From Acidimicrobiales bacterium (lineage in GTDB: Bacteria; Actinomycetota; Acidimicrobiia; Acidimicrobiales; Iamiaceae): a stretch of DNA of 64,000 nucleotides. Where the stretch lies: contig DASZTW010000007.1 of assembly GCA_035547835.1 (NCBI GenBank), forward strand, positions 124,001 to 188,000. Reading direction: 5' to 3'. The notes under the pieces were generated by a model. The model was not told the origin of the DNA, made no database searches, and saw only the letters and a program-made list of their open reading frames with translations. The translations under genes and the position numbers were made by a program. This document shows, piece after piece, positions 1-64,000 of the stretch (position 1 is the stretch's first letter; each line of letters begins with the position of its first letter).

Positions 1-83
1 CGAGGGCTGCGCCATCTGACGTGGTCGCAGGTCGACGCGTTCGGCCCATCACCCCGGGCGCGCAACCACGACGCACGGGCATC

Positions 84-1691
84 ATGGCGGCCATGGACCG
101 TCGACGATTCCTCGCTGACAGTGCCCGGCTCGCGGCGGGTGCCGGGGCGCTGGCGGTGGTCGGCGGGGCGCTGTCGGGCTGCGGGCCGGATGGCAAGCCG
201 GCTGGGCGCGGGGGCCTCGGTGGCAGTGGTCCCAGCATCACCGCGCCGAAGCGGGCGCTGAGCGACGAGCCGCTGCTGGCATCGCCCGCAGCCAGCTCAC
301 CGATCGACCACGTGGTGGTCGTGATGATGGAGAACCGTTCCTTCGACCACTGGCTCGGCTGGTTGGCGACCGATCACGCGTGGCTGGAGGCCGGACGCTC
401 CCGTTACGGCAAGACCTTCAGGGTCGAGGCCGACCAGCGCCAGACCTTCGCCGGGCCGAACGGTCCGGTGGCCACACGCCACTGGCCGGGAGGACGAGCC
501 GCAGGTGACGGGTTCCGCGGGTGTGGCCACCCCGACCCGGGCCACACGTGGACCCAAGGGCGCGCGCAGCGCGATCGGGGCTTTCTCGGCACGGGAAGCG
601 GCAACGACGAGTTCGCGCTGGGGTACTACGAGGCGGCGGACCTCCCGTTCACGTCTGCCCTGGCGCGACGCTTCACCGTGTGCGACCACTCGCACGCGTC
701 GCTGCTCGCGTCGACGTATCCGAACCGGATGTATCTGCACTCCGCGCAGTCCGGCGGCATCAAAGGCAACCAGCTCCCGCCCGCCGGCGGGCTCCCGTGG
801 GACACGATCTGGGACCGTCTCGCGAAGGCTGGTGTGTCGGCCCGCTACTACTCGACCGACCTGCCGGTCACGCTCCTTTGGGGCACGCGGCTGCTGTCGA
901 TCAACAGCCAGGTCGACGACTACTTCGCGGACTGCAAGGCCGGGAAGCTGCCGGCTGTGACGATGGTCGATCCCGGCTTCATCGGAGGCAGCCGCACCGA
1001 TGACCATCCCCACGGCGACGTCCACGCGGGCGAGCGGTTCCTGCAGGACGTGTTCCGCGCGTTCGCAGCGTCGCCGCACTGGGAGCACGGGCTGTTCGTG
1101 TTGACCTACGACGAATGGGGTGGCTTCTTCGACCACGTCCGTCCGGCCACGTTCGCCGATCAGCGCTTGTCGGCCGAGGACTCGGAGAACTTCGGGCAGG
1201 GCGGGTTCCGGGTGCCCACCGTCGTCGCCTCGCCGTACGCCCGGCGCGGTTACGTCGACCACACCGTGTTCGACCACACCTCGATCCTGCGCTTCATCGA
1301 GTGGCGGTTCCTCGGCGCGCCCGCGGAGGGCGCCGGCCATCCGGGACCCGGCGCGGCGTCGTGGGCGTTGACCGAGCGCGACACCAACGCCAACAACATC
1401 GGCGTCTCGCTGGTCCGTCGCCGCGATGCCGCGGTCGACTTCGATGTCGATGCGGCGATCCCCGCGTCCACTGCGGCCTGTGCGGGTGCTGCCGAGGGGC
1501 TTGCGTGGAGCCCTGCGGTCACCGGCGAGGTTGGTGGGCCGCAAGCTGTCCCGATCCGATCGAGGACCGGGTCGGCGGGCTGGACTCGAGCGGTGCCGGA
1601 CCACGAACTCGCCCTGTTGGCGACGACCGGCTGGCTGGAGCGTGAAGGCCTCTCGTTCGAGCCGTCGACGATGGCGACCCGCTGGGTCTGA
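84..1691 (+). CDS. Tat-exported phosphoesterase (phospholipase C / acid phosphatase-like family)
   Basis: About 535 aa. The N-terminus has a twin-arginine signal (MDRRRFLADSARLAAG) followed by a hydrophobic stretch ending in LSGC, a lipobox-like site, so the protein is probably exported folded and may be lipid-anchored. The mature part begins with IDHVVVVMMENRSFDHWLG, the hallmark N-terminal motif of the PF04185 phosphoesterases (phospholipase C, AcpA). Later blocks LASTYPNRMYLHSAQSGG and LTYDEWGGFFDHV supply the usual metal and substrate residues. These enzymes hydrolyse phosphate mono- or diesters outside the membrane; the substrate here cannot be told. The ATG at 84 (or 93) is chosen because it places the RR motif near the N-terminus; the upstream GTG at 21 would add unrelated residues. 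It is monocistronic and ends 50 bases before the uvrC promoter. Confidence 0.85.
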   Translation: MAAMDRRRFLADSARLAAGAGALAVVGGALSGCGPDGKPAGRGGLGGSGPSITAPKRALSDEPLLASPAASSPIDHVVVVMMENRSFDHWLGWLATDHAWLEAGRSRYGKTFRVEADQRQTFAGPNGPVATRHWPGGRAAGDGFRGCGHPDPGHTWTQGRAQRDRGFLGTGSGNDEFALGYYEAADLPFTSALARRFTVCDHSHASLLASTYPNRMYLHSAQSGGIKGNQLPPAGGLPWDTIWDRLAKAGVSARYYSTDLPVTLLWGTRLLSINSQVDDYFADCKAGKLPAVTMVDPGFIGGSRTDDHPHGDVHAGERFLQDVFRAFAASPHWEHGLFVLTYDEWGGFFDHVRPATFADQRLSAEDSENFGQGGFRVPTVVASPYARRGYVDHTVFDHTSILRFIEWRFLGAPAEGAGHPGPGAASWALTERDTNANNIGVSLVRRRDAAVDFDVDAAIPASTAACAGAAEGLAWSPAVTGEVGGPQAVPIRSRTGSAGWTRAVPDHELALLATTGWLEREGLSFEPSTMATRWV

Positions 1692-1742
1692 ACCGCGCGG
1701 CCCACCGCCCGCACGCTGGGACGCACGGCGCCCGACCCTCCC

Positions 1743-1748
1743 TACGAT
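1743..1748 (+). promoter_or_regulatory. -10 element TACGAT for a leaderless uvrC transcript
   Basis: TACGAT ends 7 nt before the ATG at 1756. With normal -10 to start-site spacing, transcription would begin on or next to the A of that ATG, giving an mRNA without a Shine-Dalgarno leader. This favours 1756 over the in-frame ATG at 1747, which lies inside the hexamer. Confidence 0.6.
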
Positions 1749-1755
1749 GGGGCCG

Positions 1756-3627
1756 ATGGTCCAGCGTCCACCAGCCGGCACGATCCCCGACGCGCCCGGC
1801 TCCTACCAGTTCAAAGACGGCGCTGGCCGCGTGATCTACGTGGGCAAGGCGAAGTCCCTTCGCCAGCGCCTGTCGAACTACTTCCAGAACCCGCGCAACC
1901 TGCCGCCGCGCACGGCGCAGATGGTCGCCACCGCCGAAACCGTCGAGTGGATCCAGGTCAACAACGACGTCGAAGCGTTGATGCTCGAGTACAACCTCAT
2001 CCAGCGCCACCGGCCGCGGTTCAACGTCCGCCTGGTCGACGACAAGAGCTATCCGTTCTTGGCCGTCACCGTCAGCGACGAGTGGCCCCGGCCGATGGTC
2101 ATGCGCGGCAGCAAGCGCAAGGGGGTGCGGTACTTCGGGCCCTACGGGCACGCCTACGCGATTCGGGAGACGCTCGATCTGCTGCTGCGAACCTTCCCGC
2201 TGCGCACCTGCTCCGACAACAAGTTCGAGCGCCACGAGAAGCTCGGCCGGCCGTGCTTGTTGTTCCACATCGAGAAGTGCTCGGGGCCCTGCGTGGGCGA
2301 GGTCACCCATGAGCGCTACCAGGAGCTGCTCGACGAGCTGCTCGAGTTCCTGGCCGGCGACACCGACACGATCGTCAAGCGGCTCGAGAGCGAGATGGGC
2401 GAGGCCGCCGAGGTGCTCCAATTCGAGCGCGCGGCACGCATCCGCGACCGGCTGGCGAGCGTCCGCAAGGCGATCGAGCGCCAGCAGATGGTGGCCGACC
2501 GCAACGAGGACATCGACGTGTTCGGGATCGCGGACGACGAGCTCGAAGCCGCCGTCCAGGCGTTTCACGTCCGCAAAGGGCGGGTGCTGGGTCGCAAAGG
2601 GTTCGTGCTCGACAAGGTCGAGGACCTCAGCCCCGCCGAGTTGGTGTCCAAAGTGCTCGAGGGCTTCTACCAGGAGATCCCGCCGCTCGGGTTGCCCAAG
2701 CAGGTGCTGGTGCCGACCGAGCCCGACGACCTCGACCTCCACCAACGCTGGCTCAGCGAGCTGCGCGGCTCGCAGGTCACGATCCGAGTGCCCCAGCGCG
2801 GCGGGAAGCGCACCCTTGCCGACACCGTCACCCGCAACGCAAAGGAGGAGTTCACCCGCCACCGTCTGCGTCGGGCCGCCGATCACAACAGCAGGGCCCG
2901 GGCGCTCAACGACTTGCGCGACCAGCTCCAGCTCCCCGAGGCGCCACTGCGGATCGAGTGCTACGACATGAGCCACCTGCAAGGCACCGACTACGTCGGT
3001 TCGATGGTGGTGATGACCGACGGGCTTCCGGACAAGCGCGAGTACCGCCGCTTCAAAGTGCACGTTCCCCAGAACGACGACTTCGCCGCGATGGAGGAAG
3101 TGCTCACCCGGCGGCTCGGCAACTACCTGGAAGAGCGCGCCAAGCCGGTGGCCGATCGGGGGAAGTTCCAGTACCCACCCCAGCTGCTGCTCGTCGACGG
3201 CGGCAAGGGCCAGCTGTCGGTCGCGGTGCGGGTGCTCGAGGAACTCGGGCTGGAGGAGGAGATCCCGGTGGCCTCTCTCGCGAAGCGCTTCGAAGAGGTG
3301 TACCTGCCGAACCGGTCTGAGCCGGTCCGCCTGCCGCGCCAATCAGAGTCGCTGTACCTGTTGCAGCGGATCCGCGACGAATCGCATCGCTTCGCGATCA
3401 CGTATCACCGGCTGCTGCGCGGCAAGCGGATGACGAAGTCCGCCCTCGACGACATCCCTGGACTCGGTCCTACGCGCAAGAAGCGGCTCGTGAAGGAGCT
3501 GGGCGGCGTCAACGCCGTGAAGGCCGCGTCGCTCGACGAGCTCCAGGCGCTCACGTGGCTGCCCGACACGGTGGCCGGCGCGGTGCACCGAAAGCTGCAC
3601 ACGGCAGGGGATCGTCGTGGCGGCTGA
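1756..3627 (+). CDS. uvrC: excinuclease ABC subunit C
   Basis: About 623 aa, the usual UvrC length. UvrC makes both incisions flanking a bulky DNA lesion once UvrB is loaded. Domains in order: GIY-YIG nuclease at residues ~10-95 (APGSYQF, VIYVGKAKSLRQRL), a cysteine cluster near 150-185 (LRTCSDNK, GRPCLLFHIEKCSGPC), the UVR helical motif near 200-235, the RNase H-like endonuclease from ~370 (IECYDMSHLQGTDYVGSMVV, LLLVDGGKGQLSVA), and tandem helix-hairpin-helix motifs at the C-terminus (DDIPGLGPTRKKRLVKELGG). The last 11 bases overlap the start of the downstream methyltransferase gene, so the two are probably co-transcribed. Identification is firm. Confidence 0.97.
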   Translation: MVQRPPAGTIPDAPGSYQFKDGAGRVIYVGKAKSLRQRLSNYFQNPRNLPPRTAQMVATAETVEWIQVNNDVEALMLEYNLIQRHRPRFNVRLVDDKSYPFLAVTVSDEWPRPMVMRGSKRKGVRYFGPYGHAYAIRETLDLLLRTFPLRTCSDNKFERHEKLGRPCLLFHIEKCSGPCVGEVTHERYQELLDELLEFLAGDTDTIVKRLESEMGEAAEVLQFERAARIRDRLASVRKAIERQQMVADRNEDIDVFGIADDELEAAVQAFHVRKGRVLGRKGFVLDKVEDLSPAELVSKVLEGFYQEIPPLGLPKQVLVPTEPDDLDLHQRWLSELRGSQVTIRVPQRGGKRTLADTVTRNAKEEFTRHRLRRAADHNSRARALNDLRDQLQLPEAPLRIECYDMSHLQGTDYVGSMVVMTDGLPDKREYRRFKVHVPQNDDFAAMEEVLTRRLGNYLEERAKPVADRGKFQYPPQLLLVDGGKGQLSVAVRVLEELGLEEEIPVASLAKRFEEVYLPNRSEPVRLPRQSESLYLLQRIRDESHRFAITYHRLLRGKRMTKSALDDIPGLGPTRKKRLVKELGGVNAVKAASLDELQALTWLPDTVAGAVHRKLHTAGDRRGG

Positions 3628-4378
3628 GCCCGAGCCCGGCGCGGCCCGCACCTCCAACCGCGACTTGTGGGAACGGCACGCTCGCTGGTGGCAGGACGGT
3701 TTCACCGACGGCGCCGATCCCGAGTACGTCGAGCAGATCCTGCCGCTCGCGGCGCAGTGGCTGCGGGGCCATGACCGGGTGGTCGACATCGGTTGCGGCG
3801 AAGGGCAGGTGTCCCGGCTGGTGGCCGACATCGGGGCAGCGCAGGTCGTCGGCCTCGACCCGACCCGCGGCCAAGTCGCGACCGCCCGGGCGCGCGGCGG
3901 TGCGCACTACGTGCGGGCCGGGTCCGATCGCCTGCCATTTCCCGACGGTCATTTCGACGCCGCCGTGACCTGCCTGGTGTTCGAGCACGTCGACGCGCTC
4001 GACGAGTCGTTGGCGGAAGTGGCACGGGTTCTGCGCGAAGGCGGCCGGTTCGTGTTGTTCCTCAACCACCCGCTGCTCCAGACGCCCGGGTCCGGTTGGA
4101 TCGACGACCAGATGCTCGAGCCCCCTGAGCAGTACTGGCGCATCGGCCCGTACCTCACCGAGCAGCGCACGACCGAGGAAGTCGAACCGGGCGTGTTCAT
4201 CGAGTTCCTGCACCGCCCGCTGTCTCGTTACGTCAACGGCCTGGCCGACAACGGAATGGTCGTGCGCCACATGGCGGAGCCGGCGCCGCCTCCAGGGTTC
4301 TTGATCCGCGCGCCGGAGTACGAAGAAGCCGCCACCATCCCGCGCCTGCTGTTGCTGGTGGCCGACAAGATGGCGTGA
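3617..4378 (+). CDS. class I SAM-dependent methyltransferase
   Basis: 253 aa. Motif I of the Rossmann-like methyltransferase fold is VVDIGCGEGQVSRLV at ~55-70, followed by VVGLDPT (motif II, acidic residue at the end of beta 2) and AAVTCLVFEHVDALDESLAEV (post-motif II, typical of Methyltransf_11/25 enzymes). No membrane segment or signal is visible, so it is cytoplasmic. Substrate unknown; small-molecule methylation is the usual role of this group. The GTG start at 3617 lies inside the 3' end of uvrC, which implies translational coupling. It ends 24 bases from the convergent HxlR-type gene. Confidence 0.85.
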   Translation: MAAEPEPGAARTSNRDLWERHARWWQDGFTDGADPEYVEQILPLAAQWLRGHDRVVDIGCGEGQVSRLVADIGAAQVVGLDPTRGQVATARARGGAHYVRAGSDRLPFPDGHFDAAVTCLVFEHVDALDESLAEVARVLREGGRFVLFLNHPLLQTPGSGWIDDQMLEPPEQYWRIGPYLTEQRTTEEVEPGVFIEFLHRPLSRYVNGLADNGMVVRHMAEPAPPPGFLIRAPEYEEAATIPRLLLLVADKMA

Positions 4379-4402
4379 TCGGCGCCGTGCAACACCTTGC
4401 GG

Positions 4403-5080
4403 TCAGCGCGGTGCGGCCGCTTGCACCAGGGGAGCGATCGGGCTGAGCCGCAGCACGCGCGGCATCTGGCGCACCCGGGCGGCGGTGCCGTCGAAGCGGA
4501 GCTGCCCCGACGACATGGCCTCGCGCAGCGGCAGGTGTCCGACCCACACTTCGTAGAGGGTGGCGACATCGGACGTGATCGTGATGTCGACGTCGTAGCC
4601 CGGGTCGGCCTTGCACACCGACGGCACGCCGTCTTCGAGGACGATCCAGAACCGGCGGGGGTCGTCGCTGAACCGGAGGTAGATCACGTGGCGCTTGCCC
4701 GGGAGCCCCGAGGTGTCCAGCCGCTCGTGCATCCACCAGACCAAGAGCTCTGCGTCGAGCTCCTCGGGGCGGGGACGGCCGAACGCCCATCGCGCTCCCC
4801 AGGCGCCCAGCCCGAAGACGACATCATGGAGCGCTTCGCCGGCATCGGTCAGCACGTAGTCCGTGCCGCGTCGCGTGACGATGCCCGCCGCTTCGAGCTG
4901 GCGCAACCGCTTGCTCAGCAGGGTCCGCGACAACCCCGGGAGGCCGCGGGCCAGATCGTTGAACCGGGAGGTCCCCACGAGCAGGTCGCGGATGATCAAC
5001 AGCGACCATCGTTCGCCGACGACGTCGAGTGCCCGTGTGACCGGGCAGTACTGCCCGTAGCCGGCGCGTGGATCGCCCAT
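4403..5080 (-). CDS. HxlR-family transcriptional regulator with C-terminal SCP2-like domain
   Basis: 225 aa. The N-terminal ~100 residues are a winged helix of the HxlR type: a leading cysteine in GQYCPVTRALDVVGERWS, then LLIIRDLLVGTSRFNDLARGL and GLSRTLLSKRLRQLEAAGIV. The C-terminal half (residues ~120-215) resembles the sterol-carrier-protein-2 fold often fused to these regulators. It lies divergently from the acyl-CoA dehydrogenase at 5190 with about 110 bp between, so it may control that gene; this is an inference from position. The ATG at 5080 is preceded on its strand by GAGGGGGA, a good ribosome-binding site, which rules against the longer frame that would run into the neighbour's promoter. 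A TAGGAT hexamer near 5118-5123 on the minus strand could be its -10. Confidence 0.8.
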   Translation of the reverse strand: MGDPRAGYGQYCPVTRALDVVGERWSLLIIRDLLVGTSRFNDLARGLPGLSRTLLSKRLRQLEAAGIVTRRGTDYVLTDAGEALHDVVFGLGAWGARWAFGRPRPEELDAELLVWWMHERLDTSGLPGKRHVIYLRFSDDPRRFWIVLEDGVPSVCKADPGYDVDITITSDVATLYEVWVGHLPLREAMSSGQLRFDGTAARVRQMPRVLRLSPIAPLVQAAAPR

Positions 5081-5177
5081 GCCGTCCCCCTCGATGCGGA
5101 ATCCGGGCCCGATCCTACGCGGCGGTCTGGGAGCAGGCGGTACAGCATCTGCACTGGGCAGCGGGTCGACCCGTTCG

Positions 5178-5183
5178 TACCGT
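5178..5183 (+). promoter_or_regulatory. -10 element TACCGT for the leaderless acyl-CoA dehydrogenase gene
   Basis: TACCGT is followed by 6 nt and then the ATG at 5190, the same arrangement seen at many genes in this window. It lies in the divergent region shared with the HxlR-type regulator. Confidence 0.55.
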
Positions 5184-5189
5184 CGGAGC

Positions 5190-6341
5190 ATGGCACTCCA
5201 ATCTGTTCACGAGCCGGACTCAGCCATTCCCACCCAGGCCGACTGGGTTGGCGTCGCACGGTCGGTGGGCGCCGCCGTCCGGCCGGGCGTGACCGCGGCC
5301 GACCAGGCGGGCACGCTCGACCGTGAGGCCTTCGGGCGGCTGAAGGCAGCGGGGCTGACGGCAGCGCTCGTCCCCGCTGAACTGGGTGGCGGCGGCGCGT
5401 CGCACCGCATGATGTGCGAAGCGCTGCGAGCGCTCGGCCGGCACGACCCGGCGCTGGCGGTCACGTTGTCGATGCACAGCCACCTCGTGGCCTTCCAGCT
5501 GTGGCGCCAGCTCCACGGCATGGACGCCGAGATGGTGCTCCGCAAGGTTGCCGGAGGTGCGGTGTTGATCAGCACCGGCGCGTCGGACTGGCTGGGGTCG
5601 AACGGGCGGGCCGAGCGCGCCGACGGCGGGTATCGGGTGTGGTCCCGCAAGTCACCGGCGAGCGGATGCGAGGTCGGCGACGTGCTGGTGACCAGCTTCC
5701 GCTGGGACGACAGCCCCGACGGGCCCCAGGTCCTGCACGGGTCGGTGCCGTTCGCTGCGGACGGCGTCTCGATCGAGCCCACGTGGGACACGCTCGGCCT
5801 GCGGGCCACCGGGTCACACACCGTGGTCCTCGACGGCGTCTTCGTGCCGGACGAGGCGGTCTCGCTGACGCGCCCGGCCGACGTGTGGCACCCGGTGTGG
5901 AACATCGTTCTCGGGGCGGCACTGCCGCTGATCATGGCTGCCTATCTCGGGGTCGCCGACGCGGCCGTCGACTTGGCGCTCGACGGGGCGGCCGGCCGTG
6001 CGGACGCACCCTCGCTCCAACTCGCTGGCGAGATGGTCAACGCCCACACGCTCGCGCACGACGTCGTGGTGGCCATGGCGAACGCTGCCGATGACCTGCG
6101 CTTCGACAACACCGATCAGCTCGCCAGTTCGATGCTGGGCCGCAAGACGATCGCTGCCGACGCGCTGATCGACACGGTCCGCCTCGCCGTCGAGCTCACC
6201 GGCGGCAGGGCCTACACCCGGGGTGGTGACCTCGAACGGCTCTACCGCGACGTGCACGGGTGCCTGTTCCATCCGCTGCCGCGAGCCAAGCAGACCCACC
6301 TCAGCGGGCGGGTGGCCGTCGGGCTCTCGCCGGTGGGCTGA
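5190..6341 (+). CDS. acyl-CoA dehydrogenase family protein
   Basis: 383 aa, normal for the family. These flavoenzymes oxidise acyl-CoA at the alpha-beta carbons and pass electrons to ETF. Visible blocks: N-terminal helical domain (REAFGRLKAAGLTAALVPAELGG), a middle beta domain (LISTGASDWLGSNGRAERADGGYRVWSR split by loops; TWDTLGLRATGSHTVVLDGV, the conserved LG-RAT-S signature), and a C-terminal helical domain with LTGGRAYTRGGDLERLYRDV. The canonical YEG catalytic segment is not recognisable, so this may belong to the divergent branch that includes monooxygenase-type members. Divergent from the HxlR regulator. Substrate unknown. Confidence 0.85.
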   Translation: MALQSVHEPDSAIPTQADWVGVARSVGAAVRPGVTAADQAGTLDREAFGRLKAAGLTAALVPAELGGGGASHRMMCEALRALGRHDPALAVTLSMHSHLVAFQLWRQLHGMDAEMVLRKVAGGAVLISTGASDWLGSNGRAERADGGYRVWSRKSPASGCEVGDVLVTSFRWDDSPDGPQVLHGSVPFAADGVSIEPTWDTLGLRATGSHTVVLDGVFVPDEAVSLTRPADVWHPVWNIVLGAALPLIMAAYLGVADAAVDLALDGAAGRADAPSLQLAGEMVNAHTLAHDVVVAMANAADDLRFDNTDQLASSMLGRKTIAADALIDTVRLAVELTGGRAYTRGGDLERLYRDVHGCLFHPLPRAKQTHLSGRVAVGLSPVG

Positions 6342-6356
6342 CCTCAGCGGCGAGGG

Positions 6357-6872
6357 TCAGCGGCCGCGCTGGCCGCCAGGGCCGGCGCCGCGCACGGCCT
6401 CGGACCAGTGGATGATGGCTCGCCACCGACCCGTCGTCGTGATCGGGCTGACCACCACGGTGGTGTCGAGCAGCCATTCGAGCACCTCGCGGTGATCGAT
6501 TTCCTCCGGTAGCAGGGCGACCAACCCGCGGCGGGGCGCGTCCTGCACGACCTTCCAGCCTTGGGGGATCGTCTTGCCTTCGTCGCCCAACAGCGCCCGG
6601 ACGCGGTGGGGGCGGCTGTGCTGCACACCAACCGACTCGGGGGTGACGCCCTTGCGGACCCGCTCGCTGGCGGTCCACGTGGCCAACGTCAGCTGCGGGC
6701 TCCGGCGGTTGAAGAGCGCAGCGAAGGGGCCGGGCCGCTTGAGCTCGTCGTCGCTCACCGCGGGCTGCAGGTTGATCCAGCCGAGCTGTGCGGCCGCCAT
6801 CTGTTCCATACGGGACAACACGCGGTCGAGCTCCGCAGGGTCGAACTCGAAGGTCTCCGGTCGGCGGGCCAC
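6357..6872 (-). CDS. protein of unknown function
   Basis: 171 aa, acidic to neutral, without signal peptide or membrane span. Not recognised. The sequence begins ARRPETFEFDPAELDRVLSRM and has a helical N-terminus followed by a mixed alpha/beta region (LTLATWTASERVRKG, IPQGWKVVQDAPRRGLVALLP). The GTG at 6872 is chosen because a TACGCT hexamer sits 6 nt upstream; the longer frame to 6920 would run through that promoter. Convergent with the preceding acyl-CoA dehydrogenase (15 bases apart). Confidence 0.6.
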   Translation of the reverse strand: MARRPETFEFDPAELDRVLSRMEQMAAAQLGWINLQPAVSDDELKRPGPFAALFNRRSPQLTLATWTASERVRKGVTPESVGVQHSRPHRVRALLGDEGKTIPQGWKVVQDAPRRGLVALLPEEIDHREVLEWLLDTTVVVSPITTTGRWRAIIHWSEAVRGAGPGGQRGR

Positions 6873-6878
6873 CCGCCG

Positions 6879-6884
6879 AGCGTA
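6879..6884 (-). promoter_or_regulatory. -10 element TACGCT for the gene starting at 6872
   Basis: Read on the minus strand, TACGCT (6884 to 6879) is followed by 6 nt and the GTG start, predicting a leaderless transcript. Confidence 0.5.
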
Positions 6885-6949
6885 GGACCCGCGGGCTCCC
6901 GTCGACGCCGCGTGCCTCAACCCTGGCGACAGCCGGCCGATGGGACGGA

Positions 6950-7411
6950 GTGTCGCCGATCTGGCTCTCGCACCACCACGCGGGTGACTCGGATCGCTGC
7001 GTACGGCTGGGGAACGCAGCGATCTGCCGTCGCTGCCTGGTGCTGTACCCGGTGGCGCTGATGACCGTCCTCGCCGCCCGGTCGGGAGCGCGTTGGCCGG
7101 AGTCGCTGGACCAGCGGCTCCTGTGGCTGTTGCCCATCCCGGCGGTGCTGGACTTCCTCGGCGACCTGCTCAGCGGTCGCCACCGCCCCGCGCGCCAAGT
7201 CCTCGCCACCGTGGCGCTCGCAATCGCGATGGGCGTGGCGTGGCTCCGGCTGCAAGACGGCCTCGGCGACGGGCTGGTGTGGTCGGTCGTGGCCACCTAC
7301 GGGCTGGCCTGCCTGTTCGTCGTGTGGGCGAGGCCCCGGACGGCGGACGGCCGAGGCGAGCTGGCCGGCCACGAGGCGCACCTCGGCGCGTCGCCCCCGG
7401 ACCGCCGCTGA
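6950..7411 (+). CDS. DUF2085-like membrane protein with Cys motif
   Basis: About 153 aa. Starts with SHHHAGDSDRCVRLGNAAIC and then RRCLVLYP, a His/Cys pattern like that at the start of DUF2085 membrane proteins (one Cys, an R..G spacer, then CxRC). After it come three or four hydrophobic segments (LVLYPVALMTVLAA, LWLLPIPAVLDFLG, VLATVALAIAMGVAWL, VVATYGLACLFVVW). The function of the family is unknown; the Cys/His cluster suggests metal or redox binding at the membrane face. The GTG at 6950 is the only reasonable start, since further upstream the frame lies in the promoter and coding region of the minus-strand neighbour. It ends 25 bases before rapZ but has a separate predicted promoter between. 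Confidence 0.65.
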   Translation: MSPIWLSHHHAGDSDRCVRLGNAAICRRCLVLYPVALMTVLAARSGARWPESLDQRLLWLLPIPAVLDFLGDLLSGRHRPARQVLATVALAIAMGVAWLRLQDGLGDGLVWSVVATYGLACLFVVWARPRTADGRGELAGHEAHLGASPPDRR

Positions 7412-7422
7412 CGGGTCCCCAC

Positions 7423-7428
7423 TACGCT
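7423..7428 (+). promoter_or_regulatory. -10 element TACGCT for rapZ
   Basis: TACGCT ends 8 nt before the rapZ ATG at 7437, giving a leaderless or near-leaderless rapZ-yvcK transcript. Confidence 0.55.
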
Positions 7429-7436
7429 GGGGATCG

Positions 7437-8288
7437 ATGACGGACTTCGTCGTGATCGCCGGCCTGTCCGGGGCTGGCCGGACCACCGCCGCCGACGAGC
7501 TCGAGGACTTGGGCTGGTTCGTGATCGACAACTTGCCCACGGCCCTGTTCCCGAAGTTCCTCGAGCTCACCGCCAACCCCAAGAGCGGCTACGAGCGGGT
7601 CGCGTTGGTGGTCGGCGCGGGACCCGCCGACGGCGAGCTCAACGCATCGATCGCGGCGATGCGGGCACCCGGCTCCACGGTGCGGATCCTGTTCCTCGAC
7701 GCGTCAACGGAGTCGCTCGTGCGCCGCTACGAGAGCACGCGGCGGCGCCACCCGCACCAGGGCGGCGGGAGCCTCACCACCTCGATCGAAGCGGAACGGG
7801 GGCTGCTGGGCCCGCTGAAGGACGAAGCCGACATCGTGATCGACACGTCCGACCTCAACATCCACGAGCTGCGCCGGCGGGTGGTCGAGGTGTTCGGGCA
7901 GGAATCGCCGGCGGGCGCCATGCAGGTCCGCGTCGTGTCGTTCGGCTACAAGCACGGCCTGCCGCTCGATGCCGATCTGGTCTTCGACTGCCGGTTCTTG
8001 CCGAACCCGCACTGGGTCGACGAGTTGCGACCGCTGACGGGGCTCGACGAGCCGGTCCGGCAGTTCGTGCTCGGTCAACCGGCGGCCGAGCCCTTCGTGG
8101 GGGCGGTCGAGAAGCTGTTGCTGCTCACGCTGCCGGCGTTTCGCTCAGAAGGAAAGGCGTATCTGACCGTCGCGGTCGGCTGCACTGGTGGGCGCCATCG
8201 CTCCGTGGCCGTGGCGGAAGACCTCGGCGAGCGGCTCGCCGCGGACGGCACGCTGCTGACGGTGAGCCACCGGGACGTCGACAAGTGA
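7437..8288 (+). CDS. rapZ: RapZ-family nucleotide-binding protein
   Basis: 283 aa. N-terminal P-loop GLSGAGRTTAADELEDLG, then FVIDNLP, both diagnostic of the RapZ/YvcJ family. The Walker lysine is Arg, as I recall for actinobacterial members, so it is probably not a defect. The C-terminal half has RVVSFGYKHGLPLDADLVFD and LTVAVGCTGGRHRSVAVAE, the conserved signatures of the C-terminal domain. In E. coli RapZ directs decay of the GlmZ small RNA controlling glucosamine-6-phosphate synthase; in Gram-positives the role is less clear (competence, cell-wall precursor control). It overlaps yvcK by GTGA, so the two are translationally coupled. Confidence 0.95.
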   Translation: MTDFVVIAGLSGAGRTTAADELEDLGWFVIDNLPTALFPKFLELTANPKSGYERVALVVGAGPADGELNASIAAMRAPGSTVRILFLDASTESLVRRYESTRRRHPHQGGGSLTTSIEAERGLLGPLKDEADIVIDTSDLNIHELRRRVVEVFGQESPAGAMQVRVVSFGYKHGLPLDADLVFDCRFLPNPHWVDELRPLTGLDEPVRQFVLGQPAAEPFVGAVEKLLLLTLPAFRSEGKAYLTVAVGCTGGRHRSVAVAEDLGERLAADGTLLTVSHRDVDK

Positions 8289-9187
8289 CGGCGACGCACG
8301 CCCCGGCGGTCGTGGCGGTGGGCGGTGGCCACGGCCTGGCCACGAGCCTGCGTGCCATCCGCATGTATGCGGGCTCGATCAGCGCGGTGGTGTCGGTCGC
8401 CGACGACGGTGGGTCGAGTGGTCGGCTGCGAGCCGCGTTGGGGGTGCCTGCGCCAGGCGACATCCGCCGCTGTGTCGGCGCGCTGGTCGGCGAGCCGTCG
8501 GTGCTCGCCGCGTCGCTGGACCATCGCTTCAGCGGAGGTGAGCTCGACGGTCACGCGCTCGGCAACGTGCTGCTGGCCGGCCTTGCCGACGCGACGGGTG
8601 ACTTCACTTCGGCGGTTGACGAGCTCGCCCGCTTGGTGAACGCAGTCGGCACGGTCATCCCTGCCACGGTCGAGCCGGTGGTGCTGGTCGGCGACGGTGT
8701 GCACGGGAGAGTCGCGGGCCAGGTCGCCATCAAGCAGACCGGCGTCGACCATCTCGCACTCGATCCCGCCGCGCCGTCGAGCCCTCCGGCGGTGAGCAAA
8801 GTGATCGAGGCGGCCGACCAGGTGATCCTCGGTCCGGGTTCGCTGTACACGAGCGTGTTGGCGGCCGCGGTCGTGCCGGCGGTGCGCGAGGCGCTGCGCG
8901 CCACGTCGGCTCAGCGGGTGTACGTGTGCAACCTCGGCCCCGAGGGCCGGGAGACCGCGGGGCTCGACGCCGCCGCCCACGTGGAAGCGCTCGAACGGCA
9001 CGGCATCGACGTCGATGTCGTGGTGCATCACCCGACTGCGTTGCCGGGCCGACCGATCCCGGTGCCGGTCGTGGAGCGTCCGGTGGCTCGCCTTCCGGAC
9101 GGCCTGGCGCACGATCCCGTCCGGCTCGGCGAGGTGCTGGGGGATCTGGCCTCCGGCGTCTTGCAAGGGAACCGCGCCACCTACTAG
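8285..9187 (+). CDS. yvcK: YvcK/CofD-like gluconeogenesis factor
   Basis: 300 aa. Opens with VVAVGGGHGLATSLRAIRM and SVADDGGSSGRLRAALGVPA, the UDP-sugar binding signatures of the YvcK family (CofD-like fold), then GDIRRCVGAL and DHRFSGGELDGHALGN. YvcK proteins bind UDP-GlcNAc and are needed for normal peptidoglycan synthesis and growth on gluconeogenic carbon. GTG start overlapping the rapZ stop. In most actinobacteria whiA follows directly; here the next gene is gap, after a terminator-like hairpin. Confidence 0.95.
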   Translation: MTATHAPAVVAVGGGHGLATSLRAIRMYAGSISAVVSVADDGGSSGRLRAALGVPAPGDIRRCVGALVGEPSVLAASLDHRFSGGELDGHALGNVLLAGLADATGDFTSAVDELARLVNAVGTVIPATVEPVVLVGDGVHGRVAGQVAIKQTGVDHLALDPAAPSSPPAVSKVIEAADQVILGPGSLYTSVLAAAVVPAVREALRATSAQRVYVCNLGPEGRETAGLDAAAHVEALERHGIDVDVVVHHPTALPGRPIPVPVVERPVARLPDGLAHDPVRLGEVLGDLASGVLQGNRATY

Positions 9188-9200
9188 CAAGCTGGGATCG

Positions 9201-9227
9201 GTCGCCCTCCCGGGGCGGCCGCTTTTC
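9201..9227 (+). terminator. hairpin plus short T tract after yvcK
   Basis: Arms GTCGCCC (9201-9207) and GGGCGGC (9213-9219) form a 7-bp stem with one G-T pair and a 5-nt loop, followed by CGCTTTT. It begins 13 bases after the yvcK stop, so it likely separates rapZ-yvcK from gap-pgk transcription. Confidence 0.55.
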
Positions 9228-9228
9228 G

Positions 9229-9267
9229 CAGATCGACCCACGAGCCGATCACCAGATCGGCCCACGA
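9229..9267. repeat. 15-bp direct repeat, 24-bp period, upstream of gap
   Basis: CAGATCGACCCACGA at 9229-9243 recurs as CAGATCGGCCCACGA at 9253-9267 (14/15 identical). The period of 24 bp is close to two helical turns plus a few bases. It lies between the yvcK terminator and the gap start, where a glycolytic regulator could bind. No recognised operator family fits. Confidence 0.45.
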
Positions 9268-9292
9268 AGCGCACGAAATGAGGCCGAGCGCC

Positions 9293-10303
9293 ATGACCAT
9301 TCGCATTGGCATCAACGGTTTCGGTCGGATCGGCCGCAACTTCTACCGGGCGATCCGGAGCCAAGGGGCCGACATCGAGGTGGTCGCCGCGAACGACCTC
9401 GGCTCGGTCGACCAGATGGCTCATCTCCTGCGGTTCGACTCGGTGATGGGTCGTTTCGACGGCGAGGTCACAGAAGTCGACGGCGGCATCGAGGTCGACG
9501 GCAAAGTCATCAAGATCCTCGCCGAGCGCGACCCGGCCCAGCTTCCCTGGGCCGACCTGGGCGTCGACTTGGTCGTCGAGTCGACCGGCTTCTTCAACAG
9601 CAGGGAGAAAGCGGCGGCGCACCTCGACGCAGGCGCTCCTCACGTGATCGTCTCGGCGCCTGCCACCAACGCCGATGCCACGTTCGTGGTCGGCGTGAAC
9701 GACGACACGTTCGACCCCGCGCAGCACAAGGTGATCTCGAACGCCTCGTGCACCACCAACTGCTTCGTGCCGATGATCAAGGTGCTCGACGACGCGTTCG
9801 GCGTGCACAAGGGTCTCATGACCACCACGCACGCCTACACCGGTGACCAGCAGCTCGTCGACGGACCCCACAAGGACCTACGGCGGGCGCGCGCGGCGGC
9901 GGTGAACATCGTGCCGACGTCGACGGGAGCGGCGCGGGCCACCGGCATGGTGCTCGAGGCTATGAAGGGCCGCCTCGACGGCACCTCGTTGCGGGTGCCG
10001 ATCCCGACCGGCTCGATCACCGACTTCGTCGGCATCCTCGACCGAGACGTGACGGTCGAAGAGGTCAACGCGGCCTACCAGAGCGCCGCAGCGAGTGGCC
10101 CGCTGTCCAACGTGCTGGTGTACAGCGAGGATCCGCTGGTCTCGTCTGACATCGTCGGCACGCCGGCCTCGTGCACGTTCGACTCGGGCCTCACGATGGC
10201 GATGGGGAACCTCGTGAAGGTGCTGGGTTGGTACGACAACGAGTGGGGCTACTCGAACCGCCTCGTCGATCTCGTCTCCATCGTCGGAGGCGCCGCGAAA
10301 TGA
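9293..10303 (+). CDS. gap: glyceraldehyde-3-phosphate dehydrogenase, type I
   Basis: 336 aa, full length. NAD-binding IRIGINGFGRIGRNFYRA at the N-terminus; catalytic cysteine in ISNASCTTNCFVP (residue ~150); GAARATGMVLEAMKGRLDG and the C-terminal WYDNEWGYSNRLVDL are all intact. Converts glyceraldehyde-3-phosphate, phosphate and NAD+ to 1,3-bisphosphoglycerate in glycolysis. The ATG at 9293 is preferred over 9278 because it starts exactly at the conserved MTIRIGINGFG and has TGAGG about 10 nt upstream. The stop overlaps the pgk ATG (ATGA), so gap and pgk form an operon. Confidence 0.97.
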   Translation: MTIRIGINGFGRIGRNFYRAIRSQGADIEVVAANDLGSVDQMAHLLRFDSVMGRFDGEVTEVDGGIEVDGKVIKILAERDPAQLPWADLGVDLVVESTGFFNSREKAAAHLDAGAPHVIVSAPATNADATFVVGVNDDTFDPAQHKVISNASCTTNCFVPMIKVLDDAFGVHKGLMTTTHAYTGDQQLVDGPHKDLRRARAAAVNIVPTSTGAARATGMVLEAMKGRLDGTSLRVPIPTGSITDFVGILDRDVTVEEVNAAYQSAAASGPLSNVLVYSEDPLVSSDIVGTPASCTFDSGLTMAMGNLVKVLGWYDNEWGYSNRLVDLVSIVGGAAK

Positions 10304-11454
10304 GTCTCGGCACCGCTACCCCCGCGCGGGTGCCGGTGCTGGAGGATCTGGGTGATGTGAGCGGCAATTCCGTGCTGGTCCGCACGGACTTCAACGTGCC
10401 GCTCGAAGACGGGCACATCACCGACGACCTTCGCATCCGCGCGGCGCTCCCGACCCTCCAATGGCTGCAGGAGCGCGGCGCCAAGGTCACTGCGTGCAGC
10501 CACCTCGGACGCCCCAAGGGCAAGCCCGACGAGCGCTACGCGATGACCGCGGTCCGCGCCCGCCTCGCCGAGCTGGCGCCCGGGGTCGAGCTGATGGAGA
10601 ACTTGCGCTTCGACCCCGGCGAGGAGAGCAACGACCCGGCGTTCGTCGCCCGCCTGACCGACGGATTCGACGCGTACGTGAACGATGCGTTCGGTGCGTC
10701 GCACCGCGCCCACGCTTCGATCGTCGGCCCGCCGGCCGTGCTGCCCAGCGCGGCGGGTCGTTTGCTCGCCCGTGAGGTCGAGGTCCTCGGCGACTTGCGC
10801 GAGCACCCCCGCCGCCCGTTCGTGGCGATGCTCGGCGGGTCGAAGGTGTCCGACAAGCTGGGTGTGATCCGCGCGCTGCTCGACGTGGTCGACGGTCTCG
10901 TCATCGGCGGCGCCATGTGCTTCACGTTCCTCGCCGCCCAGGGTCACCGGATCGGCGCGTCGATGTTCGAAGCGGACCAGGTCGACACCTGCCGCGAGCT
11001 GCTGGCCAGCGACGCGACGATCCACCTCCCGTCGGATCTCACCGCGCTCGGCCCCGGTGGCAAGTTGTTCGACCCACCCGCAGGTGGTGAGGTCCGCCAG
11101 TTCGGCGTGAACTTGCCCGAAGGTTGGATCGGTGCCGACATCGGTCCTGGCTCGGCCGCGGAGTTCAGCGACGTGATCATGGACGCTCGCACGGTGTTCT
11201 GGAACGGTCCGATGGGGGCATTCGAGGACGTCCGCTTCGCGGCCGGCACCCGCACGGTGGCCGAGGCCGTCGCGTCGACCAAGGCCTTCACCGTCGTCGG
11301 CGGGGGTGACAGCGCAGCGGCGATCGCGCGTTTCGGCCTGGCCGACCAGATCGACCACATCTCGACCGGCGGCGGCGCCTCGCTCGAGCTGCTCGAACAA
11401 GGCGACCTGCCCGGCCTGGCCGCGCTGCGGGCGGCACCGAACTTCCACGCGTAG
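10300..11454 (+). CDS. pgk: phosphoglycerate kinase
   Basis: 384 aa. N-terminal VLVRTDFNVPLEDGHITDD and SHLGRPKGKPDE (3-phosphoglycerate binding), LMENLRFDPGEESNDP, GGSKVSDKLGV at the domain hinge, and the C-terminal nucleotide-binding signature VVGGGDSAAAIARFG followed by ISTGGGASLELL. Transfers the acyl phosphate of 1,3-bisphosphoglycerate to ADP. The ATG overlaps the gap stop, implying coupling. A hairpin follows the stop. Confidence 0.97.
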   Translation: MSLGTATPARVPVLEDLGDVSGNSVLVRTDFNVPLEDGHITDDLRIRAALPTLQWLQERGAKVTACSHLGRPKGKPDERYAMTAVRARLAELAPGVELMENLRFDPGEESNDPAFVARLTDGFDAYVNDAFGASHRAHASIVGPPAVLPSAAGRLLAREVEVLGDLREHPRRPFVAMLGGSKVSDKLGVIRALLDVVDGLVIGGAMCFTFLAAQGHRIGASMFEADQVDTCRELLASDATIHLPSDLTALGPGGKLFDPPAGGEVRQFGVNLPEGWIGADIGPGSAAEFSDVIMDARTVFWNGPMGAFEDVRFAAGTRTVAEAVASTKAFTVVGGGDSAAAIARFGLADQIDHISTGGGASLELLEQGDLPGLAALRAAPNFHA

Positions 11455-11457
11455 GCC

Positions 11458-11480
11458 GGGCGGGCCGCAGCGGCCCGTCC
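11458..11480 (+). terminator. GC-rich hairpin after pgk
   Basis: Nine-base arms (GGGCGGGCC at 11458-11466, GGCCCGTCC at 11472-11480) pair with one G-T and a 5-nt loop, starting 4 bases after the pgk stop. There is no good T tract, so it may act as a partial terminator or a 3' stabiliser between pgk and tpiA. Confidence 0.4.
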
Positions 11481-11541
11481 GCCTTCATGCGAGCGCCCTA
11501 ACCTGCGCCGGACTCGATTCCGCCGTCCCCCGGAGCCCGCC

Positions 11542-12336
11542 GTGCCGACCGCAACGCCTCCCGAGCGCAAGCCGCTGATCAGCGGCAACTGGAAGATGAA
11601 CCACAACCACTTCGAGGCCATCCAGACGGTCCAGAAGCTGTCGTGGTCGTTGACCAAAGAGGACTACGACTCGGTCGAGGTGTCGATCCACCCGCCGTTC
11701 ACCGATCTCCGCTCGGTGCAGACCGTGCTCGAGGCCGACCACATCCCGATCGCGCTCGGCGCCCAGCACTGCCACTCCGAGCCGAGCGGTGCGTTCACCG
11801 GCGAGGTCTCGGCACCCATGCTCGCCAAGCTCAACGTGCGGTACGTGATCGCCGGGCACTCGGAGCGGCGCGAGCTGTTCGGCGAGACCGACGAGTTCGT
11901 CAACGCCAAGGTCCATGCGATCCTCGAGGCCGGGATGTTGCCCATCTTGTGCGTGGGGGAGACGCTCGGCGAGCGTGACGAGGGCACCACGGAGGAGAAG
12001 GTCCGCAACCAGGTGCGTGCGGGGCTCCGAGGCGTGTCCGCTGACGACCTCGCCACGGTCGTGGTCGCGTACGAACCGATCTGGGCCATTGGCACCGGGC
12101 GGACCGCGAGCCCCGACGACGCGCAGGCCGTGTGCGCAGTGGTGCGCGACGAGCTCACGTCGGTTGGCGGCGAGTCCGCGGCCGGCGCGGTCCGGATCCA
12201 GTACGGCGGGTCGGTGAAACCGGAGAACGCGGCGGAGTTGATGGCCCAAACGGACATCGACGGCGCGTTGGTGGGGGGTGCGTCCCTCGATCCCGACCAG
12301 TTCGCCGCGATCATCCGCTTTCCCAACGCAGATTGA
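11542..12336 (+). CDS. tpiA: triosephosphate isomerase
   Basis: 264 aa. Landmarks: SGNWKMNHNHFEA (catalytic Asn/Lys), LGAQHCHSEPSGAFTGEVSA, VIAGHSERR (catalytic His), VVVAYEPIWAIGTGR (catalytic Glu), and IQYGGSVKPENAAELM (phosphate-binding loop). Interconverts DHAP and glyceraldehyde-3-phosphate. GTG start at 11542; the first ~8 residues are a short extension ahead of the conserved beta strand. A TAACCT hexamer at 11497-11502 could give an own start site downstream of the pgk hairpin. In many actinobacteria secG follows tpiA; here a five-gene transporter lies between. Confidence 0.97.
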   Translation: MPTATPPERKPLISGNWKMNHNHFEAIQTVQKLSWSLTKEDYDSVEVSIHPPFTDLRSVQTVLEADHIPIALGAQHCHSEPSGAFTGEVSAPMLAKLNVRYVIAGHSERRELFGETDEFVNAKVHAILEAGMLPILCVGETLGERDEGTTEEKVRNQVRAGLRGVSADDLATVVVAYEPIWAIGTGRTASPDDAQAVCAVVRDELTSVGGESAAGAVRIQYGGSVKPENAAELMAQTDIDGALVGGASLDPDQFAAIIRFPNAD

Positions 12337-12747
12337 CCGGTCCCGCCACCGCGCGGGATCCGGTGCATCGCCACGACCAGACGGCTACGTTCGCCACGGC
12401 TGGCGTCGGGCTGAGCCCGCAGCGAGGGCGATCTGACGCGCGCCGGTATGGGCAAGTTGTGTGCTCAGTTGACGATTTCGTCGCGAAATGCTTCGTGTCC
12501 TTACCCGCCACTATGCGTTTCTGCTACGTTTACCCGCGCTCGCTGGACGGGCTGTCTCCGGCCTCCCGGCTGGACCCGCCCCGAGCCCCGCTGGACCGGG
12601 GGTCTGCTGTGGAGGGAGCACGTGTCGGTGCCCTGCTCTCGGCTACCCGCGCGCCATCGGGTCGCTGTGGCGATCGTCACGTCTCGGGCGCCAGCCCTCT
12701 AGTGTTCCGCAGCGCATCCACGTCCACGTTCCAAGGAGGTCCACTCA
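12337..12747 (+). other. 411-bp non-coding region ahead of the opp operon
   Basis: No convincing gene. The stretch 12450-12540 is less GC-rich than its surroundings and carries promoter-like material (see the palindrome entry). Candidate TAnnnT hexamers are TATGCG at 12512, TACGTT at 12525-12530 and TAGTGT near 12702. A strong ribosome-binding site AAGGAGG precedes the GTG at 12748 by about 8 nt. The implied leader is up to ~220 nt; I see no known riboswitch class. Confidence 0.4.
12469..12489 (+). promoter_or_regulatory. -35-like TTGACG with adjoining perfect palindrome (possible operator)
   Basis: TTGACG at 12469-12474 is directly followed by a perfect inverted repeat, ATTTCG and CGAAAT around TCG (12475-12489). 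A palindrome placed in the spacer after a -35 box is a classic repressor position. The matching -10 at the right spacing is poor, so the promoter assignment is weak; the palindrome itself is exact. Confidence 0.35.
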
Positions 12748-14490
12748 GTGCGACCCAGGTCAGGTAGGAAACGCCTCGCAGCGGTAGCGGTGGGCTTGGC
12801 CCTCGTTGCCGGTGCGTGTGGCAGTTCGGGGAGCAACAAGACACAGAGCTCGACGGGCTCTGACGTCGCGAACCAGCTCAACAAGAAGAGCTGCGGAACG
12901 ATGCAGTTCGACACGAACGTGCCAGACGGCGGCACCTTCACCGACTACGCGTGGCTCAGCAACTCGGGTACCAACACGAGCTGGGACCCTGGCGTGGTCC
13001 AGTCACTGGCCGAGGCCCAGATCACCAACGCGGTGTTCGACGGCCTGACCGACTTCGACTTCACGCAGAAGTGCAGCCCCGTCCTCAAGGGCCTCGTCGC
13101 CTCGAGCTGGGACAGCAACGCCGATGCGAGTGAGTTCACGTTCCACATCAAGAGCGGCCTGAAGTTCTCCAACGGCGAGTCGGTGCTGCCCTCCAACTTC
13201 AAGAAGGCTTGGGAGCGCGCAGGCTCGCAGGAGATCGCCTCTCCCTACGGCTACCTGATCGACTACATCAAAGGTGGTGCCGACCTGCAGGCCGGCAAGG
13301 TCCACGACCTGCCCGCGATCGTGGCCGACGACTCGGCGATGACCCTCAAGGTCACGCTGTCGGACCCGAACGCCGACTTCCCGGCGATCGTGTCGCACAG
13401 CTTCTTCTCGCCGATCAGCAACGCCGACCTGCAGAAGCTCGGCGACAAGCCCCCGGGCTGGGTCGGCGCGAGCATCGGCAACGGGCCCTTCATGCTCGAC
13501 CCGGCCAAGGCGCCGACCACCGAGGAAGTCGACCTCGTGCCGAACCCGAACTGGGCCGGCAACGTGTACGGCGACAAGAAGGCGCACCTCGCGCACCTCA
13601 TCTTCAAGGCCACCGACACAGTCGACACCGCATGGCAGACCTTCACCGGTGGCACCGGCAACGACGCCACGATCCCGCCGAACGGGATCAAGTCGGCCGA
13701 GGCCACGTACAAGAACAACACGGTGAAGGACCCGAACCTCGGGTCGTACTACTTCGACATCGGTGACGACATCCCGGAGCTCGCGGGTCCGAAGAACCGC
13801 GACCTGCGGATCGCCATCTCGCTGTCGATCAACCGGGCCGAGATCAACACCAAGGTGTACGAGGGTGCCCGCACCATCTCGACCGGCATCACGCCTCCGG
13901 GCATCCCCGGGTTCAAGGCAGGGCTGTGTGACTACTGCTCGTACAACCCGAAGCTGGCCAAGACCTACTACGACAAGTGGGTCAAGGCGGGCGGCAAGAT
14001 CACCAAGCCGATCCGCATCAGCTTCAACGCCGGCGCCGGCCACGAGCCGGTGGTCCAGATCATCCAGGCGAACCTGAAGGACAACCTGGGCCTCAGCACC
14101 ACGCTCGACCCGATCACCAAGACCTACTTCCGGGACATCCCGAAGGCTGGCGCTTGCATGATCTGCCGTTCGGGCTGGTACGCCGACTACCCGACGTACG
14201 GCAACTTCATGGTCGACCTGTTCTCGAAGGCCTCGATCGACGGCAACAACTTCGGGCGCTACGACAGCCCGCAGTTCGAGGCCAAGATCAAGGCCGCGCA
14301 GGCCGAGACCGACAAGACCAAGCGGGGTGAGCTGTACAACCAGGCCGAGCAGATCCTGCTCAACCAGGACGTACAGGCCATCCCGATCAACTGGTACACC
14401 GGCCAGATCGCGTACAGCAACAACGTGGTCAACTTCCACCAGCCGCCCCTGGGCTTGATGCTCTGGGAGAAGGTGGGCGTCACCAGCTGA
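12748..14490 (+). CDS. ABC importer substrate-binding lipoprotein (SBP family 5, peptide/nickel type)
   Basis: 580 aa. Lipoprotein signal: basic RPRSGRKR, hydrophobic LAAVAVGLALVAG and the lipobox cysteine in GACGSSG. The mature part is a cluster C/family 5 solute-binding protein like OppA/DppA: DGLTDFDFTQKCSPVLKGLV, FTFHIKSGLKFSNGESV, PNPNWAGN and AIPINWYTGQIAYS near the C-terminus. It captures an oligopeptide or similar ligand outside the membrane and delivers it to the OppB/OppC permease. Two extra Cys pairs (LCDYCSYN, ACMICRSG) are notable and may form disulfides. It is the first gene of the opp operon and is followed by a strong hairpin, which fits higher production of the binding protein than of the membrane parts. 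Confidence 0.88.
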   Translation: MRPRSGRKRLAAVAVGLALVAGACGSSGSNKTQSSTGSDVANQLNKKSCGTMQFDTNVPDGGTFTDYAWLSNSGTNTSWDPGVVQSLAEAQITNAVFDGLTDFDFTQKCSPVLKGLVASSWDSNADASEFTFHIKSGLKFSNGESVLPSNFKKAWERAGSQEIASPYGYLIDYIKGGADLQAGKVHDLPAIVADDSAMTLKVTLSDPNADFPAIVSHSFFSPISNADLQKLGDKPPGWVGASIGNGPFMLDPAKAPTTEEVDLVPNPNWAGNVYGDKKAHLAHLIFKATDTVDTAWQTFTGGTGNDATIPPNGIKSAEATYKNNTVKDPNLGSYYFDIGDDIPELAGPKNRDLRIAISLSINRAEINTKVYEGARTISTGITPPGIPGFKAGLCDYCSYNPKLAKTYYDKWVKAGGKITKPIRISFNAGAGHEPVVQIIQANLKDNLGLSTTLDPITKTYFRDIPKAGACMICRSGWYADYPTYGNFMVDLFSKASIDGNNFGRYDSPQFEAKIKAAQAETDKTKRGELYNQAEQILLNQDVQAIPINWYTGQIAYSNNVVNFHQPPLGLMLWEKVGVTS

Positions 14491-14503
14491 CCTGAAAACG
14501 TGG

Positions 14504-14537
14504 CAGGGGTGTCGGGGCTTCGGGCCCGGCACCCCTG
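14504..14537 (+). terminator. long hairpin between the binding-protein and permease genes
   Basis: CAGGGGTG at 14504-14511 pairs with CACCCCTG at 14530-14537, with additional G-C pairs inside around a TTCG-containing loop, followed by TTG only. In ABC operons such a structure usually protects the upstream binding-protein message or partly terminates, lowering permease expression. Confidence 0.6.
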
Positions 14538-14582
14538 TTGCACTCGTTCTCGGGCGGGGATCCCGCCTGATCCTGGAGACGC

Positions 14583-15626
14583 ATGCTTCTGTTCACTCTG
14601 CGCCGCGTCGCTCAGCTGATCTTCACCGTGCTGGCCGGCGTGACGCTGTTGTTCTTCCTCGTCTACGCCATCCCCGACAACCCGGCCGAGTTGGCGGTCG
14701 GCGGCGGCGCGAAGGCCACGAACCCCCAAGTCGTCAAGAACACCGCCAAGAAGCTGGGGCTGGACCGGCCGATGCTGCGCCAGTACCAGCACTACATGGA
14801 CCGGCTGATCTTCCACTTCGACTTCGGTACCGCCTACAGCGAAAAGACGCTCGACTCCAACAAGAGCGTCAACGCCCTGCTCAAACAGCGGGCACCCGTC
14901 AGCATCCGGTTGGCCACATGGGCGATCATCATCGAGATCGTCATCGGCCTTGCGTTCGGCGTGCTGTCGGCACGACGAAGAAACTCACTTGCGGATACCA
15001 CCACCACCGTCGCGGCGGTGGTGGCCTCTGCGATACCGGTGTTCGTCCTCGGCTATCTGCTGATCCAGCTCACCTATGTGTTCGCGAACCAGCACCACTT
15101 GCCGAGATGGATGACGTTCCCGAACATCGGGTTGGGCCCGGGAGATTCCTACAACGCCCAGAACGGCAGTTGGTTCTTGCTGATCTTCCCGCGGCCGAGC
15201 ACGTTCAAGTACCTGGTACAGCCCGCGATCGTGCTGGCTGCGGTCACCACGGCCATCCTCACCCGCATCGTGCGGACCACGGTGTTGGAGACCAGTCGCA
15301 TGGACCATGTGCGAACCGCTCGCGCCAAGGGGCTGTCAGAGAAGCGCGTGATGCGCCGCCACGTGACCCGCAACGCCATGATCCCGGTGGTCACTGTGGT
15401 GGGTCTCGACTTCGGCACCGCCGCCGGCGCCGCGATCTTGACCGAGACCGTCTTCAACTTGAAGGGCCTCGGTTACACGGTGGCGCATGCGGCCGCCAAC
15501 AAGGACTTGCCGGCCGTGCTCGGCTTCTCCGTGGTCGTGATGCTGATCTACGGCGTGGCCAACCTGGTGGTCGACCTGAGCTACGCACTGTTGGATCCGA
15601 GAGTTCGGCTGGGGGAGGCGAAATGA
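14583..15626 (+). CDS. oppB: peptide-type ABC transporter permease (OppB/DppB-like)
   Basis: 347 aa. N-terminal membrane helix with LLFTLRRVAQLIFTVLAGV and LFFLVYAIP, typical of OppB; an extracytoplasmic loop with LGLDRPMLRQYQHYM; then five further helices. The EAA coupling region is RRHVTRNAMIPVVTVVGLD followed by FNLKGLGYTVAHA. Forms the channel with the OppC-like partner. Its stop overlaps the next ATG (ATGA). Symbol by family; the real substrate is unknown. Confidence 0.9.
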   Translation: MLLFTLRRVAQLIFTVLAGVTLLFFLVYAIPDNPAELAVGGGAKATNPQVVKNTAKKLGLDRPMLRQYQHYMDRLIFHFDFGTAYSEKTLDSNKSVNALLKQRAPVSIRLATWAIIIEIVIGLAFGVLSARRRNSLADTTTTVAAVVASAIPVFVLGYLLIQLTYVFANQHHLPRWMTFPNIGLGPGDSYNAQNGSWFLLIFPRPSTFKYLVQPAIVLAAVTTAILTRIVRTTVLETSRMDHVRTARAKGLSEKRVMRRHVTRNAMIPVVTVVGLDFGTAAGAAILTETVFNLKGLGYTVAHAAANKDLPAVLGFSVVVMLIYGVANLVVDLSYALLDPRVRLGEAK

Positions 15627-16636
15627 CCGACTCGCTCAGCCAAGGCGACGACCGGATCGTCCAAGGTCCCGGCGACAGCGGGTTGCAAGCCACGACCCGC
15701 GCCGTGACCGATGCCGAGCTGACCCCCCGAGAAGCGCTCGAGCTCGAGCTGGTGAGCGACGGGGACCTCGACGCCTCGCTCGCCGAGGTGATGCCCATCC
15801 GGTCCCTGCGAGCCGACGCCTGGCGTCGGTTCAAGCGCAACCGGCTGGCCGTCGCCGGCTTGTTCATCGTGGTCGTCTTGGTGGGCATCGCCTTGATCGG
15901 TCCGTTGTTCGTCCCGAGCCCGCTGAACACGAACTTCCCGTCGTTGCTCCACCCGACGGCCGGCCACTGGTTCGGCACCGACCAGGTGGGCGCCGACGTG
16001 CTGGCCCGGGTGATCTACGGCCTGCGGGTGTCGTTGTTCATCGGCGTGCTCGCCACCGCTGCCGAGACCATCATCGGCATCTTCATCGGTTGCGTCGCCG
16101 GCTGGTTCGGCGGCTGGACCGACGTCGTGCTGATGCGCTTTGTCGACATCCTGCTCGGCATCCCGTACCTCGTCTTGGCACTCGTGCTCGTCGCGGCGAT
16201 CGGGCGGGGGATCAACGCGGTGATCATCACGCTCGCGGTGACCGCGTGGCTCCAGACGGCACGCATCGTGCGAGCCGGCTTCTTGCAGGTCCGCGACCTC
16301 GAATACGTCGACGCGGCTCGCTGCATGGGGATCCCGGCACGCCGGATCGTGTGGCGCCACATCCTGCCCAACGTGTTCCAGCCCGTCGTCGTGCTGGCCG
16401 CGGTGGGCGTGGGTGGCGCGATCCTGGCCGAGGCGGCGCTCAGCTTCCTCGGCGTCGGGGTGCAGCCCCCGAACCCGTCGCTCGGCCTGATGATCAACGA
16501 CGCTTCGAAGGCCGCGATCATGCAGCAGGCACCGTGGCTGTTGATCTTCCCGGGCCTGTTCATCGTGTTGGCCGTGTTGGGCTTCTTGCTCATCGGCGAC
16601 GGCCTGCGTGACGCCCTCGACGTGAAGGACACCTGA
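15623..16636 (+). CDS. oppC: peptide-type ABC transporter permease (OppC/DppC-like)
   Basis: 337 aa. An unusually long cytoplasmic N-terminus of about 70 residues (rich in Asp/Glu) precedes ADAWRRFKRNRLAVAGLFIV, the OppC N-terminal motif. Then HWFGTDQVGADVLARVIYGL, a signature of this subfamily, and the EAA loop ARRIVWRHILPNVFQPVVV with FLGVGVQPPNPSLGLM. About six membrane helices. The ATG overlaps the oppB stop and the TGA overlaps the oppD ATG, so translation is coupled on both sides. Confidence 0.9.
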   Translation: MTDSLSQGDDRIVQGPGDSGLQATTRAVTDAELTPREALELELVSDGDLDASLAEVMPIRSLRADAWRRFKRNRLAVAGLFIVVVLVGIALIGPLFVPSPLNTNFPSLLHPTAGHWFGTDQVGADVLARVIYGLRVSLFIGVLATAAETIIGIFIGCVAGWFGGWTDVVLMRFVDILLGIPYLVLALVLVAAIGRGINAVIITLAVTAWLQTARIVRAGFLQVRDLEYVDAARCMGIPARRIVWRHILPNVFQPVVVLAAVGVGGAILAEAALSFLGVGVQPPNPSLGLMINDASKAAIMQQAPWLLIFPGLFIVLAVLGFLLIGDGLRDALDVKDT

Positions 16637-17652
16637 TGGCCGGCCTGCTCGAAGTGACCGACCTGAACGTGGGGTTTCGGACTGACGACGGCCTCGTACA
16701 GGCGGTCCGCGGCGTGTCGCTCGACATCGGTCCCGGCGAGGTCGTCGCGGTCGTCGGCGAGTCTGGATCCGGCAAGTCGGTGACGGCGATGAGCATGCTG
16801 CAGTTGCTCCCGCCGATGGCCGAGATCCATGGCAGCGTCAAGTGGGGCGACGAGGAGCTATTGGAGGCGCCAGAGCGCCGCATGCGCGCCGTGCGCGGCG
16901 GCGAGATCGCGGTGATCTTCCAAGATCCGCTGTCGGCGCTGAACCCCGTCTACCGGGTCGGGAACCAGATCGTCGAGATGGTCTTGGCGCATCAGGACAT
17001 CAGTCGCCGTGAGGCCAAGGCACGGGCGGTCGAGATGCTCGGCTTGGTGGGCATCCCGCAGCCCGAGCGACGCGCACGCCAGTACCCACACGAGTTCTCG
17101 GGGGGCATGCGCCAGCGCGCCATGATCGCCATGGCACTGGCCAACGAGCCCAAGCTGGTGATCGCCGACGAGCCGACCACCGCGCTCGATGTCACCGTGC
17201 AGGCGCAGGTGCTCGAGCTGTTGGTCGACCTCACCGACCGTTTGGACACCGCAGTGATGCTGATCACGCACGATCTCGGCGTGGTGGCTGGCCTCGCCGA
17301 CCGGGTGGTCGTCATGTACGCCGGTCGGGTCGTCGAGCGGGGCACGGTCGACGAGATCTTCGAGCACACGTCGCACCCTTACTCCGCCGGCCTCCTTCGC
17401 TCGTTGCCTCGGCTCGACGAAGGCGAGGACAGCCCTCTCGTCCCCATCGGCGGTCAGCCCCCGTCGATGCTGCACCCGCCAGCCGGTTGCGCTTTCCACC
17501 CGCGCTGCCCCCACGCCAGCAAGGCGGCCGGCTGCCTCGACCGGCTGCCGGAGCTCGAGCCGCACGGCTCGCCGCCCCATGAGGCCGCCTGCTTCCGCAG
17601 CGACGAACTGCTGGCCGCCGACTTGTTGAGCCGCCATGGGGTGAATGCGTGA
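16636..17652 (+). CDS. oppD: peptide-type ABC transporter ATPase (OppD/DppD-like)
   Basis: 338 aa. Walker [14 protein letters not shown]-loop [15 protein letters not shown] signature [15 protein letters not shown], Walker [14 protein letters not shown], and switch histidine in LITHDLGVV. The C-terminal oligopeptide-transporter extension has [15 protein letters not shown] with further Cys residues, the pattern that can carry an iron-sulfur cluster in this subfamily. Pairs with the OppF-like ATPase to drive import. Translation is coupled to both neighbours. Confidence 0.93.
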
Positions 17653-18710
17653 GCGCCCCCGACGTGACGACCACCGAGGAGTCCGCCGCTGGCGACGAGC
17701 ACGAGGCTGCGACGTCCCGTCCGCCGCTGCTCGAGACCGTGGACCTCGTCAAGGAGTTCCGCGGTCCCAGGATCGGCTGGTCGATCCGCCGAGCGAAGGT
17801 CCACGCCGTGAGCGGCGTGTCCATCTGGGTCGACCGGGGCGAGACGCTCGGCGTGGTCGGCGAGTCCGGCTGCGGCAAGTCGACACTCGGGCGCGTGATC
17901 ATGGGCCTGTCACCGCGGACCGCGGGACAGGTGCTGCTCGACGGGCGCGACACGCAGTCGCTCAACCGGGAGGAACGCCGGGCGGCCCGGTTGCAGATGC
18001 AACTGGTCTTCCAGGACCCGTTCGCGTCGCTCAACCCGCGCATGAGCGTCGGCGAGACCCTCGCCGAGCCGCTGCGGATCCACCAGAAGCTGTCCCGGAC
18101 CGACGCCAACGACCGGGTGGGGGAGTTGCTCGAGACGGTCGGCCTGTCGCCCGAGCACCGTGGCCGCTACCCGCACGAGTTCTCCGGCGGGCAGCGACAG
18201 CGGGTCGGCATCGCGCGGGCGCTGTCGATCGACCCCGCACTTGTCGTGCTCGACGAGCCGGTGTCCGCCCTCGACGTGTCGATCCAGGCCGGCGTCATCA
18301 ACTTGTTGATCCGCCTCCAGCGCGAGCGTGGCCTCGCGTACGTGTTCATCGCGCATGACCTCTCGGTGGTGCGCCACATCTCGGACCGGGTCGCTGTCAT
18401 GTACCTCGGCAAAGTGGTCGAGACCGGGCCACGGGACGCCATCTACAACCGTGCGATGCACCCGTACACCCAGGCGTTGATGTCGGCCGTGCCGATCCCG
18501 GATCCCACCCGCGAGCGGGCCCGCCGCCGGATCATCCTCCAAGGCGACGTCCCGAGTCCCATCGATCCGCCCTCGGGATGCCGGTTCCGCACCAGGTGTC
18601 CGAAAGCGCAGGACATCTGCGCGATCGAGGAACCCGAGCTCGAGCCGCACGACGACAACGACGAGCACCGCATCGCCTGCCATTTCGCCGAGCCGATCAA
18701 GGTCATCTGA
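17649..18710 (+). CDS. oppF: peptide-type ABC transporter ATPase (OppF/DppF-like)
   Basis: 353 aa. Walker [18 protein letters not shown]-loop [15 protein letters not shown], signature [15 protein letters not shown], Walker [15 protein letters not shown], switch [11 protein letters not shown], and the C-terminal [16 protein letters not shown] cysteine motif. GTG start overlapping the oppD stop. An insert rich in basic residues ([20 protein letters not shown]) between the first strand and Walker A is typical of OppF/DppF. Last gene of the operon; the next gene, secG, has its own promoter. Confidence 0.93.
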
Positions 18711-18791
18711 GCACTGCCCGGCCGGTCGGGGCACCCAGGCCCGTCTTGGCGGGTTCGCTGCGATGGCTTCGGGTCGACGCGTGGTGCCTGG

Positions 18792-18797
18792 TAACTT
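18792..18797 (+). promoter_or_regulatory. -10-like TAACTT upstream of secG
   Basis: TAACTT lies 46 nt before the secG ATG. A ribosome-binding site (GAGG at 18834-18837) follows, so secG is made from a leadered message, unlike many neighbours. Confidence 0.35.
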
Positions 18798-18842
18798 CAG
18801 AGGCTCGCCGGGTCGTCACCCGGGCTCGCACACGAGGTTCGC

Positions 18843-19073
18843 ATGATTCTCACCGTCGCCATCATCCACGTGGTCATCTCGTTCACCATGGGCGTGCTGA
18901 TCCTGTTGCACAGTGGACGCGGCGGCGGCCTGTCCGACATGTTCGGCGGCATGGGTGCCCAGGCACAGGGCTCCACGGTGATGGAGCGCAACCTCGACCG
19001 CGTGACCCTCGTGTGCGCCCTGATCTTCACGTTCACCACGGTGGCGCTCGGGCTGCTCATGAAGGGCAGCTGA
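18843..19073 (+). CDS. secG: preprotein translocase subunit SecG
   Basis: 76 aa with two membrane helices (LTVAIIHVVISFTMGVLILL and LVCALIFTFTTVALGLL) joined by a cytoplasmic loop carrying HSGRGGGLSDMFGGMGA, the SecG signature. It is the auxiliary subunit of the SecYEG channel. The ribosome-binding site GAGG lies about 5 nt upstream. The link to tpiA in related genomes is broken here by the opp operon. Confidence 0.93.
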   Translation: MILTVAIIHVVISFTMGVLILLHSGRGGGLSDMFGGMGAQAQGSTVMERNLDRVTLVCALIFTFTTVALGLLMKGS

Positions 19074-19119
19074 TCGACCACCTGGGGCGTCGAACCGGCC
19101 TGGCCGCGAAGGGGGAGCC

Positions 19120-20358
19120 ATGTCCGTGACCGACCACGAGCCGTTGCCGTACAACGCTGTCGCCGGGCGGGTGGTACACGACGCCGACGCCCACATCATG
19201 GAGACGCCGACGTGGCTGCGCGACCACGCGGACCCTGCGATCCGCGACCGGATCGAGCCGCTGCGCTACCCCGGCGGCAACGAGCTGCGCCAGACCGGCG
19301 ACCCGGAAGAGCAACAGCGCGACCTCGCTGCTGCGTTCGACCGTCTCGCCGCCAAGCACCGCTCCGACGAGTACCGGTCCACCGAGGCCGCCGACATCAT
19401 GTTGCGCAAGAACTTCGCCGCAACCGGCTCGTTCCTGCCCGACGACCGGGGTCGGGCCCTCGACCTGCTCGGCTTCTCGAGCCAGCTCGTGTTCAACACG
19501 TTCCACAACCGGCGTCTGCGCGACTGGGAGCACTCGGGCGACCTCGACCTCGCGTACGGCGCGGCCCGGGCCCACAACCGGGGGATGGTCGAGTTCTGCT
19601 CCGCCGACCCCCGCCTGTTGCCGACGTGCTACGTGCCGCTGGCCGACTTCGACCGGGCCGCCGCCATGGCCGACGAAGCGCTCGCCGGGGGAGCCGCGGC
19701 CCTGCTGGTGGCGTCGGGTTGCCCGCCGGGGCACTCGCCCAGCCACCGCGGCCTCGACCCGGTGTGGGCGCGGGCGCAGGAGGCCCGCATCCCTGTGGTG
19801 TTCCACGTGGGCGGCACAGCCGACCTGATCGACCACAACTACTTCGTGAACGGCCTGCCGATCCCGCCCGACTTCCACGGTGGCGAGGAGAACTTCCGCT
19901 CGGTCGACTACGTGGGCATCCCGTTCCCGCCCATGCAGACGCTCGCCACGATGATCTTCGACGGCGTCCTCGAGCGCTTCCCGGAGCTGCGCATCGGGGT
20001 GATCGAGCAAGGCGCCGTGTGGGTGCCGTCGTGGATGCGCCAGATGGAGTCGGCCGTGGAGGCGTTCACCCGCCACGAGGAGCGGCTGCAGGCGTTGTCG
20101 CTGCGGCCGTCGGAGTACGTGCGTCGCCAGGTGCGGGTCACGCCGTATCCCACCGAGGACGTCGGCTGGATCATCTCCCAGTCCGGCCCCGAGGTGTGCA
20201 TGTTCTCGTCGGACTACCCGCATGTGGAAGGTGGGCGCCGGCCGCTGGAGCGGTTCGAGGCGTCCCTCGGCGACGCGTCCGACGACGTGCGCCGCCGGTT
20301 CTACAGCGAGAACTTCCTCGACCTGATGGGTTCAGCCGCCAAGTCCCTCGCCGCCTGA
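19120..20358 (+). CDS. amidohydrolase-2 family protein
   Basis: 412 aa, cytoplasmic. The N-terminal VVHDADAHIMETP has the DxH-type metal site of PF04909 amidohydrolases (TIM-barrel decarboxylases and hydrolases such as ACMSD-like enzymes). Other conserved parts are IPVVFHVGGTADL (His ligand), IVEQ-like IGVIEQGAVWVPSWM, and the C-terminal CMFSSDYPHVEGG with the catalytic Asp. Substrate unknown; relatives act on aromatic or branched-chain catabolic intermediates. The ribosome-binding site GGGGGAG is 2-3 nt from the ATG. Two tandem copies of the 45-bp palindromic repeat follow. Confidence 0.85.
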   Translation: MSVTDHEPLPYNAVAGRVVHDADAHIMETPTWLRDHADPAIRDRIEPLRYPGGNELRQTGDPEEQQRDLAAAFDRLAAKHRSDEYRSTEAADIMLRKNFAATGSFLPDDRGRALDLLGFSSQLVFNTFHNRRLRDWEHSGDLDLAYGAARAHNRGMVEFCSADPRLLPTCYVPLADFDRAAAMADEALAGGAAALLVASGCPPGHSPSHRGLDPVWARAQEARIPVVFHVGGTADLIDHNYFVNGLPIPPDFHGGEENFRSVDYVGIPFPPMQTLATMIFDGVLERFPELRIGVIEQGAVWVPSWMRQMESAVEAFTRHEERLQALSLRPSEYVRRQVRVTPYPTEDVGWIISQSGPEVCMFSSDYPHVEGGRRPLERFEASLGDASDDVRRRFYSENFLDLMGSAAKSLAA

Positions 20359-20384
20359 CCCGTCGGCGCCCTCTCCCTCCCCGA

Positions 20385-20429
20385 GCTGTGAGCACTTGGC
20401 CACCTGGTGGGTGGCTGAGCGCGCACAGC
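20385..20429 (+). repeat. 45-bp palindromic repeat, copy 1
   Basis: Arms GCTGTGAGC and GCGCACAGC (one mismatch) enclose an inner hairpin GCCACC / GGTGGC with a 5-nt loop. It begins 27 bases after the amidohydrolase stop. Copies 1 and 2 are tandem with a 78-bp period, which also duplicates the preceding CCCTCTCCCTCCCCGAG tract. Confidence 0.85.
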
Positions 20430-20462
20430 ACGGAGGTTGGCGCCGGCCCTCTCCCTCCCCGA

Positions 20463-20507
20463 GCTGTGAGCACTTGGCTACCTGGTGGGTGGCTGAGCGC
20501 GCACAGC
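20463..20507 (+). repeat. 45-bp palindromic repeat, copy 2
   Basis: Same orientation as copy 1. The single inner-stem change (GCTACC against GGTGGC) leaves a wobble pair, so folding is preserved. It lies just before the alpha/beta hydrolase gene. Confidence 0.85.
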
Positions 20508-20547
20508 TGCGGTGTGGTGGGATGTCGGGATGGTCCGCGGGGGCGAA

Positions 20548-22074
20548 ATGTCCGGTTTCCGTCATCGCCGCTCGGTTGCGGGGCTGCTGTCCGTGGTCAC
20601 GCTGGCCGTCTGCGCGGTGGTGGCGGCACCGGCGGAAGGTGCGTCCGGGCCGGGCTCGGCTGCGTCCGGGTCGGCGGCGGCTGCCGTCTCCCCGCCATCG
20701 ATCTTCGGTTGTGACGAACCTGCGGGCGACCCCGACCCTCGGTCCGATCCCATCGCCTGGACCCAGCGTGATCTGGAGAACATCGAGTGTGCGACCGAAC
20801 GTCAACAAGACGAGGTCGACAACCCGGCGTTCCTGCGCAAGTGGGCGCAGGAGGACGCCAGATCGCTCGGACTTCTGCCAGGTTTCGTGGCCGACCAGCT
20901 GGCCAACCCGACGCGTCCGCACATCAGCGCGACCCACTGGCTGGCGCCTGCCAAGGTCGGCGACCCGTTCCGTGTGCCGGAGGAGTGGGCCGCGTCGGGC
21001 CGCGGGCGCCAGCAGCGCTTCACGTTCGTGGCCAGCACCGGTGCGCAGCTCACCGCCCGCCTGTTCACGCCTCGGGTGATCAAGCCCGGCGAGCGGCTGC
21101 CGGGCCTGACGATGTCGCCGGGGCTGCAGTCCTACAACGAGGTGAACGCCTGGTTCGCGGAGGGGATGGCGGAGGCCGGCTACATGGTGCTGGTGATCGA
21201 TCCGCAGGGTCAGGGGGACTCCGAGAACCTGCCCCACAAGCCGGACGGGTCGATCGACTGCTCGCCAGCGGGGTGCCCGGACGTGCCGACATCGGACAAG
21301 CCGGATACGCAATCGGCGGTCGATTTCTTGTTGTCGACCCCGAGCGCGCCGTTCCCCTACGCGCCCGATGCGAAGGGCGCTTACCCCGCCAACGCACGCG
21401 GCGCCTTGCACTACAACCCGTTGTGGGCGCACCTCGATCGCAGCCGCATCGGCATCGCCGGCCACTCGCTGGGCGCCATGGCGGTCACGTCGGTCGGCCA
21501 ATCGGACCCTCGGGTGAAGGCGGTCGTGTCGTACGACAACCTCGACGGGTCGGTGGCGCCTTGGGCGGCGGGACACATCCACGCGCCGACGCTGTTCTTC
21601 TCAGTCGACTACGCGTTCCCGAGCGTGCTGGCCCCGATGAACCCACTCGACCCCCCGAACCCCGACCAGCACCTGCTCGCGGCCTACCGCCAGTTGCAGC
21701 ACGCCGGCGTCGACACCATGAACGTCACGACCCGTGCGAGCACCCACTACGAGTTCGGCTACCAGCCGTTCCCGGCGTCGCTCCAGGCGAGTCGGTATGG
21801 CGAGCGGGTGGCGTTCTACTACTCACTCGCCTGGTTCGACTGGTATCTGCGGGGCGACCCGTCAGGGCTGCGGCGCTTGACGGCACGCCAGTACGACGGC
21901 TCGTCCGACGCGCACTCGATCGGTGCGGGCACGTACGAGGACGGCCAGAACGTGCCCTATCGGATTGCCGGGAAGTGCGTGTCGAACTTGTTGTCGTTCT
22001 ACTTCCACTCGGCCTACTGGCTCGACGGCGGACAGATCACGTCGGGCGACCTCCGCGCCCGCGGCTGCCCCTGA
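20548..22074 (+). CDS. secreted alpha/beta-fold hydrolase
   Basis: About 508 aa from the ATG at 20548. Sec signal peptide: FRHRRSVAGLLSVV, then LAVCAVVAAPAEGAS with an AxA-like cleavage site. The hydrolase core includes a strand LPGLTMSPGLQSYNE (oxyanion region), VLVIDPQGQGDSENLP, the nucleophile elbow IAGHSLGAMAV (G-H-S-L-G), HIHAPTLFFSVDYAFP (acid strand) and STHYEFGYQPFP (likely catalytic His). The substrate cannot be told; an extracellular esterase or dienelactone-hydrolase-like role is plausible. The longer frame starting at 20512 begins next to the repeat and would put 12 residues before the signal, so it is disfavoured. Confidence 0.8.
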   Translation: MSGFRHRRSVAGLLSVVTLAVCAVVAAPAEGASGPGSAASGSAAAAVSPPSIFGCDEPAGDPDPRSDPIAWTQRDLENIECATERQQDEVDNPAFLRKWAQEDARSLGLLPGFVADQLANPTRPHISATHWLAPAKVGDPFRVPEEWAASGRGRQQRFTFVASTGAQLTARLFTPRVIKPGERLPGLTMSPGLQSYNEVNAWFAEGMAEAGYMVLVIDPQGQGDSENLPHKPDGSIDCSPAGCPDVPTSDKPDTQSAVDFLLSTPSAPFPYAPDAKGAYPANARGALHYNPLWAHLDRSRIGIAGHSLGAMAVTSVGQSDPRVKAVVSYDNLDGSVAPWAAGHIHAPTLFFSVDYAFPSVLAPMNPLDPPNPDQHLLAAYRQLQHAGVDTMNVTTRASTHYEFGYQPFPASLQASRYGERVAFYYSLAWFDWYLRGDPSGLRRLTARQYDGSSDAHSIGAGTYEDGQNVPYRIAGKCVSNLLSFYFHSAYWLDGGQITSGDLRARGCP

Positions 22075-22123
22075 GCCCGGAGCTCCGGTCTCCGCACCCC
22101 CCGGCCCCCCGCTGCTGTCCGCT

Positions 22124-22168
22124 GCTGTGAGCACTTGGCCACCTGGTGGGTGGCTGAGCGCTCACAGC
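22124..22168 (+). repeat. 45-bp palindromic repeat, copy 3
   Basis: Perfect 9-bp outer arms (GCTGTGAGC / GCTCACAGC). Same core orientation as copies 1 and 2, with a right flank ACGGATGTTGGGC. Lies between the hydrolase gene and the convergent DinB-like gene. Confidence 0.85.
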
Positions 22169-22190
22169 ACGGATGTTGGGCCCGGCTCGA

Positions 22191-22307
22191 GTCGAGGGAG
22201 GGCCGGGGTGGTCGAGTGGAGGGAGGGCCGGGGTGGACGGGTGGCGTCCGCGCTGGGGAGCGGGTGGCGTGCGCGCTGGGGAGCAGGAGGCGTGCGCGCT
22301 GGAGATC
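22191..22307. repeat. degenerate tandem repeats, G-rich
   Basis: Two units around GGAGGGAGGGCCGGGGTG (22191-22210 and 22211-22235) are followed by three 22-23-bp units around GGCGTGCGCGCTGGGGAGC (about 22240-22307). They reach the last codons of the DinB-like gene. No coding signal. Confidence 0.6.
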
Positions 22308-22857
22308 AGGAGGCGAGGTCGCGGCGGATGTCGTGGAGGTGGTGGGCGACCTCGTGCTCGGTGTGCACCGCCACCCACCGCAAGTTCTGCTCGGTGCGGA
22401 CCGGGAAGTTGTAGACGACGGTGAGGTCCCAGTCGTCGGGGGCGAGCTGGGCGAGCACCCCCTCGAACATGACGGCGGCCTGTTCGAGTTGCGTCGCGAC
22501 GTCGACGGGGTCCTGGGCGCGGTAGCCGTCGAGCTCGACCCGCTCGTCGCGTCCCATCGGGACGACCTTGTCGCCGAGTCCGCGTCGCATCATCAGCACG
22601 CGCTCGCGCTGCACGAGCAGCACGTCGCGCACGTGGCAGGCGTACTCGAGCGGCGACCACACGGCGGGTTCGGGTCGACGGCGCGCGCGATCGGCAGACG
22701 TCGACCGCAGCAGCGCGGCAGTCTCGCCCGCCAGCACCCGGATGCGGCCTGCGGCGCCTACGGACCGGGCTTCGTCGTAGCGCAGCGCGCCGGGGAGGTT
22801 CACGTCGGCCCCGTCAGCGCCGAGCAATGGGAACGAGCAGTCGGGACAGGAGGCCAC
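22306..22857 (-). CDS. DinB-superfamily protein
   Basis: 183 aa. Four-helix-bundle DinB/YfiT-like layout: the first metal-type His in WSPLEYACHVRDVLLVQRER, and the C-terminal pair in VHTEHEVAHHLHDIRRDL, at the spacing of the three-His metal site. A CPDC at the extreme N-terminus (ASCPDCSF) is unusual for DinB and resembles half of a zinc ribbon. The family includes thiol-dependent transferases acting with mycothiol or bacillithiol, but the substrate here is unknown. The GTG at 22857 follows a TAATCT hexamer by 6 nt. Divergent from the flavin-type gene at 22912. Confidence 0.75.
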   Translation of the reverse strand: MASCPDCSFPLLGADGADVNLPGALRYDEARSVGAAGRIRVLAGETAALLRSTSADRARRRPEPAVWSPLEYACHVRDVLLVQRERVLMMRRGLGDKVVPMGRDERVELDGYRAQDPVDVATQLEQAAVMFEGVLAQLAPDDWDLTVVYNFPVRTEQNLRWVAVHTEHEVAHHLHDIRRDLAS

Positions 22858-22863
22858 GCCAGG

Positions 22864-22903
22864 AGATTACGGCCCACCACGGCCCCGGCGGGCGGCGTAC
22901 GCT
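22864..22903. promoter_or_regulatory. divergent leaderless promoters
   Basis: TAATCT on the minus strand (22869 to 22864) lies 6 nt before the GTG at 22857. TACGCT on the plus strand (22898-22903) lies 8 nt before the GTG at 22912. The 54-bp gap holds two back-to-back promoters with almost no leader on either side. Confidence 0.55.
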
Positions 22904-22911
22904 GAGCGGCC

Positions 22912-23382
22912 GTGCCGGCTTGGAAGGTCATCGAAGAGCAGGAACCGGAATTCGCGGCTCGGGTGCGCCGTCTGTTGGACGCGGGGCGTCACAAGACGAT
23001 CGCGACCCTGCGCGCCGACGGCTCGCCACGCATCTCGGGCATCGAGTGCGAGTTCGTCGACGGCGACCTGCGCTTCGGGTCGATGACCGCGGCGCGCAAG
23101 GGCGCCGACCTCCGCCGCGACCCCCGGTTCGCCCTCCACGGCCCGACCTTCCACCCCATCGAGGGCAAGGAGGGCGAGTGGCCGGGTGAGGCGAAGATCG
23201 CCGGCGTCGCCACCCCGGGTGGCCCCGTGCCCGCCGACGAGGCCGGCGAGGCGCCCGACGGCGAGATGTTCGTCGCCGACATCACCGAGGTCGTCATCAC
23301 GGGGCTCGACGCCGCCGCCACCAAGCTGGTCGTTCAGTGGTGGACGCCCGAGCACGGCCTCCGCGCCGTCGAGCGTGACTGA
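22912..23382 (+). CDS. pyridoxamine 5'-phosphate oxidase-like (split-barrel flavin/F420) protein
   Basis: 156 aa. Split-barrel features: an N-terminal helix (FAARVRRLLDAGRHKTIATL), the strand pair TLRADGSPRISGIECEFVDG, RFGSMTAARKGADLRRDPRF (typical phosphate-contact K/R region) and a C-terminal VVQWWTPEHGLRAVERD. Such proteins bind FMN or F420 and reduce or oxidise small molecules, or bind haem. I cannot tell the cofactor. GTG start, predicted leaderless. Confidence 0.78.
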   Translation: MPAWKVIEEQEPEFAARVRRLLDAGRHKTIATLRADGSPRISGIECEFVDGDLRFGSMTAARKGADLRRDPRFALHGPTFHPIEGKEGEWPGEAKIAGVATPGGPVPADEAGEAPDGEMFVADITEVVITGLDAAATKLVVQWWTPEHGLRAVERD

Positions 23383-23498
23383 TCGCAGGCCGGCGCCATG
23401 TCCTACTGATGAGGCCTGCGACCGGGCCGGGTCAGCGGCGCGGTGCGTCGGCCGCGCGGCGACGTTCGAGCGTTCCCGCGCGCTCCCGGGAGGCCACC

Positions 23499-23999
23499 TC
23501 ATGGCCACGGGAGGCCCAGCGCCTTCGCGGCGCTGCTGAGCTTCATGACCAGGCGCCATGATTGGCCCGGCAGCCGGCGGAAGTCGTGATGCTCGTAGAA
23601 GGCGACGGCATCGTCATCGATCGCATCGACGATGACCACCCTCCCTCCGGCACGGCGGGCCGCCGCGATGATGGTGTCGAGCGCTCGGACGAGCAGTTCG
23701 GCACCCATGCCGCGGCCCTGGATGGCCGAGTCGAGCGCCAGCTTCGCGAGCAAGATCCCCGGGATCTGCTGTGGGGCGCCTCGGGCCAGGCGCGGTGGGG
23801 CGTCATCGCGGGACAACAGGTGGGGTGCGAGCGCGAAGTAGCCGCAGACCCGCTCATGTTCGTCGACCAGGATGTAGGTGCGCGTCCCCTGCCCCGTGGC
23901 CCTCTGGGCGTGGGATCGCAGCCAGTCGTCGAGGTCCATGTTGCCGCACGTGAACTCCGAGAGGTCGTGGTCGGCGAGCCGCTCGACCCGGTACGTCAC
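23499..23999 (-). CDS. GNAT acetyltransferase toxin, TacT/AtaT type
   Basis: 166 aa. FTCGNMDLDDWLRSHA near the N-terminus is characteristic of TacT-like toxins (usually FDCGN...LN.FL), followed by the acetyl-CoA pyrophosphate loop AIQGRGMGAELLVRAL and the catalytic Tyr region VAFYEHHDFRRLPG. These toxins acetylate the amino group of charged tRNAs and stop translation. The GTG start overlaps the stop of the upstream DUF1778 gene, the standard antitoxin-toxin order. Marks the left part of the accessory island. Confidence 0.85.
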   Translation of the reverse strand: MTYRVERLADHDLSEFTCGNMDLDDWLRSHAQRATGQGTRTYILVDEHERVCGYFALAPHLLSRDDAPPRLARGAPQQIPGILLAKLALDSAIQGRGMGAELLVRALDTIIAAARRAGGRVVIVDAIDDDAVAFYEHHDFRRLPGQSWRLVMKLSSAAKALGLPWP

Positions 24000-24277
24000 C
24001 GTGCAATGATGCGCGGCGAACGGTGGGAGCGCCTCGCCGCCTTCGACAGGCCTGGGGTCGGCTCGGCCTCGTCGAGGGCTACGACGAGCCTGTCGAAGTA
24101 GTCGGCCGGCACGACCGTGGTGGTGGCCGCGGTGATGATCTCGTCGGCTCGGTTGACCGCGGCGCCGACCATGAACGTCGACACCGGGAGGCCTGCAATC
24201 GAGGCAGCTTGTTCGATGTGCGCACGCTCGGTGGGGGACAAGCGTGCCTCCACGCGATCGGTCTTGATGGCCACCAT
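23996..24277 (-). CDS. DUF1778 ribbon-helix-helix antitoxin, TacA type
   Basis: 93 aa. VAIKTDRVEARLSPTERAHI then EQAASIAGLPVSTFMVGAAV is the DUF1778 ribbon-helix-helix domain (first ~50 residues), and the tail (PADYFDRLVVALDEAEPTPGL) is the toxin-neutralising segment. Binds its own promoter and the acetyltransferase. Start at ATG 24277 or the adjacent GTG; AGGAGG sits just upstream. TACAAT and TACATA hexamers around 24296-24314 on the minus strand are likely promoter elements and probably the autoregulation site. Confidence 0.85.
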   Translation of the reverse strand: MVAIKTDRVEARLSPTERAHIEQAASIAGLPVSTFMVGAAVNRADEIITAATTTVVPADYFDRLVVALDEAEPTPGLSKAARRSHRSPRIIAR

Positions 24278-24393
24278 GCCTCCTGCGCTTCTGTGCCTAT
24301 GTACGCACGATTGTACGGCGGATGTCGGACTAGGCCAACGAAGAGGCGGCATCACCCACGCGCGTCCACCTGGCGTGGCTCGGCCGGGCTGAC

Positions 24394-24871
24394 TCACGTG
24401 TCAGGTATCGCCAGCGCCACGCGGACCGCTGTCGACGCCCGCAGATCGCGGGCAAGGTCGGCGAGTTGAGCGAGCTTCGGCCGGGGTTGGTCCAGGTAGC
24501 GGCGCGACGCCGGGTGAGCGGTGGTGTCGCCGACCAGGTGGCCTAGGCGGAACGCGTCGACGACGGTTCGCTCCCGGTCGGTGATCCAGAACCGCTCGCC
24601 GCCGGCCTCCGTCACTTCGATGCGTCCAAGCTCGTAGCTCGCGGCTCGAAACACGTGGACCATCGTGGGCGGGTGGTCGATGGTGGTGTCACCCTTCGGG
24701 GACGGCGAGATGGACCGCCGATAGGATCACATCGGTGAGGTCCCAGTAGGACAGCGCGGAGCCCACGACGATCATCCCGTGGTGCGACCGGGCACACACC
24801 GCAATGAAGTGGATGTTGCCGACGCCAGCGGTGTCGGCCAGCTGATACAGCCCGCGGGACAGCTTCAGCAT
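24394..24871 (-). pseudogene. AbiEi-type (type IV) antitoxin gene with a +1 frameshift
   Basis: Two adjoining reading frames carry consecutive parts of an AbiEi-like protein. The upstream part (24871 to 24689) has LKLSRGLYQLAD and SALSYWDLTDVILSAVHLAV followed by PEG and a stop at 24691-24689. The downstream part continues as IDHPPTMVHVFRAASYELG, RIEVTEAGGERFWITDRERT and VVDAFRLGHL. Removing one base in the GAAGGG run just before the stop joins the frames into one product. The winged-helix N-terminus is not clear, so the gene may also be truncated there. No AbiEii toxin gene lies nearby. Either true decay or a sequencing error would explain this. Confidence 0.7.
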
Positions 24872-24913
24872 CTCGCCGTTGTCCGCGGAAGTTGAGTCCC
24901 AGGTGGTGGTGTA

Positions 24914-25150
24914 GTGGGTGTCGAGGCCGGGCCGCAGATTGCCGTTCGAGAGTATGGCGCGTCGCTTCGCCCCGTTGAGGACTTGGACCTGGATTCACTT
25001 CCTCTCCTGCAGCTGGTCGACCTGATAGAAGATAGGTCAAGGGGAGGATTGCCAGATGAAACGATCCAGCCGATCGATACGCTGGGCGATGCGTTCCATT
25101 TCTACGCCGCGATGGCCGGCCGTGAAAGGGCCGCCAGGGGGCCACGTTGA
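24914..25150 (+). pseudogene. acyl-carrier-protein-like fragment
   Basis: 78 aa frame. Its second half, DLDLDSLPLLQLVDLIEDR then LPDETIQPIDTLGDAFHFY, matches the pattern of acyl carrier proteins: DSL with the phosphopantetheine serine, helix II, then the acidic loop and helix III/IV. The first ~30 residues do not look like ACP helix I, so the gene is either truncated, shifted, or a divergent ACP. No synthase or transferase genes are beside it. The lower GC of this stretch suits recently acquired or decaying DNA. Confidence 0.4.
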
Positions 25151-25192
25151 CCGCTCAGAGCTGAGTCGGCCCATGTTGGGGCCCGGTGAACG

Positions 25193-25615
25193 GTGAAGGA
25201 GCCGATGGAGATCGATAGTGCTGAGAAGAAGGCCCGCCGCCGCCGTTTGCTCATCATCGTCATGGTCGTAATTGTGGCAGTCGGATCCTGGTCGCTGTGG
25301 GGTGCACACGTTGCTCACCAGAACCGGTCGAAGGTGTCTGCAGCTCGTCGCGAGGCCGAAAGCAAGTTCAAGCCAGTTGATGTCCAGATGGTGGCTACAG
25401 CCTTTGCCGATCGCTCGACGCGCGGCTTGTACGGAATGTCAATACCTGGTCTTCCATCACTACGTCTCAGCACCCCGCTGTGGCTGGTCTTCCCGACGGG
25501 AACAAGCATGAGGCTCGAGGTCGAAGTCGTCGGTACAACGGGTCGCTGCCTCATAGTCGGTGTAACAGGCCCGGCGCCGAACAAGGTTCTGACCAGCGAG
25601 CATCGATGCAAATGA
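25193..25615 (+). CDS. small single-span membrane protein, unknown function
   Basis: 140 aa (136 if the ATG at 25205 is used; AAGGAG precedes it closely). A charged N-terminus KKARRRR is followed by one hydrophobic helix (LLIIVMVVIVAVGSWSLW) and an extracytoplasmic domain of ~95 residues with two Cys (GRCLIVGV, SEHRCK) that could pair. Base composition is visibly less GC-rich than the core genes, as expected of island DNA. Not recognised. Confidence 0.5.
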   Translation: MKEPMEIDSAEKKARRRRLLIIVMVVIVAVGSWSLWGAHVAHQNRSKVSAARREAESKFKPVDVQMVATAFADRSTRGLYGMSIPGLPSLRLSTPLWLVFPTGTSMRLEVEVVGTTGRCLIVGVTGPAPNKVLTSEHRCK

Positions 25616-25785
25616 CAGCGTCGAACGCCTGATGGCCGGCCAGGCTGCGCCCAGCAATAAGGCGACTCACCTCGGGTCGGGCAGGCCGAGATATGCCCAA
25701 ACGGCCGCACCGCGGAGATGCGCGAGCAGGGACCCCGCGACGGCGAGCACCGACCGGTACTCGTCCGTGCCGCGATAGCCGTTTC

Positions 25786-25854
25786 GGCCCGCTCGACCGC
25801 CGGCGAAAACTGCGCTGACCCGCACTTTCGCGCTGGTCAGGTTGTGTCGGAGGG
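25786..25854 (+). repeat. left copy of the 69-bp direct repeat (attachment-site-like)
   Basis: Aligns without gaps to 30561-30629, 58 of 69 positions identical, including the first ten (GGCCCGCTCG) and last nine (GTCGGAGGG) bases. It contains a degenerate version of the hairpin that follows tRNA-Leu. Beyond GTCGGAGGG the similarity to the tRNA gene stops, so it is a fragment. Confidence 0.7.
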
Positions 25855-25899
25855 CCAACCCGCGAGATCCAGTACCTGCCACTGGCGCCTTCGTACACA

Positions 25900-26286
25900 T
25901 CATCCCTCGGCCAGGGTCCGGAGCTGAGGCGCGGTCTCTGCAAGATCGCTGTCGCCGCTTGCGACGCCCATGACCAGTCCGTACACCGCGTCGTTCGAGA
26001 TCCCGGTGACCCTGGCGCCATTGATCTCCAGGAACACGGCGGTCGCCAACCAGCCGAGTCGCTTGTTGCCGTCGACGAGGGCATGGTGCTGCACGATGGA
26101 GTGGAGCAACGCAGCCGCCTTCGACCAGATGTCGGGGTAGGCGTCCTCGCCGAAAGCGGTCGCGGGCGGCCGTGCTGCCGCGGAGCCGAGCAGGCCGAGA
26201 TCACGGATCGGCGCCGGATCGCCGAGCAAGCTGATCGCCAGCTCGACGAGGTCATCGGTGTCGAGGTACTCGAACTGCCGGCTCAC
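25900..26286 (-). CDS. doc: Doc-type Fic-domain toxin (death on curing)
   Basis: 128 aa, the size of Doc. Begins EYLDTDDLVELAISLLG; the Fic core is HHALVDGNKRLGWLATAVF, matching the Doc version of HxFx(D/E)GNKR. Doc phosphorylates elongation factor Tu and blocks translation. The start overlaps the stop of the upstream ribbon-helix-helix gene by ATGA, typical for antitoxin-toxin coupling. Inside the direct-repeat-bounded segment. Confidence 0.88.
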   Translation of the reverse strand: MSRQFEYLDTDDLVELAISLLGDPAPIRDLGLLGSAAARPPATAFGEDAYPDIWSKAAALLHSIVQHHALVDGNKRLGWLATAVFLEINGARVTGISNDAVYGLVMGVASGDSDLAETAPQLRTLAEG

Positions 26287-26486
26287 CCACCGAGGCGCTC
26301 GAGCGCCTCGCCGTGCGCCGCCTTCACCCGCCCCGAGGCGGCCGCGACGCGGCTCCGGTGCTCACCGATCTGGACGTACTCCCGCACCGCCCGTCGTGCG
26401 GCGTCCTGCATCGAGATGCCCTCCGCCGCGGCGCGGCTCCGAAGGGCCGCGTGCTCCTCGTCCGTGAGCCGCAGGGTCATGGCCAT
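26283..26486 (-). CDS. ribbon-helix-helix antitoxin paired with Doc
   Basis: 67 aa. AMTLRLTDEEHAALRSRAAA with EGISMQDAARRAVREYV is an Arc/CopG-type ribbon-helix-helix domain; the tail (SRVAAASGRVKAAHGEALER) is probably the Doc-neutralising segment. The classic Doc partner is Phd, which has a different fold, so this is an alternative pairing. Predicted leaderless from TACCGT 7 nt upstream. Confidence 0.75.
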   Translation of the reverse strand: MAMTLRLTDEEHAALRSRAAAEGISMQDAARRAVREYVQIGEHRSRVAAASGRVKAAHGEALERLGG

Positions 26487-26493
26487 GCAGACA

Positions 26494-26499
26494 ACGGTA
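26494..26499 (-). promoter_or_regulatory. -10 element TACCGT of the antitoxin-toxin pair
   Basis: On the minus strand TACCGT (26499 to 26494) is followed by 7 nt and the ATG at 26486. Confidence 0.5.
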
Positions 26500-26635
26500 T
26501 CAGTCTGACACCTACGCGGTCCGCGAGCTGCTTCCCGAGCGAAGTGGATCGGCCGGCTCCACTCGGCGATCGGGAGGGCGACTACATGTCGAGGATCCTC
26601 ATCTCCGCGATGCCGACGCCTGCGGCGCCGGCCAG

Positions 26636-27481
26636 TCAGATCGACGAGAAGCTGGTGTCGTACTCGTTGGCCATGCGAGCGATCATCCCGTCGTAGTGGA
26701 ACGGCTCACCCGGCTGCGGCGCAGGCGCGGCTGTCACGAGCCGGAACGGGGTGCCGTCGTTCGGTCCATCGATGACAACGACGCCCACCCCGTCGAACCC
26801 CGTCTCGCGCGTGTTCGATCGGCGAGGCATTTCGGCGATCTTCTCCAGCGTGCGCACCAGCGAGCGAGGCTGCGGCTCCTCCGTGAAGACACGATCGGCC
26901 TTCGACAGGTCGAACTTGTTCATGTCCGAGGACGCGAACCGCCCCGACGCATTGATGATGGCGAAACCGATGGCGAGTGCCTGACGGCTGGCGCCGTGCA
27001 CACAGAGGTGGGACGAGTTGAGCTCGTCGTAGAGACGAGGCAGCGCGCGTATGTGCGCCGTCATCGTCGCCTTGGCCTCGAGCGCGATCAGGACCGCGCC
27101 GACGGGCGCCACCGGTAGCTCGGGGAGCTCCTCGAGGATCATCCGCTGCCGAGCGGAGAGGGGAATCGAGTACCGCTCTGCCAACTGACCAAACGTGATT
27201 CGTCGGTCCGGCTCTCCCTCGGGGCGAGCAAGTACCAGGTCCAGATCCTTCTTTCGGCCCGTGCCGAAGTCCCGCATCGTGTGGTTCACGCCGAGGATGA
27301 CCTTGCCCTCGGCGACGTGTCGTCGGAGCAACGCCGACGAGCTCAGGAGGTCGAGGCCGATGCCCCAGCATGCGACCTTCGAGTGTCGGTCGCTACGGGA
27401 GTGGTACTGCCACCGATTCCCGTACTTGTCGGCGATCGTCGCGTCGCGCAGCGCTTCGACGAGAATCGCGGGCCCCTCCAT
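26636..27481 (-). CDS. putative type II restriction endonuclease (PD-(D/E)XK-like)
   Basis: 281 aa. Not matched to a named restriction enzyme. DFGTGRKKDLDLVLAR followed ~70 residues later by VLIALEAKATMTAHIRALP gives a D...ExK pattern at the spacing of PD-(D/E)XK nucleases, and LPRLYDELNSSHLCVHGAS is a strongly conserved-looking block. Context supports the call: it is the third gene after a C5-cytosine methyltransferase and Vsr, all on the same strand. The methyltransferase has no other candidate partner nearby. The ATG at 27481 is set by TACGAT 7 nt upstream; the frame open further upstream is antisense noise across vsr. Alternative: a non-nuclease protein of the cassette. Confidence 0.6.
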   Translation of the reverse strand: MEGPAILVEALRDATIADKYGNRWQYHSRSDRHSKVACWGIGLDLLSSSALLRRHVAEGKVILGVNHTMRDFGTGRKKDLDLVLARPEGEPDRRITFGQLAERYSIPLSARQRMILEELPELPVAPVGAVLIALEAKATMTAHIRALPRLYDELNSSHLCVHGASRQALAIGFAIINASGRFASSDMNKFDLSKADRVFTEEPQPRSLVRTLEKIAEMPRRSNTRETGFDGVGVVVIDGPNDGTPFRLVTAAPAPQPGEPFHYDGMIARMANEYDTSFSSI

Positions 27482-27488
27482 CGATCCG

Positions 27489-27494
27489 ATCGTA
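27489..27494 (-). promoter_or_regulatory. -10 element TACGAT of the putative endonuclease gene
   Basis: On the minus strand TACGAT (27494 to 27489) is followed by 7 nt and the ATG at 27481. Its own promoter allows the endonuclease to be timed separately from the methyltransferase upstream. Confidence 0.5.
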
Positions 27495-27533
27495 GGTGAG
27501 GCCGGAACCAGCTCCGGGGACCCGGTGCGCAAG

Positions 27534-27989
27534 TCAGCGCACGACCGACTCGATCCGGTCCGCAGCCGTGACGGGGTCCTCATGCTCCCAGATCCGGATG
27601 ACGGTCCACCCCGCCTCGGTGAGCCGACGGTTGGTGTCGCGGTCTCGCCGCACGTTCGCGTCGAGCTTCTCGCGCCACCACTCGCTGTTCGCCTTCGGTG
27701 AGGTGGCGTGGACCGGACAGCGGTGCCAGAAACAGCCGTCCACGTACACAGCGATCTGAGCCTTTGTGAACACCAGGTCGGCACGCCGTCGAAGACCGGG
27801 GATCGGAGCGACGTCGACGCGGTAGCGAAGTCCCCTCCGCCACACCTCGCGACGAATGGCCAGCTCCGCTGCTGTATCCCTCCGGGCCTGGCGCTGCATC
27901 CGTGTGCGCACGACCGCCGACGAGGCGGCGGGACGACCCGGGGGGCGGGCCTCAGGCGACAGAGAGCTCCTCCGCCATGTAGGCGGCAT
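27534..27989 (-). CDS. vsr: very-short-patch-repair endonuclease Vsr
   Basis: 151 aa. RMQRQARRDTAAELAIRREV then GLRYRVDVAPIPGLRRRADL, VFTKAQIAVYVDGCFWHRCP and GWTVIRIWEHEDP are the full set of Vsr motifs (catalytic Asp in RRRADLVF, zinc-binding His/Cys in DGCFWHRCPVH). Vsr nicks T-G mismatches that arise by deamination of 5-methylcytosine at the recognition site of its companion methyltransferase. It overlaps the methyltransferase 3' end by 38 bases in another frame, so the two are co-translated. Confidence 0.93.
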   Translation of the reverse strand: MPPTWRRSSLSPEARPPGRPAASSAVVRTRMQRQARRDTAAELAIRREVWRRGLRYRVDVAPIPGLRRRADLVFTKAQIAVYVDGCFWHRCPVHATSPKANSEWWREKLDANVRRDRDTNRRLTEAGWTVIRIWEHEDPVTAADRIESVVR

Positions 27990-29121
27990 GCTCGGCGACG
28001 TCGTCCAGGAATCCGTCGACGAACCGCAGGGTGCCGCGCTCTGCCCGGGACAGGAATCCCGCGCTCGCCCGAGCCGACAGAGGCTGAGCCTCCTGCAGAT
28101 CGACGATCTCGTGGAGATGGAGATACGGCTCTCGGGTGGGCCACATGGACACGTTCACCGCCCAGATCTTGCCCTTCGCCCCGAATGCCGCGGTGGGCCA
28201 ACGCCCGCCAGCCTTCATCGGTTCTCCGTCGAGGATCGGCTCACCAGGGTCACGCAGGCGACGGCCGACCCAGGCCGACACGCCGACGGTGACAGCGTTG
28301 CCGGTCAGCTTCCATCGGGGGCCCTTGCGACCCGGCCCGTCGGCTGCAGGTGAGGTCCAGCCGGCGGGGAATCCCTGCATCTGCTCGGCCTCTTCGACCA
28401 CCGGCAGGACGATCCGGCGACCGAGCGCTGCCGAGGGGTTCCAGATCCCAGGCTGAGACGGGATTCCGACCGTGGAGCCGCCCTTGAGAGTGGGCACTGC
28501 GTCCCGTGCCCAACCGAGGCCACGGAGACCTTCGGTCCAGTAGAAGCCGCACGTCTCGTCCGAGAACCACTCCGGACCGGGCTCGCCTTCATCGTCGGAG
28601 AAGAGCACGGCACGCGGATCGAGGGTCTGGGACGCCAGGAAGATGACTCGCTGGCGTCGCTGAGGCACGCCGGTGAAGCGCGAGTCCACGAGGCGATACG
28701 CCCACCGATAGCCGAGAGCCTCCAACTCATCGACGAGGTACTGCATGGCCGCCCCGCCGTCGAGCACGAGCATGTTTCTGACGTTCTCGAGCAGCAACAT
28801 CGGCGCACGGGGACGACGGATCAAGCGGAACACTTCTGAGACGAGACCCGATGCGCGTCCATTGATGCCGTCCATTCGCCCCGCCTGGGACAGATCCGTG
28901 CACGGGAAGCCGGCCGACACCAGATCGACCTTCGGCAGCGATCGAAGGTCGCGCACATCCTCGACGAGAGGGACGTCCGGGAACCTCGCCGCGAGCACGC
29001 GGTGAGCCGGGTCCCAATACTCGCAGAGCAACGCGGCTTCGCCGCCGTGGCGGGCGAGACCTCGCTCGATCCCTCCGATGCCGGCGAACAATCCAGCGAT
29101 GCTGAAGGGTTCCCCGGTCAT
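27952..29121 (-). CDS. dcm: DNA (cytosine-5-)-methyltransferase
   Basis: 389 aa. Motif I SIAGLFAGIGGIERGLARHG, motif IV GFPCTDLSQAGRMDGI with the catalytic Cys, motif VI LLLENVRNML, motif VIII VPQRRQRVIFLAS, and motif X WKLTGNAVTVGVSAWVGRRL. Methylates C5 of cytosine in a site that cannot be read from the sequence. The C-terminal ~90 residues after motif X (ending HAAYMAEELSVA) are extra relative to short enzymes. The ATG at 29121 is fixed by a TAGTTT hexamer 7 nt upstream. First gene of the restriction-modification cassette. Confidence 0.93.
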   Translation of the reverse strand: MTGEPFSIAGLFAGIGGIERGLARHGGEAALLCEYWDPAHRVLAARFPDVPLVEDVRDLRSLPKVDLVSAGFPCTDLSQAGRMDGINGRASGLVSEVFRLIRRPRAPMLLLENVRNMLVLDGGAAMQYLVDELEALGYRWAYRLVDSRFTGVPQRRQRVIFLASQTLDPRAVLFSDDEGEPGPEWFSDETCGFYWTEGLRGLGWARDAVPTLKGGSTVGIPSQPGIWNPSAALGRRIVLPVVEEAEQMQGFPAGWTSPAADGPGRKGPRWKLTGNAVTVGVSAWVGRRLRDPGEPILDGEPMKAGGRWPTAAFGAKGKIWAVNVSMWPTREPYLHLHEIVDLQEAQPLSARASAGFLSRAERGTLRFVDGFLDDVAEHAAYMAEELSVA

Positions 29122-29128
29122 GGGCGCC

Positions 29129-29134
29129 AAACTA
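29129..29134 (-). promoter_or_regulatory. -10 element TAGTTT of the methyltransferase gene
   Basis: On the minus strand TAGTTT (29134 to 29129) is followed by 7 nt and the ATG at 29121. The 230 bases further upstream hold no gene that I can support. Confidence 0.5.
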
Positions 29135-29409
29135 CATTGCTGAAACTCGGCATCGAACGGACCTCGGGTGAGAGCAATCGGGTCGAACAGGCGTTCGTCA
29201 CCGTAGCTCGAGTCGGACGGGTGTTGCATGGACCGCTCCAGGTTCGGAGCGCCGGTCTCGGCGCTGTCATCTCCTGGGGCGGAACTCGAGCCGTCTCTGC
29301 CCGACGACCCGGGCGGCGTACGCCCGGCAGCCCCCCGGGAAGATCGGACGACTGAGCTGGCTCCACCATACGAGCAGAAGATCGGGATCACAGTGATAGG
29401 CCATGCTCC

Positions 29410-29576
29410 GCCGTCTGAGGGGCGAGCCCTCTGCTCGTCCGACGACCTCAACGACCTCGGTCGGGCGCTTGGAGCCTGGAAGCGAGCCGCTACGCCACCG
29501 ACGAGCAGGTACTGACCTGGTGACGATCGAACACCTCGACCACTCGGTCGACGTCGAGCGGCGGGTGATCGCCCAC
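29410..29576 (-). pseudogene. decayed nucleotidyltransferase-like gene
   Basis: Three frames in succession spell pieces of a nucleotidyltransferase of the type found in toxin-antitoxin operons. They are GDHPPLDVDRVVEVFDRHQV from a GTG at 29576, then YLLVGGVAARF in the next frame, then GSKRPTEVVEVVGRAEGSPL in a third. The order and content match the usual opening of these proteins (…RYLLVGGVAA…H…RPT.D.D…). The rest of the gene is not detectable. It begins right after the small gene ending at 29581, as expected for a former two-gene unit. Confidence 0.5.
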
Positions 29577-29580
29577 CAGA

Positions 29581-29766
29581 TCAAGCCGAGCGCTCGGCGG
29601 TCTCCCGCTCCCGCCTCCGCTCTTCGAGAAACTCGAGGACCGCCTCGGCACTGTCCAGTCGCCGGCCGTCGTTGGTGATCGACCCGTCGTCGTCAGTCGC
29701 GAGGCCACCGCCAGCGACGAACGCTGTCGCCTCATCCGTGCCGTAGACACGCTTCACCAAAGCCAT
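29581..29766 (-). CDS. small protein, possible partner of the decayed nucleotidyltransferase
   Basis: 61 aa, starts ALVKRVYGTDEATAFVAGGG and ends in a charged helix EAVLEFLEERRRERETAERS. No membrane segment. Not recognised. A short gene in this place upstream of a nucleotidyltransferase is seen in toxin-antitoxin-like pairs, so it may have been the first gene of such a pair; that is an inference from position. Confidence 0.45.
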   Translation of the reverse strand: MALVKRVYGTDEATAFVAGGGLATDDDGSITNDGRRLDSAEAVLEFLEERRRERETAERSA

Positions 29767-29837
29767 GGGTTCAAGGCAAGCTGCCTGCGGTCGACGGTCG
29801 ATCTCGTGGGGCGCGTCACAGGAGGTCCGTCTATTGA

Positions 29838-30395
29838 TCAGCGAACGGCCTGGAGGTGGGCGTTCACGAGCGCGAGGTCGAGCTCGTGCGGATCGACCGG
29901 CCTGCCGACCCATCCGCTCAGGTGCTCGTGCTCCTCGTGGCTGGGGTCGGCCAGCACCGTGAGGAGGTGCTCGTAGCCCCAGGAGCCGCCGACGTCCTCG
30001 GGCGGGCAGGCGTTGGCGCCGTCGAGGCAGACGGCGAACTTCAGGCCCTTCGGCATCCGCCAGACGCGGTGGACGGTGACGTCGTGGTCCCATGAGTCGC
30101 CGAAGTCGTACTCGTAGGTGAAGCGCTCGTTCGACCCGATGGCGGTGACGACGGTGAAGTCCTTCTCCTGCAGCTCGCCGTCCGGGTACTCGTCGAACTG
30201 CATCCCGTAGTGGTTGCCACCGATCTCGAAGGCGTGGAGGTGGCAGTCCTCCCACCCCATCGCCGCCTGGAACATGGGGTGCAACTTGTCGAGCCGAACG
30301 CTCCCCGGAACGAGGAGCCGGCGCCACACCCGAGGCTGGACCTCGCGTAGCGCGATGGTGCAGTCGACAACGGCCTGGCCGGGAGGTGTCGGCAT
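29838..30395 (-). CDS. plasmid pRiA4b ORF-3-like protein (PF07929)
   Basis: 185 aa. REVQPRVWRRLLVPGSVRLD then LHPMFQAAMGWEDCHLHAFE, YDFGDSWDHDVTVHRV and LDGANACPPEDVGG are the signatures of the pRiA4b ORF-3 family (sometimes labelled IS1096 TnpR-like). Function unknown; no transposase or insertion-sequence ends are near, so it is not evidence for an IS. A TAGCCT hexamer 6 nt upstream of the ATG gives its promoter. Last gene before the right direct repeat. Confidence 0.85.
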   Translation of the reverse strand: MPTPPGQAVVDCTIALREVQPRVWRRLLVPGSVRLDKLHPMFQAAMGWEDCHLHAFEIGGNHYGMQFDEYPDGELQEKDFTVVTAIGSNERFTYEYDFGDSWDHDVTVHRVWRMPKGLKFAVCLDGANACPPEDVGGSWGYEHLLTVLADPSHEEHEHLSGWVGRPVDPHELDLALVNAHLQAVR

Positions 30396-30401
30396 CGCTG
30401 G

Positions 30402-30407
30402 AGGCTA
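30402..30407 (-). promoter_or_regulatory. -10 element TAGCCT of the pRiA4b ORF-3-like gene
   Basis: On the minus strand TAGCCT (30407 to 30402) is followed by 6 nt and the ATG at 30395. The 150 bases beyond, to the direct repeat, hold no gene I can support. Confidence 0.45.
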
Positions 30408-30560
30408 CGAGGTCACGCATGCAGTTGGACGAGCACGCCACAGGTCGTGCGTACCGGCAAACGACGACCCCGAGTGGGCCGCCGACGCGGCGTGGGGACG
30501 CTGACCAACGAGTGCGGCCTCCGGGTGATCTACCCCGCCGTCGAGGAGATCGAGTACGAC

Positions 30561-30629
30561 GGCCCGCTCGACCTCCGCCGAAAACGCCGCTGACCAGGGC
30601 GTTTGCCCTGGTCAGGTGGTGTCGGAGGG
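30561..30629 (+). repeat. right copy of the 69-bp direct repeat, overlapping the tRNA-Leu 3' end
   Basis: 58/69 identical to 25786-25854. It contains the tRNA terminator hairpin, the encoded CCA, the discriminator base and the first nine bases of the 3' acceptor arm. This is the usual location of an integration site at a tRNA gene. Confidence 0.7.
30581..30615 (-). terminator. terminator of tRNA-Leu
   Basis: Perfect 11-bp inverted repeat (CTGACCAGGGC and GCCCTGGTCAG) with a 4-nt loop at 30590-30615, followed on the minus strand by CGGCGTTTTC. It starts 1 base after the encoded CCA. Confidence 0.7.
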
Positions 30630-30703
30630 GGGACTTGAACCCCCACGCCCTTGCGGGCACTAGCCCCTCAAGCTAGCGCGTCTGCCTATTCCGCCACTCC
30701 GAC
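30617..30703 (-). tRNA. tRNA-Leu (anticodon GAG)
   Basis: 87 nt including an encoded CCA (30619-30617) and discriminator A. Acceptor arms GTCGGAG and CTCCGAC pair perfectly. The anticodon stem CTAGC / GCTAG encloses TTGAGGG, so the anticodon is GAG (complement of 30667-30669), reading CUC/CUU. A long variable arm (GTGCCCGCAAGGGCGT) and the T-arm GGGGGTTCAAGTCCCCC fit a class II leucine tRNA. Confidence 0.95.
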
Positions 30704-30734
30704 GTGGCGCCCCGGCGAGCCGGAGCGAGCAGCC

Positions 30735-30740
30735 ACTTTA
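30735..30740 (-). promoter_or_regulatory. -10 element TAAAGT for tRNA-Leu
   Basis: On the minus strand TAAAGT lies about 31 nt before the tRNA 5' end, allowing a short 5' leader for RNase P cleavage. Confidence 0.45.
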
Positions 30741-30867
30741 GCGCAGGGCCTGCGTCCTCCTGAATGGTGCCGGACCGTCGCCGGGCGGCTTCCTTCCAAA
30801 CATGACAGCGGGTGTCAGGTCCGGCGCACCAGGCTGACGACGGGGACGACAGGAGCGGGGCGCCCCT

Positions 30868-32625
30868 TCAGCGCGGCACGTCGGAGGGCGAATCCGCCTC
30901 GAGGGCGGCGGCGCGGCGGCGCAGCGCGGTCAGGCCGGCGACGCCGCCGGCGGCGAGCGTGCCGGCGAGGCCGCCGATCGGCGCGAGGCGGTCGAGGTGG
31001 CCGCCGGTCGCGGCGAGCGTGCCGCCCGACGTGCGTCCGGTACCCGACGCCGCCGGGTGGCCAGAAGCGGGGTGGCGAGAAGCAGCCCTGTTGAGGTCGG
31101 CCGCCTCCACCGCGCCCGTGGCGGGTTGCGCCCCGCCCACGGTCGAGGTCGCGGCAGCGTTGCGCACCCGAGCCCGACGCAACGTGACCTGATCGATCGT
31201 GGTCCCCTTGGACGAGATGGTGGTGATGGCCATGGTGGCCAGCCCGTCGGCATCGGGTGGGCGGACGTCGGCGCGGATGAAGCTGTTGATCGGCCGACGC
31301 ACTGACGACCACGCCGACGGCTCCAGCTCGGCGTCGGCTTTGAGCTGGTAGGCGACGGGTCCGTGGCTGATGAAGGCTTGGGACCCGAAGTCGTCGGGGG
31401 CGCGGCCGCCGCCGCCGGCGCAGATGTACGTGGTGCCGAGCTGGTCCGAGCGCACCGTGGCGCCCACCGGGGCCTCGGCGGTCGGCGCGTTGGCGCGCAC
31501 CGGGTGGGTGCGCTCGTAGCCGTGATTGTGCCCGTTGATGACGAGGTCGACGTGGTGACGGTCGAACAGCGGGACCCACTTCGACCGCACGCCGCCATCG
31601 GAGCCGTGCGAGGTCATCGTGCAGTACGCGCAGTGATGGAAGTACACGACGAGGAAGTCGATTGTCGGGTCGGCTCGGAACGCAGCGAGCGTGGCGTCGA
31701 TCCACGGCGTCTGGCGACCGTTGGTGTACAGCTGCGCGGAGGGGATCTCTTCGCTGATGTCGTTGGCGTCGGCCGCCACCACGCCGACGTTGCCGTAGCG
31801 GAACGCGTACACCACCTCGTTGAAGCCGTTGGTGGGCAGCGCGAGGCGGGCGTAGTGGCCGCCGTAGCCGTGCAGCCCCATACCCGGCTCCATGTCGTGG
31901 TTGCCCATGGCGGGCATCCACGGGCTGCGCCGCTGCGCGACGGCGGTCTCGGCGAACCAGTCGTCCCAACGGGTGGGGTCGAACTGCACGAGGTCGACCA
32001 CCAGCCCGGTGCCGATGCCGTCGGCGTAGGCGACGTCGCCGGCCACGAGGTTGAAGGCCGGGTCGATGCCGGCGATGAGCGCCGTGTTGTCGGCTGCTGC
32101 CGTGGTGATGCCCTGGTCGCCGAACGCCGTGAACGTGAAAGGGTGGTCGCCGCGGCGGGCGGTGGTGAACGACAGCCCGTCGACCGACGCGCCGTCGTGG
32201 GCGACCCGGTAGCGGTACGTCGTCCCGGGCGCGAGCCCCGTGAGGCGAACGTGGTGGTAGTTGGTGGCCACGGGCTTGAGCCCGCCGACGGTGCGGGTGT
32301 CCGCGGCGACGGTCGTGCCCGCCGACGAGGCGATGCCGTACGACAACCGGGGATTGGCCACCGGAGCGGGCGTCGACCACGACACGTTCATCGTGGTGGT
32401 CGGGTCGTTCCCGAACGCCAGTCGGGGCGACCCGGGTGGTGCCGCCTGCGACCAGCCGGGCTGTTGCCACAGGGTCGGCCCGACGACGGCGGCACCGCCG
32501 AGGAGCGCCGCGCCACGCAAGAACGACCGGCGACTGGATCTGGCCCGGAGGTACTCGTCGGCCTCGTCGATCGACATGCCCGACGACAAGAACCGGTCGG
32601 GCAGTTCACCGAAAGGCGTGTACAC
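30868..32625 (-). CDS. Tat-exported purple-acid-phosphatase-like metallophosphoesterase with LAATG sorting-like tail
   Basis: 585 aa. Twin-arginine motif SSRRSFLRGAALLGG at ~30-45 with a long N-terminal extension before it. An N-terminal fibronectin-like domain (~65-160; VSWSTPAPVANPRLSYG, LTGLAPGTTYRYRV) precedes the metallophosphatase: AFGDQGI, AGDVAYADG, MGNHDME, VVYFHH and NGHNHGYERTHP are the metal ligands. The C-terminus has LAATG at about residues 537-541, then a mostly hydrophobic stretch and RRR, the layout of a sortase substrate of the LAxTG (class E) type. It is thus probably exported folded by Tat and linked to the wall. GTG start; weak ribosome-binding site. Confidence 0.88.
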   Translation of the reverse strand: MYTPFGELPDRFLSSGMSIDEADEYLRARSSRRSFLRGAALLGGAAVVGPTLWQQPGWSQAAPPGSPRLAFGNDPTTTMNVSWSTPAPVANPRLSYGIASSAGTTVAADTRTVGGLKPVATNYHHVRLTGLAPGTTYRYRVAHDGASVDGLSFTTARRGDHPFTFTAFGDQGITTAAADNTALIAGIDPAFNLVAGDVAYADGIGTGLVVDLVQFDPTRWDDWFAETAVAQRRSPWMPAMGNHDMEPGMGLHGYGGHYARLALPTNGFNEVVYAFRYGNVGVVAADANDISEEIPSAQLYTNGRQTPWIDATLAAFRADPTIDFLVVYFHHCAYCTMTSHGSDGGVRSKWVPLFDRHHVDLVINGHNHGYERTHPVRANAPTAEAPVGATVRSDQLGTTYICAGGGGRAPDDFGSQAFISHGPVAYQLKADAELEPSAWSSVRRPINSFIRADVRPPDADGLATMAITTISSKGTTIDQVTLRRARVRNAAATSTVGGAQPATGAVEAADLNRAASRHPASGHPAASGTGRTSGGTLAATGGHLDRLAPIGGLAGTLAAGGVAGLTALRRRAAALEADSPSDVPR

Positions 32626-32818
32626 GGTTGGGCAACCTCGACAGGGTCGGCGCGATCAGGACGGCGTGGAAGTCATCGGGTGTCACCGGTTCAGTTCTCG
32701 CTGCGCCAGGCGCGAACCTGCCGCCACCCGGTCGCTCGAGGTCGGCCCGCTGCCCCGCCCGCGAACCTGCTGCCGCACCGTCGCTGCGGGCCGGCTCGCC
32801 GCGCCCTTGGCCGCCTCC

Positions 32819-32824
32819 TACCGT
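32819..32824 (+). promoter_or_regulatory. -10 element TACCGT of the second acyl-CoA dehydrogenase gene
   Basis: TACCGT is followed by 7 nt and the ATG at 32832. Confidence 0.55.
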
Positions 32825-32831
32825 GGGCGCG

Positions 32832-33980
32832 ATGCGCTTCACCGACGAGCACGAGCAGTTCCGCGAGACCGTCCGCGTCCTGATCGACCGCGAGGTCAAT
32901 CCTCACGTCGACGAGTGGGAAGCAGCGGGGCAGTTCCCTGCCCACGACCTCTTCCCGAAGCTCGGCGCGGCAGGGCTGCTCGGCCTCGAGTACCCGACAG
33001 AGTTCGGCGGGCAAGGTGCGGACCACAGCTACACGTTGGTGTTGGGCGAGGAGCTCGGCCGGATCGGCTGTGGCGGCGTGTCGATGGCGATCACCGTTCA
33101 GACCGACATGGCCACCCCGTCGTTGGCGCGCTACGGATCCGACGACTTGAAGCGCACGTGGTTGGCGCCGGCCTGTCGGGGCGAACTGGTCGCCTCGATC
33201 GCGGTCACCGAGCCCGACGCGGGCAGCGATGTGGCAGGCCTGCGCACGCGGGCGGTGCGCGACGGCGACGAGTGGGTCATCAACGGCACGAAGCTGTTCA
33301 TCACCAACGGCGCGCAGGCCGACTGGTTGTGCCTGCTGGCCCGCACCTCCGACGACGGTGGCGCCCGGGGCATGAGCCAGATCCTGTTCCCGACCACCAC
33401 CCCCGGCTTCTCCGTGAGCCGCAAGCTCGACAAGCTGGGCAACCGCTCGTCGGACACGGCCGAGTTGAGCTTCGTCGACTGCCGGGTGCCGGTGTCGAAC
33501 ACGATCGGCGAGATCGGCAAGGGCTTCGTGCAACAGATGCAGCAGTTCCAGAACGAGCGGATGATCGCGTCGTACGTGGCATGGGGTCAGGCGCGCGGCG
33601 CGCTCGATCGGCTCATCGCCTACCTCAACGAGCGCCAGGCGTTCGGCCGGCCGCTGGCCGACAACCAGTACCTCCAGTTCACCGTGGCGCAGCTCGCTGC
33701 CGACACCGACGCGCTCCGGGCGGTCAACCACGCGTGCGCCGAGTCCTACCTGGCGGGCGAGGACACCACGCGCCTGGCCACCGTTGCCAAGCTGCTGGCC
33801 GGCCCGCTGCTGCGCCGGGTGTCCGATCTCGCGGTCCAATACCACGGCGGGATGGGCTACATGGAGGAGACGTGGACCGCCCGCTTCTACCGCGACGCCC
33901 GGCTGCTGTCGATCGGCGGCGGGGCCGACGAGGTCATGTTGCGGGTGCTCGCGCGCATGGAAGGCATCGGCGCGGCCTGA
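32832..33980 (+). CDS. acyl-CoA dehydrogenase
   Basis: 382 aa. Starts RFTDEHEQFRETVRVLIDRE, then LGLEYPTEFGGQGADHSYTL, IAVTEPDAGSDVAGLRTRA (FAD/substrate loop), INGTKLFITNGAQADWLCLL, NERQAFGRPLADNQYLQF and QYHGGMGYMEETWTARFYRD, ending with the ISIGGGADEVML-like segment LLSIGGGADEVMLRVL. This is the standard three-domain flavoenzyme feeding electrons from acyl-CoA oxidation to ETF. Better conserved than the dehydrogenase at 5190. The substrate chain is unknown. The long frame upstream of 32832 is antisense to the phosphatase and is not used. Confidence 0.93.
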   Translation: MRFTDEHEQFRETVRVLIDREVNPHVDEWEAAGQFPAHDLFPKLGAAGLLGLEYPTEFGGQGADHSYTLVLGEELGRIGCGGVSMAITVQTDMATPSLARYGSDDLKRTWLAPACRGELVASIAVTEPDAGSDVAGLRTRAVRDGDEWVINGTKLFITNGAQADWLCLLARTSDDGGARGMSQILFPTTTPGFSVSRKLDKLGNRSSDTAELSFVDCRVPVSNTIGEIGKGFVQQMQQFQNERMIASYVAWGQARGALDRLIAYLNERQAFGRPLADNQYLQFTVAQLAADTDALRAVNHACAESYLAGEDTTRLATVAKLLAGPLLRRVSDLAVQYHGGMGYMEETWTARFYRDARLLSIGGGADEVMLRVLARMEGIGAA

Positions 33981-34046
33981 CCAGCGTGAGGCGGAAATTT
34001 GGGCCCTGACCGTGCCGCTGGGTGCCCCACGGGGCAGGATGGACGC

Positions 34047-34175
34047 ATGCAGGCGTGGCTCATGCGCTCGTTGTGCGTCATCTTGGGTCACCGCTTCGGA
34101 TCGCCGAGGCGGGACGGCTCGATGGTGTGCGGGCGCTGCGGGATCCTCGCTTACGGCGTGCCCGTCGGTCGCTGA
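34047..34175 (+). CDS. 42-aa Cys-rich protein, DUF1660-like zinc-ribbon pattern
   Basis: ATG at 34047, stop at 34173-34175. The product has SLCVILGHRFGSPRRDG then MVCGRCGILAYG: one Cys, the LGHR block, and a C-terminal CxxC (CGRC). This resembles very small proteins with C..(L)GH...C.RCG (DUF1660-like), which probably bind zinc. No strong ribosome-binding site; CAGGAT 6 nt upstream is a weak version of the leaderless -10 pattern. Function unknown. The motif is what separates it from chance. Confidence 0.5.
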   Translation: MQAWLMRSLCVILGHRFGSPRRDGSMVCGRCGILAYGVPVGR

Positions 34176-34182
34176 CGCATCG

Positions 34183-34866
34183 CTAGTCGGGGCGCCCGGG
34201 GCGCCCCTGCTCGTCGACCAACCACTCCGCGGGAGCATCCACCGGCCGGTCGAGTGTGGCCCCCATCCGTTGGCGGGCCAAGTCGGCCAGCACTTCCACG
34301 ACATGGTGCAGCGGCGGTGGCGCCGTGCCGTCGAGCGTCTCCAGCGTGCAGAACGCTTCGACGTGGTCTTGGCGTCCCTGCAGCGAGATCACCAGTGAGC
34401 ACGCGGGCGTGCCCGCGAACTGGCACACCGCTTCGATGAGGCCGATCGAGGGGTCCACGAAGGAAACCTCGCCGATGTCATGCGCGGCATCGAGCAACAA
34501 GAAGAACGCCGTCTCGGCGTCGGCGTCGACCGCGAGCGCGTCGTTGCCCAACACGTCGACCGGAAGGCCCGACCACGTCGCCCCGCCCGTGGCGGGCGTG
34601 CCGTGGCGAGGCGGCTGACCTGGTGGCGGGTGGCCATTGGTCGTCGGCACGGGGCGTGAGGGTGCCGGCGGAGGGGGCGGTCGGTCGTCCCACGTGGCCT
34701 CCAGCAGCGAGTACGCCGCGGTGATGCGGGCCACCTTGCCGGTGCTGGCGTCGCCGGCGCGGTCGGGGTGGAGCTCGCGGATCAGACCGCGGTATGCCGC
34801 TCGCACTTCGGACCAGCCCACCCCAGGTTCGAGGCCGAGGACGCCGAGCGCCTCGAGGTGGTTCAC
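34183..34866 (-). CDS. J-domain protein (DnaJ-like N-terminus, unknown C-terminus)
   Basis: About 227 aa. Residues ~5-62 form a J domain: EALGVLGLEPGVGWSEVRAA, then YRGLIRELHPDRAGDASTGK with the HPD tripeptide that stimulates a DnaK ATPase, and ARITAAYSLLEATW. A Pro-rich linker (PPPPPAPSRPVP) leads to a ~130-residue alpha/beta domain (LIEAVCQFAGTPACSLVISL, LHHVVEVLADLARQRM) that I do not recognise. It lacks the zinc and substrate domains of true DnaJ, so it probably recruits DnaK to a special client. GTG 34866 or TTG 34869 as start. Confidence 0.75.
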   Translation of the reverse strand: MNHLEALGVLGLEPGVGWSEVRAAYRGLIRELHPDRAGDASTGKVARITAAYSLLEATWDDRPPPPPAPSRPVPTTNGHPPPGQPPRHGTPATGGATWSGLPVDVLGNDALAVDADAETAFFLLLDAAHDIGEVSFVDPSIGLIEAVCQFAGTPACSLVISLQGRQDHVEAFCTLETLDGTAPPPLHHVVEVLADLARQRMGATLDRPVDAPAEWLVDEQGRPGRPD

Positions 34867-34920
34867 CAACTCAGGATCGCAGATCGCGACGGTCCGGCCC
34901 CAGCCGGCACACCAGTCGAC

Positions 34921-36282
34921 TCACGGCGCCAGGTACGCGGCCCGCAACAACGCAGTGAGCCGCCAGGCGTCGACCGCGCTGGTGAGCTCGCGTGCCGCGT
35001 GCATGGACAGCATCGGCGCGCCGACGTCGACGGTGTCGATGGCGAGGCCGGCAGCGGTGAGTGGACCGATCGTGGAGCCGCATGGCATGTCGGCACGGCT
35101 CACGAACTCCTGGTGAGGAAGGCCGGACCCGTCGGCCACCGCCCGCAGCCACGGACCGGTGGTCGCCTCGGTGGCGTAGCGCTGGTTGGCGTTGGTCTTG
35201 ATGACGGGCCCGCCGTCGAGCGTGATCTGGTGGGCGGGGTCGTGGCGGTCGAGGTAGTTGGGGTTGGTGGCATGGGCGCCGTCGGCCGACACGCAAGTCG
35301 AGGCGGCCAACGCCTGGAGGAAGTCGGCGCGTGTGCCGCCGCGGGCCAGGCAGATCCGCTCGAGGACTTGACCCAACCAGGCGCCTTGCGCCCCGGTGGG
35401 GGTCTGCGAGCCGATCTCCTCGTGGTCGAACAACGTGAGCACCTGAACTGGACCGGGCCGGGTGGCGTCTGTCTCGCCGCCGCGGCCGGCCGCATCGATG
35501 AGGGCGAGGAGCCCTGCGTGGCACGACAGCAGGTTGTCGATCCGGCCCGAGGAGACGAGCTCGCCGTGGCGGCCGGTTCGTGCGGGCGGCGCGACGTCGT
35601 GGAACATCAGGTCCCAACCCGTGATCGAGGCCGGATCGATCTGCCCGTCCATCGCGATCAGGCCTGCGAGGTAGCTGCGAAGGTCGTCGCCGTCGGAGTG
35701 CGATCCTCCGCTCAGCGACCAGATCGGCACGAGGTGCAGCTGCGGATTGAGCTTGAGCCCGTCGTTCACGCCGCGATCGAGATGGATGGCGAGTTGCGGG
35801 ATGCGGGCGATGGGATCGTCGGTCCGCACCAACTCGGTGTGGATCCCGGCGCGGGTCGAGATCGTGACCCGCCCGGACAAGCCGAGGTCGCGGTCGAGCC
35901 AGGAGTTGTACAGCGCCCCGCCGTACACCTCGACGCCGAGCTGCCGGTAGCCGAGCGTGGTCGTCTCGGGCCGCGGTTTCACCCGGAGGTTCGGACTGTC
36001 GGTGTGCGCGCCGGCGATGCGGTAGGGGGCCGCGGCCCGCGTTCCGGGCCCCACGGCCCACGCGACGACTGAACCGCCGCGGCGCACGTAGAACGAACCC
36101 GGGCCGGCTGGCCAGGGGTCCTCGCGGTCCAGTGGGGTGAACCCGGCGTCGTCGAGGCGGCGCGCGGCTTCCTCGACGGCGTGGTAGGGCGACGGGGCCG
36201 CAGCGAGGAACGCCAGCAGGTCGTCGGTGTGCGCGCCGAGCTCAGCGGGGTCGGGCGTCCCGGCTGCCTTGGGCTCGGCCAC
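34921..36282 (-). CDS. apeB: M18-family aspartyl aminopeptidase
   Basis: 453 aa, the family size. Zinc site and catalysis: IAGAHTDSPNLRVKP (His, Asp), VEVYGGALYNSWLDRDLGLS, SGRIDNLLSCHAGL, TLFDHEEIGS (catalytic Glu pair), and MPCGSTIGPL near the C-terminus with DVGAPMLSMHAARE (His ligand). A cytosolic dodecameric exopeptidase removing acidic or neutral N-terminal residues. Its GTG starts one base after the TGA of the SnoaL-like gene, so the two form an operon. Confidence 0.93.
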   Translation of the reverse strand: MAEPKAAGTPDPAELGAHTDDLLAFLAAAPSPYHAVEEAARRLDDAGFTPLDREDPWPAGPGSFYVRRGGSVVAWAVGPGTRAAAPYRIAGAHTDSPNLRVKPRPETTTLGYRQLGVEVYGGALYNSWLDRDLGLSGRVTISTRAGIHTELVRTDDPIARIPQLAIHLDRGVNDGLKLNPQLHLVPIWSLSGGSHSDGDDLRSYLAGLIAMDGQIDPASITGWDLMFHDVAPPARTGRHGELVSSGRIDNLLSCHAGLLALIDAAGRGGETDATRPGPVQVLTLFDHEEIGSQTPTGAQGAWLGQVLERICLARGGTRADFLQALAASTCVSADGAHATNPNYLDRHDPAHQITLDGGPVIKTNANQRYATEATTGPWLRAVADGSGLPHQEFVSRADMPCGSTIGPLTAAGLAIDTVDVGAPMLSMHAARELTSAVDAWRLTALLRAAYLAP

Positions 36283-36283
36283 G

Positions 36284-36679
36284 TCAGCCCTCGGGGTCGA
36301 GCATGAGCGATGCGGGATCCCAGAACGCGCGCAGCGCGCTGATGCGGCCGTCGTCTGCGAACGTCATGTGGTCGACGATCATCGGGATGCGGATGCGTTC
36401 CGCGCCGCTGCCCGCCACGATCTGGAAGCCCACGATCGCCTCGTTGCCGACGACGATCGGGAAACCGTCGTGCAGGAGCATCTGCGGCTCGTTCATGGGG
36501 CCGATCATGCGGTCGAAGAACGCGCCGATGGCCTCGTGGCCGACGTTGACGGGCGCGCCGACGGGGTCCTCCTGGCGTGCGTCGTCGGTGAACAGCGCCA
36601 CCCAGCCGGCGCGGTCGAGCGCGCCGAGTCGGTCGGCGTAGCTGGCGATGGTGGCTCGGATCTGATCGGCGTCAGCCAT
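36284..36679 (-). CDS. SnoaL/ketosteroid-isomerase-like (NTF2-fold) protein
   Basis: 131 aa. Cone-shaped NTF2 fold pattern: helix ADADQIRATIASYADRLGAL, FTDDARQEDPVGAPVNVGHE, EAIGAFFDRMIGPMN, then strands IVVGNEAIVGFQIVAG and VDHMTFADDGRISALRAFW. These small proteins bind or isomerise hydrophobic small molecules; the specific role is unknown. The ribosome-binding site GGAAGGAAG lies a few bases upstream of the ATG, unlike the leaderless neighbours. Cotranscribed with apeB. Confidence 0.85.
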   Translation of the reverse strand: MADADQIRATIASYADRLGALDRAGWVALFTDDARQEDPVGAPVNVGHEAIGAFFDRMIGPMNEPQMLLHDGFPIVVGNEAIVGFQIVAGSGAERIRIPMIVDHMTFADDGRISALRAFWDPASLMLDPEG

Positions 36680-36780
36680 GTGGGCTTCCTTCCCGCGGGG
36701 ACCCGAATGGTCTAGCCGCGACCTCTGGCGAGGTGTCGGCCCCGTGGCCGGGCGCCGCTGGCGCGATGCCGGTCGTTGCG

Positions 36781-36786
36781 TACGGT
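36781..36786 (+). promoter_or_regulatory. -10 element TACGGT of the Gfo/Idh oxidoreductase gene
   Basis: TACGGT is followed by 7 nt and the ATG at 36794. Divergent from the SnoaL-like gene about 100 bp away. Confidence 0.55.
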
Positions 36787-36793
36787 GTCGGCC

Positions 36794-37816
36794 ATGACCA
36801 CCGCCGTTGGCTTTCTCGGGACGGGTTTCATCGCCCGCTTCCACGTGATGATGTTGTCGCTGGCCGACGAGCCCAGCGAGATCGTGTGTGCGTATGACCA
36901 CGACCCGGAGCGCGCGCGAGCCTTCATCGAGGACCACGGCGGTGATGTGGCCGCCGATGAGGACGAAGTCGTCGCCCGCGCCGACGTCGTGTTCGTGTGC
37001 ACGTGGACTGCCGAGCACGCCCGGTTGGTGTCGAAGGTGGTGGCGGCCGGCAAACCGGTGTTCTGCGAGAAGCCGCTGGCGTTCGACGCCGAGCGCGCCG
37101 CGGCGATGGCTGCAGAGGTCGACGCGGCCGGCGTGGTCAACCAGGTGGGGCTCGTGTTGCGGTACTCGCCGTCGTTCCAGCTGGTGCGGTCACTCGTCCA
37201 CGACCCCGAAGCCGGCGAGGTCATGAGCGTCGTGTTCCGCGACGACCAGTACATTCCGAACCAGGGCCAATACGAGTCGGTGTGGCGGGTCGACCCGACG
37301 CTGGCCGGCGCCGGCACGATGCTCGAGCACTCGATCCACGACCTCGACATCATCGAGCACGTGATCGGTCCGATCGCCTCGATCAGCGCCCGCACCGAGA
37401 ACCGCCACGGCCATGCCGGCATCGAGGACAACGCCGCAGCCGTGCTGACGTTCCGCGACGGAGGTCTGGGGGCACTGACCTCGGTGTGGCACGACATCCT
37501 CGAACGCCCGAGCGGCCGGAACGTCGAGGTGTTCTGCGAGCGCCTGCACGTCGAGCTCGAAAACGACCTGTTCGGACCGGTCCGGTGGCAGTACACGGGC
37601 GCCGACGAGCAGGTCCGCCAAGACGAAGGGCTGATGGCCGAACTGGCGAACCGCGGCATCGAGCCCGACAACCCCGCCGGCGCGTTCTTGCGGGCCCCGC
37701 GCACCGGCGGGACCGCCAGCCCGTCGTTCGACGACGCCGTGCGCGCCCACCGTCTCGTCGACGCCGTCTACGAGTCGGCACGAGCGGGTGGCGCGCCGGT
37801 GGAGGTGACGCCATGA
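36794..37816 (+). CDS. Gfo/Idh/MocA-family oxidoreductase
   Basis: 340 aa. N-terminal NAD(P) Rossmann domain AVGFLGTGFIARFHVMMLSL, VVFVCTWTAEHARLVSKV, and the family signature GKPVFCEKPLAFDAERAA with the EKP lysine. The C-terminal alpha/beta domain includes GTMLEHSIHDLDIIEHVIG with the catalytic-site His/Asp. Oxidises or reduces a sugar, cyclitol or aldose-like substrate that cannot be named. The TGA overlaps the ATG of the nitroreductase (ATGA). Confidence 0.9.
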   Translation: MTTAVGFLGTGFIARFHVMMLSLADEPSEIVCAYDHDPERARAFIEDHGGDVAADEDEVVARADVVFVCTWTAEHARLVSKVVAAGKPVFCEKPLAFDAERAAAMAAEVDAAGVVNQVGLVLRYSPSFQLVRSLVHDPEAGEVMSVVFRDDQYIPNQGQYESVWRVDPTLAGAGTMLEHSIHDLDIIEHVIGPIASISARTENRHGHAGIEDNAAAVLTFRDGGLGALTSVWHDILERPSGRNVEVFCERLHVELENDLFGPVRWQYTGADEQVRQDEGLMAELANRGIEPDNPAGAFLRAPRTGGTASPSFDDAVRAHRLVDAVYESARAGGAPVEVTP

Positions 37817-38535
37817 CCGCGCCGGACCCCCATGTCGAGCCCACCGGCGAGCCGGGGCTGTACGAAGGCTTGTGCACCACCCGGGCCATCCGGCGGTACT
37901 TGCCGGATCCGGTGCCGGAAGCCGACCTGGCTCGGATGCTCTTCGCCGCCAGTCGCGCGCCGTCGGGGTCGAACCGCCAGCCGTTCCGATTCCTGGTCCT
38001 GCGCGGCGGCCCGAAGGCTCTCGAGGCGAGAGCGCTGTTGGGGAACGCATTCCGCTCGGCGTGGGACACCAAGCGCGCGGACGACCGCTACGACGAGGGG
38101 ACAGGTGCTGCGGACGACTCGCCCAAAGCGCGCATGGCCCGCACCATGCAGCACTACGTCGACCACTTCGAGGAGTCACCAGTGGTGGTGCTGGCATGCC
38201 TCCAGCGCTACCGGGCGCCCTTTGCCAGCGAAGGCGCGTCGGTGTATCCGGCTTGCCAGAACTTGCTCCTCGCGGCCCGGTCGATGGGCTACGGCGGGGT
38301 GATGACCATGTGGCACGGTCTCGTCGAGCGCGAGTTGCGCGACGTGCTCGCCATCCCCGACGGCGTCCTGATCGCCGCCACGATCACGCTCGGGCGCCCT
38401 GCGGGCAACCACGGCACTGTCCGCCGCCGCCCGCTGCGTGAGCTCGTCTTCGACGACGCCTGGGGCCACCCGGCGGCGTGGGCGGCCGACCCACCCGACG
38501 CCCGCTTCACGCAAGCGGGCCCACCGAAGTCCTGA
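37813..38535 (+). CDS. nitroreductase-family flavoprotein
   Basis: 240 aa. CTTRAIRRYLPDPVPEADLA and LFAASRAPSGSNRQPFRFLV are the FMN-binding motifs of the nitroreductase fold; YPACQNLLLAARSMGYGGVM and IPDGVLIAATITLGRP complete the conserved set. Reduces nitro groups, quinones or similar with NAD(P)H and FMN. Translationally coupled to the upstream oxidoreductase, so both may act on one substrate. Convergent with the AftD-like gene (35 bases apart). Confidence 0.9.
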   Translation: MTAPDPHVEPTGEPGLYEGLCTTRAIRRYLPDPVPEADLARMLFAASRAPSGSNRQPFRFLVLRGGPKALEARALLGNAFRSAWDTKRADDRYDEGTGAADDSPKARMARTMQHYVDHFEESPVVVLACLQRYRAPFASEGASVYPACQNLLLAARSMGYGGVMTMWHGLVERELRDVLAIPDGVLIAATITLGRPAGNHGTVRRRPLRELVFDDAWGHPAAWAADPPDARFTQAGPPKS

Positions 38536-38570
38536 GGGCGCCGTCGCGGGCCGCGGCTGGTCTCCGCTGC

Positions 38571-41500
38571 TCAGGCCGGCGAGTCGTCAGTCGGCCACCA
38601 GCGCCGCAGCCACAGGCGGTCGACGACCACGTCGATCAGCAACAACACGACGGCCATCCATGCGATGTCGTGGGTGCGGGCGAAGAACGTGGGCCACATG
38701 AAGTCGGCCGGGATGTGGTCGCGGAACTGATGGATCACGTCGTACGCCATGACGGCCGCGACGCACAGCGGGGCGCCGAGCACCAACAACAAGCGTGACC
38801 AGCGGATGCGCAGGCACACCAACGTGAGCGCCCCGGCGATCAGGCCGCAGACCGGGGTGACCACGAGGCCGGTGGCAACCGTGAACCCGACCACCGCGAT
38901 GAGCAGCTCCTTGGTGGTCGGTCTCGGGCCGCCGTAGCGGACGGTGCGTACCACCGATGCGGGGCGTGGCACGCTCGGCGTGCGATCGAGGCTCGAGCGG
39001 GGCGAGGCAGTGACGGGCGCCAACCGGTGTCGCATCGGCCACAAGATCAAGATCAACACGAGCAGCCCGCCGATGGCCGAGATCCACAGTGCGACGTTGA
39101 CCAGTCGTTGGGGTGTCCAGCGGAGGTGGACCACGACCGTGCCCGCCTTGGCGGGCGCGCCGGTGCCCGGCCCGATCTGCCAGCCGTTCGCGTAGCCGTT
39201 GACCAGGGTGGGTTTCCCGAGGTCGTGGCCGCCGACGGTGGCGTGCCAACCGTCGTTGAAGGACTGCCCGAGCACGAGCCACTGGGCCGCGTCGACACCG
39301 GTGACCTTCAAGTCGACCGACGTGCGGCTCTGGTGGGTGACCTCGACCCTCGGGCCGGGCGCGCCCGCGCGCCCGCCTGGGCCCTGGCTCGTCGGGGCGA
39401 CCGGACCGGCGTTGCGGTCGCCGCGGCCGCCCGCGGCGGAGCGCAAGACGACCTGGTCGAAGTCGAGGCCGGTGGTCGTTCCCGGTGTGGTGGTGAGCGT
39501 GCGGTTACCCGACGGCAGCAGAAGGCCTGTGGGTGGCGTGCAGGCCACGAAGGTGATCGGCTTGCCCGCCAGCGCGTCGGCGGCGGTGCCCACGAGCGAC
39601 ACCGGGACGTCGACCCCGTCGACTTGCAGCAGCCCAGACCGGCAGGCGGGGTCGAGGCGGGCCGCGGGCCGCGGCGCCTGCAACCCCGCCACGCCCCACT
39701 CTGCAACCGCGACGGGCAGGTCGATCGGCTGCTGGCTGTACCAGTCGCGTGAGGTGACGGCCCGGATGCCCTTGACGGTGAAGCGGATGTGCGTCCCGGT
39801 CATCGCGCGAGGCAGCGCGACGTGGACCAGTCGCGTGCTGCCCGGCTTGGCGCTGTCGGCGATGGCGGGGAGGTCAACGGTCTCGGCGTGGCCGTCGACG
39901 TCGACCTCGAGGCTCGTCGGGACGGAGTGGCGGCCGTCGGCGACGACCCGCAGCGCCAGTTGACTCACGGTCACCGGCTGCGCGGTGGTGTAGCCGGCCC
40001 AGTCACCCACCGCGCTCCCGAGGCCCGTCGACCAAGCCGTCTCGGGATTGCCGTCGGCGCCAGCAGTGGAGCGGTCCGCGACCGAACCGGGCAGGTGGCG
40101 TGACTCGCTGGAGGTCACCCCGCCATGCGTTGCGTCGGGGATCCCGAGCGTGCGATCGGTGGCGGCCGGTGCGGTGTTCGACTGGAGACGGACCGACCCG
40201 CTCACGTTGAACCAGCGAGCGGTCGGCAAGTTCCACGCTCGCGCGATCCGCAGTTCAGGGTCGGTCCGCACCGCGTTGGAGCCGCTCACCCGTTGGCGGG
40301 TCAGCACCAAGTCGAGGGGGTGCGACACGTTCGAGGCGCCGGCGATCTGCAACAGATCGGTGGGCAGCCGGACGTACTCGGCGACGTGGGGCATGGCCTT
40401 GCCGAGATCGACTTCGGCGAACCCGACGCCGGAGATGCCGGGATACGCGGGACGTTGGCCGACCGAGTCGCCGACGATCTCGATGGTGACGCGGCGGAAC
40501 GTGTGCGTCGGGAAGGAGATGGTCTGCCCGTTACCAGAGCGGCTGGCGTCGCTCAGGTCGAGCACTTCGGAGCTGCCGTCGTCGAAGGTCAGCTTCACTT
40601 TCGTGATCCAGCGGTTGCGGACGCCGTTCTGCGGTTGAAGGAGGTGGATCTGGTCGGCAGTGCGCTGCTCGGCGAAGTCGAGCTGGAGCTTCTGGTGCAA
40701 CACGTTGGAGAACGCGCCGACGCTCCATGCCGTGGTCGGGTTGCCGTCGACGGCGTTGGATGCGCGGTCTTCGGGCGTGTACGCGACCGGGTTGCCGTAC
40801 GCAGTGGCGCGGGCCTGGACCCCGCCGCGCTGCTCGGTGACGCTGCGAGAGGCGTCGCCGGCCGAGGGGAAGACGTCGAGGCGCTGATCGCGCCAATCGG
40901 TCGCGAGTGGCTGCTCGCCGGCCATCTCCGTGTAGCCGTAGATGTCGGAGATGGTGCCCCACCGCTGCCCGGCCTTGCGGTTGGAGTCGGTCACCAACAA
41001 CGTGGCGCCGTCGCCGATGATCTTGCGCAGCGCCGAAGGGTCCGAGGCGAACGACCCTGAGTAGAAGACGAGCTCACGTCCAGTGAGGAGGTGGGCCGCC
41101 GCGGCGTTGACCAGGCCGCTGCCGTCACCGGCCATCACGACGGCGCCGCTCACCGGCGACGTGTGGACGATGGCAGGGGTCTTTTCGACGGGGACGGCCG
41201 CGACCTTCGGCGGGTTCGGGAGGTTCGCCGGGGCGCCCAACTCGGTCTCGTCGAGCAAGGGGAGCCGGGGGTCGGGCACGTTCGGAGCGTTCCCGCCGAA
41301 CCCGACCGGGGTCCCGAGGCCGCCAGCGTCGCCGAACAAGTTCCACAACAGACGCGGCCGGGGGAGCAGGTAGCGCTCGTACGTGAGGTCGTTGCGGAGG
41401 TTGATGGTGCCGGCCGACATGAAGCGCGCGATCGGTGCGATGGCGGCAGGGTCGAGGATCCGGCCTTGTAGCTGCACGTCGAAGGCGTCGAGCAGGTTGG

Positions 41501-43037
41501 ACGATTGCGGCGAGCCGAACGGGATCAGCTCGCGGGCCACGTACGGGCGGGTGATCAGCCCGGGCGTGATCGGATCGACGGTGGTCGCGACCGTTCCGTC
41601 CCAGCGGTAGGAGGCGAAGTCGCTGCCGGGCAATTCGAGCACGCGGGTGGAGTGCGGCTGCGCATCGAGGTAGTTGGCGTCCTGATACCAGTAGTCGGGG
41701 ATCGCCGACGGGCGCTCGCCACCCTTGGCGATCATGCCGCCGAGGAAGGCGGGCCCGTAGTTCACGCCGATCAGCAGGGCGGCCAGCGCGGCCACGAGCA
41801 CGACTTTGCGGTCGAGGCGGTTGACCCCGTCGGAGTAGCGCTCGTGCAGCGCGGTGATCCCGGCGCCGAGCAGCACGGCCAGTCCGAGCACGGACAGGGG
41901 TGCGGCACGCGGCATCGAGCGCATCGCGCTGCCGGCTTGCGAGGTCGTGAGGACCCATCGGAAGATCCGCGGCACGATCGTGTGCCCGTCCCACGGGTAC
42001 GCGCCGACCGACAACAGCACGCCGAGCACGACCAGCGTCACGAAGTACGCGCGCTCCCGGAAGCGGGCCACGAGGCCGGACAGCAGCGCCAAGCCCGGGA
42101 CCGCGAAGCTGGTGACCAGCAACCAGAGGTGCTGGGTGTACGGCCCGACCATGTCGACGAAGCCGCCGAACTTGTCGGTGCCGTAGAAGTACCAGTAGCC
42201 GAGCCCTCGCAGCACTTCTGAAGAGGTGGAGACTTGCGCGACCGTCTGCGCCGTCTCGGTGTACTGCAACACGTTGATGCCGTAGCGGCCCTGTGCCCAC
42301 AACCCGGCCAACCACCAGGTGGACGTCACGAACGTGAGCAGGGCGATGCGCGCCAGCGCGCGCCAGGCGTCGCGGAACGACACCTCGCGGTGCACCCACA
42401 CCCCGAACGGCAGCCACAGCACGGCTGCGAACAGCACGAACGCGAGCGAACTGGCGTTGACCCCGCCGATGACCTGCACCGTGAGCGCGAAGAGCGCGGC
42501 ATCGCGCCAGCCGCCTTGGCGAGCGGCGCGCATGCAGAACGCGATCAGCCAGGGCAGTCCCGCCCACGGCAAGAGGATCACCGAGAGCTTGGGAAGGTAA
42601 GCGAGGATGTAAGGCGACAGCATGTAGGCCAAGCCAGCCACCGGGACGCCGGGCCCCCGCCAGCGCATGGTCCGCAGCAGGTAGATCACGCCCGCCCCGG
42701 CGGCGAGCAGCAGCGAGCCGCACCAGATCCGCTGGGCCACCCACACCGGGATGCCGAGTGCGTGCGTGACCCAGTAGTACGGCCCCATCGGGAACAGGTA
42801 GCCGATGGTCTGGTGGGTGACAGTGCCCAGCGCGGTGTTGGGGTCCCACATCGAAGTGGCTTCGTGCAGCAGGCGGCCGGGGTCGAGGTACAGGTAGACC
42901 TTCGTGTCGACCGAGATCCAGCCGGGCTTGGTCAGCAGCGCCGGGATGTACGCCACGAGCGCCAGCGCGGCGTACGGCGATTTGGAGCTCCAGCGTTCGA
43001 CGAACCGGCGTCGGGCTCCGGTGCGCGTCAGCGCCAT
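38571..43037 (-). CDS. AftD-like alpha-(1->3)-arabinofuranosyltransferase homologue
   Basis: 1488 aa. The membrane half (residues ~20-440, about 11 helices) is a GT-C enzyme of the DUF3367/AftD family: KPGWISVDTKVYLYLDPGRL with acidic residues in the first outer loop, YLPKLSVILLPWAGLPWLIA, and YWYQDANYLDAQPHSTRVLE with LELPGSDFASYRW after the membrane part. Two discoidin-like (F5/8 type C) modules follow at ~745-890 (RASNAVDGNPTTAWSVG) and ~980-1130 (GADGNPETAWSTG), and a last group of helices lies from ~1320. In mycobacteria AftD adds arabinofuranose from decaprenyl-phospho-arabinose to arabinogalactan and lipoarabinomannan outside the membrane. Which glycan it serves here is unknown. The ATG at 43037 overlaps the end of the GT4 gene by 10 bases. 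Confidence 0.85.
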   Translation of the reverse strand: MALTRTGARRRFVERWSSKSPYAALALVAYIPALLTKPGWISVDTKVYLYLDPGRLLHEATSMWDPNTALGTVTHQTIGYLFPMGPYYWVTHALGIPVWVAQRIWCGSLLLAAGAGVIYLLRTMRWRGPGVPVAGLAYMLSPYILAYLPKLSVILLPWAGLPWLIAFCMRAARQGGWRDAALFALTVQVIGGVNASSLAFVLFAAVLWLPFGVWVHREVSFRDAWRALARIALLTFVTSTWWLAGLWAQGRYGINVLQYTETAQTVAQVSTSSEVLRGLGYWYFYGTDKFGGFVDMVGPYTQHLWLLVTSFAVPGLALLSGLVARFRERAYFVTLVVLGVLLSVGAYPWDGHTIVPRIFRWVLTTSQAGSAMRSMPRAAPLSVLGLAVLLGAGITALHERYSDGVNRLDRKVVLVAALAALLIGVNYGPAFLGGMIAKGGERPSAIPDYWYQDANYLDAQPHSTRVLELPGSDFASYRWDGTVATTVDPITPGLITRPYVARELIPFGSPQSSNLLDAFDVQLQGRILDPAAIAPIARFMSAGTINLRNDLTYERYLLPRPRLLWNLFGDAGGLGTPVGFGGNAPNVPDPRLPLLDETELGAPANLPNPPKVAAVPVEKTPAIVHTSPVSGAVVMAGDGSGLVNAAAAHLLTGRELVFYSGSFASDPSALRKIIGDGATLLVTDSNRKAGQRWGTISDIYGYTEMAGEQPLATDWRDQRLDVFPSAGDASRSVTEQRGGVQARATAYGNPVAYTPEDRASNAVDGNPTTAWSVGAFSNVLHQKLQLDFAEQRTADQIHLLQPQNGVRNRWITKVKLTFDDGSSEVLDLSDASRSGNGQTISFPTHTFRRVTIEIVGDSVGQRPAYPGISGVGFAEVDLGKAMPHVAEYVRLPTDLLQIAGASNVSHPLDLVLTRQRVSGSNAVRTDPELRIARAWNLPTARWFNVSGSVRLQSNTAPAATDRTLGIPDATHGGVTSSESRHLPGSVADRSTAGADGNPETAWSTGLGSAVGDWAGYTTAQPVTVSQLALRVVADGRHSVPTSLEVDVDGHAETVDLPAIADSAKPGSTRLVHVALPRAMTGTHIRFTVKGIRAVTSRDWYSQQPIDLPVAVAEWGVAGLQAPRPAARLDPACRSGLLQVDGVDVPVSLVGTAADALAGKPITFVACTPPTGLLLPSGNRTLTTTPGTTTGLDFDQVVLRSAAGGRGDRNAGPVAPTSQGPGGRAGAPGPRVEVTHQSRTSVDLKVTGVDAAQWLVLGQSFNDGWHATVGGHDLGKPTLVNGYANGWQIGPGTGAPAKAGTVVVHLRWTPQRLVNVALWISAIGGLLVLILILWPMRHRLAPVTASPRSSLDRTPSVPRPASVVRTVRYGGPRPTTKELLIAVVGFTVATGLVVTPVCGLIAGALTLVCLRIRWSRLLLVLGAPLCVAAVMAYDVIHQFRDHIPADFMWPTFFARTHDIAWMAVVLLLIDVVVDRLWLRRWWPTDDSPA

Positions 43038-44275
43038 CGGCCGGTCCGCCCGCGGCGTCCCGTCGTTTGCGCCGCCTCGGCCAGCAACTGCATCAGGCCG
43101 ACGGCGGTGGCATCCCAGGAGAACTTGGCGGCGTGCGCGACCGCACCCGTCGACAGCTTCTGCCAGAGGCGGTCGTCGCTGCACAGCTCCACGAGGTGCT
43201 GGACGAGCTCGTGCGCGTCATCGGCGAGCAGGCCACTGACGCCGTCGTCGACAGCGTCGACATGCCCCGCTATCCGTGTGGCCACGGCCGGCGTCCCACA
43301 CGCCGCGGCCTCCGTCAGCGTCATCCCCCAGCCCTCCCGTGCCGAGGCCGAGGCGACGATCCGGGCCCGGCGGTAGCGCTCGACGAGCTCCTCGTCGGAG
43401 ACCGTCGGGGCGAACGTGACCCACGACGCGCCATCCAAGCGCCGTGCCAGCCGCTCGAGCTTCACCTGCTCGTAGCCCTGGCCCACGAGCGTGAGCGTGA
43501 GGTCGGGGACGTGCTCGCGGGCCTCGTGGCACGCGCGCATCAGCACGTCGAGGCGCTTCACCGGCACCAGGCGGCCGACCGCCAGGACGTTCGGAGGGGG
43601 TGGGGTGGGGTCGGGGCCGATGCGGTCCGGTCCCGGACTGAACCGGGCGTCCACCCCGGGCGGGACCACCGAGACGCGGTCGGGGTCCATGCCGAGCTCG
43701 TGGATGATCTCCTGGCGAGAGGACTCCGACAACGTGGCGATGCGCTCGCGGCGGTAAAAGGGCGGCGCCCAGCGCGATTCGATGGTGTCGCCCAAGCGGG
43801 CGAGCCCGGGCGGGAGCACCATCCGCCACATCTCGCCGTGGACGTGGTGGAGCACGACGATCTTGGGGCTGCGGGTCCAAACCGGCGTGAGGAACGGCAT
43901 GCCGTTCCAGATCTCGACCATGGCGTCGCGCGGTCCGTGGTTGCGGGCGATCTCGGCGAGCGCGGCGCGCGGGAACAGGAGGTAGCGCCCCGCCCGTCGC
44001 ACCACCCGGTAACCGTCGCGCTCGACCTCGGGGAGGTGCCCTGCCGCGAACGAGGTGCGCATCACCACGTCGAGACCTGCCTCGGCCCAGATCCGGGCCA
44101 CTTTGTCGGCGTGGACCTCGGACCCGCCGGCCTCGGGATCGTCGAGGTCCCGCCAGGCCAGCAGATGGACGCGGCGGATGCCGGCCCGCGCAGCCGTGTC
44201 GGCCACGGTGGCGACGGCTTCGTCGTGTGCGACCGGGGCGGTCGTCGAGCGGGGGTCGGGTGCGGAGAACGGCAT
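43028..44275 (-). CDS. GT4-family glycosyltransferase
   Basis: 415 aa. GT-B fold: acceptor-side VHLLAWRDLDDPEAGGSEVH and KVARIWAEAGLDVVMRTSF, donor-side NVLAVGRLVPVKRLDVLMRA, LVGQGYEQVKLERLARRL, and the donor-binding block SAREGWGMTLTEAAACGTPA with the EX7E motif. Transfers a sugar from a nucleotide donor on the cytoplasmic side. Upstream of, and overlapping, the AftD-like gene, so both likely act on one glycan. The start at ATG 44275 is preferred; TACGCT about 45 nt upstream may be its -10. Confidence 0.88.
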   Translation of the reverse strand: MPFSAPDPRSTTAPVAHDEAVATVADTAARAGIRRVHLLAWRDLDDPEAGGSEVHADKVARIWAEAGLDVVMRTSFAAGHLPEVERDGYRVVRRAGRYLLFPRAALAEIARNHGPRDAMVEIWNGMPFLTPVWTRSPKIVVLHHVHGEMWRMVLPPGLARLGDTIESRWAPPFYRRERIATLSESSRQEIIHELGMDPDRVSVVPPGVDARFSPGPDRIGPDPTPPPPNVLAVGRLVPVKRLDVLMRACHEAREHVPDLTLTLVGQGYEQVKLERLARRLDGASWVTFAPTVSDEELVERYRRARIVASASAREGWGMTLTEAAACGTPAVATRIAGHVDAVDDGVSGLLADDAHELVQHLVELCSDDRLWQKLSTGAVAHAAKFSWDATAVGLMQLLAEAAQTTGRRGRTGRWR

Positions 44276-44426
44276 GGCGGAGTTGGGTGCCCGGCGGTCA
44301 CGGTCGGCTGTTGGGCGCCGAGCGAGCGTATCGAAGACGGTCCGGCCGCCACGAGCATCGCCTCTACACTCGCTGCGGTCGACGCACCGGGATGTCGACC
44401 CCTGACGCCTGCCAATCGGGGACCTC

Positions 44427-45182
44427 GTGACCGACACGTCAGCCCGCTCCTTCGACGCCGCCTTCGGCGCGGTTGCCCACGTCGAGGGGTGGATGACCGA
44501 GGACCAGGCCAAGTTGCTGTGGCAAGAGGCGTCTCGCTGCACCGCGGGTGACCAGATCGTGGAGATCGGCAGCTTTCGAGGACGGTCCGCGGTCATCCTC
44601 GCCAGGGCCGCCCCTGGGGGGGTCGCCGTGGTGGCCATCGACCCGCACTTGGGTACCGACCGAGGCCCCCAGGAGATCACGACCACCGCCCAGCTCGGCC
44701 AGAGCGACCACGAGGCGTTCACGGCGAACCTGGCCGCCGCCGGGGTGGCCGAGCGGGTGCGCCATGTGCGTGAGCTGTCGAGCGCGGCACACGACCAGGT
44801 CACCGGCGCGGTCGACCTGCTGTACATCGATGGCGCCCACCGCTACGGCCCTGCCCGCGCGGACATCGTCCAGTGGGGTGGCCGGGTGCGCGAGGGCGGC
44901 ACGTTGCTCATCCACGACTCGTGGAGCTCGATCGGCGTGACCTTGGCGCTGCTCACCACCTTGGTCTGGTCCGCCGACTGGACGTATGTGGGCCGGGCGC
45001 AGTCGATGACGCAGTACCGGCGCGTCCCGGTCCGTGGCCGAGGCCGGACGAAGAACGTGGTGCGCCAGCTCGCCGAACTGCCGTGGTTCGCCCGCAACGT
45101 GGTGATCAAGGCGCTGATGGTCGCCCGACTCGGCCGCCTGACCCGCCTGCTCGGTCACGATGGCGAGACCTGGCCGTACTGA
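44427..45182 (+). CDS. class I SAM-dependent methyltransferase (Methyltransf_24 type)
   Basis: 251 aa. DQIVEIGSFRGRSAVILARA (motif I), VVAIDPHLGTDRGP (acidic beta-2 end), VDLLYIDGAHRYGPARADI (the LIxIDGAHxY signature of Methyltransf_24) and GGTLLIHDSW. Enzymes of this type often methylate sugars or glycan intermediates. GTG start at 44427. TACACT near 44364-44369 may be its -10, with a ~50-nt leader. Divergent from the GT4 gene and followed closely by the acyltransferase. Confidence 0.82.
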   Translation: MTDTSARSFDAAFGAVAHVEGWMTEDQAKLLWQEASRCTAGDQIVEIGSFRGRSAVILARAAPGGVAVVAIDPHLGTDRGPQEITTTAQLGQSDHEAFTANLAAAGVAERVRHVRELSSAAHDQVTGAVDLLYIDGAHRYGPARADIVQWGGRVREGGTLLIHDSWSSIGVTLALLTTLVWSADWTYVGRAQSMTQYRRVPVRGRGRTKNVVRQLAELPWFARNVVIKALMVARLGRLTRLLGHDGETWPY

Positions 45183-45198
45183 CGGGGGCGACGCGGCC

Positions 45199-46368
45199 GT
45201 GAGTCGCGCACCGTTCCGTCTCGGCTACCAGCCGGGGCTCGACGGGCTTCGGGGCGTGTCGCTGCTGCTGATCATGGTGTTCCACAGCTTCTTGCTGTGG
45301 CCCGAGAGCTACGCACGAGGCGTCCCGGGGTCGTACCTCGCCGTCAACGTCTTCTTCGTGTTGAGCGGGTTCCTGATCACGTCGCTGCTGCTGGCCGAGC
45401 GCGAACGCAACGGACGGGTGGCGTTCGGCGCGTTCTACATGCGTCGGGTCCTGCGGCTGCTGCCGGCGCTCGCCCTCGTGTTCGGCGTCGACATCGTCTA
45501 CTTGCTGTCGACGCACCAGGCCATGCGGTCGCAGCTGTCGCTGATGGGGTGGGCAGGGGTGTACGCCTCGAACTGGATGCAGTGGGCCGGGCACGTCACC
45601 GACCCGGTGGCGAGCCTCACGTGGGGCCACACCTGGACGCTGTCCGTCGAAGAGCAGTTCTACCTGGTCTGGCCCACGTTGTTGCTGGTGGTGCTGATCC
45701 GCCGGATCCGGTTGGAAGTGGTCGGTGGCCTGCTCCTCGCTTGTGCCGTCGCGCTGACGGTGCTGCGGACAGTGGCCGCGTACCGCGTGAGCGGCGCAGG
45801 GGGCGCAGTGGCGCTGGCCGGACGCCTCGACCAGCAGATCGGCATGCGCACCGACTTCCGAGCCGACTCGCTGCTGTTGGGCGGCGTGGCCGCCATCGCG
45901 CTGCACGCGGGATGGCGACCCGGCCGCGGGTTGCGAGCGGTGGCCACCGCGCTGCTCGCTGCCTTGGTGGCCACCCAAGTGTGGGTGCGGCCCGAAGCGC
46001 GCTGGATGTACGGCTGGGGGTTCACGCTGTTCGACGCGGCGTTGGCGCTGCTGTGCGTGGCGCTGCTCGACCGGCGCTGGTTGCCCGCTGCGGCGTTCCG
46101 CTGGGGACCGCTCGTGTGGGTCGGCCGGGTCTCCTACGGCCTGTACTTGTGGCACCCCCCGGTGTTCATGGCGGTCACGCGGGCGATGCCGCATGGCCGG
46201 ATGGCAGCGCGGCTGCTGTGGGGCTGGGGCCTCACGTTCGTGTTGGCGGCGACGTCGTTCTACCTGGTGGAGCAACCGTTCCTGCGACTGAAGGGGCGTT
46301 GGGAGCGGCGGGGCGACCCATCACCGGCCGGGGGGCCCGTCGCCGTCACGCAGGGCGCGCTCCCGTGA
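45199..46368 (+). CDS. OafA-type membrane O-acyltransferase (acyltransferase 3 family), first of three
   Basis: About 389 aa with ~10 membrane helices. RLGYQPGLDGLRGVSLLLIM has the family DGLRG, VFHSFLLWP holds the essential His, NVFFVLSGFLITSLLLAE and RRVLRLLPALALV (arginine-rich loop) follow, and LSVEEQFYLVWP is the conserved SxExQFY segment. The C-terminal VGRVSYGLYLWHPPVFM is also typical. Moves an acyl group from the cytoplasm to an outer sugar. GTG 45199 is preferred; ATG 45160 is possible but overlaps the upstream gene. The stop overlaps the next gene (GTGA). Confidence 0.9.
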   Translation: MSRAPFRLGYQPGLDGLRGVSLLLIMVFHSFLLWPESYARGVPGSYLAVNVFFVLSGFLITSLLLAERERNGRVAFGAFYMRRVLRLLPALALVFGVDIVYLLSTHQAMRSQLSLMGWAGVYASNWMQWAGHVTDPVASLTWGHTWTLSVEEQFYLVWPTLLLVVLIRRIRLEVVGGLLLACAVALTVLRTVAAYRVSGAGGAVALAGRLDQQIGMRTDFRADSLLLGGVAAIALHAGWRPGRGLRAVATALLAALVATQVWVRPEARWMYGWGFTLFDAALALLCVALLDRRWLPAAAFRWGPLVWVGRVSYGLYLWHPPVFMAVTRAMPHGRMAARLLWGWGLTFVLAATSFYLVEQPFLRLKGRWERRGDPSPAGGPVAVTQGALP

Positions 46369-48137
46369 CGGACGAGGGCTCGGTGGCCAGCGCCACCGCC
46401 GACGCCGGCGCCGGGCCCGCCGGCGCGGCGATGCCGCCAAGGGCCGGGCGGCGGGTCGGGCCACGCGGTGCGTCCCTGATCCGGTCCGGTTGGCTCGCGG
46501 CGCTGGTGGCGGCGGCGCCAGCCGTGCTGAGCGGGCTGCGTGCGGTCACCGGGCGGTGGGCACCGGTCATCGACAACGGCGTGATCTCCGTGAAGGCGAG
46601 CGACGCCTGGGCCGGGCACCCCCCGCTGGTCGGGATCTACACCTCGCTCAGCTCGGCTGCCCACTGGCCGCATCACCTGTACCACCCGGGGCCGGCCGAG
46701 TTCTGGGCTATGGCGCCGATGCAGCGGCTGTTCGGACCATCGGGCATCGGGCTCGCGATCGGCGCGGCGTTGCTCGACGCGGTGGCGGCGGGCGGCACCG
46801 TCTGGCTGGTGCGCAAGTTCGGCGGTCCGTGGTTCGCCTGGGTGGCGGCCGCGCTGGTGGCGGTCATGTGCTGGTCGCTCGGCGGCCAAGTCCTGCACGA
46901 CCCGTGGAACCCGCATCTGGCGGTGCTACCGGGGCTGTTCGTCCTGGCCGCGGCGTGGCGGGTCGCCTCGGGCGACGTGCGGATGCTGCCCGTGCTGGCG
47001 GTCGCCGCCAGCGTCGTCGCCCAGCTGCACCTCACGTTCGTGTTGCCAGCGGTGGCGGTCAGCGCGGTGGCCGTGGCCGCGCTCGTTCGGTCGGCGCGCG
47101 TCAGGTCCGCAGCCGGCGGCGTGCGCTGGAGATGGCCCGTCGTGACCACGGCGGTACTGGTGCTGGCGGTGTGGTCGGGGCCGGTCATCGACCAGATCCA
47201 CGGGCGCGGGAACTTGGTGGGCCTGCTGCGAGCATCGGGTGCGTCGCCGACGCAACTCGGTGCGGGGGCCGCGCTGCGGGGCCTCGTGCACGCCACGTCG
47301 GTGCCGCCCGTGTGGTGGAGCGGCGTCGACGACCTGGTCCATCCCCAGCCAGGAGTTTCGGCGATCGACGTCGCCACCGCGGTGCTGGTGTGGCTGGTGC
47401 TCGCCACGCTGTTCGTGCGGGCCTGGCGGGCGCGCCGCCGCTCGATCGTGGTGGGGCTCGCGGTCGCCGTCACCGGCCTGCTTGCCGCCACCGTCACCGT
47501 GGCTCGGACGCCGGGCGAGTTCGGCTACCAGGAGCTGTTGTGGGCCCGACGGGTGTGGTGGCCAATGGCGGTGTTCCCTTGGATCGTCGCCGCGGCAGCG
47601 ATCGGCGCGGAGCTCGCCGCGCGGCCGTCCAACGCCCGCACGTCGCTGCGAGCGGGTCGGATGGCCGCGGCGGTAGCCGCAGTGGCCGCAGTGGTGGTCG
47701 TCGCGGCGACGTGGCCACGGCTCGGGGTGGCGCACGACTTCGGCTCCGCGGGCTTCGGTCCGGTCCGCCACCTCGGCGCGGCGGCCGTGCGCGCCACCGA
47801 TCGCGGTGAGCCGTGGGTCGTCGAGCGACGCGGCGAGTTCGCGTATTACGTCGTGGGGCCGGGTGTGGTGGCGCGCTTGGTCGCCGCTGGTCGCGACGTG
47901 CGCGTGGCGCCAGCGGCCAATCTCGACCTCGGCAGCCACCACGACCTGCCGCACGGCGCGCGAGGCACGGTGATCGTGGCCAGCGGGCCCGACGCCGCCG
48001 ACGTACCGCCCGGCTTCCATCAGGTGGCGAGGTGGGATCAGTCCACCGCCGGAAGTCCCTTTGATTCGTACCGTAGGACGATGTTCGTGATCCCGGTGGA
48101 GCCGGTCGCGGTGTTCGTGCGCGATCCGGGCCGCTGA
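46365..48137 (+). CDS. GT-C-like polytopic membrane protein, HPGP/PWNP paralogue 1
   Basis: 590 aa, about 10-11 predicted membrane helices after a ~35-residue disordered Ala/Gly N-terminus. First outer loop: DNGVISVKASDAWAGHPPLV then HLYHPGPAEFWAMAPMQRLF; later VLHDPWNPHLAVLPGLFVLA and VVAQLHLTFVLPAVAV. The soluble C-terminus (~110 residues) ends FVIPVEPVAVFVRDPGR. The arrangement (long first extracellular loop with acidic residue, many helices, soluble tail) is that of GT-C glycosyltransferases using polyprenyl-phospho-sugars. It matches two other proteins in this window (51055-52818, 58147-60198). Translationally coupled on both sides to acyltransferase genes. Not assigned to a named family. 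Confidence 0.72.
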   Translation: MTDEGSVASATADAGAGPAGAAMPPRAGRRVGPRGASLIRSGWLAALVAAAPAVLSGLRAVTGRWAPVIDNGVISVKASDAWAGHPPLVGIYTSLSSAAHWPHHLYHPGPAEFWAMAPMQRLFGPSGIGLAIGAALLDAVAAGGTVWLVRKFGGPWFAWVAAALVAVMCWSLGGQVLHDPWNPHLAVLPGLFVLAAAWRVASGDVRMLPVLAVAASVVAQLHLTFVLPAVAVSAVAVAALVRSARVRSAAGGVRWRWPVVTTAVLVLAVWSGPVIDQIHGRGNLVGLLRASGASPTQLGAGAALRGLVHATSVPPVWWSGVDDLVHPQPGVSAIDVATAVLVWLVLATLFVRAWRARRRSIVVGLAVAVTGLLAATVTVARTPGEFGYQELLWARRVWWPMAVFPWIVAAAAIGAELAARPSNARTSLRAGRMAAAVAAVAAVVVVAATWPRLGVAHDFGSAGFGPVRHLGAAAVRATDRGEPWVVERRGEFAYYVVGPGVVARLVAAGRDVRVAPAANLDLGSHHDLPHGARGTVIVASGPDAADVPPGFHQVARWDQSTAGSPFDSYRRTMFVIPVEPVAVFVRDPGR

Positions 48138-49354
48138 TGACGGGCGTCGACCCGGCGCCACGAGCCGCCGGTGACCCGGCCGAGACGCCGGCGCCCGCTC
48201 GGGGCCGCCTCGACGACCAGCCGCGGCCCCGACGGCTCGGCTACGTCCGGCCGCTCGACGGCCTGCGCGGCGTGGCGGTGCTCACGGTCGTCGCGTACCA
48301 CGCGGCCTTCCTCAGCCAGTCATGGGTCCGCAACCCTCTGCCGGGCGGCTTCCTCGGCGTCGACTTGTTCTTCGCCATCAGCGGCTTCTTGATCACAGCC
48401 GGGCTGATCGACGAGCTGCAGTCCCGCGGCCACGTCGGCTACGCGAACTTCTGGCAGCGCCGCATCCGGCGCCTGGTCCCGGCGCTCATGGCTCTGCTGG
48501 CCGCCGTGGCGGTGGTGATGGTCGGCACCGGGTGGCATCTGGTGTGGTTGATCCATGCCCGCCAGCTCACGACGGCGGAGTCGGTGCACGCCCTGGTCGG
48601 CACCGCCCTGTACGTGTCGAACTGGATGCAGGCGTGGCACATGCCGTATCCGGTCGAGCTCTCGCACTCGTGGTCGCTCGCAGTCGAGATGCAGTTCTAT
48701 CTGGTGTGGCCGTTGGTCGTGCTGGGTGCGGTGCGGGCTGGCTGGCGACGGAGCTGGCTGGTCGCCGTGCTGCTGGGCGGCTCGCTCGTGGCGGCCATCG
48801 TGCGATTGCTGTCGTGGTCGGGCCCCGCCAGCGCACTGCCGTTGTACATGCGGACCGACACCCGGGCCGACGTCATCCTGCTCGGCTGCGGCGGCGGGCT
48901 GGCCTACACCTGGCGCTGGGTCGGTGGGCGTTCGAGGGGGTGGCTGCGACCCGCGTCCCTCCTCGGCGGGCTCGTGCTCGTGGTCGTGTTCGTCGTGGCG
49001 AAGCAGGAAGCCGCCTGGCTCTACCGGGGCGGCTTCGTGTTGGTGGCGGCGGCGTCGACCGCGGTCATCACCGCCGTGACCGTGGAGCCGGAGTGGGGGC
49101 TGGGGCGCCTGCTGTCCCTGCGGCCGCTCGTGTGGATCGGGGAGCGCTCGTACTCGTTGTACTTGTGGCACTTGCCGATCTTCACGACGCTGGCGACGCA
49201 CTCGCGATGGCGGCCGCTACCCCGCCTTGTGCTGGCGCTGGTGCTCACCGTGGTGGCCAGCGAGGTGTCCTACCGACTGGTCGAGCGTCGCTTGCGAGCG
49301 CGTCCACGGCGGCTGGCGGCGCCCGACGCGTTGGAGATCACCCGCACCGCGTGA
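48137..49354 (+). CDS. OafA-type membrane O-acyltransferase, second of three
   Basis: 405 aa. YVRPLDGLRGVAVLTVVAYH carries DGLRG and the essential His; GGFLGVDLFFAISGFLITAG, NFWQRRIRRLVPALMALLA, SHSWSLAVEMQFYLVWPLVV and IGERSYSLYLWHLPIFTTLA are the remaining family blocks. About ten helices. The ATG overlaps the upstream stop (TGATG). Its 3' end overlaps the end of the convergent membrane-protein gene by 17 bases. Confidence 0.9.
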   Translation: MTGVDPAPRAAGDPAETPAPARGRLDDQPRPRRLGYVRPLDGLRGVAVLTVVAYHAAFLSQSWVRNPLPGGFLGVDLFFAISGFLITAGLIDELQSRGHVGYANFWQRRIRRLVPALMALLAAVAVVMVGTGWHLVWLIHARQLTTAESVHALVGTALYVSNWMQAWHMPYPVELSHSWSLAVEMQFYLVWPLVVLGAVRAGWRRSWLVAVLLGGSLVAAIVRLLSWSGPASALPLYMRTDTRADVILLGCGGGLAYTWRWVGGRSRGWLRPASLLGGLVLVVVFVVAKQEAAWLYRGGFVLVAAASTAVITAVTVEPEWGLGRLLSLRPLVWIGERSYSLYLWHLPIFTTLATHSRWRPLPRLVLALVLTVVASEVSYRLVERRLRARPRRLAAPDALEITRTA

Positions 49355-51071
49355 TCGTCGCGCCCGCGCCCTCGGCGTGTGCGGCCCACCGGAGGTCGGC
49401 GCCGGGTCCGGCCGGCAATGCCAGGGTGGCGGTGGCGCCGGCCGGCACCGTGCCGATGGGCGATGCGGCCCCCGCCCCGGCGAGGCGCCGGAGCGTGACG
49501 GCTGCCTTGCCGGCACCCGCGTGCACGACGAGTGTCGTCCCGGGTGGCACGGTCACCGTTGCCTCGACCGTGCTGGTCGAGGCCGAACTGCCCATCGGGC
49601 ACGCGCCGGCGGCACGGAGGCGGATGCCCAGATCGGCGATGAGCGACTGGTCGGCTCGGCGTCGGTCAGCGGGCAGGCCGAGGTTGCTGGTGTCGTGGGG
49701 GAGCGGCGGTGCGCCCACACGGCGGATCAAGTCGAGGTAGCCACCGGTGGTGACCGGCACGAAGTTTATCGGCACCACCCGGCTGCGTCTCGCTCGGTCA
49801 CCGGCGAGCCGTACGCCGAGCGTCGCCGTGCGGGATGCCGCCTGGTACGCGAGCTGGTCGTGGCGATACGTGCGCACGTCATCGACCAGGTGCCACCCGT
49901 TGGCCACCAGGAGCACGAACACCACGACCAGCCCGGCGCCGGCAGCGAGCGGTGCGGGTCTGCCCGTGCGGCGTCTGCGGGCGCCGGACGTCTCCCGCCC
50001 TGCCCAGATCGGTCCTGCCATGGCAGCCGCGGCGCTGAGGAGGAACACCGAGTTGAGGAAGAGATAGCGGTCGGTGGCGGGCGCGATGCGGGGGAGCGGT
50101 ACACCGCTCGCGCCGATCCCCTCGCGCCCGATCGCGGTCAACGCGACGAAGGACACGAACGCGGTCAAGGTCGACGCCGCACGCGGCCCGAAGGTGTGCC
50201 AGCGGGTCACCGACGCGGCGACCAGCGCCACAAAGGCCACGAGCAGCGCCCACCCGCCTGGCGTCCACCCCGCGCACAGCGCGGCGAACGACGCGAGCAC
50301 CTCGGTCCCGGCGAAGTGCAGCAGTGAGCCCGCGCCACCAGGCTGCGCCGTCGTGGTGTGAAAGCCGATCCACCACGCCAACCACACTGCCACCGGCACG
50401 GCATGCGCCGCGACCGTTGCGAGCCCGAGGTCGCGTCGCGACCAACGCCATACCAACTCGACGGCGACGGCCACCGCGACCACGACGCCGACGGCCGAGC
50501 TCGCGAGCGCCACCGCCAACAGCAACGGACCGACCACGAGCGCAGCAGGCCCCGGCCGACCCGGGTCGCGCGTGTGATCGAGCGCCAGCCAGATGCCGCA
50601 GCCGCAGGCGGCGGGCACCGTGAAGTTGATGAGGAGCGGGAACAACAGCGTGAGCTTGGCGGCGGCGCTCCACAGCAGCGTGATGCCCACGAGCGCGCCG
50701 ATCGCAGGGGTGGCTCGTCGCGCCGCGTGCCAGCCCGCCGCCGCCGCGAGCGCCACATAGGCCACGAGCCCGATCGCTCGGTACGGGCCGTAGTGTCCGA
50801 GCCCCACCGAGCGGGTCAGCGCCAGGTACACGGCTTGGGGCACGAGGGACAGGTGCCCGTTGAACGGTTGGAGGAGATCACCGCGGTTGGCGAGGATCGC
50901 GATGTTCCACTCGTCGGAGAAGATCCCGAAACCGCGCCCCATCCACCACACCCAGCCGACCAGCGTGCCCGCCGCGAGCGCGAACGCCCCGAGCGGCAGC
51001 TGCGCCCCACCACGCCTGAGTGGCGCCGGGCGACCGGCACGGCGCAGGTCGGGCTCAGCCCTGGGCTGCAT
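49338..51071 (-). CDS. polytopic membrane protein of the envelope cluster, unknown
   Basis: 577 aa, ~11 predicted helices, then a ~165-residue soluble C-terminal domain with a beta-rich end (VEATVTVPPGTTLVVHAGAG; ATATLALPAGPGADLRWAAH). The N-terminal outer loop contains FGIFSDEWNIAILANRGDLL, an acidic pair after the first helix as in GT-C enzymes, and NGHLSLVPQAVYLALTRSVG. It lacks the HPGP/PWNP signatures of the neighbouring paralogues. It starts inside the 3' end of the upstream gene (17-base overlap), so they are one operon. A glycosyltransferase role is an inference. Confidence 0.65.
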   Translation of the reverse strand: MQPRAEPDLRRAGRPAPLRRGGAQLPLGAFALAAGTLVGWVWWMGRGFGIFSDEWNIAILANRGDLLQPFNGHLSLVPQAVYLALTRSVGLGHYGPYRAIGLVAYVALAAAAGWHAARRATPAIGALVGITLLWSAAAKLTLLFPLLINFTVPAACGCGIWLALDHTRDPGRPGPAALVVGPLLLAVALASSAVGVVVAVAVAVELVWRWSRRDLGLATVAAHAVPVAVWLAWWIGFHTTTAQPGGAGSLLHFAGTEVLASFAALCAGWTPGGWALLVAFVALVAASVTRWHTFGPRAASTLTAFVSFVALTAIGREGIGASGVPLPRIAPATDRYLFLNSVFLLSAAAAMAGPIWAGRETSGARRRRTGRPAPLAAGAGLVVVFVLLVANGWHLVDDVRTYRHDQLAYQAASRTATLGVRLAGDRARRSRVVPINFVPVTTGGYLDLIRRVGAPPLPHDTSNLGLPADRRRADQSLIADLGIRLRAAGACPMGSSASTSTVEATVTVPPGTTLVVHAGAGKAAVTLRRLAGAGAASPIGTVPAGATATLALPAGPGADLRWAAHAEGAGATITRCG

Positions 51072-52818
51072 CGGCAGGAAGCTCGAGGACGGCAGTGGGC
51101 AATCCCATGGCGATCATCGGGCCAATGGCGGCGATGACGGACCTCGGCACGTGCACGTCGTTGGCGATCGCCCACAGCGACTGGTCGACTTGGGGCACGA
51201 GCCGCGCGAGGCCGGCGGCACGCAGCTCGACAATCGCGCGGGCGCGCAGCCGCGCGTAGCGCCGACGCTGGGCCGAGCTCCGAGGGTCGACCTGCACCAG
51301 CAGCCGGGCGCCGGGCTTTGCTTTCCACGTGGCGATCCGCGGTCCGGACACGACGGCCAGCACCGCGGTCGCCTGCGAACGGCGCAGCACGCGGTGGGCC
51401 TCGACAGCGACGCGCTGGATCGGTGGCGCGCCAGCGGTGAACCCGCGCCGCTCCAACTCGAGGATGAGGCCGTACGCGTCGCCGCCGAGGCTGATCGGGT
51501 CGTCGAACGTGACCTGGTAGCGGCCGGACCGGTCGAGCTGGCGGACCACCGGTGGCACCAACGTGGCCATCTGCCGCGAGTACGGCTCGTAGGGCGGGCG
51601 GACGAAAGCGGCCGACCACGACGAGGTCGTCACCGCCACCACCACGACCACGACCCCGGAACCCACCAGCGCAGGTCGCAGCTGCTCGGCGCGAGCAGGA
51701 AGTCGGGCCTCGGCCACCAGCGCGATCGCGGTGGCGACGGTGGCGGCGACCATCGTGGCGGTCACCACCCAGACCCACATCACCAAGTACGCGAAGAGCT
51801 GGCCGAAGATCCGCGAGACCGCGAGCCAGGTGGACACGACAGCCGCCAGCACCGTCACATGGAGGGCGAACAGCTCGGGATGGCGCGCGCGCCGCAGCCA
51901 GCTGAGGGCCGCCGCGACCGCCCAGACCACGAGCAGCGCCAAGCCCGGCATCACGCTGGTGTGCAGGCCGGCGCGGCTGGTCAGCCAGCCACCCAGGGGG
52001 TTCAACAACCGGAGCACGTCGGCCAGACCCGTCACCGGGCCGATCGCGGCTTCCGGTGGGTGCCGGAAGTAGTCCAACAAGATGTGCAGGTTTCCGGGGT
52101 GGTGCACCGCCTGGTCGACGATCGGCGGGATCCACAGCACGACCCCCACGCCGGCGGCGACGGTGACGGGTCGCCACCAGCCGGCCCGGCGGGGCCACAC
52201 GGTGAAGGCCAGGGCCACGACGCCGAGTGCGCCCACCGGCGCCAAGTAGCCCACGTGGCACTGCACGCAGAACGTGGCCGTGGCCACCAGCGCGGGCCAC
52301 ATCTGCCGGTCCCCGGCGATGACCGCCCACGCCAGCGCCGTCGTCGCGGCGAACCACAGCAAGGGGAGGAAGGGGTTCCACGGCTCGATCAGCGTGGCGA
52401 TCCCGAAGCCGTGGATGAGACCGACAACGACGAGCGTCGCCCCGAGCATGCCGACCCACCCGGCGACGCGCCGAGCCGCGGCGATGGTCGCCGCCGCGCC
52501 GAGCGCGTGCAAGGTCAGGACGGACGTCTCGAGCGCCCAGGGTGTGGCGCCGAAGAGGCGGTACACCGGCCACAGCGCCCAGTACGCGAGCGGTCCCGGG
52601 TGGCTGCCGCGCTCGGCGATCGTGCCGATCCGCCCGGCCGCGCCGATCAGCGGCGGGTGGCTCCACAAGCTGCGCACCCGCATCTCGGCCTGTGCCAAGT
52701 CGCCGGTCGGCCACCAGTGACGGCCGCGCAGCGCCACTGCCGTCACCACGAACGGCGCGGCCACCAGCGCTGCGAGCCCCACAGCGCGCAGCGCGGAGGG
52801 CCGGAACGCACGTCGCAT
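51055..52818 (-). CDS. GT-C-like polytopic membrane protein, HPGP/PWNP paralogue 2
   Basis: 587 aa. Same plan as the products at 46365 and 58147: WWPTGDLAQAEMRVRSLWSH then HPPLIGAAG, ERGSHPGPLAYWALWPVYRL, LIEPWNPFLPLLWFAATTAL and FCVQCHVGYLAPVGALGVVA. About 11 helices followed by a soluble C-terminus of ~120 residues (AVLAVVSGPRIATWKAKPGA). Likely transfers a sugar at the outer face of the membrane, by analogy only. A TATGCT hexamer 9 nt upstream of the ATG is its -10; the promoter is divergent from the acyltransferase at 52883. Confidence 0.72.
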   Translation of the reverse strand: MRRAFRPSALRAVGLAALVAAPFVVTAVALRGRHWWPTGDLAQAEMRVRSLWSHPPLIGAAGRIGTIAERGSHPGPLAYWALWPVYRLFGATPWALETSVLTLHALGAAATIAAARRVAGWVGMLGATLVVVGLIHGFGIATLIEPWNPFLPLLWFAATTALAWAVIAGDRQMWPALVATATFCVQCHVGYLAPVGALGVVALAFTVWPRRAGWWRPVTVAAGVGVVLWIPPIVDQAVHHPGNLHILLDYFRHPPEAAIGPVTGLADVLRLLNPLGGWLTSRAGLHTSVMPGLALLVVWAVAAALSWLRRARHPELFALHVTVLAAVVSTWLAVSRIFGQLFAYLVMWVWVVTATMVAATVATAIALVAEARLPARAEQLRPALVGSGVVVVVVAVTTSSWSAAFVRPPYEPYSRQMATLVPPVVRQLDRSGRYQVTFDDPISLGGDAYGLILELERRGFTAGAPPIQRVAVEAHRVLRRSQATAVLAVVSGPRIATWKAKPGARLLVQVDPRSSAQRRRYARLRARAIVELRAAGLARLVPQVDQSLWAIANDVHVPRSVIAAIGPMIAMGLPTAVLELPADAAQG

Positions 52819-52827
52819 GGTCGTGCG

Positions 52828-52874
52828 AGCATACGGGACCGCTCCCGTGCCCGATGGGCTCGCCTGTCTACGAT
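52828..52874. promoter_or_regulatory. divergent near-leaderless promoters
   Basis: TATGCT on the minus strand (52833 to 52828) is 9 nt from the ATG at 52818. TACGAT on the plus strand (52869-52874) is 8 nt from the ATG at 52883. Only 64 bp separate the two start codons. Confidence 0.5.
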
Positions 52875-52882
52875 CGGCCCGG

Positions 52883-54127
52883 ATGACGACGCCCGCAGCC
52901 GAGTCCCGTCCGGCCGGGCGTCCACCCGATCAGGAGCAGGCCACCGCATCTGCGGGGACTGGTGGGCGCCTCCAGTTGCCGGCCCTCGACGGGTACCGCG
53001 CGATGGCTGCGCTGGCGGTGTTGGTCACCCACGTCTCGTTCGCCACGGGCTTCAACGGCCACGGCGCGCTCGGCGCCGCGCTGGCGCGCCTCGACGTGGG
53101 CGTGCCGATCTTCTTCGTGCTGTCGGGATTCTTGTTGTACCGCCCGTTCGTCGCCGCCCGGCGAACGGCGCGACCGGGTCCCGACATGGCCCGCTACGCA
53201 CGGCGACGCGTGGCCCGCATCTATCCCGCTTACTGGGTCGTGCTCGTCGTCGTGTTGTTGCAGACGCGCGAGCTGGCCAACGGCGTGCGAGGTCTGCTCG
53301 CGCAGATCCTGCTGCTGCACACCTGGTGGCCCGACACGGTGTTCGGACCGCCGGCCACCAGCACAGGTGGGGTCACCTTCCACCCCCTCGGTCAGGCGTG
53401 GACGCTCGCGGCCGAGGTCGTCTTCTATCTCGCCTTGCCCTTCTGGGCGCTGCTGATCCGCCGTCTCACGACGTCGGCCGCGCCGGCGCACCGCTGGCGA
53501 GCGGAAGCGGTCGGGCTCGTGGTGCTCGTGGCCGTCGCCCAGGCGTGGCGCGTGTGGATGGCGCACGCTGCGCTCAACGCATCCCAAGTCGCGGCGCGGT
53601 CGTCGTGGGTGTTCAACCAACTCGACCACTTCGCGTTCGGCATGGCCCTGGCCGTGATCAGCGTCGAGCTCGTCGCCCGCGGCCGCACCCACTTGCCGGG
53701 GATGGCCGCGCCCTGGCTGCCGGTTGCCTGCTGGACGGCCGCTGCCGCGTGCTTCTACGGGGCGATCCACTGGGCCGGCCTGCACCCCAACCAGGTCCTG
53801 TACACGAACCACCAGCAGATGGCGCGCCAGTGGTTCTACGGCGGCACGGCCGTGTTCGCGCTCCTGCCGGCCATGCTCGCCCCACCCGGCACAGGATGGG
53901 TTGCCCGCCTGTTCGCCAGCCCGCCGCTCCGGGCGTTGGGGCGAGTCTCGTACGGGATCTACTTGTGGCAAGAGCTGGTCCTGTTCGACTGGCTGCGGCT
54001 GCGAGACCAGAAGGTGTTCACCGGCTCGTTCCCCGCGACGCTCGCCGTGGTGCTGGTGGTGACCGTGGTCGTGGCGACGGTCAGTTGGTTCGTGGTGGAG
54101 CGGCCGCTGCTGCACCGCGCACGCTGA
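52883..54127 (+). CDS. OafA-type membrane O-acyltransferase, third of three
   Basis: 414 aa. LPALDGYRAMAALAVLVTHV has a DGYRA variant of the family DGLRG motif with the essential His; GVPIFFVLSGFLLYRPFVAA, RRVARIYPAYWVVLVVV (RRxxRIYPxYW), QAWTLAAEVVFYLALPFWAL and LGRVSYGIYLWQELVLFDWL follow. In the last block the usual WH is WQ. The start at 52883 is set by TACGAT 8 nt upstream; the frame open to 52817 would cross both promoters. Confidence 0.9.
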   Translation: MTTPAAESRPAGRPPDQEQATASAGTGGRLQLPALDGYRAMAALAVLVTHVSFATGFNGHGALGAALARLDVGVPIFFVLSGFLLYRPFVAARRTARPGPDMARYARRRVARIYPAYWVVLVVVLLQTRELANGVRGLLAQILLLHTWWPDTVFGPPATSTGGVTFHPLGQAWTLAAEVVFYLALPFWALLIRRLTTSAAPAHRWRAEAVGLVVLVAVAQAWRVWMAHAALNASQVAARSSWVFNQLDHFAFGMALAVISVELVARGRTHLPGMAAPWLPVACWTAAAACFYGAIHWAGLHPNQVLYTNHQQMARQWFYGGTAVFALLPAMLAPPGTGWVARLFASPPLRALGRVSYGIYLWQELVLFDWLRLRDQKVFTGSFPATLAVVLVVTVVVATVSWFVVERPLLHRAR

Positions 54128-54182
54128 GCGCCGCGCCGTGCACGTGCGGGATCGTGTCGCCAGTGCGGCGAGAGCGCGCCGG

Positions 54183-54188
54183 TAGCAT
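54183..54188 (+). promoter_or_regulatory. -10 element TAGCAT of the GT-C-like gene at 54196
   Basis: TAGCAT is followed by 7 nt and an in-frame TTG at 54196. The in-frame ATG at 54187 lies inside the hexamer, so the leaderless rule predicts TTG as the true start. Confidence 0.45.
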
Positions 54189-54195
54189 GCGCCGG

Positions 54196-55989
54196 TTGCC
54201 CGAACGGCCCGACACGGAATCCCCAACCGCTGAGCTGTCGCCCGCGGGCGACGGTTCCGGCGCGGGCCAGACGATCGAGCGCGGCAGGTGGGCCGACGTT
54301 GCCGCGGTCACGGTGTTGGTGGCGGCGTTCGCGCTGCCGTTGCGCGGGCTGTTGCGCTACCAGGGACCGCCGATGGAGGAAGGGTTCATGTTGACCTTCC
54401 CCGAGTTGGTCCTGCACGGGGCGGTCCCGAACCGCGACTTCCTCCATCTGTACGGGCCCGGGAGCCTGTGGGCGCTGGCGGGCGCGTACAAGGTGTTCGG
54501 CGCCTCGCTGGCCACCGAGCGGTGGTTCGGCCTGCTCCAGCACATGGGCATCGTGTTCGGCGTCTACGCGATCGCCCGGCGGTGGGGCCGCTGGCTGGCG
54601 CTCGTGTGCGGCCTCACGTCGCTCGTCATCATCATCTCGCCGGTCGGCCTCACGGCGATGGCGTGGAACGGGGCGGTGGCCCTGGGGGTCTGGGGTGTCT
54701 GGACGGCGCTCGGGGCGCACCGAGCCGTCGCACGCGCGGATGGCTGCGGCGATGCGGCTGCCGCGACCGACGAGCGCGTGGAGCAACACATCCGCCGCAT
54801 GTTGTTCGCCGGTGGCCTGCTCGGCGGGTTCGCGCTGCTGTTCCGGCCCGACCTCATCTTGGCCGTGGCCCTCGGGCTCGGTGGCGCGGCGTGGGGCCTC
54901 AGCCGCCGTCGAGTGCGCACCTTGGTGGTCGGCGCGCTGGTGGGCGTGGCACCGATGGCGGTCCATGTGGCGCTCGCCGGGCCGGGCCACTCGTTCCAGG
55001 GCATGGTCATCGATCCGGTCTTCCGGCTGCGCGCCGGGCGCTCGCTGCCGGTGCCGCCGTCGTGGAGCCACCTCGACGGGTTCCTCCAACGAGCGGCCGG
55101 TCTCCAACGGCCCGGTTGGCCGCTTCCGGCGCTCCACGCATCGAACCAGGTCTTCTTGTGGTTCTTCCTCGGGCCGCTGTCCGCACTGTTCGTCGGCGCG
55201 GTCGGGCTGTGGGCGTACCGCCGCGACCAGCGAGACGTGCGCGCGCGGATCCTGCTCGCGGCGGGCCTCTTCGGCGTCGGCATGCTGACCCAAGCCGTGC
55301 AGCGTCCCGACACCGCGCATTTCGCCTGGGTCAGTTGCGTGCCCCTCGCGCTGGTGCCGGTGGCGGTCACAGAAGTCCTCCGCGCCCGGCGGGGACGCGG
55401 CGGGGAGCAGCGGAAGCTCCAAGTGGGCAGGGCGCTCGGCGCAGCGGTGATCGTCGTGGTGCTGGGCGGCGTGATCCCGCACTTCACCCTTCGCAGCTAC
55501 GTCGATCTCAGCGAGCAGAGCTTCGGCCGCAACGTCTTCGGCTACCCGGTGCACCGCGACGGGCGGGTCGTCTACTACGGATCGGCGCAGATCGCTTCCG
55601 CCGCCAACGCGCTGTTGCGCGACCTCGACCGCCGCGACCCGAAGGCCGGTCAGCGGCTGTTCGTCGGACCGATCGACTTGCGCCGCACGCCCTACAGCGA
55701 CGCGTTCTTCTACTTCTTGTATCCGAAGCTGAAGCCGGCGACGTACTTCATCGAGATGGACCCGTTCGACTCCGATCCCGGCTCCCGGCTGGCGCACGAC
55801 GTCGCTTCGGCCGACTGGTTGATCCTCTCGGGCGTCTGGTCGAACTGGGACGAGCCCAACACGTCGAGGAACTACGGCTCGAACGTCCCGAACTACGTGG
55901 TGCGCACGCGGTTCTGCCTGCTCGGCTCGTACGGGCATCGAACCGACCGCGCAGAGCCGCTGTTCGAGCTCTGGCGTCGCTGCCGCTGA
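54196..55989 (+). CDS. GT-C/GT39-like polytopic membrane protein
   Basis: About 597 aa. After a ~40-residue soluble start comes a membrane helix (VAAVTVLVAAFALPLRGLL) and the outer loop YQGPPMEEGFMLTFPELVLH then NRDFLHLYGPGSLWALAGAY. The EE pair and the D(F)xxxYGPG block resemble GT39/dolichyl-phosphate-mannose mannosyltransferases. About nine more helices follow (AMAWNGAVALGVWGVWTALG, FRPDLILAVALGLGGAAWGL) and a soluble C-terminal domain of ~150 residues with a VVYYGSAQIASAANALLRDL segment. Likely uses a polyprenyl-phospho-sugar. The start is TTG 54196 (or ATG 54187). Confidence 0.75.
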   Translation: MPERPDTESPTAELSPAGDGSGAGQTIERGRWADVAAVTVLVAAFALPLRGLLRYQGPPMEEGFMLTFPELVLHGAVPNRDFLHLYGPGSLWALAGAYKVFGASLATERWFGLLQHMGIVFGVYAIARRWGRWLALVCGLTSLVIIISPVGLTAMAWNGAVALGVWGVWTALGAHRAVARADGCGDAAAATDERVEQHIRRMLFAGGLLGGFALLFRPDLILAVALGLGGAAWGLSRRRVRTLVVGALVGVAPMAVHVALAGPGHSFQGMVIDPVFRLRAGRSLPVPPSWSHLDGFLQRAAGLQRPGWPLPALHASNQVFLWFFLGPLSALFVGAVGLWAYRRDQRDVRARILLAAGLFGVGMLTQAVQRPDTAHFAWVSCVPLALVPVAVTEVLRARRGRGGEQRKLQVGRALGAAVIVVVLGGVIPHFTLRSYVDLSEQSFGRNVFGYPVHRDGRVVYYGSAQIASAANALLRDLDRRDPKAGQRLFVGPIDLRRTPYSDAFFYFLYPKLKPATYFIEMDPFDSDPGSRLAHDVASADWLILSGVWSNWDEPNTSRNYGSNVPNYVVRTRFCLLGSYGHRTDRAEPLFELWRRCR

Positions 55990-56023
55990 CCCGCCCAGCA
56001 CCTGGGCTGCCGGGGTGGTCCGG

Positions 56024-56029
56024 TAATGT
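56024..56029 (+). promoter_or_regulatory. -10 element TAATGT of the polyprenol-phosphate glycosyltransferase gene
   Basis: TAATGT is followed by 7 nt and the ATG at 56037. It drives a run of four tightly coupled genes to 60929. Confidence 0.55.
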
Positions 56030-56036
56030 CGCTCCG

Positions 56037-56798
56037 ATGCCCACGCCCGACGTGACGTCTGCGCCCAGCCCGGCATCGACGGTCGTCGTCGTCCCGACGT
56101 TCCAGGAACGAGAGAACATCGAGCCGTTCCTGCGCGCCGTGCGCGCCGCTGCGCCCGACGTCGACGTCTTGATCGTCGACGACAACAGCCCCGACGGCAC
56201 CGCCGACCTCGCCGAGAAGCTGGCCGACGACGTCGGCCGGGTAGAGGTGTTGCGTCGTGCGGTGAAAGACGGGCTCGGCAACGCCTACCGCGCCGGCTTC
56301 GCGGTGGCCCTTGACCGCGGCTACGACCAGATCATCCAGATGGACGCGGACCTGTCGCACGACCCCGGTTCCATCGCCGACCTCCGTGCCCGTCTCGACC
56401 AGGGGGCCGACGTCGCGATCGGCTCGCGCTATGTGCCGGGCGGCGCCACCCCGCACTGGCCGCTCCGGCGCCGCCTGCTGTCGCGGTGGGGCAACCGCTA
56501 CACCACGCTGCTGCTCGGCTTGCCGGTGCGCGATGCCACCTCGGGGTTTCGCGCGTACAAGGCAACAACGCTTCGCGAGATCCGCTTCGACACCACCCGC
56601 GCCAACGGCTACGCCTTCCAGATGGAAGTTGCGGCACGGCTCGTCGACCACCACTGCCAGGTCGAAGAAGTGCCGATCACGTTCACCGACCGGGTGCGCG
56701 GCACGTCGAAGATGTCGGCCGCGATCATGGTCGAATCGCTGGCCTTGGCCACCCGCTGGGGGATCCGCAACCGCCTGGGCCGGCTCCGGCACCGTTGA
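56037..56798 (+). CDS. polyprenol monophosphomannose synthase-like GT2 enzyme (Ppm1/Dpm1 type)
   Basis: 253 aa. GT-A fold: TVVVVPTFQERENIEPFLRA (nucleotide binding), VLIVDDNSPDGTADLAEKL, YDQIIQMDADLSHDPGSI with the metal-binding DAD, VAIGSRYVPGG, GLPVRDATSGFRAYK and ANGYAFQMEVAARLVDHHCQ with VEEVPITFTDRVRGTSKM, the Dpm1-type signature. Makes polyprenyl-phospho-mannose (or a related sugar) from GDP-sugar. This is the lipid-linked donor that the nearby GT-C proteins would need. No C-terminal helices, so it is the soluble type. The stop overlaps the next start (TTGA). Confidence 0.9.
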   Translation: MPTPDVTSAPSPASTVVVVPTFQERENIEPFLRAVRAAAPDVDVLIVDDNSPDGTADLAEKLADDVGRVEVLRRAVKDGLGNAYRAGFAVALDRGYDQIIQMDADLSHDPGSIADLRARLDQGADVAIGSRYVPGGATPHWPLRRRLLSRWGNRYTTLLLGLPVRDATSGFRAYKATTLREIRFDTTRANGYAFQMEVAARLVDHHCQVEEVPITFTDRVRGTSKMSAAIMVESLALATRWGIRNRLGRLRHR

Positions 56799-58150
56799 CA
56801 ACGACCTTCCAGACTGGCGCGCAAGTCCGTGCCAGTACCGGCGGGCCCGGCGCGGAGCGCGCGCCGAGATGGTTCTGGATCGGCCTCGCCGGGGTCGTGC
56901 TGGTCGCCTTGATCTTGCGATTGTGGTGGGCCGTATACGCGTCAAAGACGCCGATCGGGCTGTTCGACCCCGCTCGCTACCTCCGATCCGCGCAGGCCAT
57001 CGCCCACGGCTACGGCTACGTCGAACCGTTCACCGCCAAGGCGACCGCCTACTACCCGCCGGGGTTTCCGTGGTTCTTCGGGATCGTCACGTGGATCGCC
57101 GATCACAACCCGGTCGTCGGTGATCCTGTCCGGCTCATGGCGTACGTCCAAGCCCTGCTGGGCGCAGCGAGCGTCGGGGCTGTCGGCGTGATCGGATGGC
57201 GGGTGCGCTCGGCGGCCGCCGGCGTGTTCGGCGCGCTGTTGGTGGCGTTGTACCCGAATCTGATCTTCCTGACCGCGGCGATGCTGTCCGAGACGCTGTG
57301 CATCGCCTTGCTGACCGGCGCGCTGGCCGTGTTGTGGTGGCGGCCCAGCCGGGTGCCGCTGTCGAGCGGCCGGCTGGTGGCGTTCTCGGTGCTGTTCGCA
57401 CTCGGCGTCATGGTCCGGCCGATCTCGCTGCCGGTCCTCGTCGTCGTCCTCGCCTTGTGGTGGCGGGCGTGGGGCAACCGCGCGGCCTTCCTGCGAGCAG
57501 CAGGGGTCGCCATCGGCGTGCTCGTGGTGGTGATGGGTGCCTGGACCGTCCGCAACGCGATCCGGATGCACGCGTTCGTCCCGATCTCGACCAACACCGG
57601 CGACAACCTTTGCATCGGGCACAGCCCAGGCGCGACCGGCGCTTTCCGCTTGACCATGGAGTGCGCCACCAAACAAGGCGTGATGCAAGGGCCGGCCGGT
57701 GAGATCGCGCACGACCGCCAGACCCAGGCGCGGGCCCGCAAGTGGATCGCCGGCCACTTGTCGCGCGAGCCCTGGCTGACGTGGCGGCGCCTCTATTTCA
57801 TGTTCCAGCACGATCACGACGGCCTGCTCGGCGTCACGTCGTACCGCACCGACCACTGGATGCCGGACGCCACCTGGAACTCGCTCAGCCGCATCGCTGA
57901 CGACTACGGCGCCGTGATTCTCGGCTTGGGGATCGTCGGGTCTGCGTTGTTGCTGTACGGGCACCGCGACGGGCAGGCGCTCGTCGCGATCACTGCGGTG
58001 CTGCTGGCTGTTCCGCTGTGCTTCTTCGGCGACGCTCGCTTCAAGGACCCCGCCATGCCGCTGCTGGCGCTCGCGGCCGCGTGCACGCTCGTCGAGCCGT
58101 TCGAGTGGGCCGTCCGGCACCGCGCGAGGTCGGATCGGGTTCGCCGATGA
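56795..58150 (+). CDS. GT39/PMT-like glycosyltransferase
   Basis: 451 aa with ~10 membrane helices. First outer loop: TPIGLFDPARYLRSAQAIAH (acidic residue) and ATAYYPPGFPWFFGIVTWI, with the YxPPG(F/Y)P motif common in bacterial PMT_2/ArnT-like enzymes. Later LYPNLIFLTAAMLSETLCIA (xLSE motif, also typical), MVRPISLPVLVVVLALWW and WTVRNAIRMHAFVPISTNTG. Translation starts at TTG 56795 inside the stop of the upstream synthase gene (TTGA). The supply of lipid-linked sugar from that synthase fits its use as donor. Confidence 0.82.
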   Translation: MTTTFQTGAQVRASTGGPGAERAPRWFWIGLAGVVLVALILRLWWAVYASKTPIGLFDPARYLRSAQAIAHGYGYVEPFTAKATAYYPPGFPWFFGIVTWIADHNPVVGDPVRLMAYVQALLGAASVGAVGVIGWRVRSAAAGVFGALLVALYPNLIFLTAAMLSETLCIALLTGALAVLWWRPSRVPLSSGRLVAFSVLFALGVMVRPISLPVLVVVLALWWRAWGNRAAFLRAAGVAIGVLVVVMGAWTVRNAIRMHAFVPISTNTGDNLCIGHSPGATGAFRLTMECATKQGVMQGPAGEIAHDRQTQARARKWIAGHLSREPWLTWRRLYFMFQHDHDGLLGVTSYRTDHWMPDATWNSLSRIADDYGAVILGLGIVGSALLLYGHRDGQALVAITAVLLAVPLCFFGDARFKDPAMPLLALAAACTLVEPFEWAVRHRARSDRVRR

Positions 58151-60198
58151 GGCCGATCGAGGATCCGCCGGTCCCGTCTCGCGATCGTGCGGATCGAGTG
58201 TGGTTCGTGTTGGCGCTCGCGTTGGTGGCGGTGCCGATCGCCGTCGCGGCGGGCCGCGCCGTGGCCGACCACTGGTACCCGGCATCCGACGACGCACTGT
58301 TCACGCTCCGGGCCCTCGACGTGTTCTCCGCTCATCCGCCGCTGCTGGGCACCTGGTCGTCGGGCTCGGGCTGGTCCGGGACGCAGTTCAACCACCCGGG
58401 TCCGATGCTCTTCTACTTGCTGGCGGTGCCCGTCCGGGTCCTCGGAGTCGCGCCGGGCACGGCCATCGGGACCGCGGCCGTCAACGTCGTCGCGGTGGTG
58501 ACCGTCGTCTGGCTCGCCCGCCGACGAGCCGGGTCGGTGTTCGCGCTGGCATCGGCGGCCGCAGTCGCCGGGCTCGAGTGGTCGATGGGCGCGCCGCAGC
58601 TGTACGACCCGTGGAACCCCCATGCCGCCACGCTGCCGTTCTGCGCGCTGTTGTTTGCTGCGTGGTCAGTGGTCGACGGTGACTGGAGCGCGCTGCCCGT
58701 GATGGCGTTGGCGGGCTCCCTCGCCCTCCAACTCCACCTGTCGTACGTGATCCTCGTGCCGGTCATCGTGCTCGCGGCTATTGCCGGCGCCGCGGTGGTG
58801 CCGAGGCGCCGGGCGAGCGCCGATGTCCTCTCGGACTCGCGGTCCGCGGTTCGCGTCCGGGGGCCGAGTTTGGGCCGGTGGATCGTCGTGGCCGCCGGGT
58901 TGACCGCCGTCGTGTGGTTCCCCCCGATCTGGCAGCAGGCCACTGGGCACCCCGGGAACGTGAGCGCGCTGGTCGACGCGCGAGGCCACGGCGGCCCGCA
59001 CCCGATCGGGCTCTCGCGAGGGGTGCGCACGGTGGCCGCGGTGGTGGCCCTCCCGCCCGGCTGGTTCCCACCTGGCTGGGACCGTCCGACCTTCGAGACG
59101 GTGCGCCTCGGGCAGGTACGGGGCTTCGAGACGGGCGCCACCGTTGGCGACGTTGCGCTCGGCGTGGTCGTCATCTTGCTGCTCGCAGGGGTGTGGGCCG
59201 GCCGCTCCGACGACCGGTCGACGTCGGTGGCGGGTTGTGCGACCGCGTTGGTGGCGGTCGCGGCTGCGATCGCGTCGGCGTCACAAGCCGCTTCCCCGTA
59301 CGACTCGATCGACTCGTACGTCCGATGGCTGTGGCCGATCGCCCTGTTCTGCTGGCTGCAACTGGCGCTGATCGCGGTGCCTCGCCTTGCACGCTGGGCG
59401 CGCCGCCACCGTCCGTCGCTCGGACCGACGCTTCGACTCGCCGCGGCGGGTGTTGCGGCGGTCGTGGGGGTGGTCGGTGTCGTGGGAGCGTTCGGCGGCT
59501 CCGACGCGGGGAGCGGATCGATCCCGTGGGCACGCACGCCCTCCCGGGCCGCCGCCAGCGCGGCGTGGAAGTTACGTGGCCGTGGGCCGGTGCTGATCCA
59601 CCAGCGCTTCGACATCGGCGGCTACGCGGTCGAACCGTCGGTGTTGGTCACGTTGGTGCGGGCGGGGGTGGGCTTCTATGTCGACGAGGATGTCATGGCG
59701 CACCAGGTCGGCACCCACCGTCGCTACCGCAACCAGCCGTCGGTCCGCACCATCGTCTGGTTCGGCTCGGGTGACCTGGCGCTGCAGGCGGTGCCCCCCG
59801 GCGCGCAGCGGCTACTGCTGTACCGCGGGCTCAGCCGGGTCGAGGAGGCCCGCTACCGCAAGCTCCAAGCGGCACTCGTCCGCGGTATGCGCAACGAGGG
59901 CCTTCGCGTGTCGGCGCACGGCCGCGCCCTGGAGCGCCTGGCATCGTTCGCGCCCACAGTGCAGGCGATCCGGCGAGCCCCCGTCGACCCGACCCCGCTC
60001 CTGCAAGGCTTCAGCCCCCAGACGATCGTGACGAACCACCTCGTCGACGAGCACGATCCGCTCTGGCCCGTGCTCGTCCAGTACGCCCCGCTCGCCACCC
60101 GGTGGAACACGGCAACCGTGGCGATGTTCGCGGCGCCGCTCGGCACGCCGGGCGCGCCCGCACCGAACCCGGCCGACACGAAGCAGGCCGTCGCATGA
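58147..60198 (+). CDS. GT-C-like polytopic membrane protein, HPGP/PWNP paralogue 3
   Basis: 683 aa, the longest of the three. WYPASDDALFTLRALDVFSA then HPPLLGTWSS, FNHPGPMLFYLLAVPVRVLG, LYDPWNPHAATLPFCALLFA and ALQLHLSYVILVPVIVLAAI match the other two paralogues in order and spacing. About 11 helices, then a ~200-residue soluble C-terminus. The DD in the first loop is the likely catalytic or metal-binding pair in a GT-C fold. ATG overlapping the upstream stop (ATGA), and its own stop overlaps the next ATG. Confidence 0.72.
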   Translation: MRPIEDPPVPSRDRADRVWFVLALALVAVPIAVAAGRAVADHWYPASDDALFTLRALDVFSAHPPLLGTWSSGSGWSGTQFNHPGPMLFYLLAVPVRVLGVAPGTAIGTAAVNVVAVVTVVWLARRRAGSVFALASAAAVAGLEWSMGAPQLYDPWNPHAATLPFCALLFAAWSVVDGDWSALPVMALAGSLALQLHLSYVILVPVIVLAAIAGAAVVPRRRASADVLSDSRSAVRVRGPSLGRWIVVAAGLTAVVWFPPIWQQATGHPGNVSALVDARGHGGPHPIGLSRGVRTVAAVVALPPGWFPPGWDRPTFETVRLGQVRGFETGATVGDVALGVVVILLLAGVWAGRSDDRSTSVAGCATALVAVAAAIASASQAASPYDSIDSYVRWLWPIALFCWLQLALIAVPRLARWARRHRPSLGPTLRLAAAGVAAVVGVVGVVGAFGGSDAGSGSIPWARTPSRAAASAAWKLRGRGPVLIHQRFDIGGYAVEPSVLVTLVRAGVGFYVDEDVMAHQVGTHRRYRNQPSVRTIVWFGSGDLALQAVPPGAQRLLLYRGLSRVEEARYRKLQAALVRGMRNEGLRVSAHGRALERLASFAPTVQAIRRAPVDPTPLLQGFSPQTIVTNHLVDEHDPLWPVLVQYAPLATRWNTATVAMFAAPLGTPGAPAPNPADTKQAVA

Positions 60199-60929
60199 GG
60201 CGCCCCCGCACGCTGTCGGCATTCCTGCCCGCGTGGAACGAAGCGGGCAACATCGACCGTGTGGTGGGCGCGTTGCTCGACCAACTGCGGCAACTGGGCC
60301 TCGCGGAGTTCGAGGTCATCGTCGTCGACGACGGATCCACCGACGGCACGGCCGACTTCGTCGCAGCGTGGGCGGAGCGCGACGACAGGGTCCGGCTGGT
60401 CCGCCACGACCACAACCAGGGCTATGGCGCGGCGTTGCGAACGGGCTTCGGCGCAGCGCGCTTCGAGCACGTCTTCTTCACCGACGCCGATGGTCAGTTC
60501 GACTTCGCCGACCTGCCCGGGTTCGTGGAACGGGCCGCGTACGCGGACGCAGTGATCGGCTATCGGGCCGTCCGCGGCGATCCGCCGCTCCGACGCTGGA
60601 CCGGGCATGCGTGGACGGCGATCGTGGACGCCTTGTTCGGCTTGCGCATCCGCGACGTCGACTGCGCGTTCAAGCTGCTCCGCACTGCGGACCTCGCCCG
60701 CATCGGACCGCTGGAGTCGACCGGGGCGGTGGTCTCGGCCGAGCTGCTGTGGCGCCTGGACCGCGCCGGCTGCACCATCGAGCAGCGCCCGGTCCGCCAT
60801 CTGCCCCGCGTCGCTGGCGAGGCGTCAGGTGGGTCGCCGAGGGTGATCGCACGGGCGGTACGCGAGCTCGTCCGCCTCCGTCTCGGTCTCGGTCCCGGTC
60901 TCGGTCCCCACCCTCGCCCCGCCCCCTGA
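60195..60929 (+). CDS. GT2-family glycosyltransferase
   Basis: 244 aa. RTLSAFLPAWNEAGNIDRVV, EVIVVDDGSTDGTADFVAAW, VRLVRHDHNQGYGAALRTGF and HVFFTDADGQFDFADLPGF with the DAD metal site define the GT-A core. IRDVDCAFKLLRTADLARI and STGAVVSAELLWRLDRAGCT complete it. Probably makes a polyprenyl-phospho-sugar or adds a sugar in the cytoplasm. The last ~15 residues (LRLGLGPGLGPHPRP) come from a short GGTCTC/GGTCCC repeat and look like a slipped extension. Two copies of the 45-bp palindrome follow. Confidence 0.88.
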   Translation: MRRPRTLSAFLPAWNEAGNIDRVVGALLDQLRQLGLAEFEVIVVDDGSTDGTADFVAAWAERDDRVRLVRHDHNQGYGAALRTGFGAARFEHVFFTDADGQFDFADLPGFVERAAYADAVIGYRAVRGDPPLRRWTGHAWTAIVDALFGLRIRDVDCAFKLLRTADLARIGPLESTGAVVSAELLWRLDRAGCTIEQRPVRHLPRVAGEASGGSPRVIARAVRELVRLRLGLGPGLGPHPRPAP

Positions 60930-60934
60930 TCCCT

Positions 60935-60979
60935 GCTGTGAGCAGCCAGCCACCCACCAGGTGGTCAAGTGCTCACAGC
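60935..60979 (-). repeat. 45-bp palindromic repeat, copy 4 (core inverted)
   Basis: Outer arms GCTGTGAGC / GCTCACAGC perfect; the inner hairpin GCCACC / GGTGGT keeps a wobble pair. The core matches the reverse complement of copies 1-3, yet the right flank (ACGGGGTTGGG) is like theirs in direct orientation. Starts 6 bases after the GT2 stop. Confidence 0.85.
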
Positions 60980-61007
60980 ACGGGGTTGGGTGGCGCCATC
61001 ATGTCCT

Positions 61008-61052
61008 GCTGTGAGCAGCCAGCCACCCACCAGGTGGTCAAGTGCTCACAGC
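61008..61052 (-). repeat. 45-bp palindromic repeat, copy 5 (core inverted)
   Basis: Identical to copy 4 over the 45 bp and in tandem with it at a 73-bp period. The right flank runs into the G-rich tract. Confidence 0.85.
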
Positions 61053-61054
61053 AC

Positions 61055-61106
61055 GGGGACCGGGTTGGGGGACGGGGACCGGGTTGGGGGTTGGGGTGGG
61101 GGTGGG
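61055..61106 (+). other. dense G-run tract (G-quadruplex potential)
   Basis: Nine runs of three to five G within 52 bases (for example 61067-61071, 61086-61090, 61098-61102), separated by 1-4 nt. It lies between the convergent GT2 and flavoprotein genes. No other window region I read is comparable. Confidence 0.7.
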
Positions 61107-61123
61107 TGTGTGGCTCGGTGGGG

Positions 61124-62686
61124 TCAGCGGTCGCGGGACTGGGCGGCGCGGTCGAGGACCTCGCGTGGGAGCACCGGGGCGTCGCGTCCGGTGCCGTGGC
61201 TGCCCGGCGGGCGGTGTGTCACGGGGACCTTCTCCTCGTGGTACTCCTCCTCGACGTTCACCTCCCACACGTCGTGGTTGGTGCCCGTCGTGATGTTCTC
61301 GACCGTCAACATGGCAGTGAACATCGAGTGGTCCTGGTTGTTGTACCGGAACATCCCGTTGCGGCCGACCGGATGGACGTTCGCCGCGTGGTCCGCCAGC
61401 CAAGCGCGCAGCACGTCGACGTTGGCCCGGTACCGGTCGTCGTAGATCGGGTACGCCTTGGCCTGGCGCACCACGTAGCCCTCCTCGACCTCGTGGTCGC
61501 CCACGAGGCCGAGGCGCTGGAGCTCACCTTTGGCCCGCTCGATCAGCACCTCGTCGGGGGCCGACCACTCGTCGTCGCCTTCCCACACCGTGTACTCGAG
61601 GCCGAGGGTGTTGCGCCCGGGCTTCACCATGTACGGCGACCACGACCCGAAGTTCTGGATCCGCATGGTGCGCACGCTGGGGTCGTGGATGTAGATCCAG
61701 TTGTCGTCGAACTCGACGGCCTCATCGGGCAACACAAGTGCGACGATCAGGTAGTCGCGGTAGCGCAGATCGGCGGCTGCGGCCTTCACGTCGTCGGGCA
61801 CCGATGGATCCATCGCCTCGAGCAGTTCCGAGATCGGCATCGACGAGATCACGTGGGTGCACGGGTGTTCGCTGATGTTGCCCGACCGGTCGACGGCAAC
61901 CACGCTCGTGGCCCGGCCGCCTTCGTGGCAAACCTTGGTGACCGTGGTCTCCAGCCGCACCTGCGAGCCTTGGGCCACGACCTTGTCGTGGCAGACCTCC
62001 CACATCATCCCCGGGCCGTACTTCGGGTACTGGAACTCCTCGATCAGCGAGGTGATGTCCTTTTGGTTCCGCCTCGGACGCAAGGCGTTCAGGATCGCGT
62101 TGCCGAGCGACAGGCCCTTCACGCGCTGCGCCGCCCAGTCCGCCGGCATCTCGCTCACCGGCACACCCCAGAGCTTCTCGGTGTAGGTCTTGAACAGGGC
62201 TCGGTACAGCCGCCAGCCGAAGCGCGCGACCAACCAGCCTTCGTAGTTGGTCTGGTCCTTCGGCGGCCGCACCCGGGCCCACGCGTAGGACAGCACGTAG
62301 CCGGCGGCCTCGAGGATCCCGACGTTGCGCAACGCGTTGAACGCGCGGAGCGGGTAGTCGAGGTAGTGGCCCTTGTAGTAGATGCGACTCTTGCGGGGCC
62401 GCATGAGGAAGTCTTCGTCGGGGAGGATCTCGTGCCAGAGGTCCTCGACCTGTTCGACTTTGGTGAAGAAGCGGTGACCGCCGATGTCGAAGCGCCAGCC
62501 GTCGCGCTGTGCGGTGCGAGAGATACCGCCGACCTGGTCGCCGGCTTCGAGCACCGTGGAGGCCACGTCGTGCTTGTGGAGTTGGTAGGCGGCGGTGAGG
62601 CCGGCCGGGCCGGCCCCGATGATGACGACGCCGTCGCGCCCTTCGGGTTGGGGCGCGGACGTCGTCTCCAAGGCGGCTTCGGCCAT
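61124..62686 (-). CDS. FAD-dependent oxidoreductase resembling UDP-galactopyranose mutase / amine oxidase
   Basis: 520 aa. Dinucleotide-binding GVVIIGAGPAGLTAAYQLHK, STVLEAGDQVGGISRTAQRD, and RFDIGGHRFFTKVEQVEDLW, whose GGHRFF parallels the GxHxF block of UDP-galactopyranose mutase. Later EKLWGVPVSEMPADWAAQRV and the C-terminal FAD segment NGMFRYNNQDHSMFTAMLTV. No signal or helix, so cytoplasmic. Possible roles: ring contraction of a nucleotide sugar, or oxidation/reduction of a lipid-linked sugar for the neighbouring glycan genes. I cannot choose between them. Convergent with the GT2 gene; a TAGGGT near 62759-62764 (minus) may be its -10. Confidence 0.78.
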   Translation of the reverse strand: MAEAALETTSAPQPEGRDGVVIIGAGPAGLTAAYQLHKHDVASTVLEAGDQVGGISRTAQRDGWRFDIGGHRFFTKVEQVEDLWHEILPDEDFLMRPRKSRIYYKGHYLDYPLRAFNALRNVGILEAAGYVLSYAWARVRPPKDQTNYEGWLVARFGWRLYRALFKTYTEKLWGVPVSEMPADWAAQRVKGLSLGNAILNALRPRRNQKDITSLIEEFQYPKYGPGMMWEVCHDKVVAQGSQVRLETTVTKVCHEGGRATSVVAVDRSGNISEHPCTHVISSMPISELLEAMDPSVPDDVKAAAADLRYRDYLIVALVLPDEAVEFDDNWIYIHDPSVRTMRIQNFGSWSPYMVKPGRNTLGLEYTVWEGDDEWSAPDEVLIERAKGELQRLGLVGDHEVEEGYVVRQAKAYPIYDDRYRANVDVLRAWLADHAANVHPVGRNGMFRYNNQDHSMFTAMLTVENITTGTNHDVWEVNVEEEYHEEKVPVTHRPPGSHGTGRDAPVLPREVLDRAAQSRDR

Positions 62687-62834
62687 GTGCTGCTCGCAGG
62701 GCTCGTCGGTTTGGCGGCATCGGCGGAAGGTCCGCCAGCGCCCGATGCACGGCTCACCACCCTACCGGCGACACTTGTGCGCGGTGGCATCGCGAGCGCC
62801 CGCCCGACGGCTCCTCGCACGCCTGGTTGGGCAG

Positions 62835-62840
62835 TAAGTT
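62835..62840 (+). promoter_or_regulatory. -10 element TAAGTT of the last gene
   Basis: TAAGTT is followed by 8 nt and the GTG at 62849. Confidence 0.45.
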
Positions 62841-62848
62841 GACACGCC

Positions 62849-64000
62849 GTGCCTCAGACGAGCGTCGCCCCCGATCCGCCGGAGGTCGGTGTTGCGGAAA
62901 TGCCCGAATCGGGGCCGCTCGGGGTGTGGCTCGACCGCCTCGGGCTCGTCGCAGTGCTCGCGGTGGGCGTGGCGCTCCGGTTCGTGGCCCGCTCCTCGCT
63001 GTGGCTCGACGAGGCGTTGACCGTCGACATCTCTCGCCTCCCGCTTGGCCGCATCGGGCCCTGGCTGCGCCATGACGGCCACCCCCCGCTCTACTACTGG
63101 ATGCTGCACGGATGGATCGACGTGTTCGGGAGCACCAACACGTCGGTGCGGGCCTTGTCGGGCATGTTCGGTGTGCTGTTGCTGCCGCTGGTGTGGCTGG
63201 CGGCGAAGCGCCTCGGCGGTCGCCGCGTGGCCTGGATCGCGGTCGCCATCGCCGCTGTGTGCCCCTTTGCCGTGCGCTACAGCAGCGAAGCCCGCATGTA
63301 CTCCCTGGTCATGGCGCTGGTGCTCGCGCTGTGGCTGGTGGGCACCGACGCGCTCGAACGGCCGACGTGGTGGCGCCGTGTGGCGGTGGCCCTGCTGTCG
63401 GCTGCGTTGCTGTGGAGCCACTACTGGGCGATGTGGTTCCTCGCCGCGGCCGGCGTGCTCTTGGTCATCCACGCCTGGTCGATGCACCGCCAGCAGCGCA
63501 CGGGAGAGCGCAACGCGACGCTCGGGGTCATCGGGTCAATCGTGGCCGGGGGGGTGCTGTTCCTGCCATGGGTGAGCAGCCTCCTGTACCAGTCGGCGCA
63601 CACCGGCACCCCGTGGGCCAAGCCGTCCGTGCCCACCGAGGTGGTCGCCGTGTCGGTGGCCGACATCGGGGGCGGCGCCAAGGGCGACAACCTCGTGCTC
63701 GGCTGGTCCTTGGTCATCTTGGTGTTGCTCGGGCTGTTCGGCGCCGCCGTCGACCGCTACCGGGTCGAGCTCGACTTCCGCTCACGACAACAGGGCCGTG
63801 TCCCGGCGCTGCTGATCGTGCTGACGTTGGCGGTGGCCATGGCGGCGATGTGGGCCACCGGCAGCGGGTTCGCCAGCCGCTACAACGCGGTGTGGGTGCC
63901 GCTGTTCCTGCTGCTCGCGGCCCTGGGCGTCTCGCGGATCGGCGCACCGGGCATCCGGCGCGGCGTGCTGGCCGTGGTCCTGTTGCTCGGCGTGGTCGGC
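62849..64000 (+). CDS. GT39/PMT_2-like glycosyltransferase, 3' end beyond the window
   Basis: At least 384 aa; the frame runs open to the window edge. A ~30-residue soluble start, then LVAVLAVGVALRFVARSS and the outer loop LWLDEALTVDISRLPLGRI, with the DE pair typical of PMT_2 glycosyltransferases. HDGHPPLYYWMLHGWIDVFG (the GxPPLYY(W) motif) and FAVRYSSEARMYSLVMALVL (YSxEARMY, another hallmark) follow. At least eight helices. Uses a polyprenyl-phospho-sugar to modify an outer acceptor, by family. GTG start set by TAAGTT 8 nt upstream. Confidence 0.88.
   Translation, partial: MPQTSVAPDPPEVGVAEMPESGPLGVWLDRLGLVAVLAVGVALRFVARSSLWLDEALTVDISRLPLGRIGPWLRHDGHPPLYYWMLHGWIDVFGSTNTSVRALSGMFGVLLLPLVWLAAKRLGGRRVAWIAVAIAAVCPFAVRYSSEARMYSLVMALVLALWLVGTDALERPTWWRRVAVALLSAALLWSHYWAMWFLAAAGVLLVIHAWSMHRQQRTGERNATLGVIGSIVAGGVLFLPWVSSLLYQSAHTGTPWAKPSVPTEVVAVSVADIGGGAKGDNLVLGWSLVILVLLGLFGAAVDRYRVELDFRSRQQGRVPALLIVLTLAVAMAAMWATGSGFASRYNAVWVPLFLLLAALGVSRIGAPGIRRGVLAVVLLLGVVG

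Follow-up and report, generated by a model that had tools for sequence, protein, structure and literature searches.

What do the three related membrane proteins encoded within a short reach of one another in this Acidimicrobiales genome make? The window, by which we mean the whole stretch of 64,000 nucleotides analysed, encodes P0001 (46365–48137, plus strand; 590 amino acids, GTG start, GC3 0.893), P0002 (51055–52818, minus strand; 587 amino acids, GC3 0.913) and P0003 (58147–60198, plus strand; 683 amino acids, GC3 0.883). To our knowledge, little is known about the outer glycan of Acidimicrobiia, and the protein family described here offers a handle on how these bacteria build it. Narrow text searches of the open-access literature returned no match, and broad searches returned no mention of Acidimicrobiia or Ilumatobacter among the matches listed.

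A shared chain of motifs

Open reading frame (ORF) calls and pairwise BLASTP comparisons confirm the three ORFs as true paralogues, as proposed in the first-pass annotation: P0001 matches P0002 with an E-value of 1e-18 (34% over 232 residues) and P0003 with 2e-35 (33% over 496), and P0002 matches P0003 with 2e-24 (32% over 286). The P0001 frame shares 4 nt with the upstream acyltransferase ORF and 1 nt with the downstream one; that of P0003 overlaps the preceding ORF by 4 nt and, if the start of the following gene is at 60195, that gene by another 4 nt.

Running through all three proteins in the order given by the same annotation, and borne out by the alignment, are an acidic residue, HPPL.G, HPGP followed by aromatic residues (EFW in P0001, AYW in P0002 and LFY in P0003), (D/E)PWNP, W..x.GD and Q.H..(F/Y) (QLHLTF, QCHVGY and QLHLSY, respectively). 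The acidic residue is D70 in P0001 (codon 46572–46574, plus strand), the predicted catalytic Asp by homologous position, placed by alignment and arithmetic; in P0002 and P0003 the predicted catalytic Asp is D40 (52699–52701, minus strand) and D48 (58288–58290, plus strand), with coordinates obtained by arithmetic. As a regular expression for which we set the spacing limits and omitted the W..GD block, the chain matched 3 of the 344 six-frame segments of at least 100 amino acids in the window, exactly P0001, P0002 and P0003, and 0 of 9,000 shuffled copies.

The wider family, aligned as 140 rows in which a few genes stand twice (for example, L007/L054 and L008/L056), keeps the positions while the letters vary: eight rows have the strict motif wording, and among the 49 rows of type II (see below) N replaces the H of HPGP in 29 and Q replaces the N of PWNP in 33. 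Kept in all 140 rows is N243, and in 139 H188 (P0002 numbering; N271 and H197 in P0003).

Predicted fold and remote kinship

Searches of Pfam, NCBIfam and PHROGs gave no match for P0001, P0002 or P0003, and the family is missed by the annotation libraries checked. A phmmer search of PDB sequences with P0003 gave one match, not a glycosyltransferase (E-value of 0.55), and the family profile (105 sequences) found no glycosyltransferase there either (best E-value of 0.024), so that neither P0003 singly nor the profile matches any characterised enzyme among PDB sequences. The annotation's statement that the proteins cannot be placed in a described family therefore stands for these collections.

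AlphaFold models of P0002 (pLDDT 95.2) and P0003 (pLDDT 87.2) contain a GT-C core, the outcome of the structure comparison that the annotation had suggested as a check. For P0002, Foldseek ranks 1–25 are all GT-C enzymes or GT-C-containing complexes, including ArnT (PDB 5f15, E-value of 3.1e-8), to which the model aligns with a VIA Z-score of 16.9 (434 residues, 4.9 Å). The P0003 model also matches ArnT (Foldseek E-value of 1.0e-4; Z-score of 17.6, 435 residues, 5.5 Å), with a weaker Foldseek list in which only four matches have E ≤ 0.001 and a non-GT-C protein stands at rank 10. Beyond the last long helices both models have a mixed α/β C-terminal region, presumably soluble; the C terminus of P0001 is shorter in the alignment.

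According to PMC12041299, juxtamembrane (JM) helix 1 of all GT-CA enzymes bears at its tip an Asp that is essential. At the corresponding position all 140 family rows have an acidic residue (135 D, 5 E), and in the models it lies at the helix tip: D40 is the second residue of helix 39–49 in P0002 and D48 the first residue of helix 48–57 in P0003. The transmembrane core is seen in these two models and extends to P0001 by homology.

Among the closest known systems is the ArnT (GT83)/PMT_2 (PF13231) group, with which the family shares the overall fold, including the C-terminal α/β region, and a first-loop acidic residue; the (H/K)PPL-YW-like box that comes after this residue lines up, in the profile alignment, with the family's HPGP-xx-FW. 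Comparison of family profile A4 with four PMT_2 proteins (hhalign probability of 90, E-value of 1.6e-6) paired W35 and D40 with the W and D of W-LDEA, and SHPGPLAYW with GHPPLYYW (one gap), so that with this four-protein set the first loop and next helix show remote homology at the profile level; against 13 stronger PMT_2 proteins the family profile match was weak (probability of 58, E-value of 9.9e-5). Unlike PMT_2 members, the window proteins lack any Pfam match, none of the three reaching PF13231 at E-values up to 10, let alone its cut-off, and at E-values up to 1 the model weakly matches 3 of 30 family members (best E-value of 1.5e-4). The family also has an extra conserved HPPL.G stretch ahead of the HPGP box. 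Together, the P0002 and P0003 folds, the acidic residue at the JM1 tip and the PMT_2 profile match support the annotation's description of the proteins as GT-C-like. Judged against Pfam, NCBIfam and PHROGs, the three proteins belong to an unnamed sequence family whose fold and class of mechanism are known.

The highest Z-score of P0002 (18.7; 358 residues, 4.3 Å) is with the membrane core of chain B of the yeast Pmt1–Pmt2 complex (GT39, as is Pmt4), which would fit protein O-glycosyltransferases placing the first sugar onto secreted proteins, as would the frequent adjacency of the two family types, reminiscent of Pmt1–Pmt2 pairs, and the HPPL of the first loop, which we take to resemble the PMT loop. 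We consider such a role improbable. The structural match is limited to residues 2–407 of P0002, with the C-terminal region outside it, and neither P0003 nor the family profile has a sequence match to Pmt1–Pmt2 or Pmt4 among PDB sequences. Family matches number up to 11 per genome (a lower bound, some possibly pieces) and the locus contains acyltransferases, GT4 and AftD-like enzymes, features that a polysaccharide fits better than protein glycosylation; it also already contains a PMT_2 (PF13231) protein (62843–63998, plus strand, extending beyond the window end).

Two types and their distribution

The family was found in at least 34 of 148 sampled Acidimicrobiia genomes and in none of 224 sampled genomes from other classes of the same phylum, at most 5–21 candidates being scored per genome, which makes the copy numbers, and likewise the absences, lower bounds. 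It is split into two old types, I (represented by P0002) and II (represented by P0003). P0001 forms a long branch intermediate between them: it is type II by motif and in the midpoint-rooted FastTree tree of the 140 rows, in which long branches meet; in the midpoint-rooted second tree (the AU-test set) its place, together with the long row L017, is on the side of type I; and it lies between the types in the unrooted trees, so its placement is unsure.

The annotation had read the three genes as a local amplification, which the trees do not support. P0001, P0002 and P0003 lie apart in the 140-row tree, and a recent local triplication, with the three in one clade, is rejected (p-AU 0.00024). P0001 and P0003 as sisters, a hypothesis named after the first tree had been seen, are likewise rejected (p-AU 0.0069). 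The copies are old and separate lineages, probably doing different steps. They may, as the annotation suggested, add different sugars, or one sugar at different positions, to a single outer glycan.

Types I and II often adjoin in other loci, as typed by motif (for 5 of 140 rows the motif gave no call or conflicted with the tree); in L042 and L043, for example, the two genes overlap. The contig scan behind this observation used a type I-biased alignment of ten sequences, so linkage was scored starting from type I genes; many of the related loci end close to the gene, and intergenic distances were counted from the final sense codon as far as a script-chosen start. Such adjacency, together with the divergence, long branch and short C-terminal region of P0001, would be expected if some copies, P0001 above all, were non-catalytic partners of the others. 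P0001 retains, however, the acidic residue, HPPL.G, HPGP, DPWNP, Q.H and the invariant N, and we regard this explanation as very unlikely.

The locus and a proposed envelope glycan pathway

Upstream of P0003 lies a gene for a DPM-synthase-like GT2 (56037–56798, plus strand), a candidate donor synthase whose best PDB match is dolichol monophosphate mannose synthase (5mlz, E-value of 1.3e-30). Its relatives (E < 1e-70) occur in 32 of 70 related loci, in 17 of them directly upstream of a type I gene on the same strand. Adjoining P0003 is an ArnC-like GT2 (60195–60929, plus strand; start chosen, putative), a candidate second polyprenyl-phosphate-sugar synthase with undecaprenyl-phosphate Ara4FN transferase as best PDB match (E-value of 9.7e-10). 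At an E-value of 1e-8 the two GT2 queries have matches in 39 and 37 of the 70 loci versus 1 of 20 each among control stretches, taken at hand-picked round coordinates in six family-carrying genomes. This recurrence upholds the annotation's picture of a setting amid lipid-linked-sugar enzymes.

Because of the homology, the GT-C fold modelled for a member of each type, the acidic residue at the JM1 tip and the recurrent GT2-bearing locus, we consider it likely that the three proteins are GT-CA transferases of an envelope glycan that, judging from genomic context, would use polyprenyl-phosphate-linked sugars, probably mannose or another hexose. In the mechanism we propose, one or both cytoplasmic GT2 enzymes would load polyprenyl phosphate with a sugar (mannose or some other hexose being most likely), although GT2 similarity leaves the identity of the sugar unfixed. 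The polyprenyl-phosphate sugar would then be flipped and bound by the GT-C enzyme, where the JM1 Asp would act as catalytic base on the acceptor hydroxyl in a pocket that the conserved HPGP, PW(N/Q)P, Q.H and N positions may help to form, the acceptor being handled by the C-terminal domain. Its product would be one step in building an envelope glycan outside the cytoplasm, probably also acylated since the locus has three acyltransferase 3 (PF01757) genes, all on the plus strand: before P0001 (45160–46368), after it (48137–49354) and divergent from P0002 (52817–54127).

Part of this scheme recalls the three-component periplasmic glycosylation systems, made up of a polyprenyl-phosphate-sugar synthase, a flippase and a GT-C enzyme, as outlined by Kelly et al. 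2024 (PMC11127046). As in those systems, a GT2 synthase-like gene adjoins a GT-C gene; unlike them, several GT-C genes share one locus, and a search for GtrA-type flippases identified none in the locus and one GtrA-type protein on another contig.

On the minus strand at 38571–43037 is a gene for an AftD-like GT-C protein with an F5/8-type C domain (PF11847, E-value of 2.6e-87), which points to arabinose for at least part of the glycan. With relatives in 10 of the 70 related loci, and with AftA among the structural matches (Z-score of 15.5 for P0002 and 14.1 for P0003), it raises the alternative that the three proteins are arabinofuranosyl or other pentofuranosyl transferases, drawing on a decaprenyl-phosphate-pentose donor to make arabinan in the manner of mycobacterial AftA, AftB, AftD and Emb, with which they share the GT-C fold. 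The most often linked GT2 is, however, the DPM-synthase-like one; AftA, AftD, Emb and AftB all score below ArnT, though by Z-score gaps too small to decide; P0001, P0002 and P0003 have no match to PF11847 and the family profile none to the AftD-like protein of the window. This alternative appears unlikely.

More speculatively, and with the odds against it, one GT-C enzyme of each type, often encoded as neighbours and supplied by a DPM-synthase-like enzyme of their own, may act as a heterodimer or consecutive pair, a new glycosyltransferase family building an undescribed envelope glycan of Acidimicrobiia. The well-modelled type I/type II pair is suited to tests of GT-C specialisation.

The locus also holds GT4 enzymes and several GT-C genes; to its left, the scan covered ten chosen ORFs. 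One GT-C-like protein, P0005 (56867–58150, plus strand; putative start), resembles Glyco_transf_22 (E-value of 0.0077) and LA_3751-type proteins (E-value of 3e-5), both below the cut-off. Another gene, for the large conserved protein referred to here as GTC54 (54187–55989, plus strand), has no Pfam or NCBIfam match and has relatives in 34 of the 70 related loci; profile comparison of the C-terminal region of our family with the GTC54 family (probability of 94, E-value of 1.4e-7) suggests, at the sequence level, a shared C-terminal domain.

Three paralogous membrane proteins with a predicted GT-C fold

Three large open reading frames encode the paralogous GT-C-like membrane proteins P0001 (46365–48137, + strand), P0002 (51055–52818, − strand) and P0003 (58147–60198, + strand), and the first-pass annotation of all three is confirmed by the reading frames and by comparison of the sequences. 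Present in each, in the order first described, is a chain of motifs (an acidic residue, HPPL.G, HPGP followed by aromatic residues, (D/E)PWNP, W..x-GD and Q.H..(Y/F)), which no other segment of the window's six-frame translation (344 in all) contains. Searches of Pfam to E 10, of NCBIfam to E 1 and of PHROGs to E 0.1 give no match for any of them, and among PDB sequences no glycosyltransferase is matched by P0003 alone or by a 105-row family profile. That they could not earlier be assigned to a described glycosyltransferase family is borne out in these four collections, and in this sense the family is unnamed. Text searches of open-access papers found nothing on the motifs, on GT-C enzymes of Acidimicrobiia or on a polyprenyl/mannosyltransferase of Acidimicrobiales; broader searches gave no mention of Acidimicrobiia or Ilumatobacter among the matches listed.

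Structure prediction and comparison with GT-C folds, as first proposed, places GT-C enzymes first in both Foldseek and VIA-align for the AlphaFold models of P0002 (mean pLDDT 95.2, pTM 0.94; alignment of 105 sequences) and P0003 (87.2 and 0.90; 61 sequences). Foldseek matches of P0002 include ArnT (E 3.1e-8), OST, ALG9, ALG12, DPY19 and AftA, and VIA-align gives Z 18.7 with chain B of the Pmt1–Pmt2 complex and Z 16.9 with ArnT over 434 residues. P0003, with just four Foldseek matches at E ≤ 0.001, finds ArnT at E 1.0e-4 in Foldseek and at Z 17.6 over 435 residues in VIA-align. We assign P0002 and P0003 with high confidence to the GT-C_A glycosyltransferases; P0001, by homology to them, is probably another.

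All 140 family rows (a few genes being entered twice) have D or E at the acidic position, which in the models falls at the beginning of the first helix after TM1, with D40 of P0002 in predicted helix 39–49 and D48 the first residue of predicted helix 48–57 of P0003. According to the AftB paper (PMC12041299), every GT-CA enzyme has, at the tip of JM helix 1, an Asp that is essential. Comparison by hhalign of the family profile with four PMT_2 proteins, including the window's own, gives a probability of 90 (E 1.6e-6), pairing W35 and D40 of the family with W and D of PMT_2 W-LDEA and aligning SHPGPLAYW with GHPPLYYW; with 13 stronger PMT_2 proteins the match is weaker (probability 58). From the pairing of SHPGPLAYW with GHPPLYYW, the HPGP box rather than HPPL probably corresponds to the PPL-Y box of PMT_2, and HPPL.G would be an extra conserved stretch of the first loop.

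Two types and their distribution

In a midpoint-rooted FastTree phylogeny of 140 rows the family divides in two, type I with 91 rows and type II with 49, and the branch separating them has support 100 in an IQ-TREE analysis of 46 rows. Type I has R63 in 90 rows, H of HPGP in 91, N of W-N-P in 90 and Y344 in 88; type II has S63 in 43, N replacing H73 in 29, Q replacing N148 in 33 and H344 in 38. P0002 is of type I, and P0003 is of type II, as is a fourth copy that the same genome carries on a different contig. The branch of P0001 is long; FastTree puts it with type II, and IQ-TREE between the types.

A tree constrained to unite the three window copies in one clade is worse by 299 log units (p-AU 0.00024), and one that joins P0001 with P0003 by 45 (p-AU 0.0069). 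Because both groupings are costly, the trees indicate that the window copies are old lineages sharing one locus; the local amplification first proposed is, as a recent event, contradicted by the single-clade test. On a public Acidimicrobiia contig (L085:1914–13935), four copies of type I lie inside 12 kb and form one clade, a true local amplification elsewhere.

Members occur in 23 of 24 genomes of the same GTDB family (source genome counted) and in 8 of 37 from the rest of the order sample, with up to 11 matches per genome, pieces possibly among them, and in 34 of 148 genomes of the class sample (E 1e-10). Among the matches listed, split by class from the sorted match lists, there is none in 136 other-class genomes of a first phylum sample (E 1e-6) or in 224 genomes outside the class in a second (E 1e-4). 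A pattern scan of 84,980 species returned 122 stretches, 71 of them encoding relatives, at 70 loci; these records are labelled as Actinobacteria or Acidimicrobiia or as members of these, save one MAG (Thermoanaerobacterales), and three of them carry the improbable label Bifidobacterium breve. In the MAGs so labelled (L055, L081, L097 and L069) the members group with Acidimicrobiia ones, and both labels look wrong.

The glycan locus and a proposed donor sugar

The surrounding glycan locus runs from 38571 to about 64447, the end being counted beyond the window. Past its right end are MFS, acyl-CoA-type and ABC-transporter genes, and ten ORFs scanned on the left comprise DNA repair, metabolic, transport and hydrolase genes; so bounded, the locus spans about 26 kb. 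At its left end lies an AftD-like GT-C protein that carries an F5/8-type C domain (38571–43037, −) and prompts the question whether Acidimicrobiia make an arabinan. Also encoded are a GT4, a methyltransferase, three acyltransferase-3 proteins, the large protein GTC54, a DPM-synthase-like GT2 (56037–56798, +; PDB 5mlz, E 1.3e-30), the GT-C-like P0005 (56867–58150, +), an ArnC-like GT2 (60195–60929, +), an FAD oxidoreductase and a PMT_2 protein. P0003 overlaps by 4 nt the ORF before it and, given the chosen start, by 4 nt the ArnC-like GT2 after it. The membrane-type P0006 (49338–51071, −), overlapping P0002 by 17 nt, has no significant family match (best Pfam E 0.19; none in NCBIfam) and no relatives in 70 related public loci.

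Those 70 loci were compared with 20 control stretches. The DPM-like GT2 query is matched in 39 loci (32 at E < 1e-70) and one control, a second GT2 query in 37 and one; relatives of GTC54 (34 loci), of GT4 (27) and of any of the three acyltransferases (28) are found in 0/20 controls, and AftD relatives occur in 10/70 loci. In 17 of the loci the DPM-like gene directly precedes a type I gene. Types I and II are consecutive in 29/70, codirectional within 60 nt in 16 of these and convergent within 200 nt in five. The window order, type I divergent from acyltransferase–GTC54(–DPM), is kept in L098 and, to the limit of its contig, in L077.

Because the DPM-like synthase is linked to the family, we propose with moderate confidence that the donor of P0001–P0003 is a polyprenyl-phosphate hexose, with mannose the likeliest sugar; an arabinose donor is possible, given the AftD-like neighbour.

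GTC54 (54187–55989, +) belongs to a second large unnamed family, with 44–53% identity to 25 relatives and no match in Pfam or NCBIfam. By eye the first loop of GTC54 resembles that of GT-C proteins, but comparison of its profile with PMT_2 gives no match (probability 7). Profile comparison matches its C-terminal region to that of the P0001–P0003 family. One related locus (L053:1–7000) holds several GTC54-matching pieces, reflecting decay, several copies or MAG frameshift errors.
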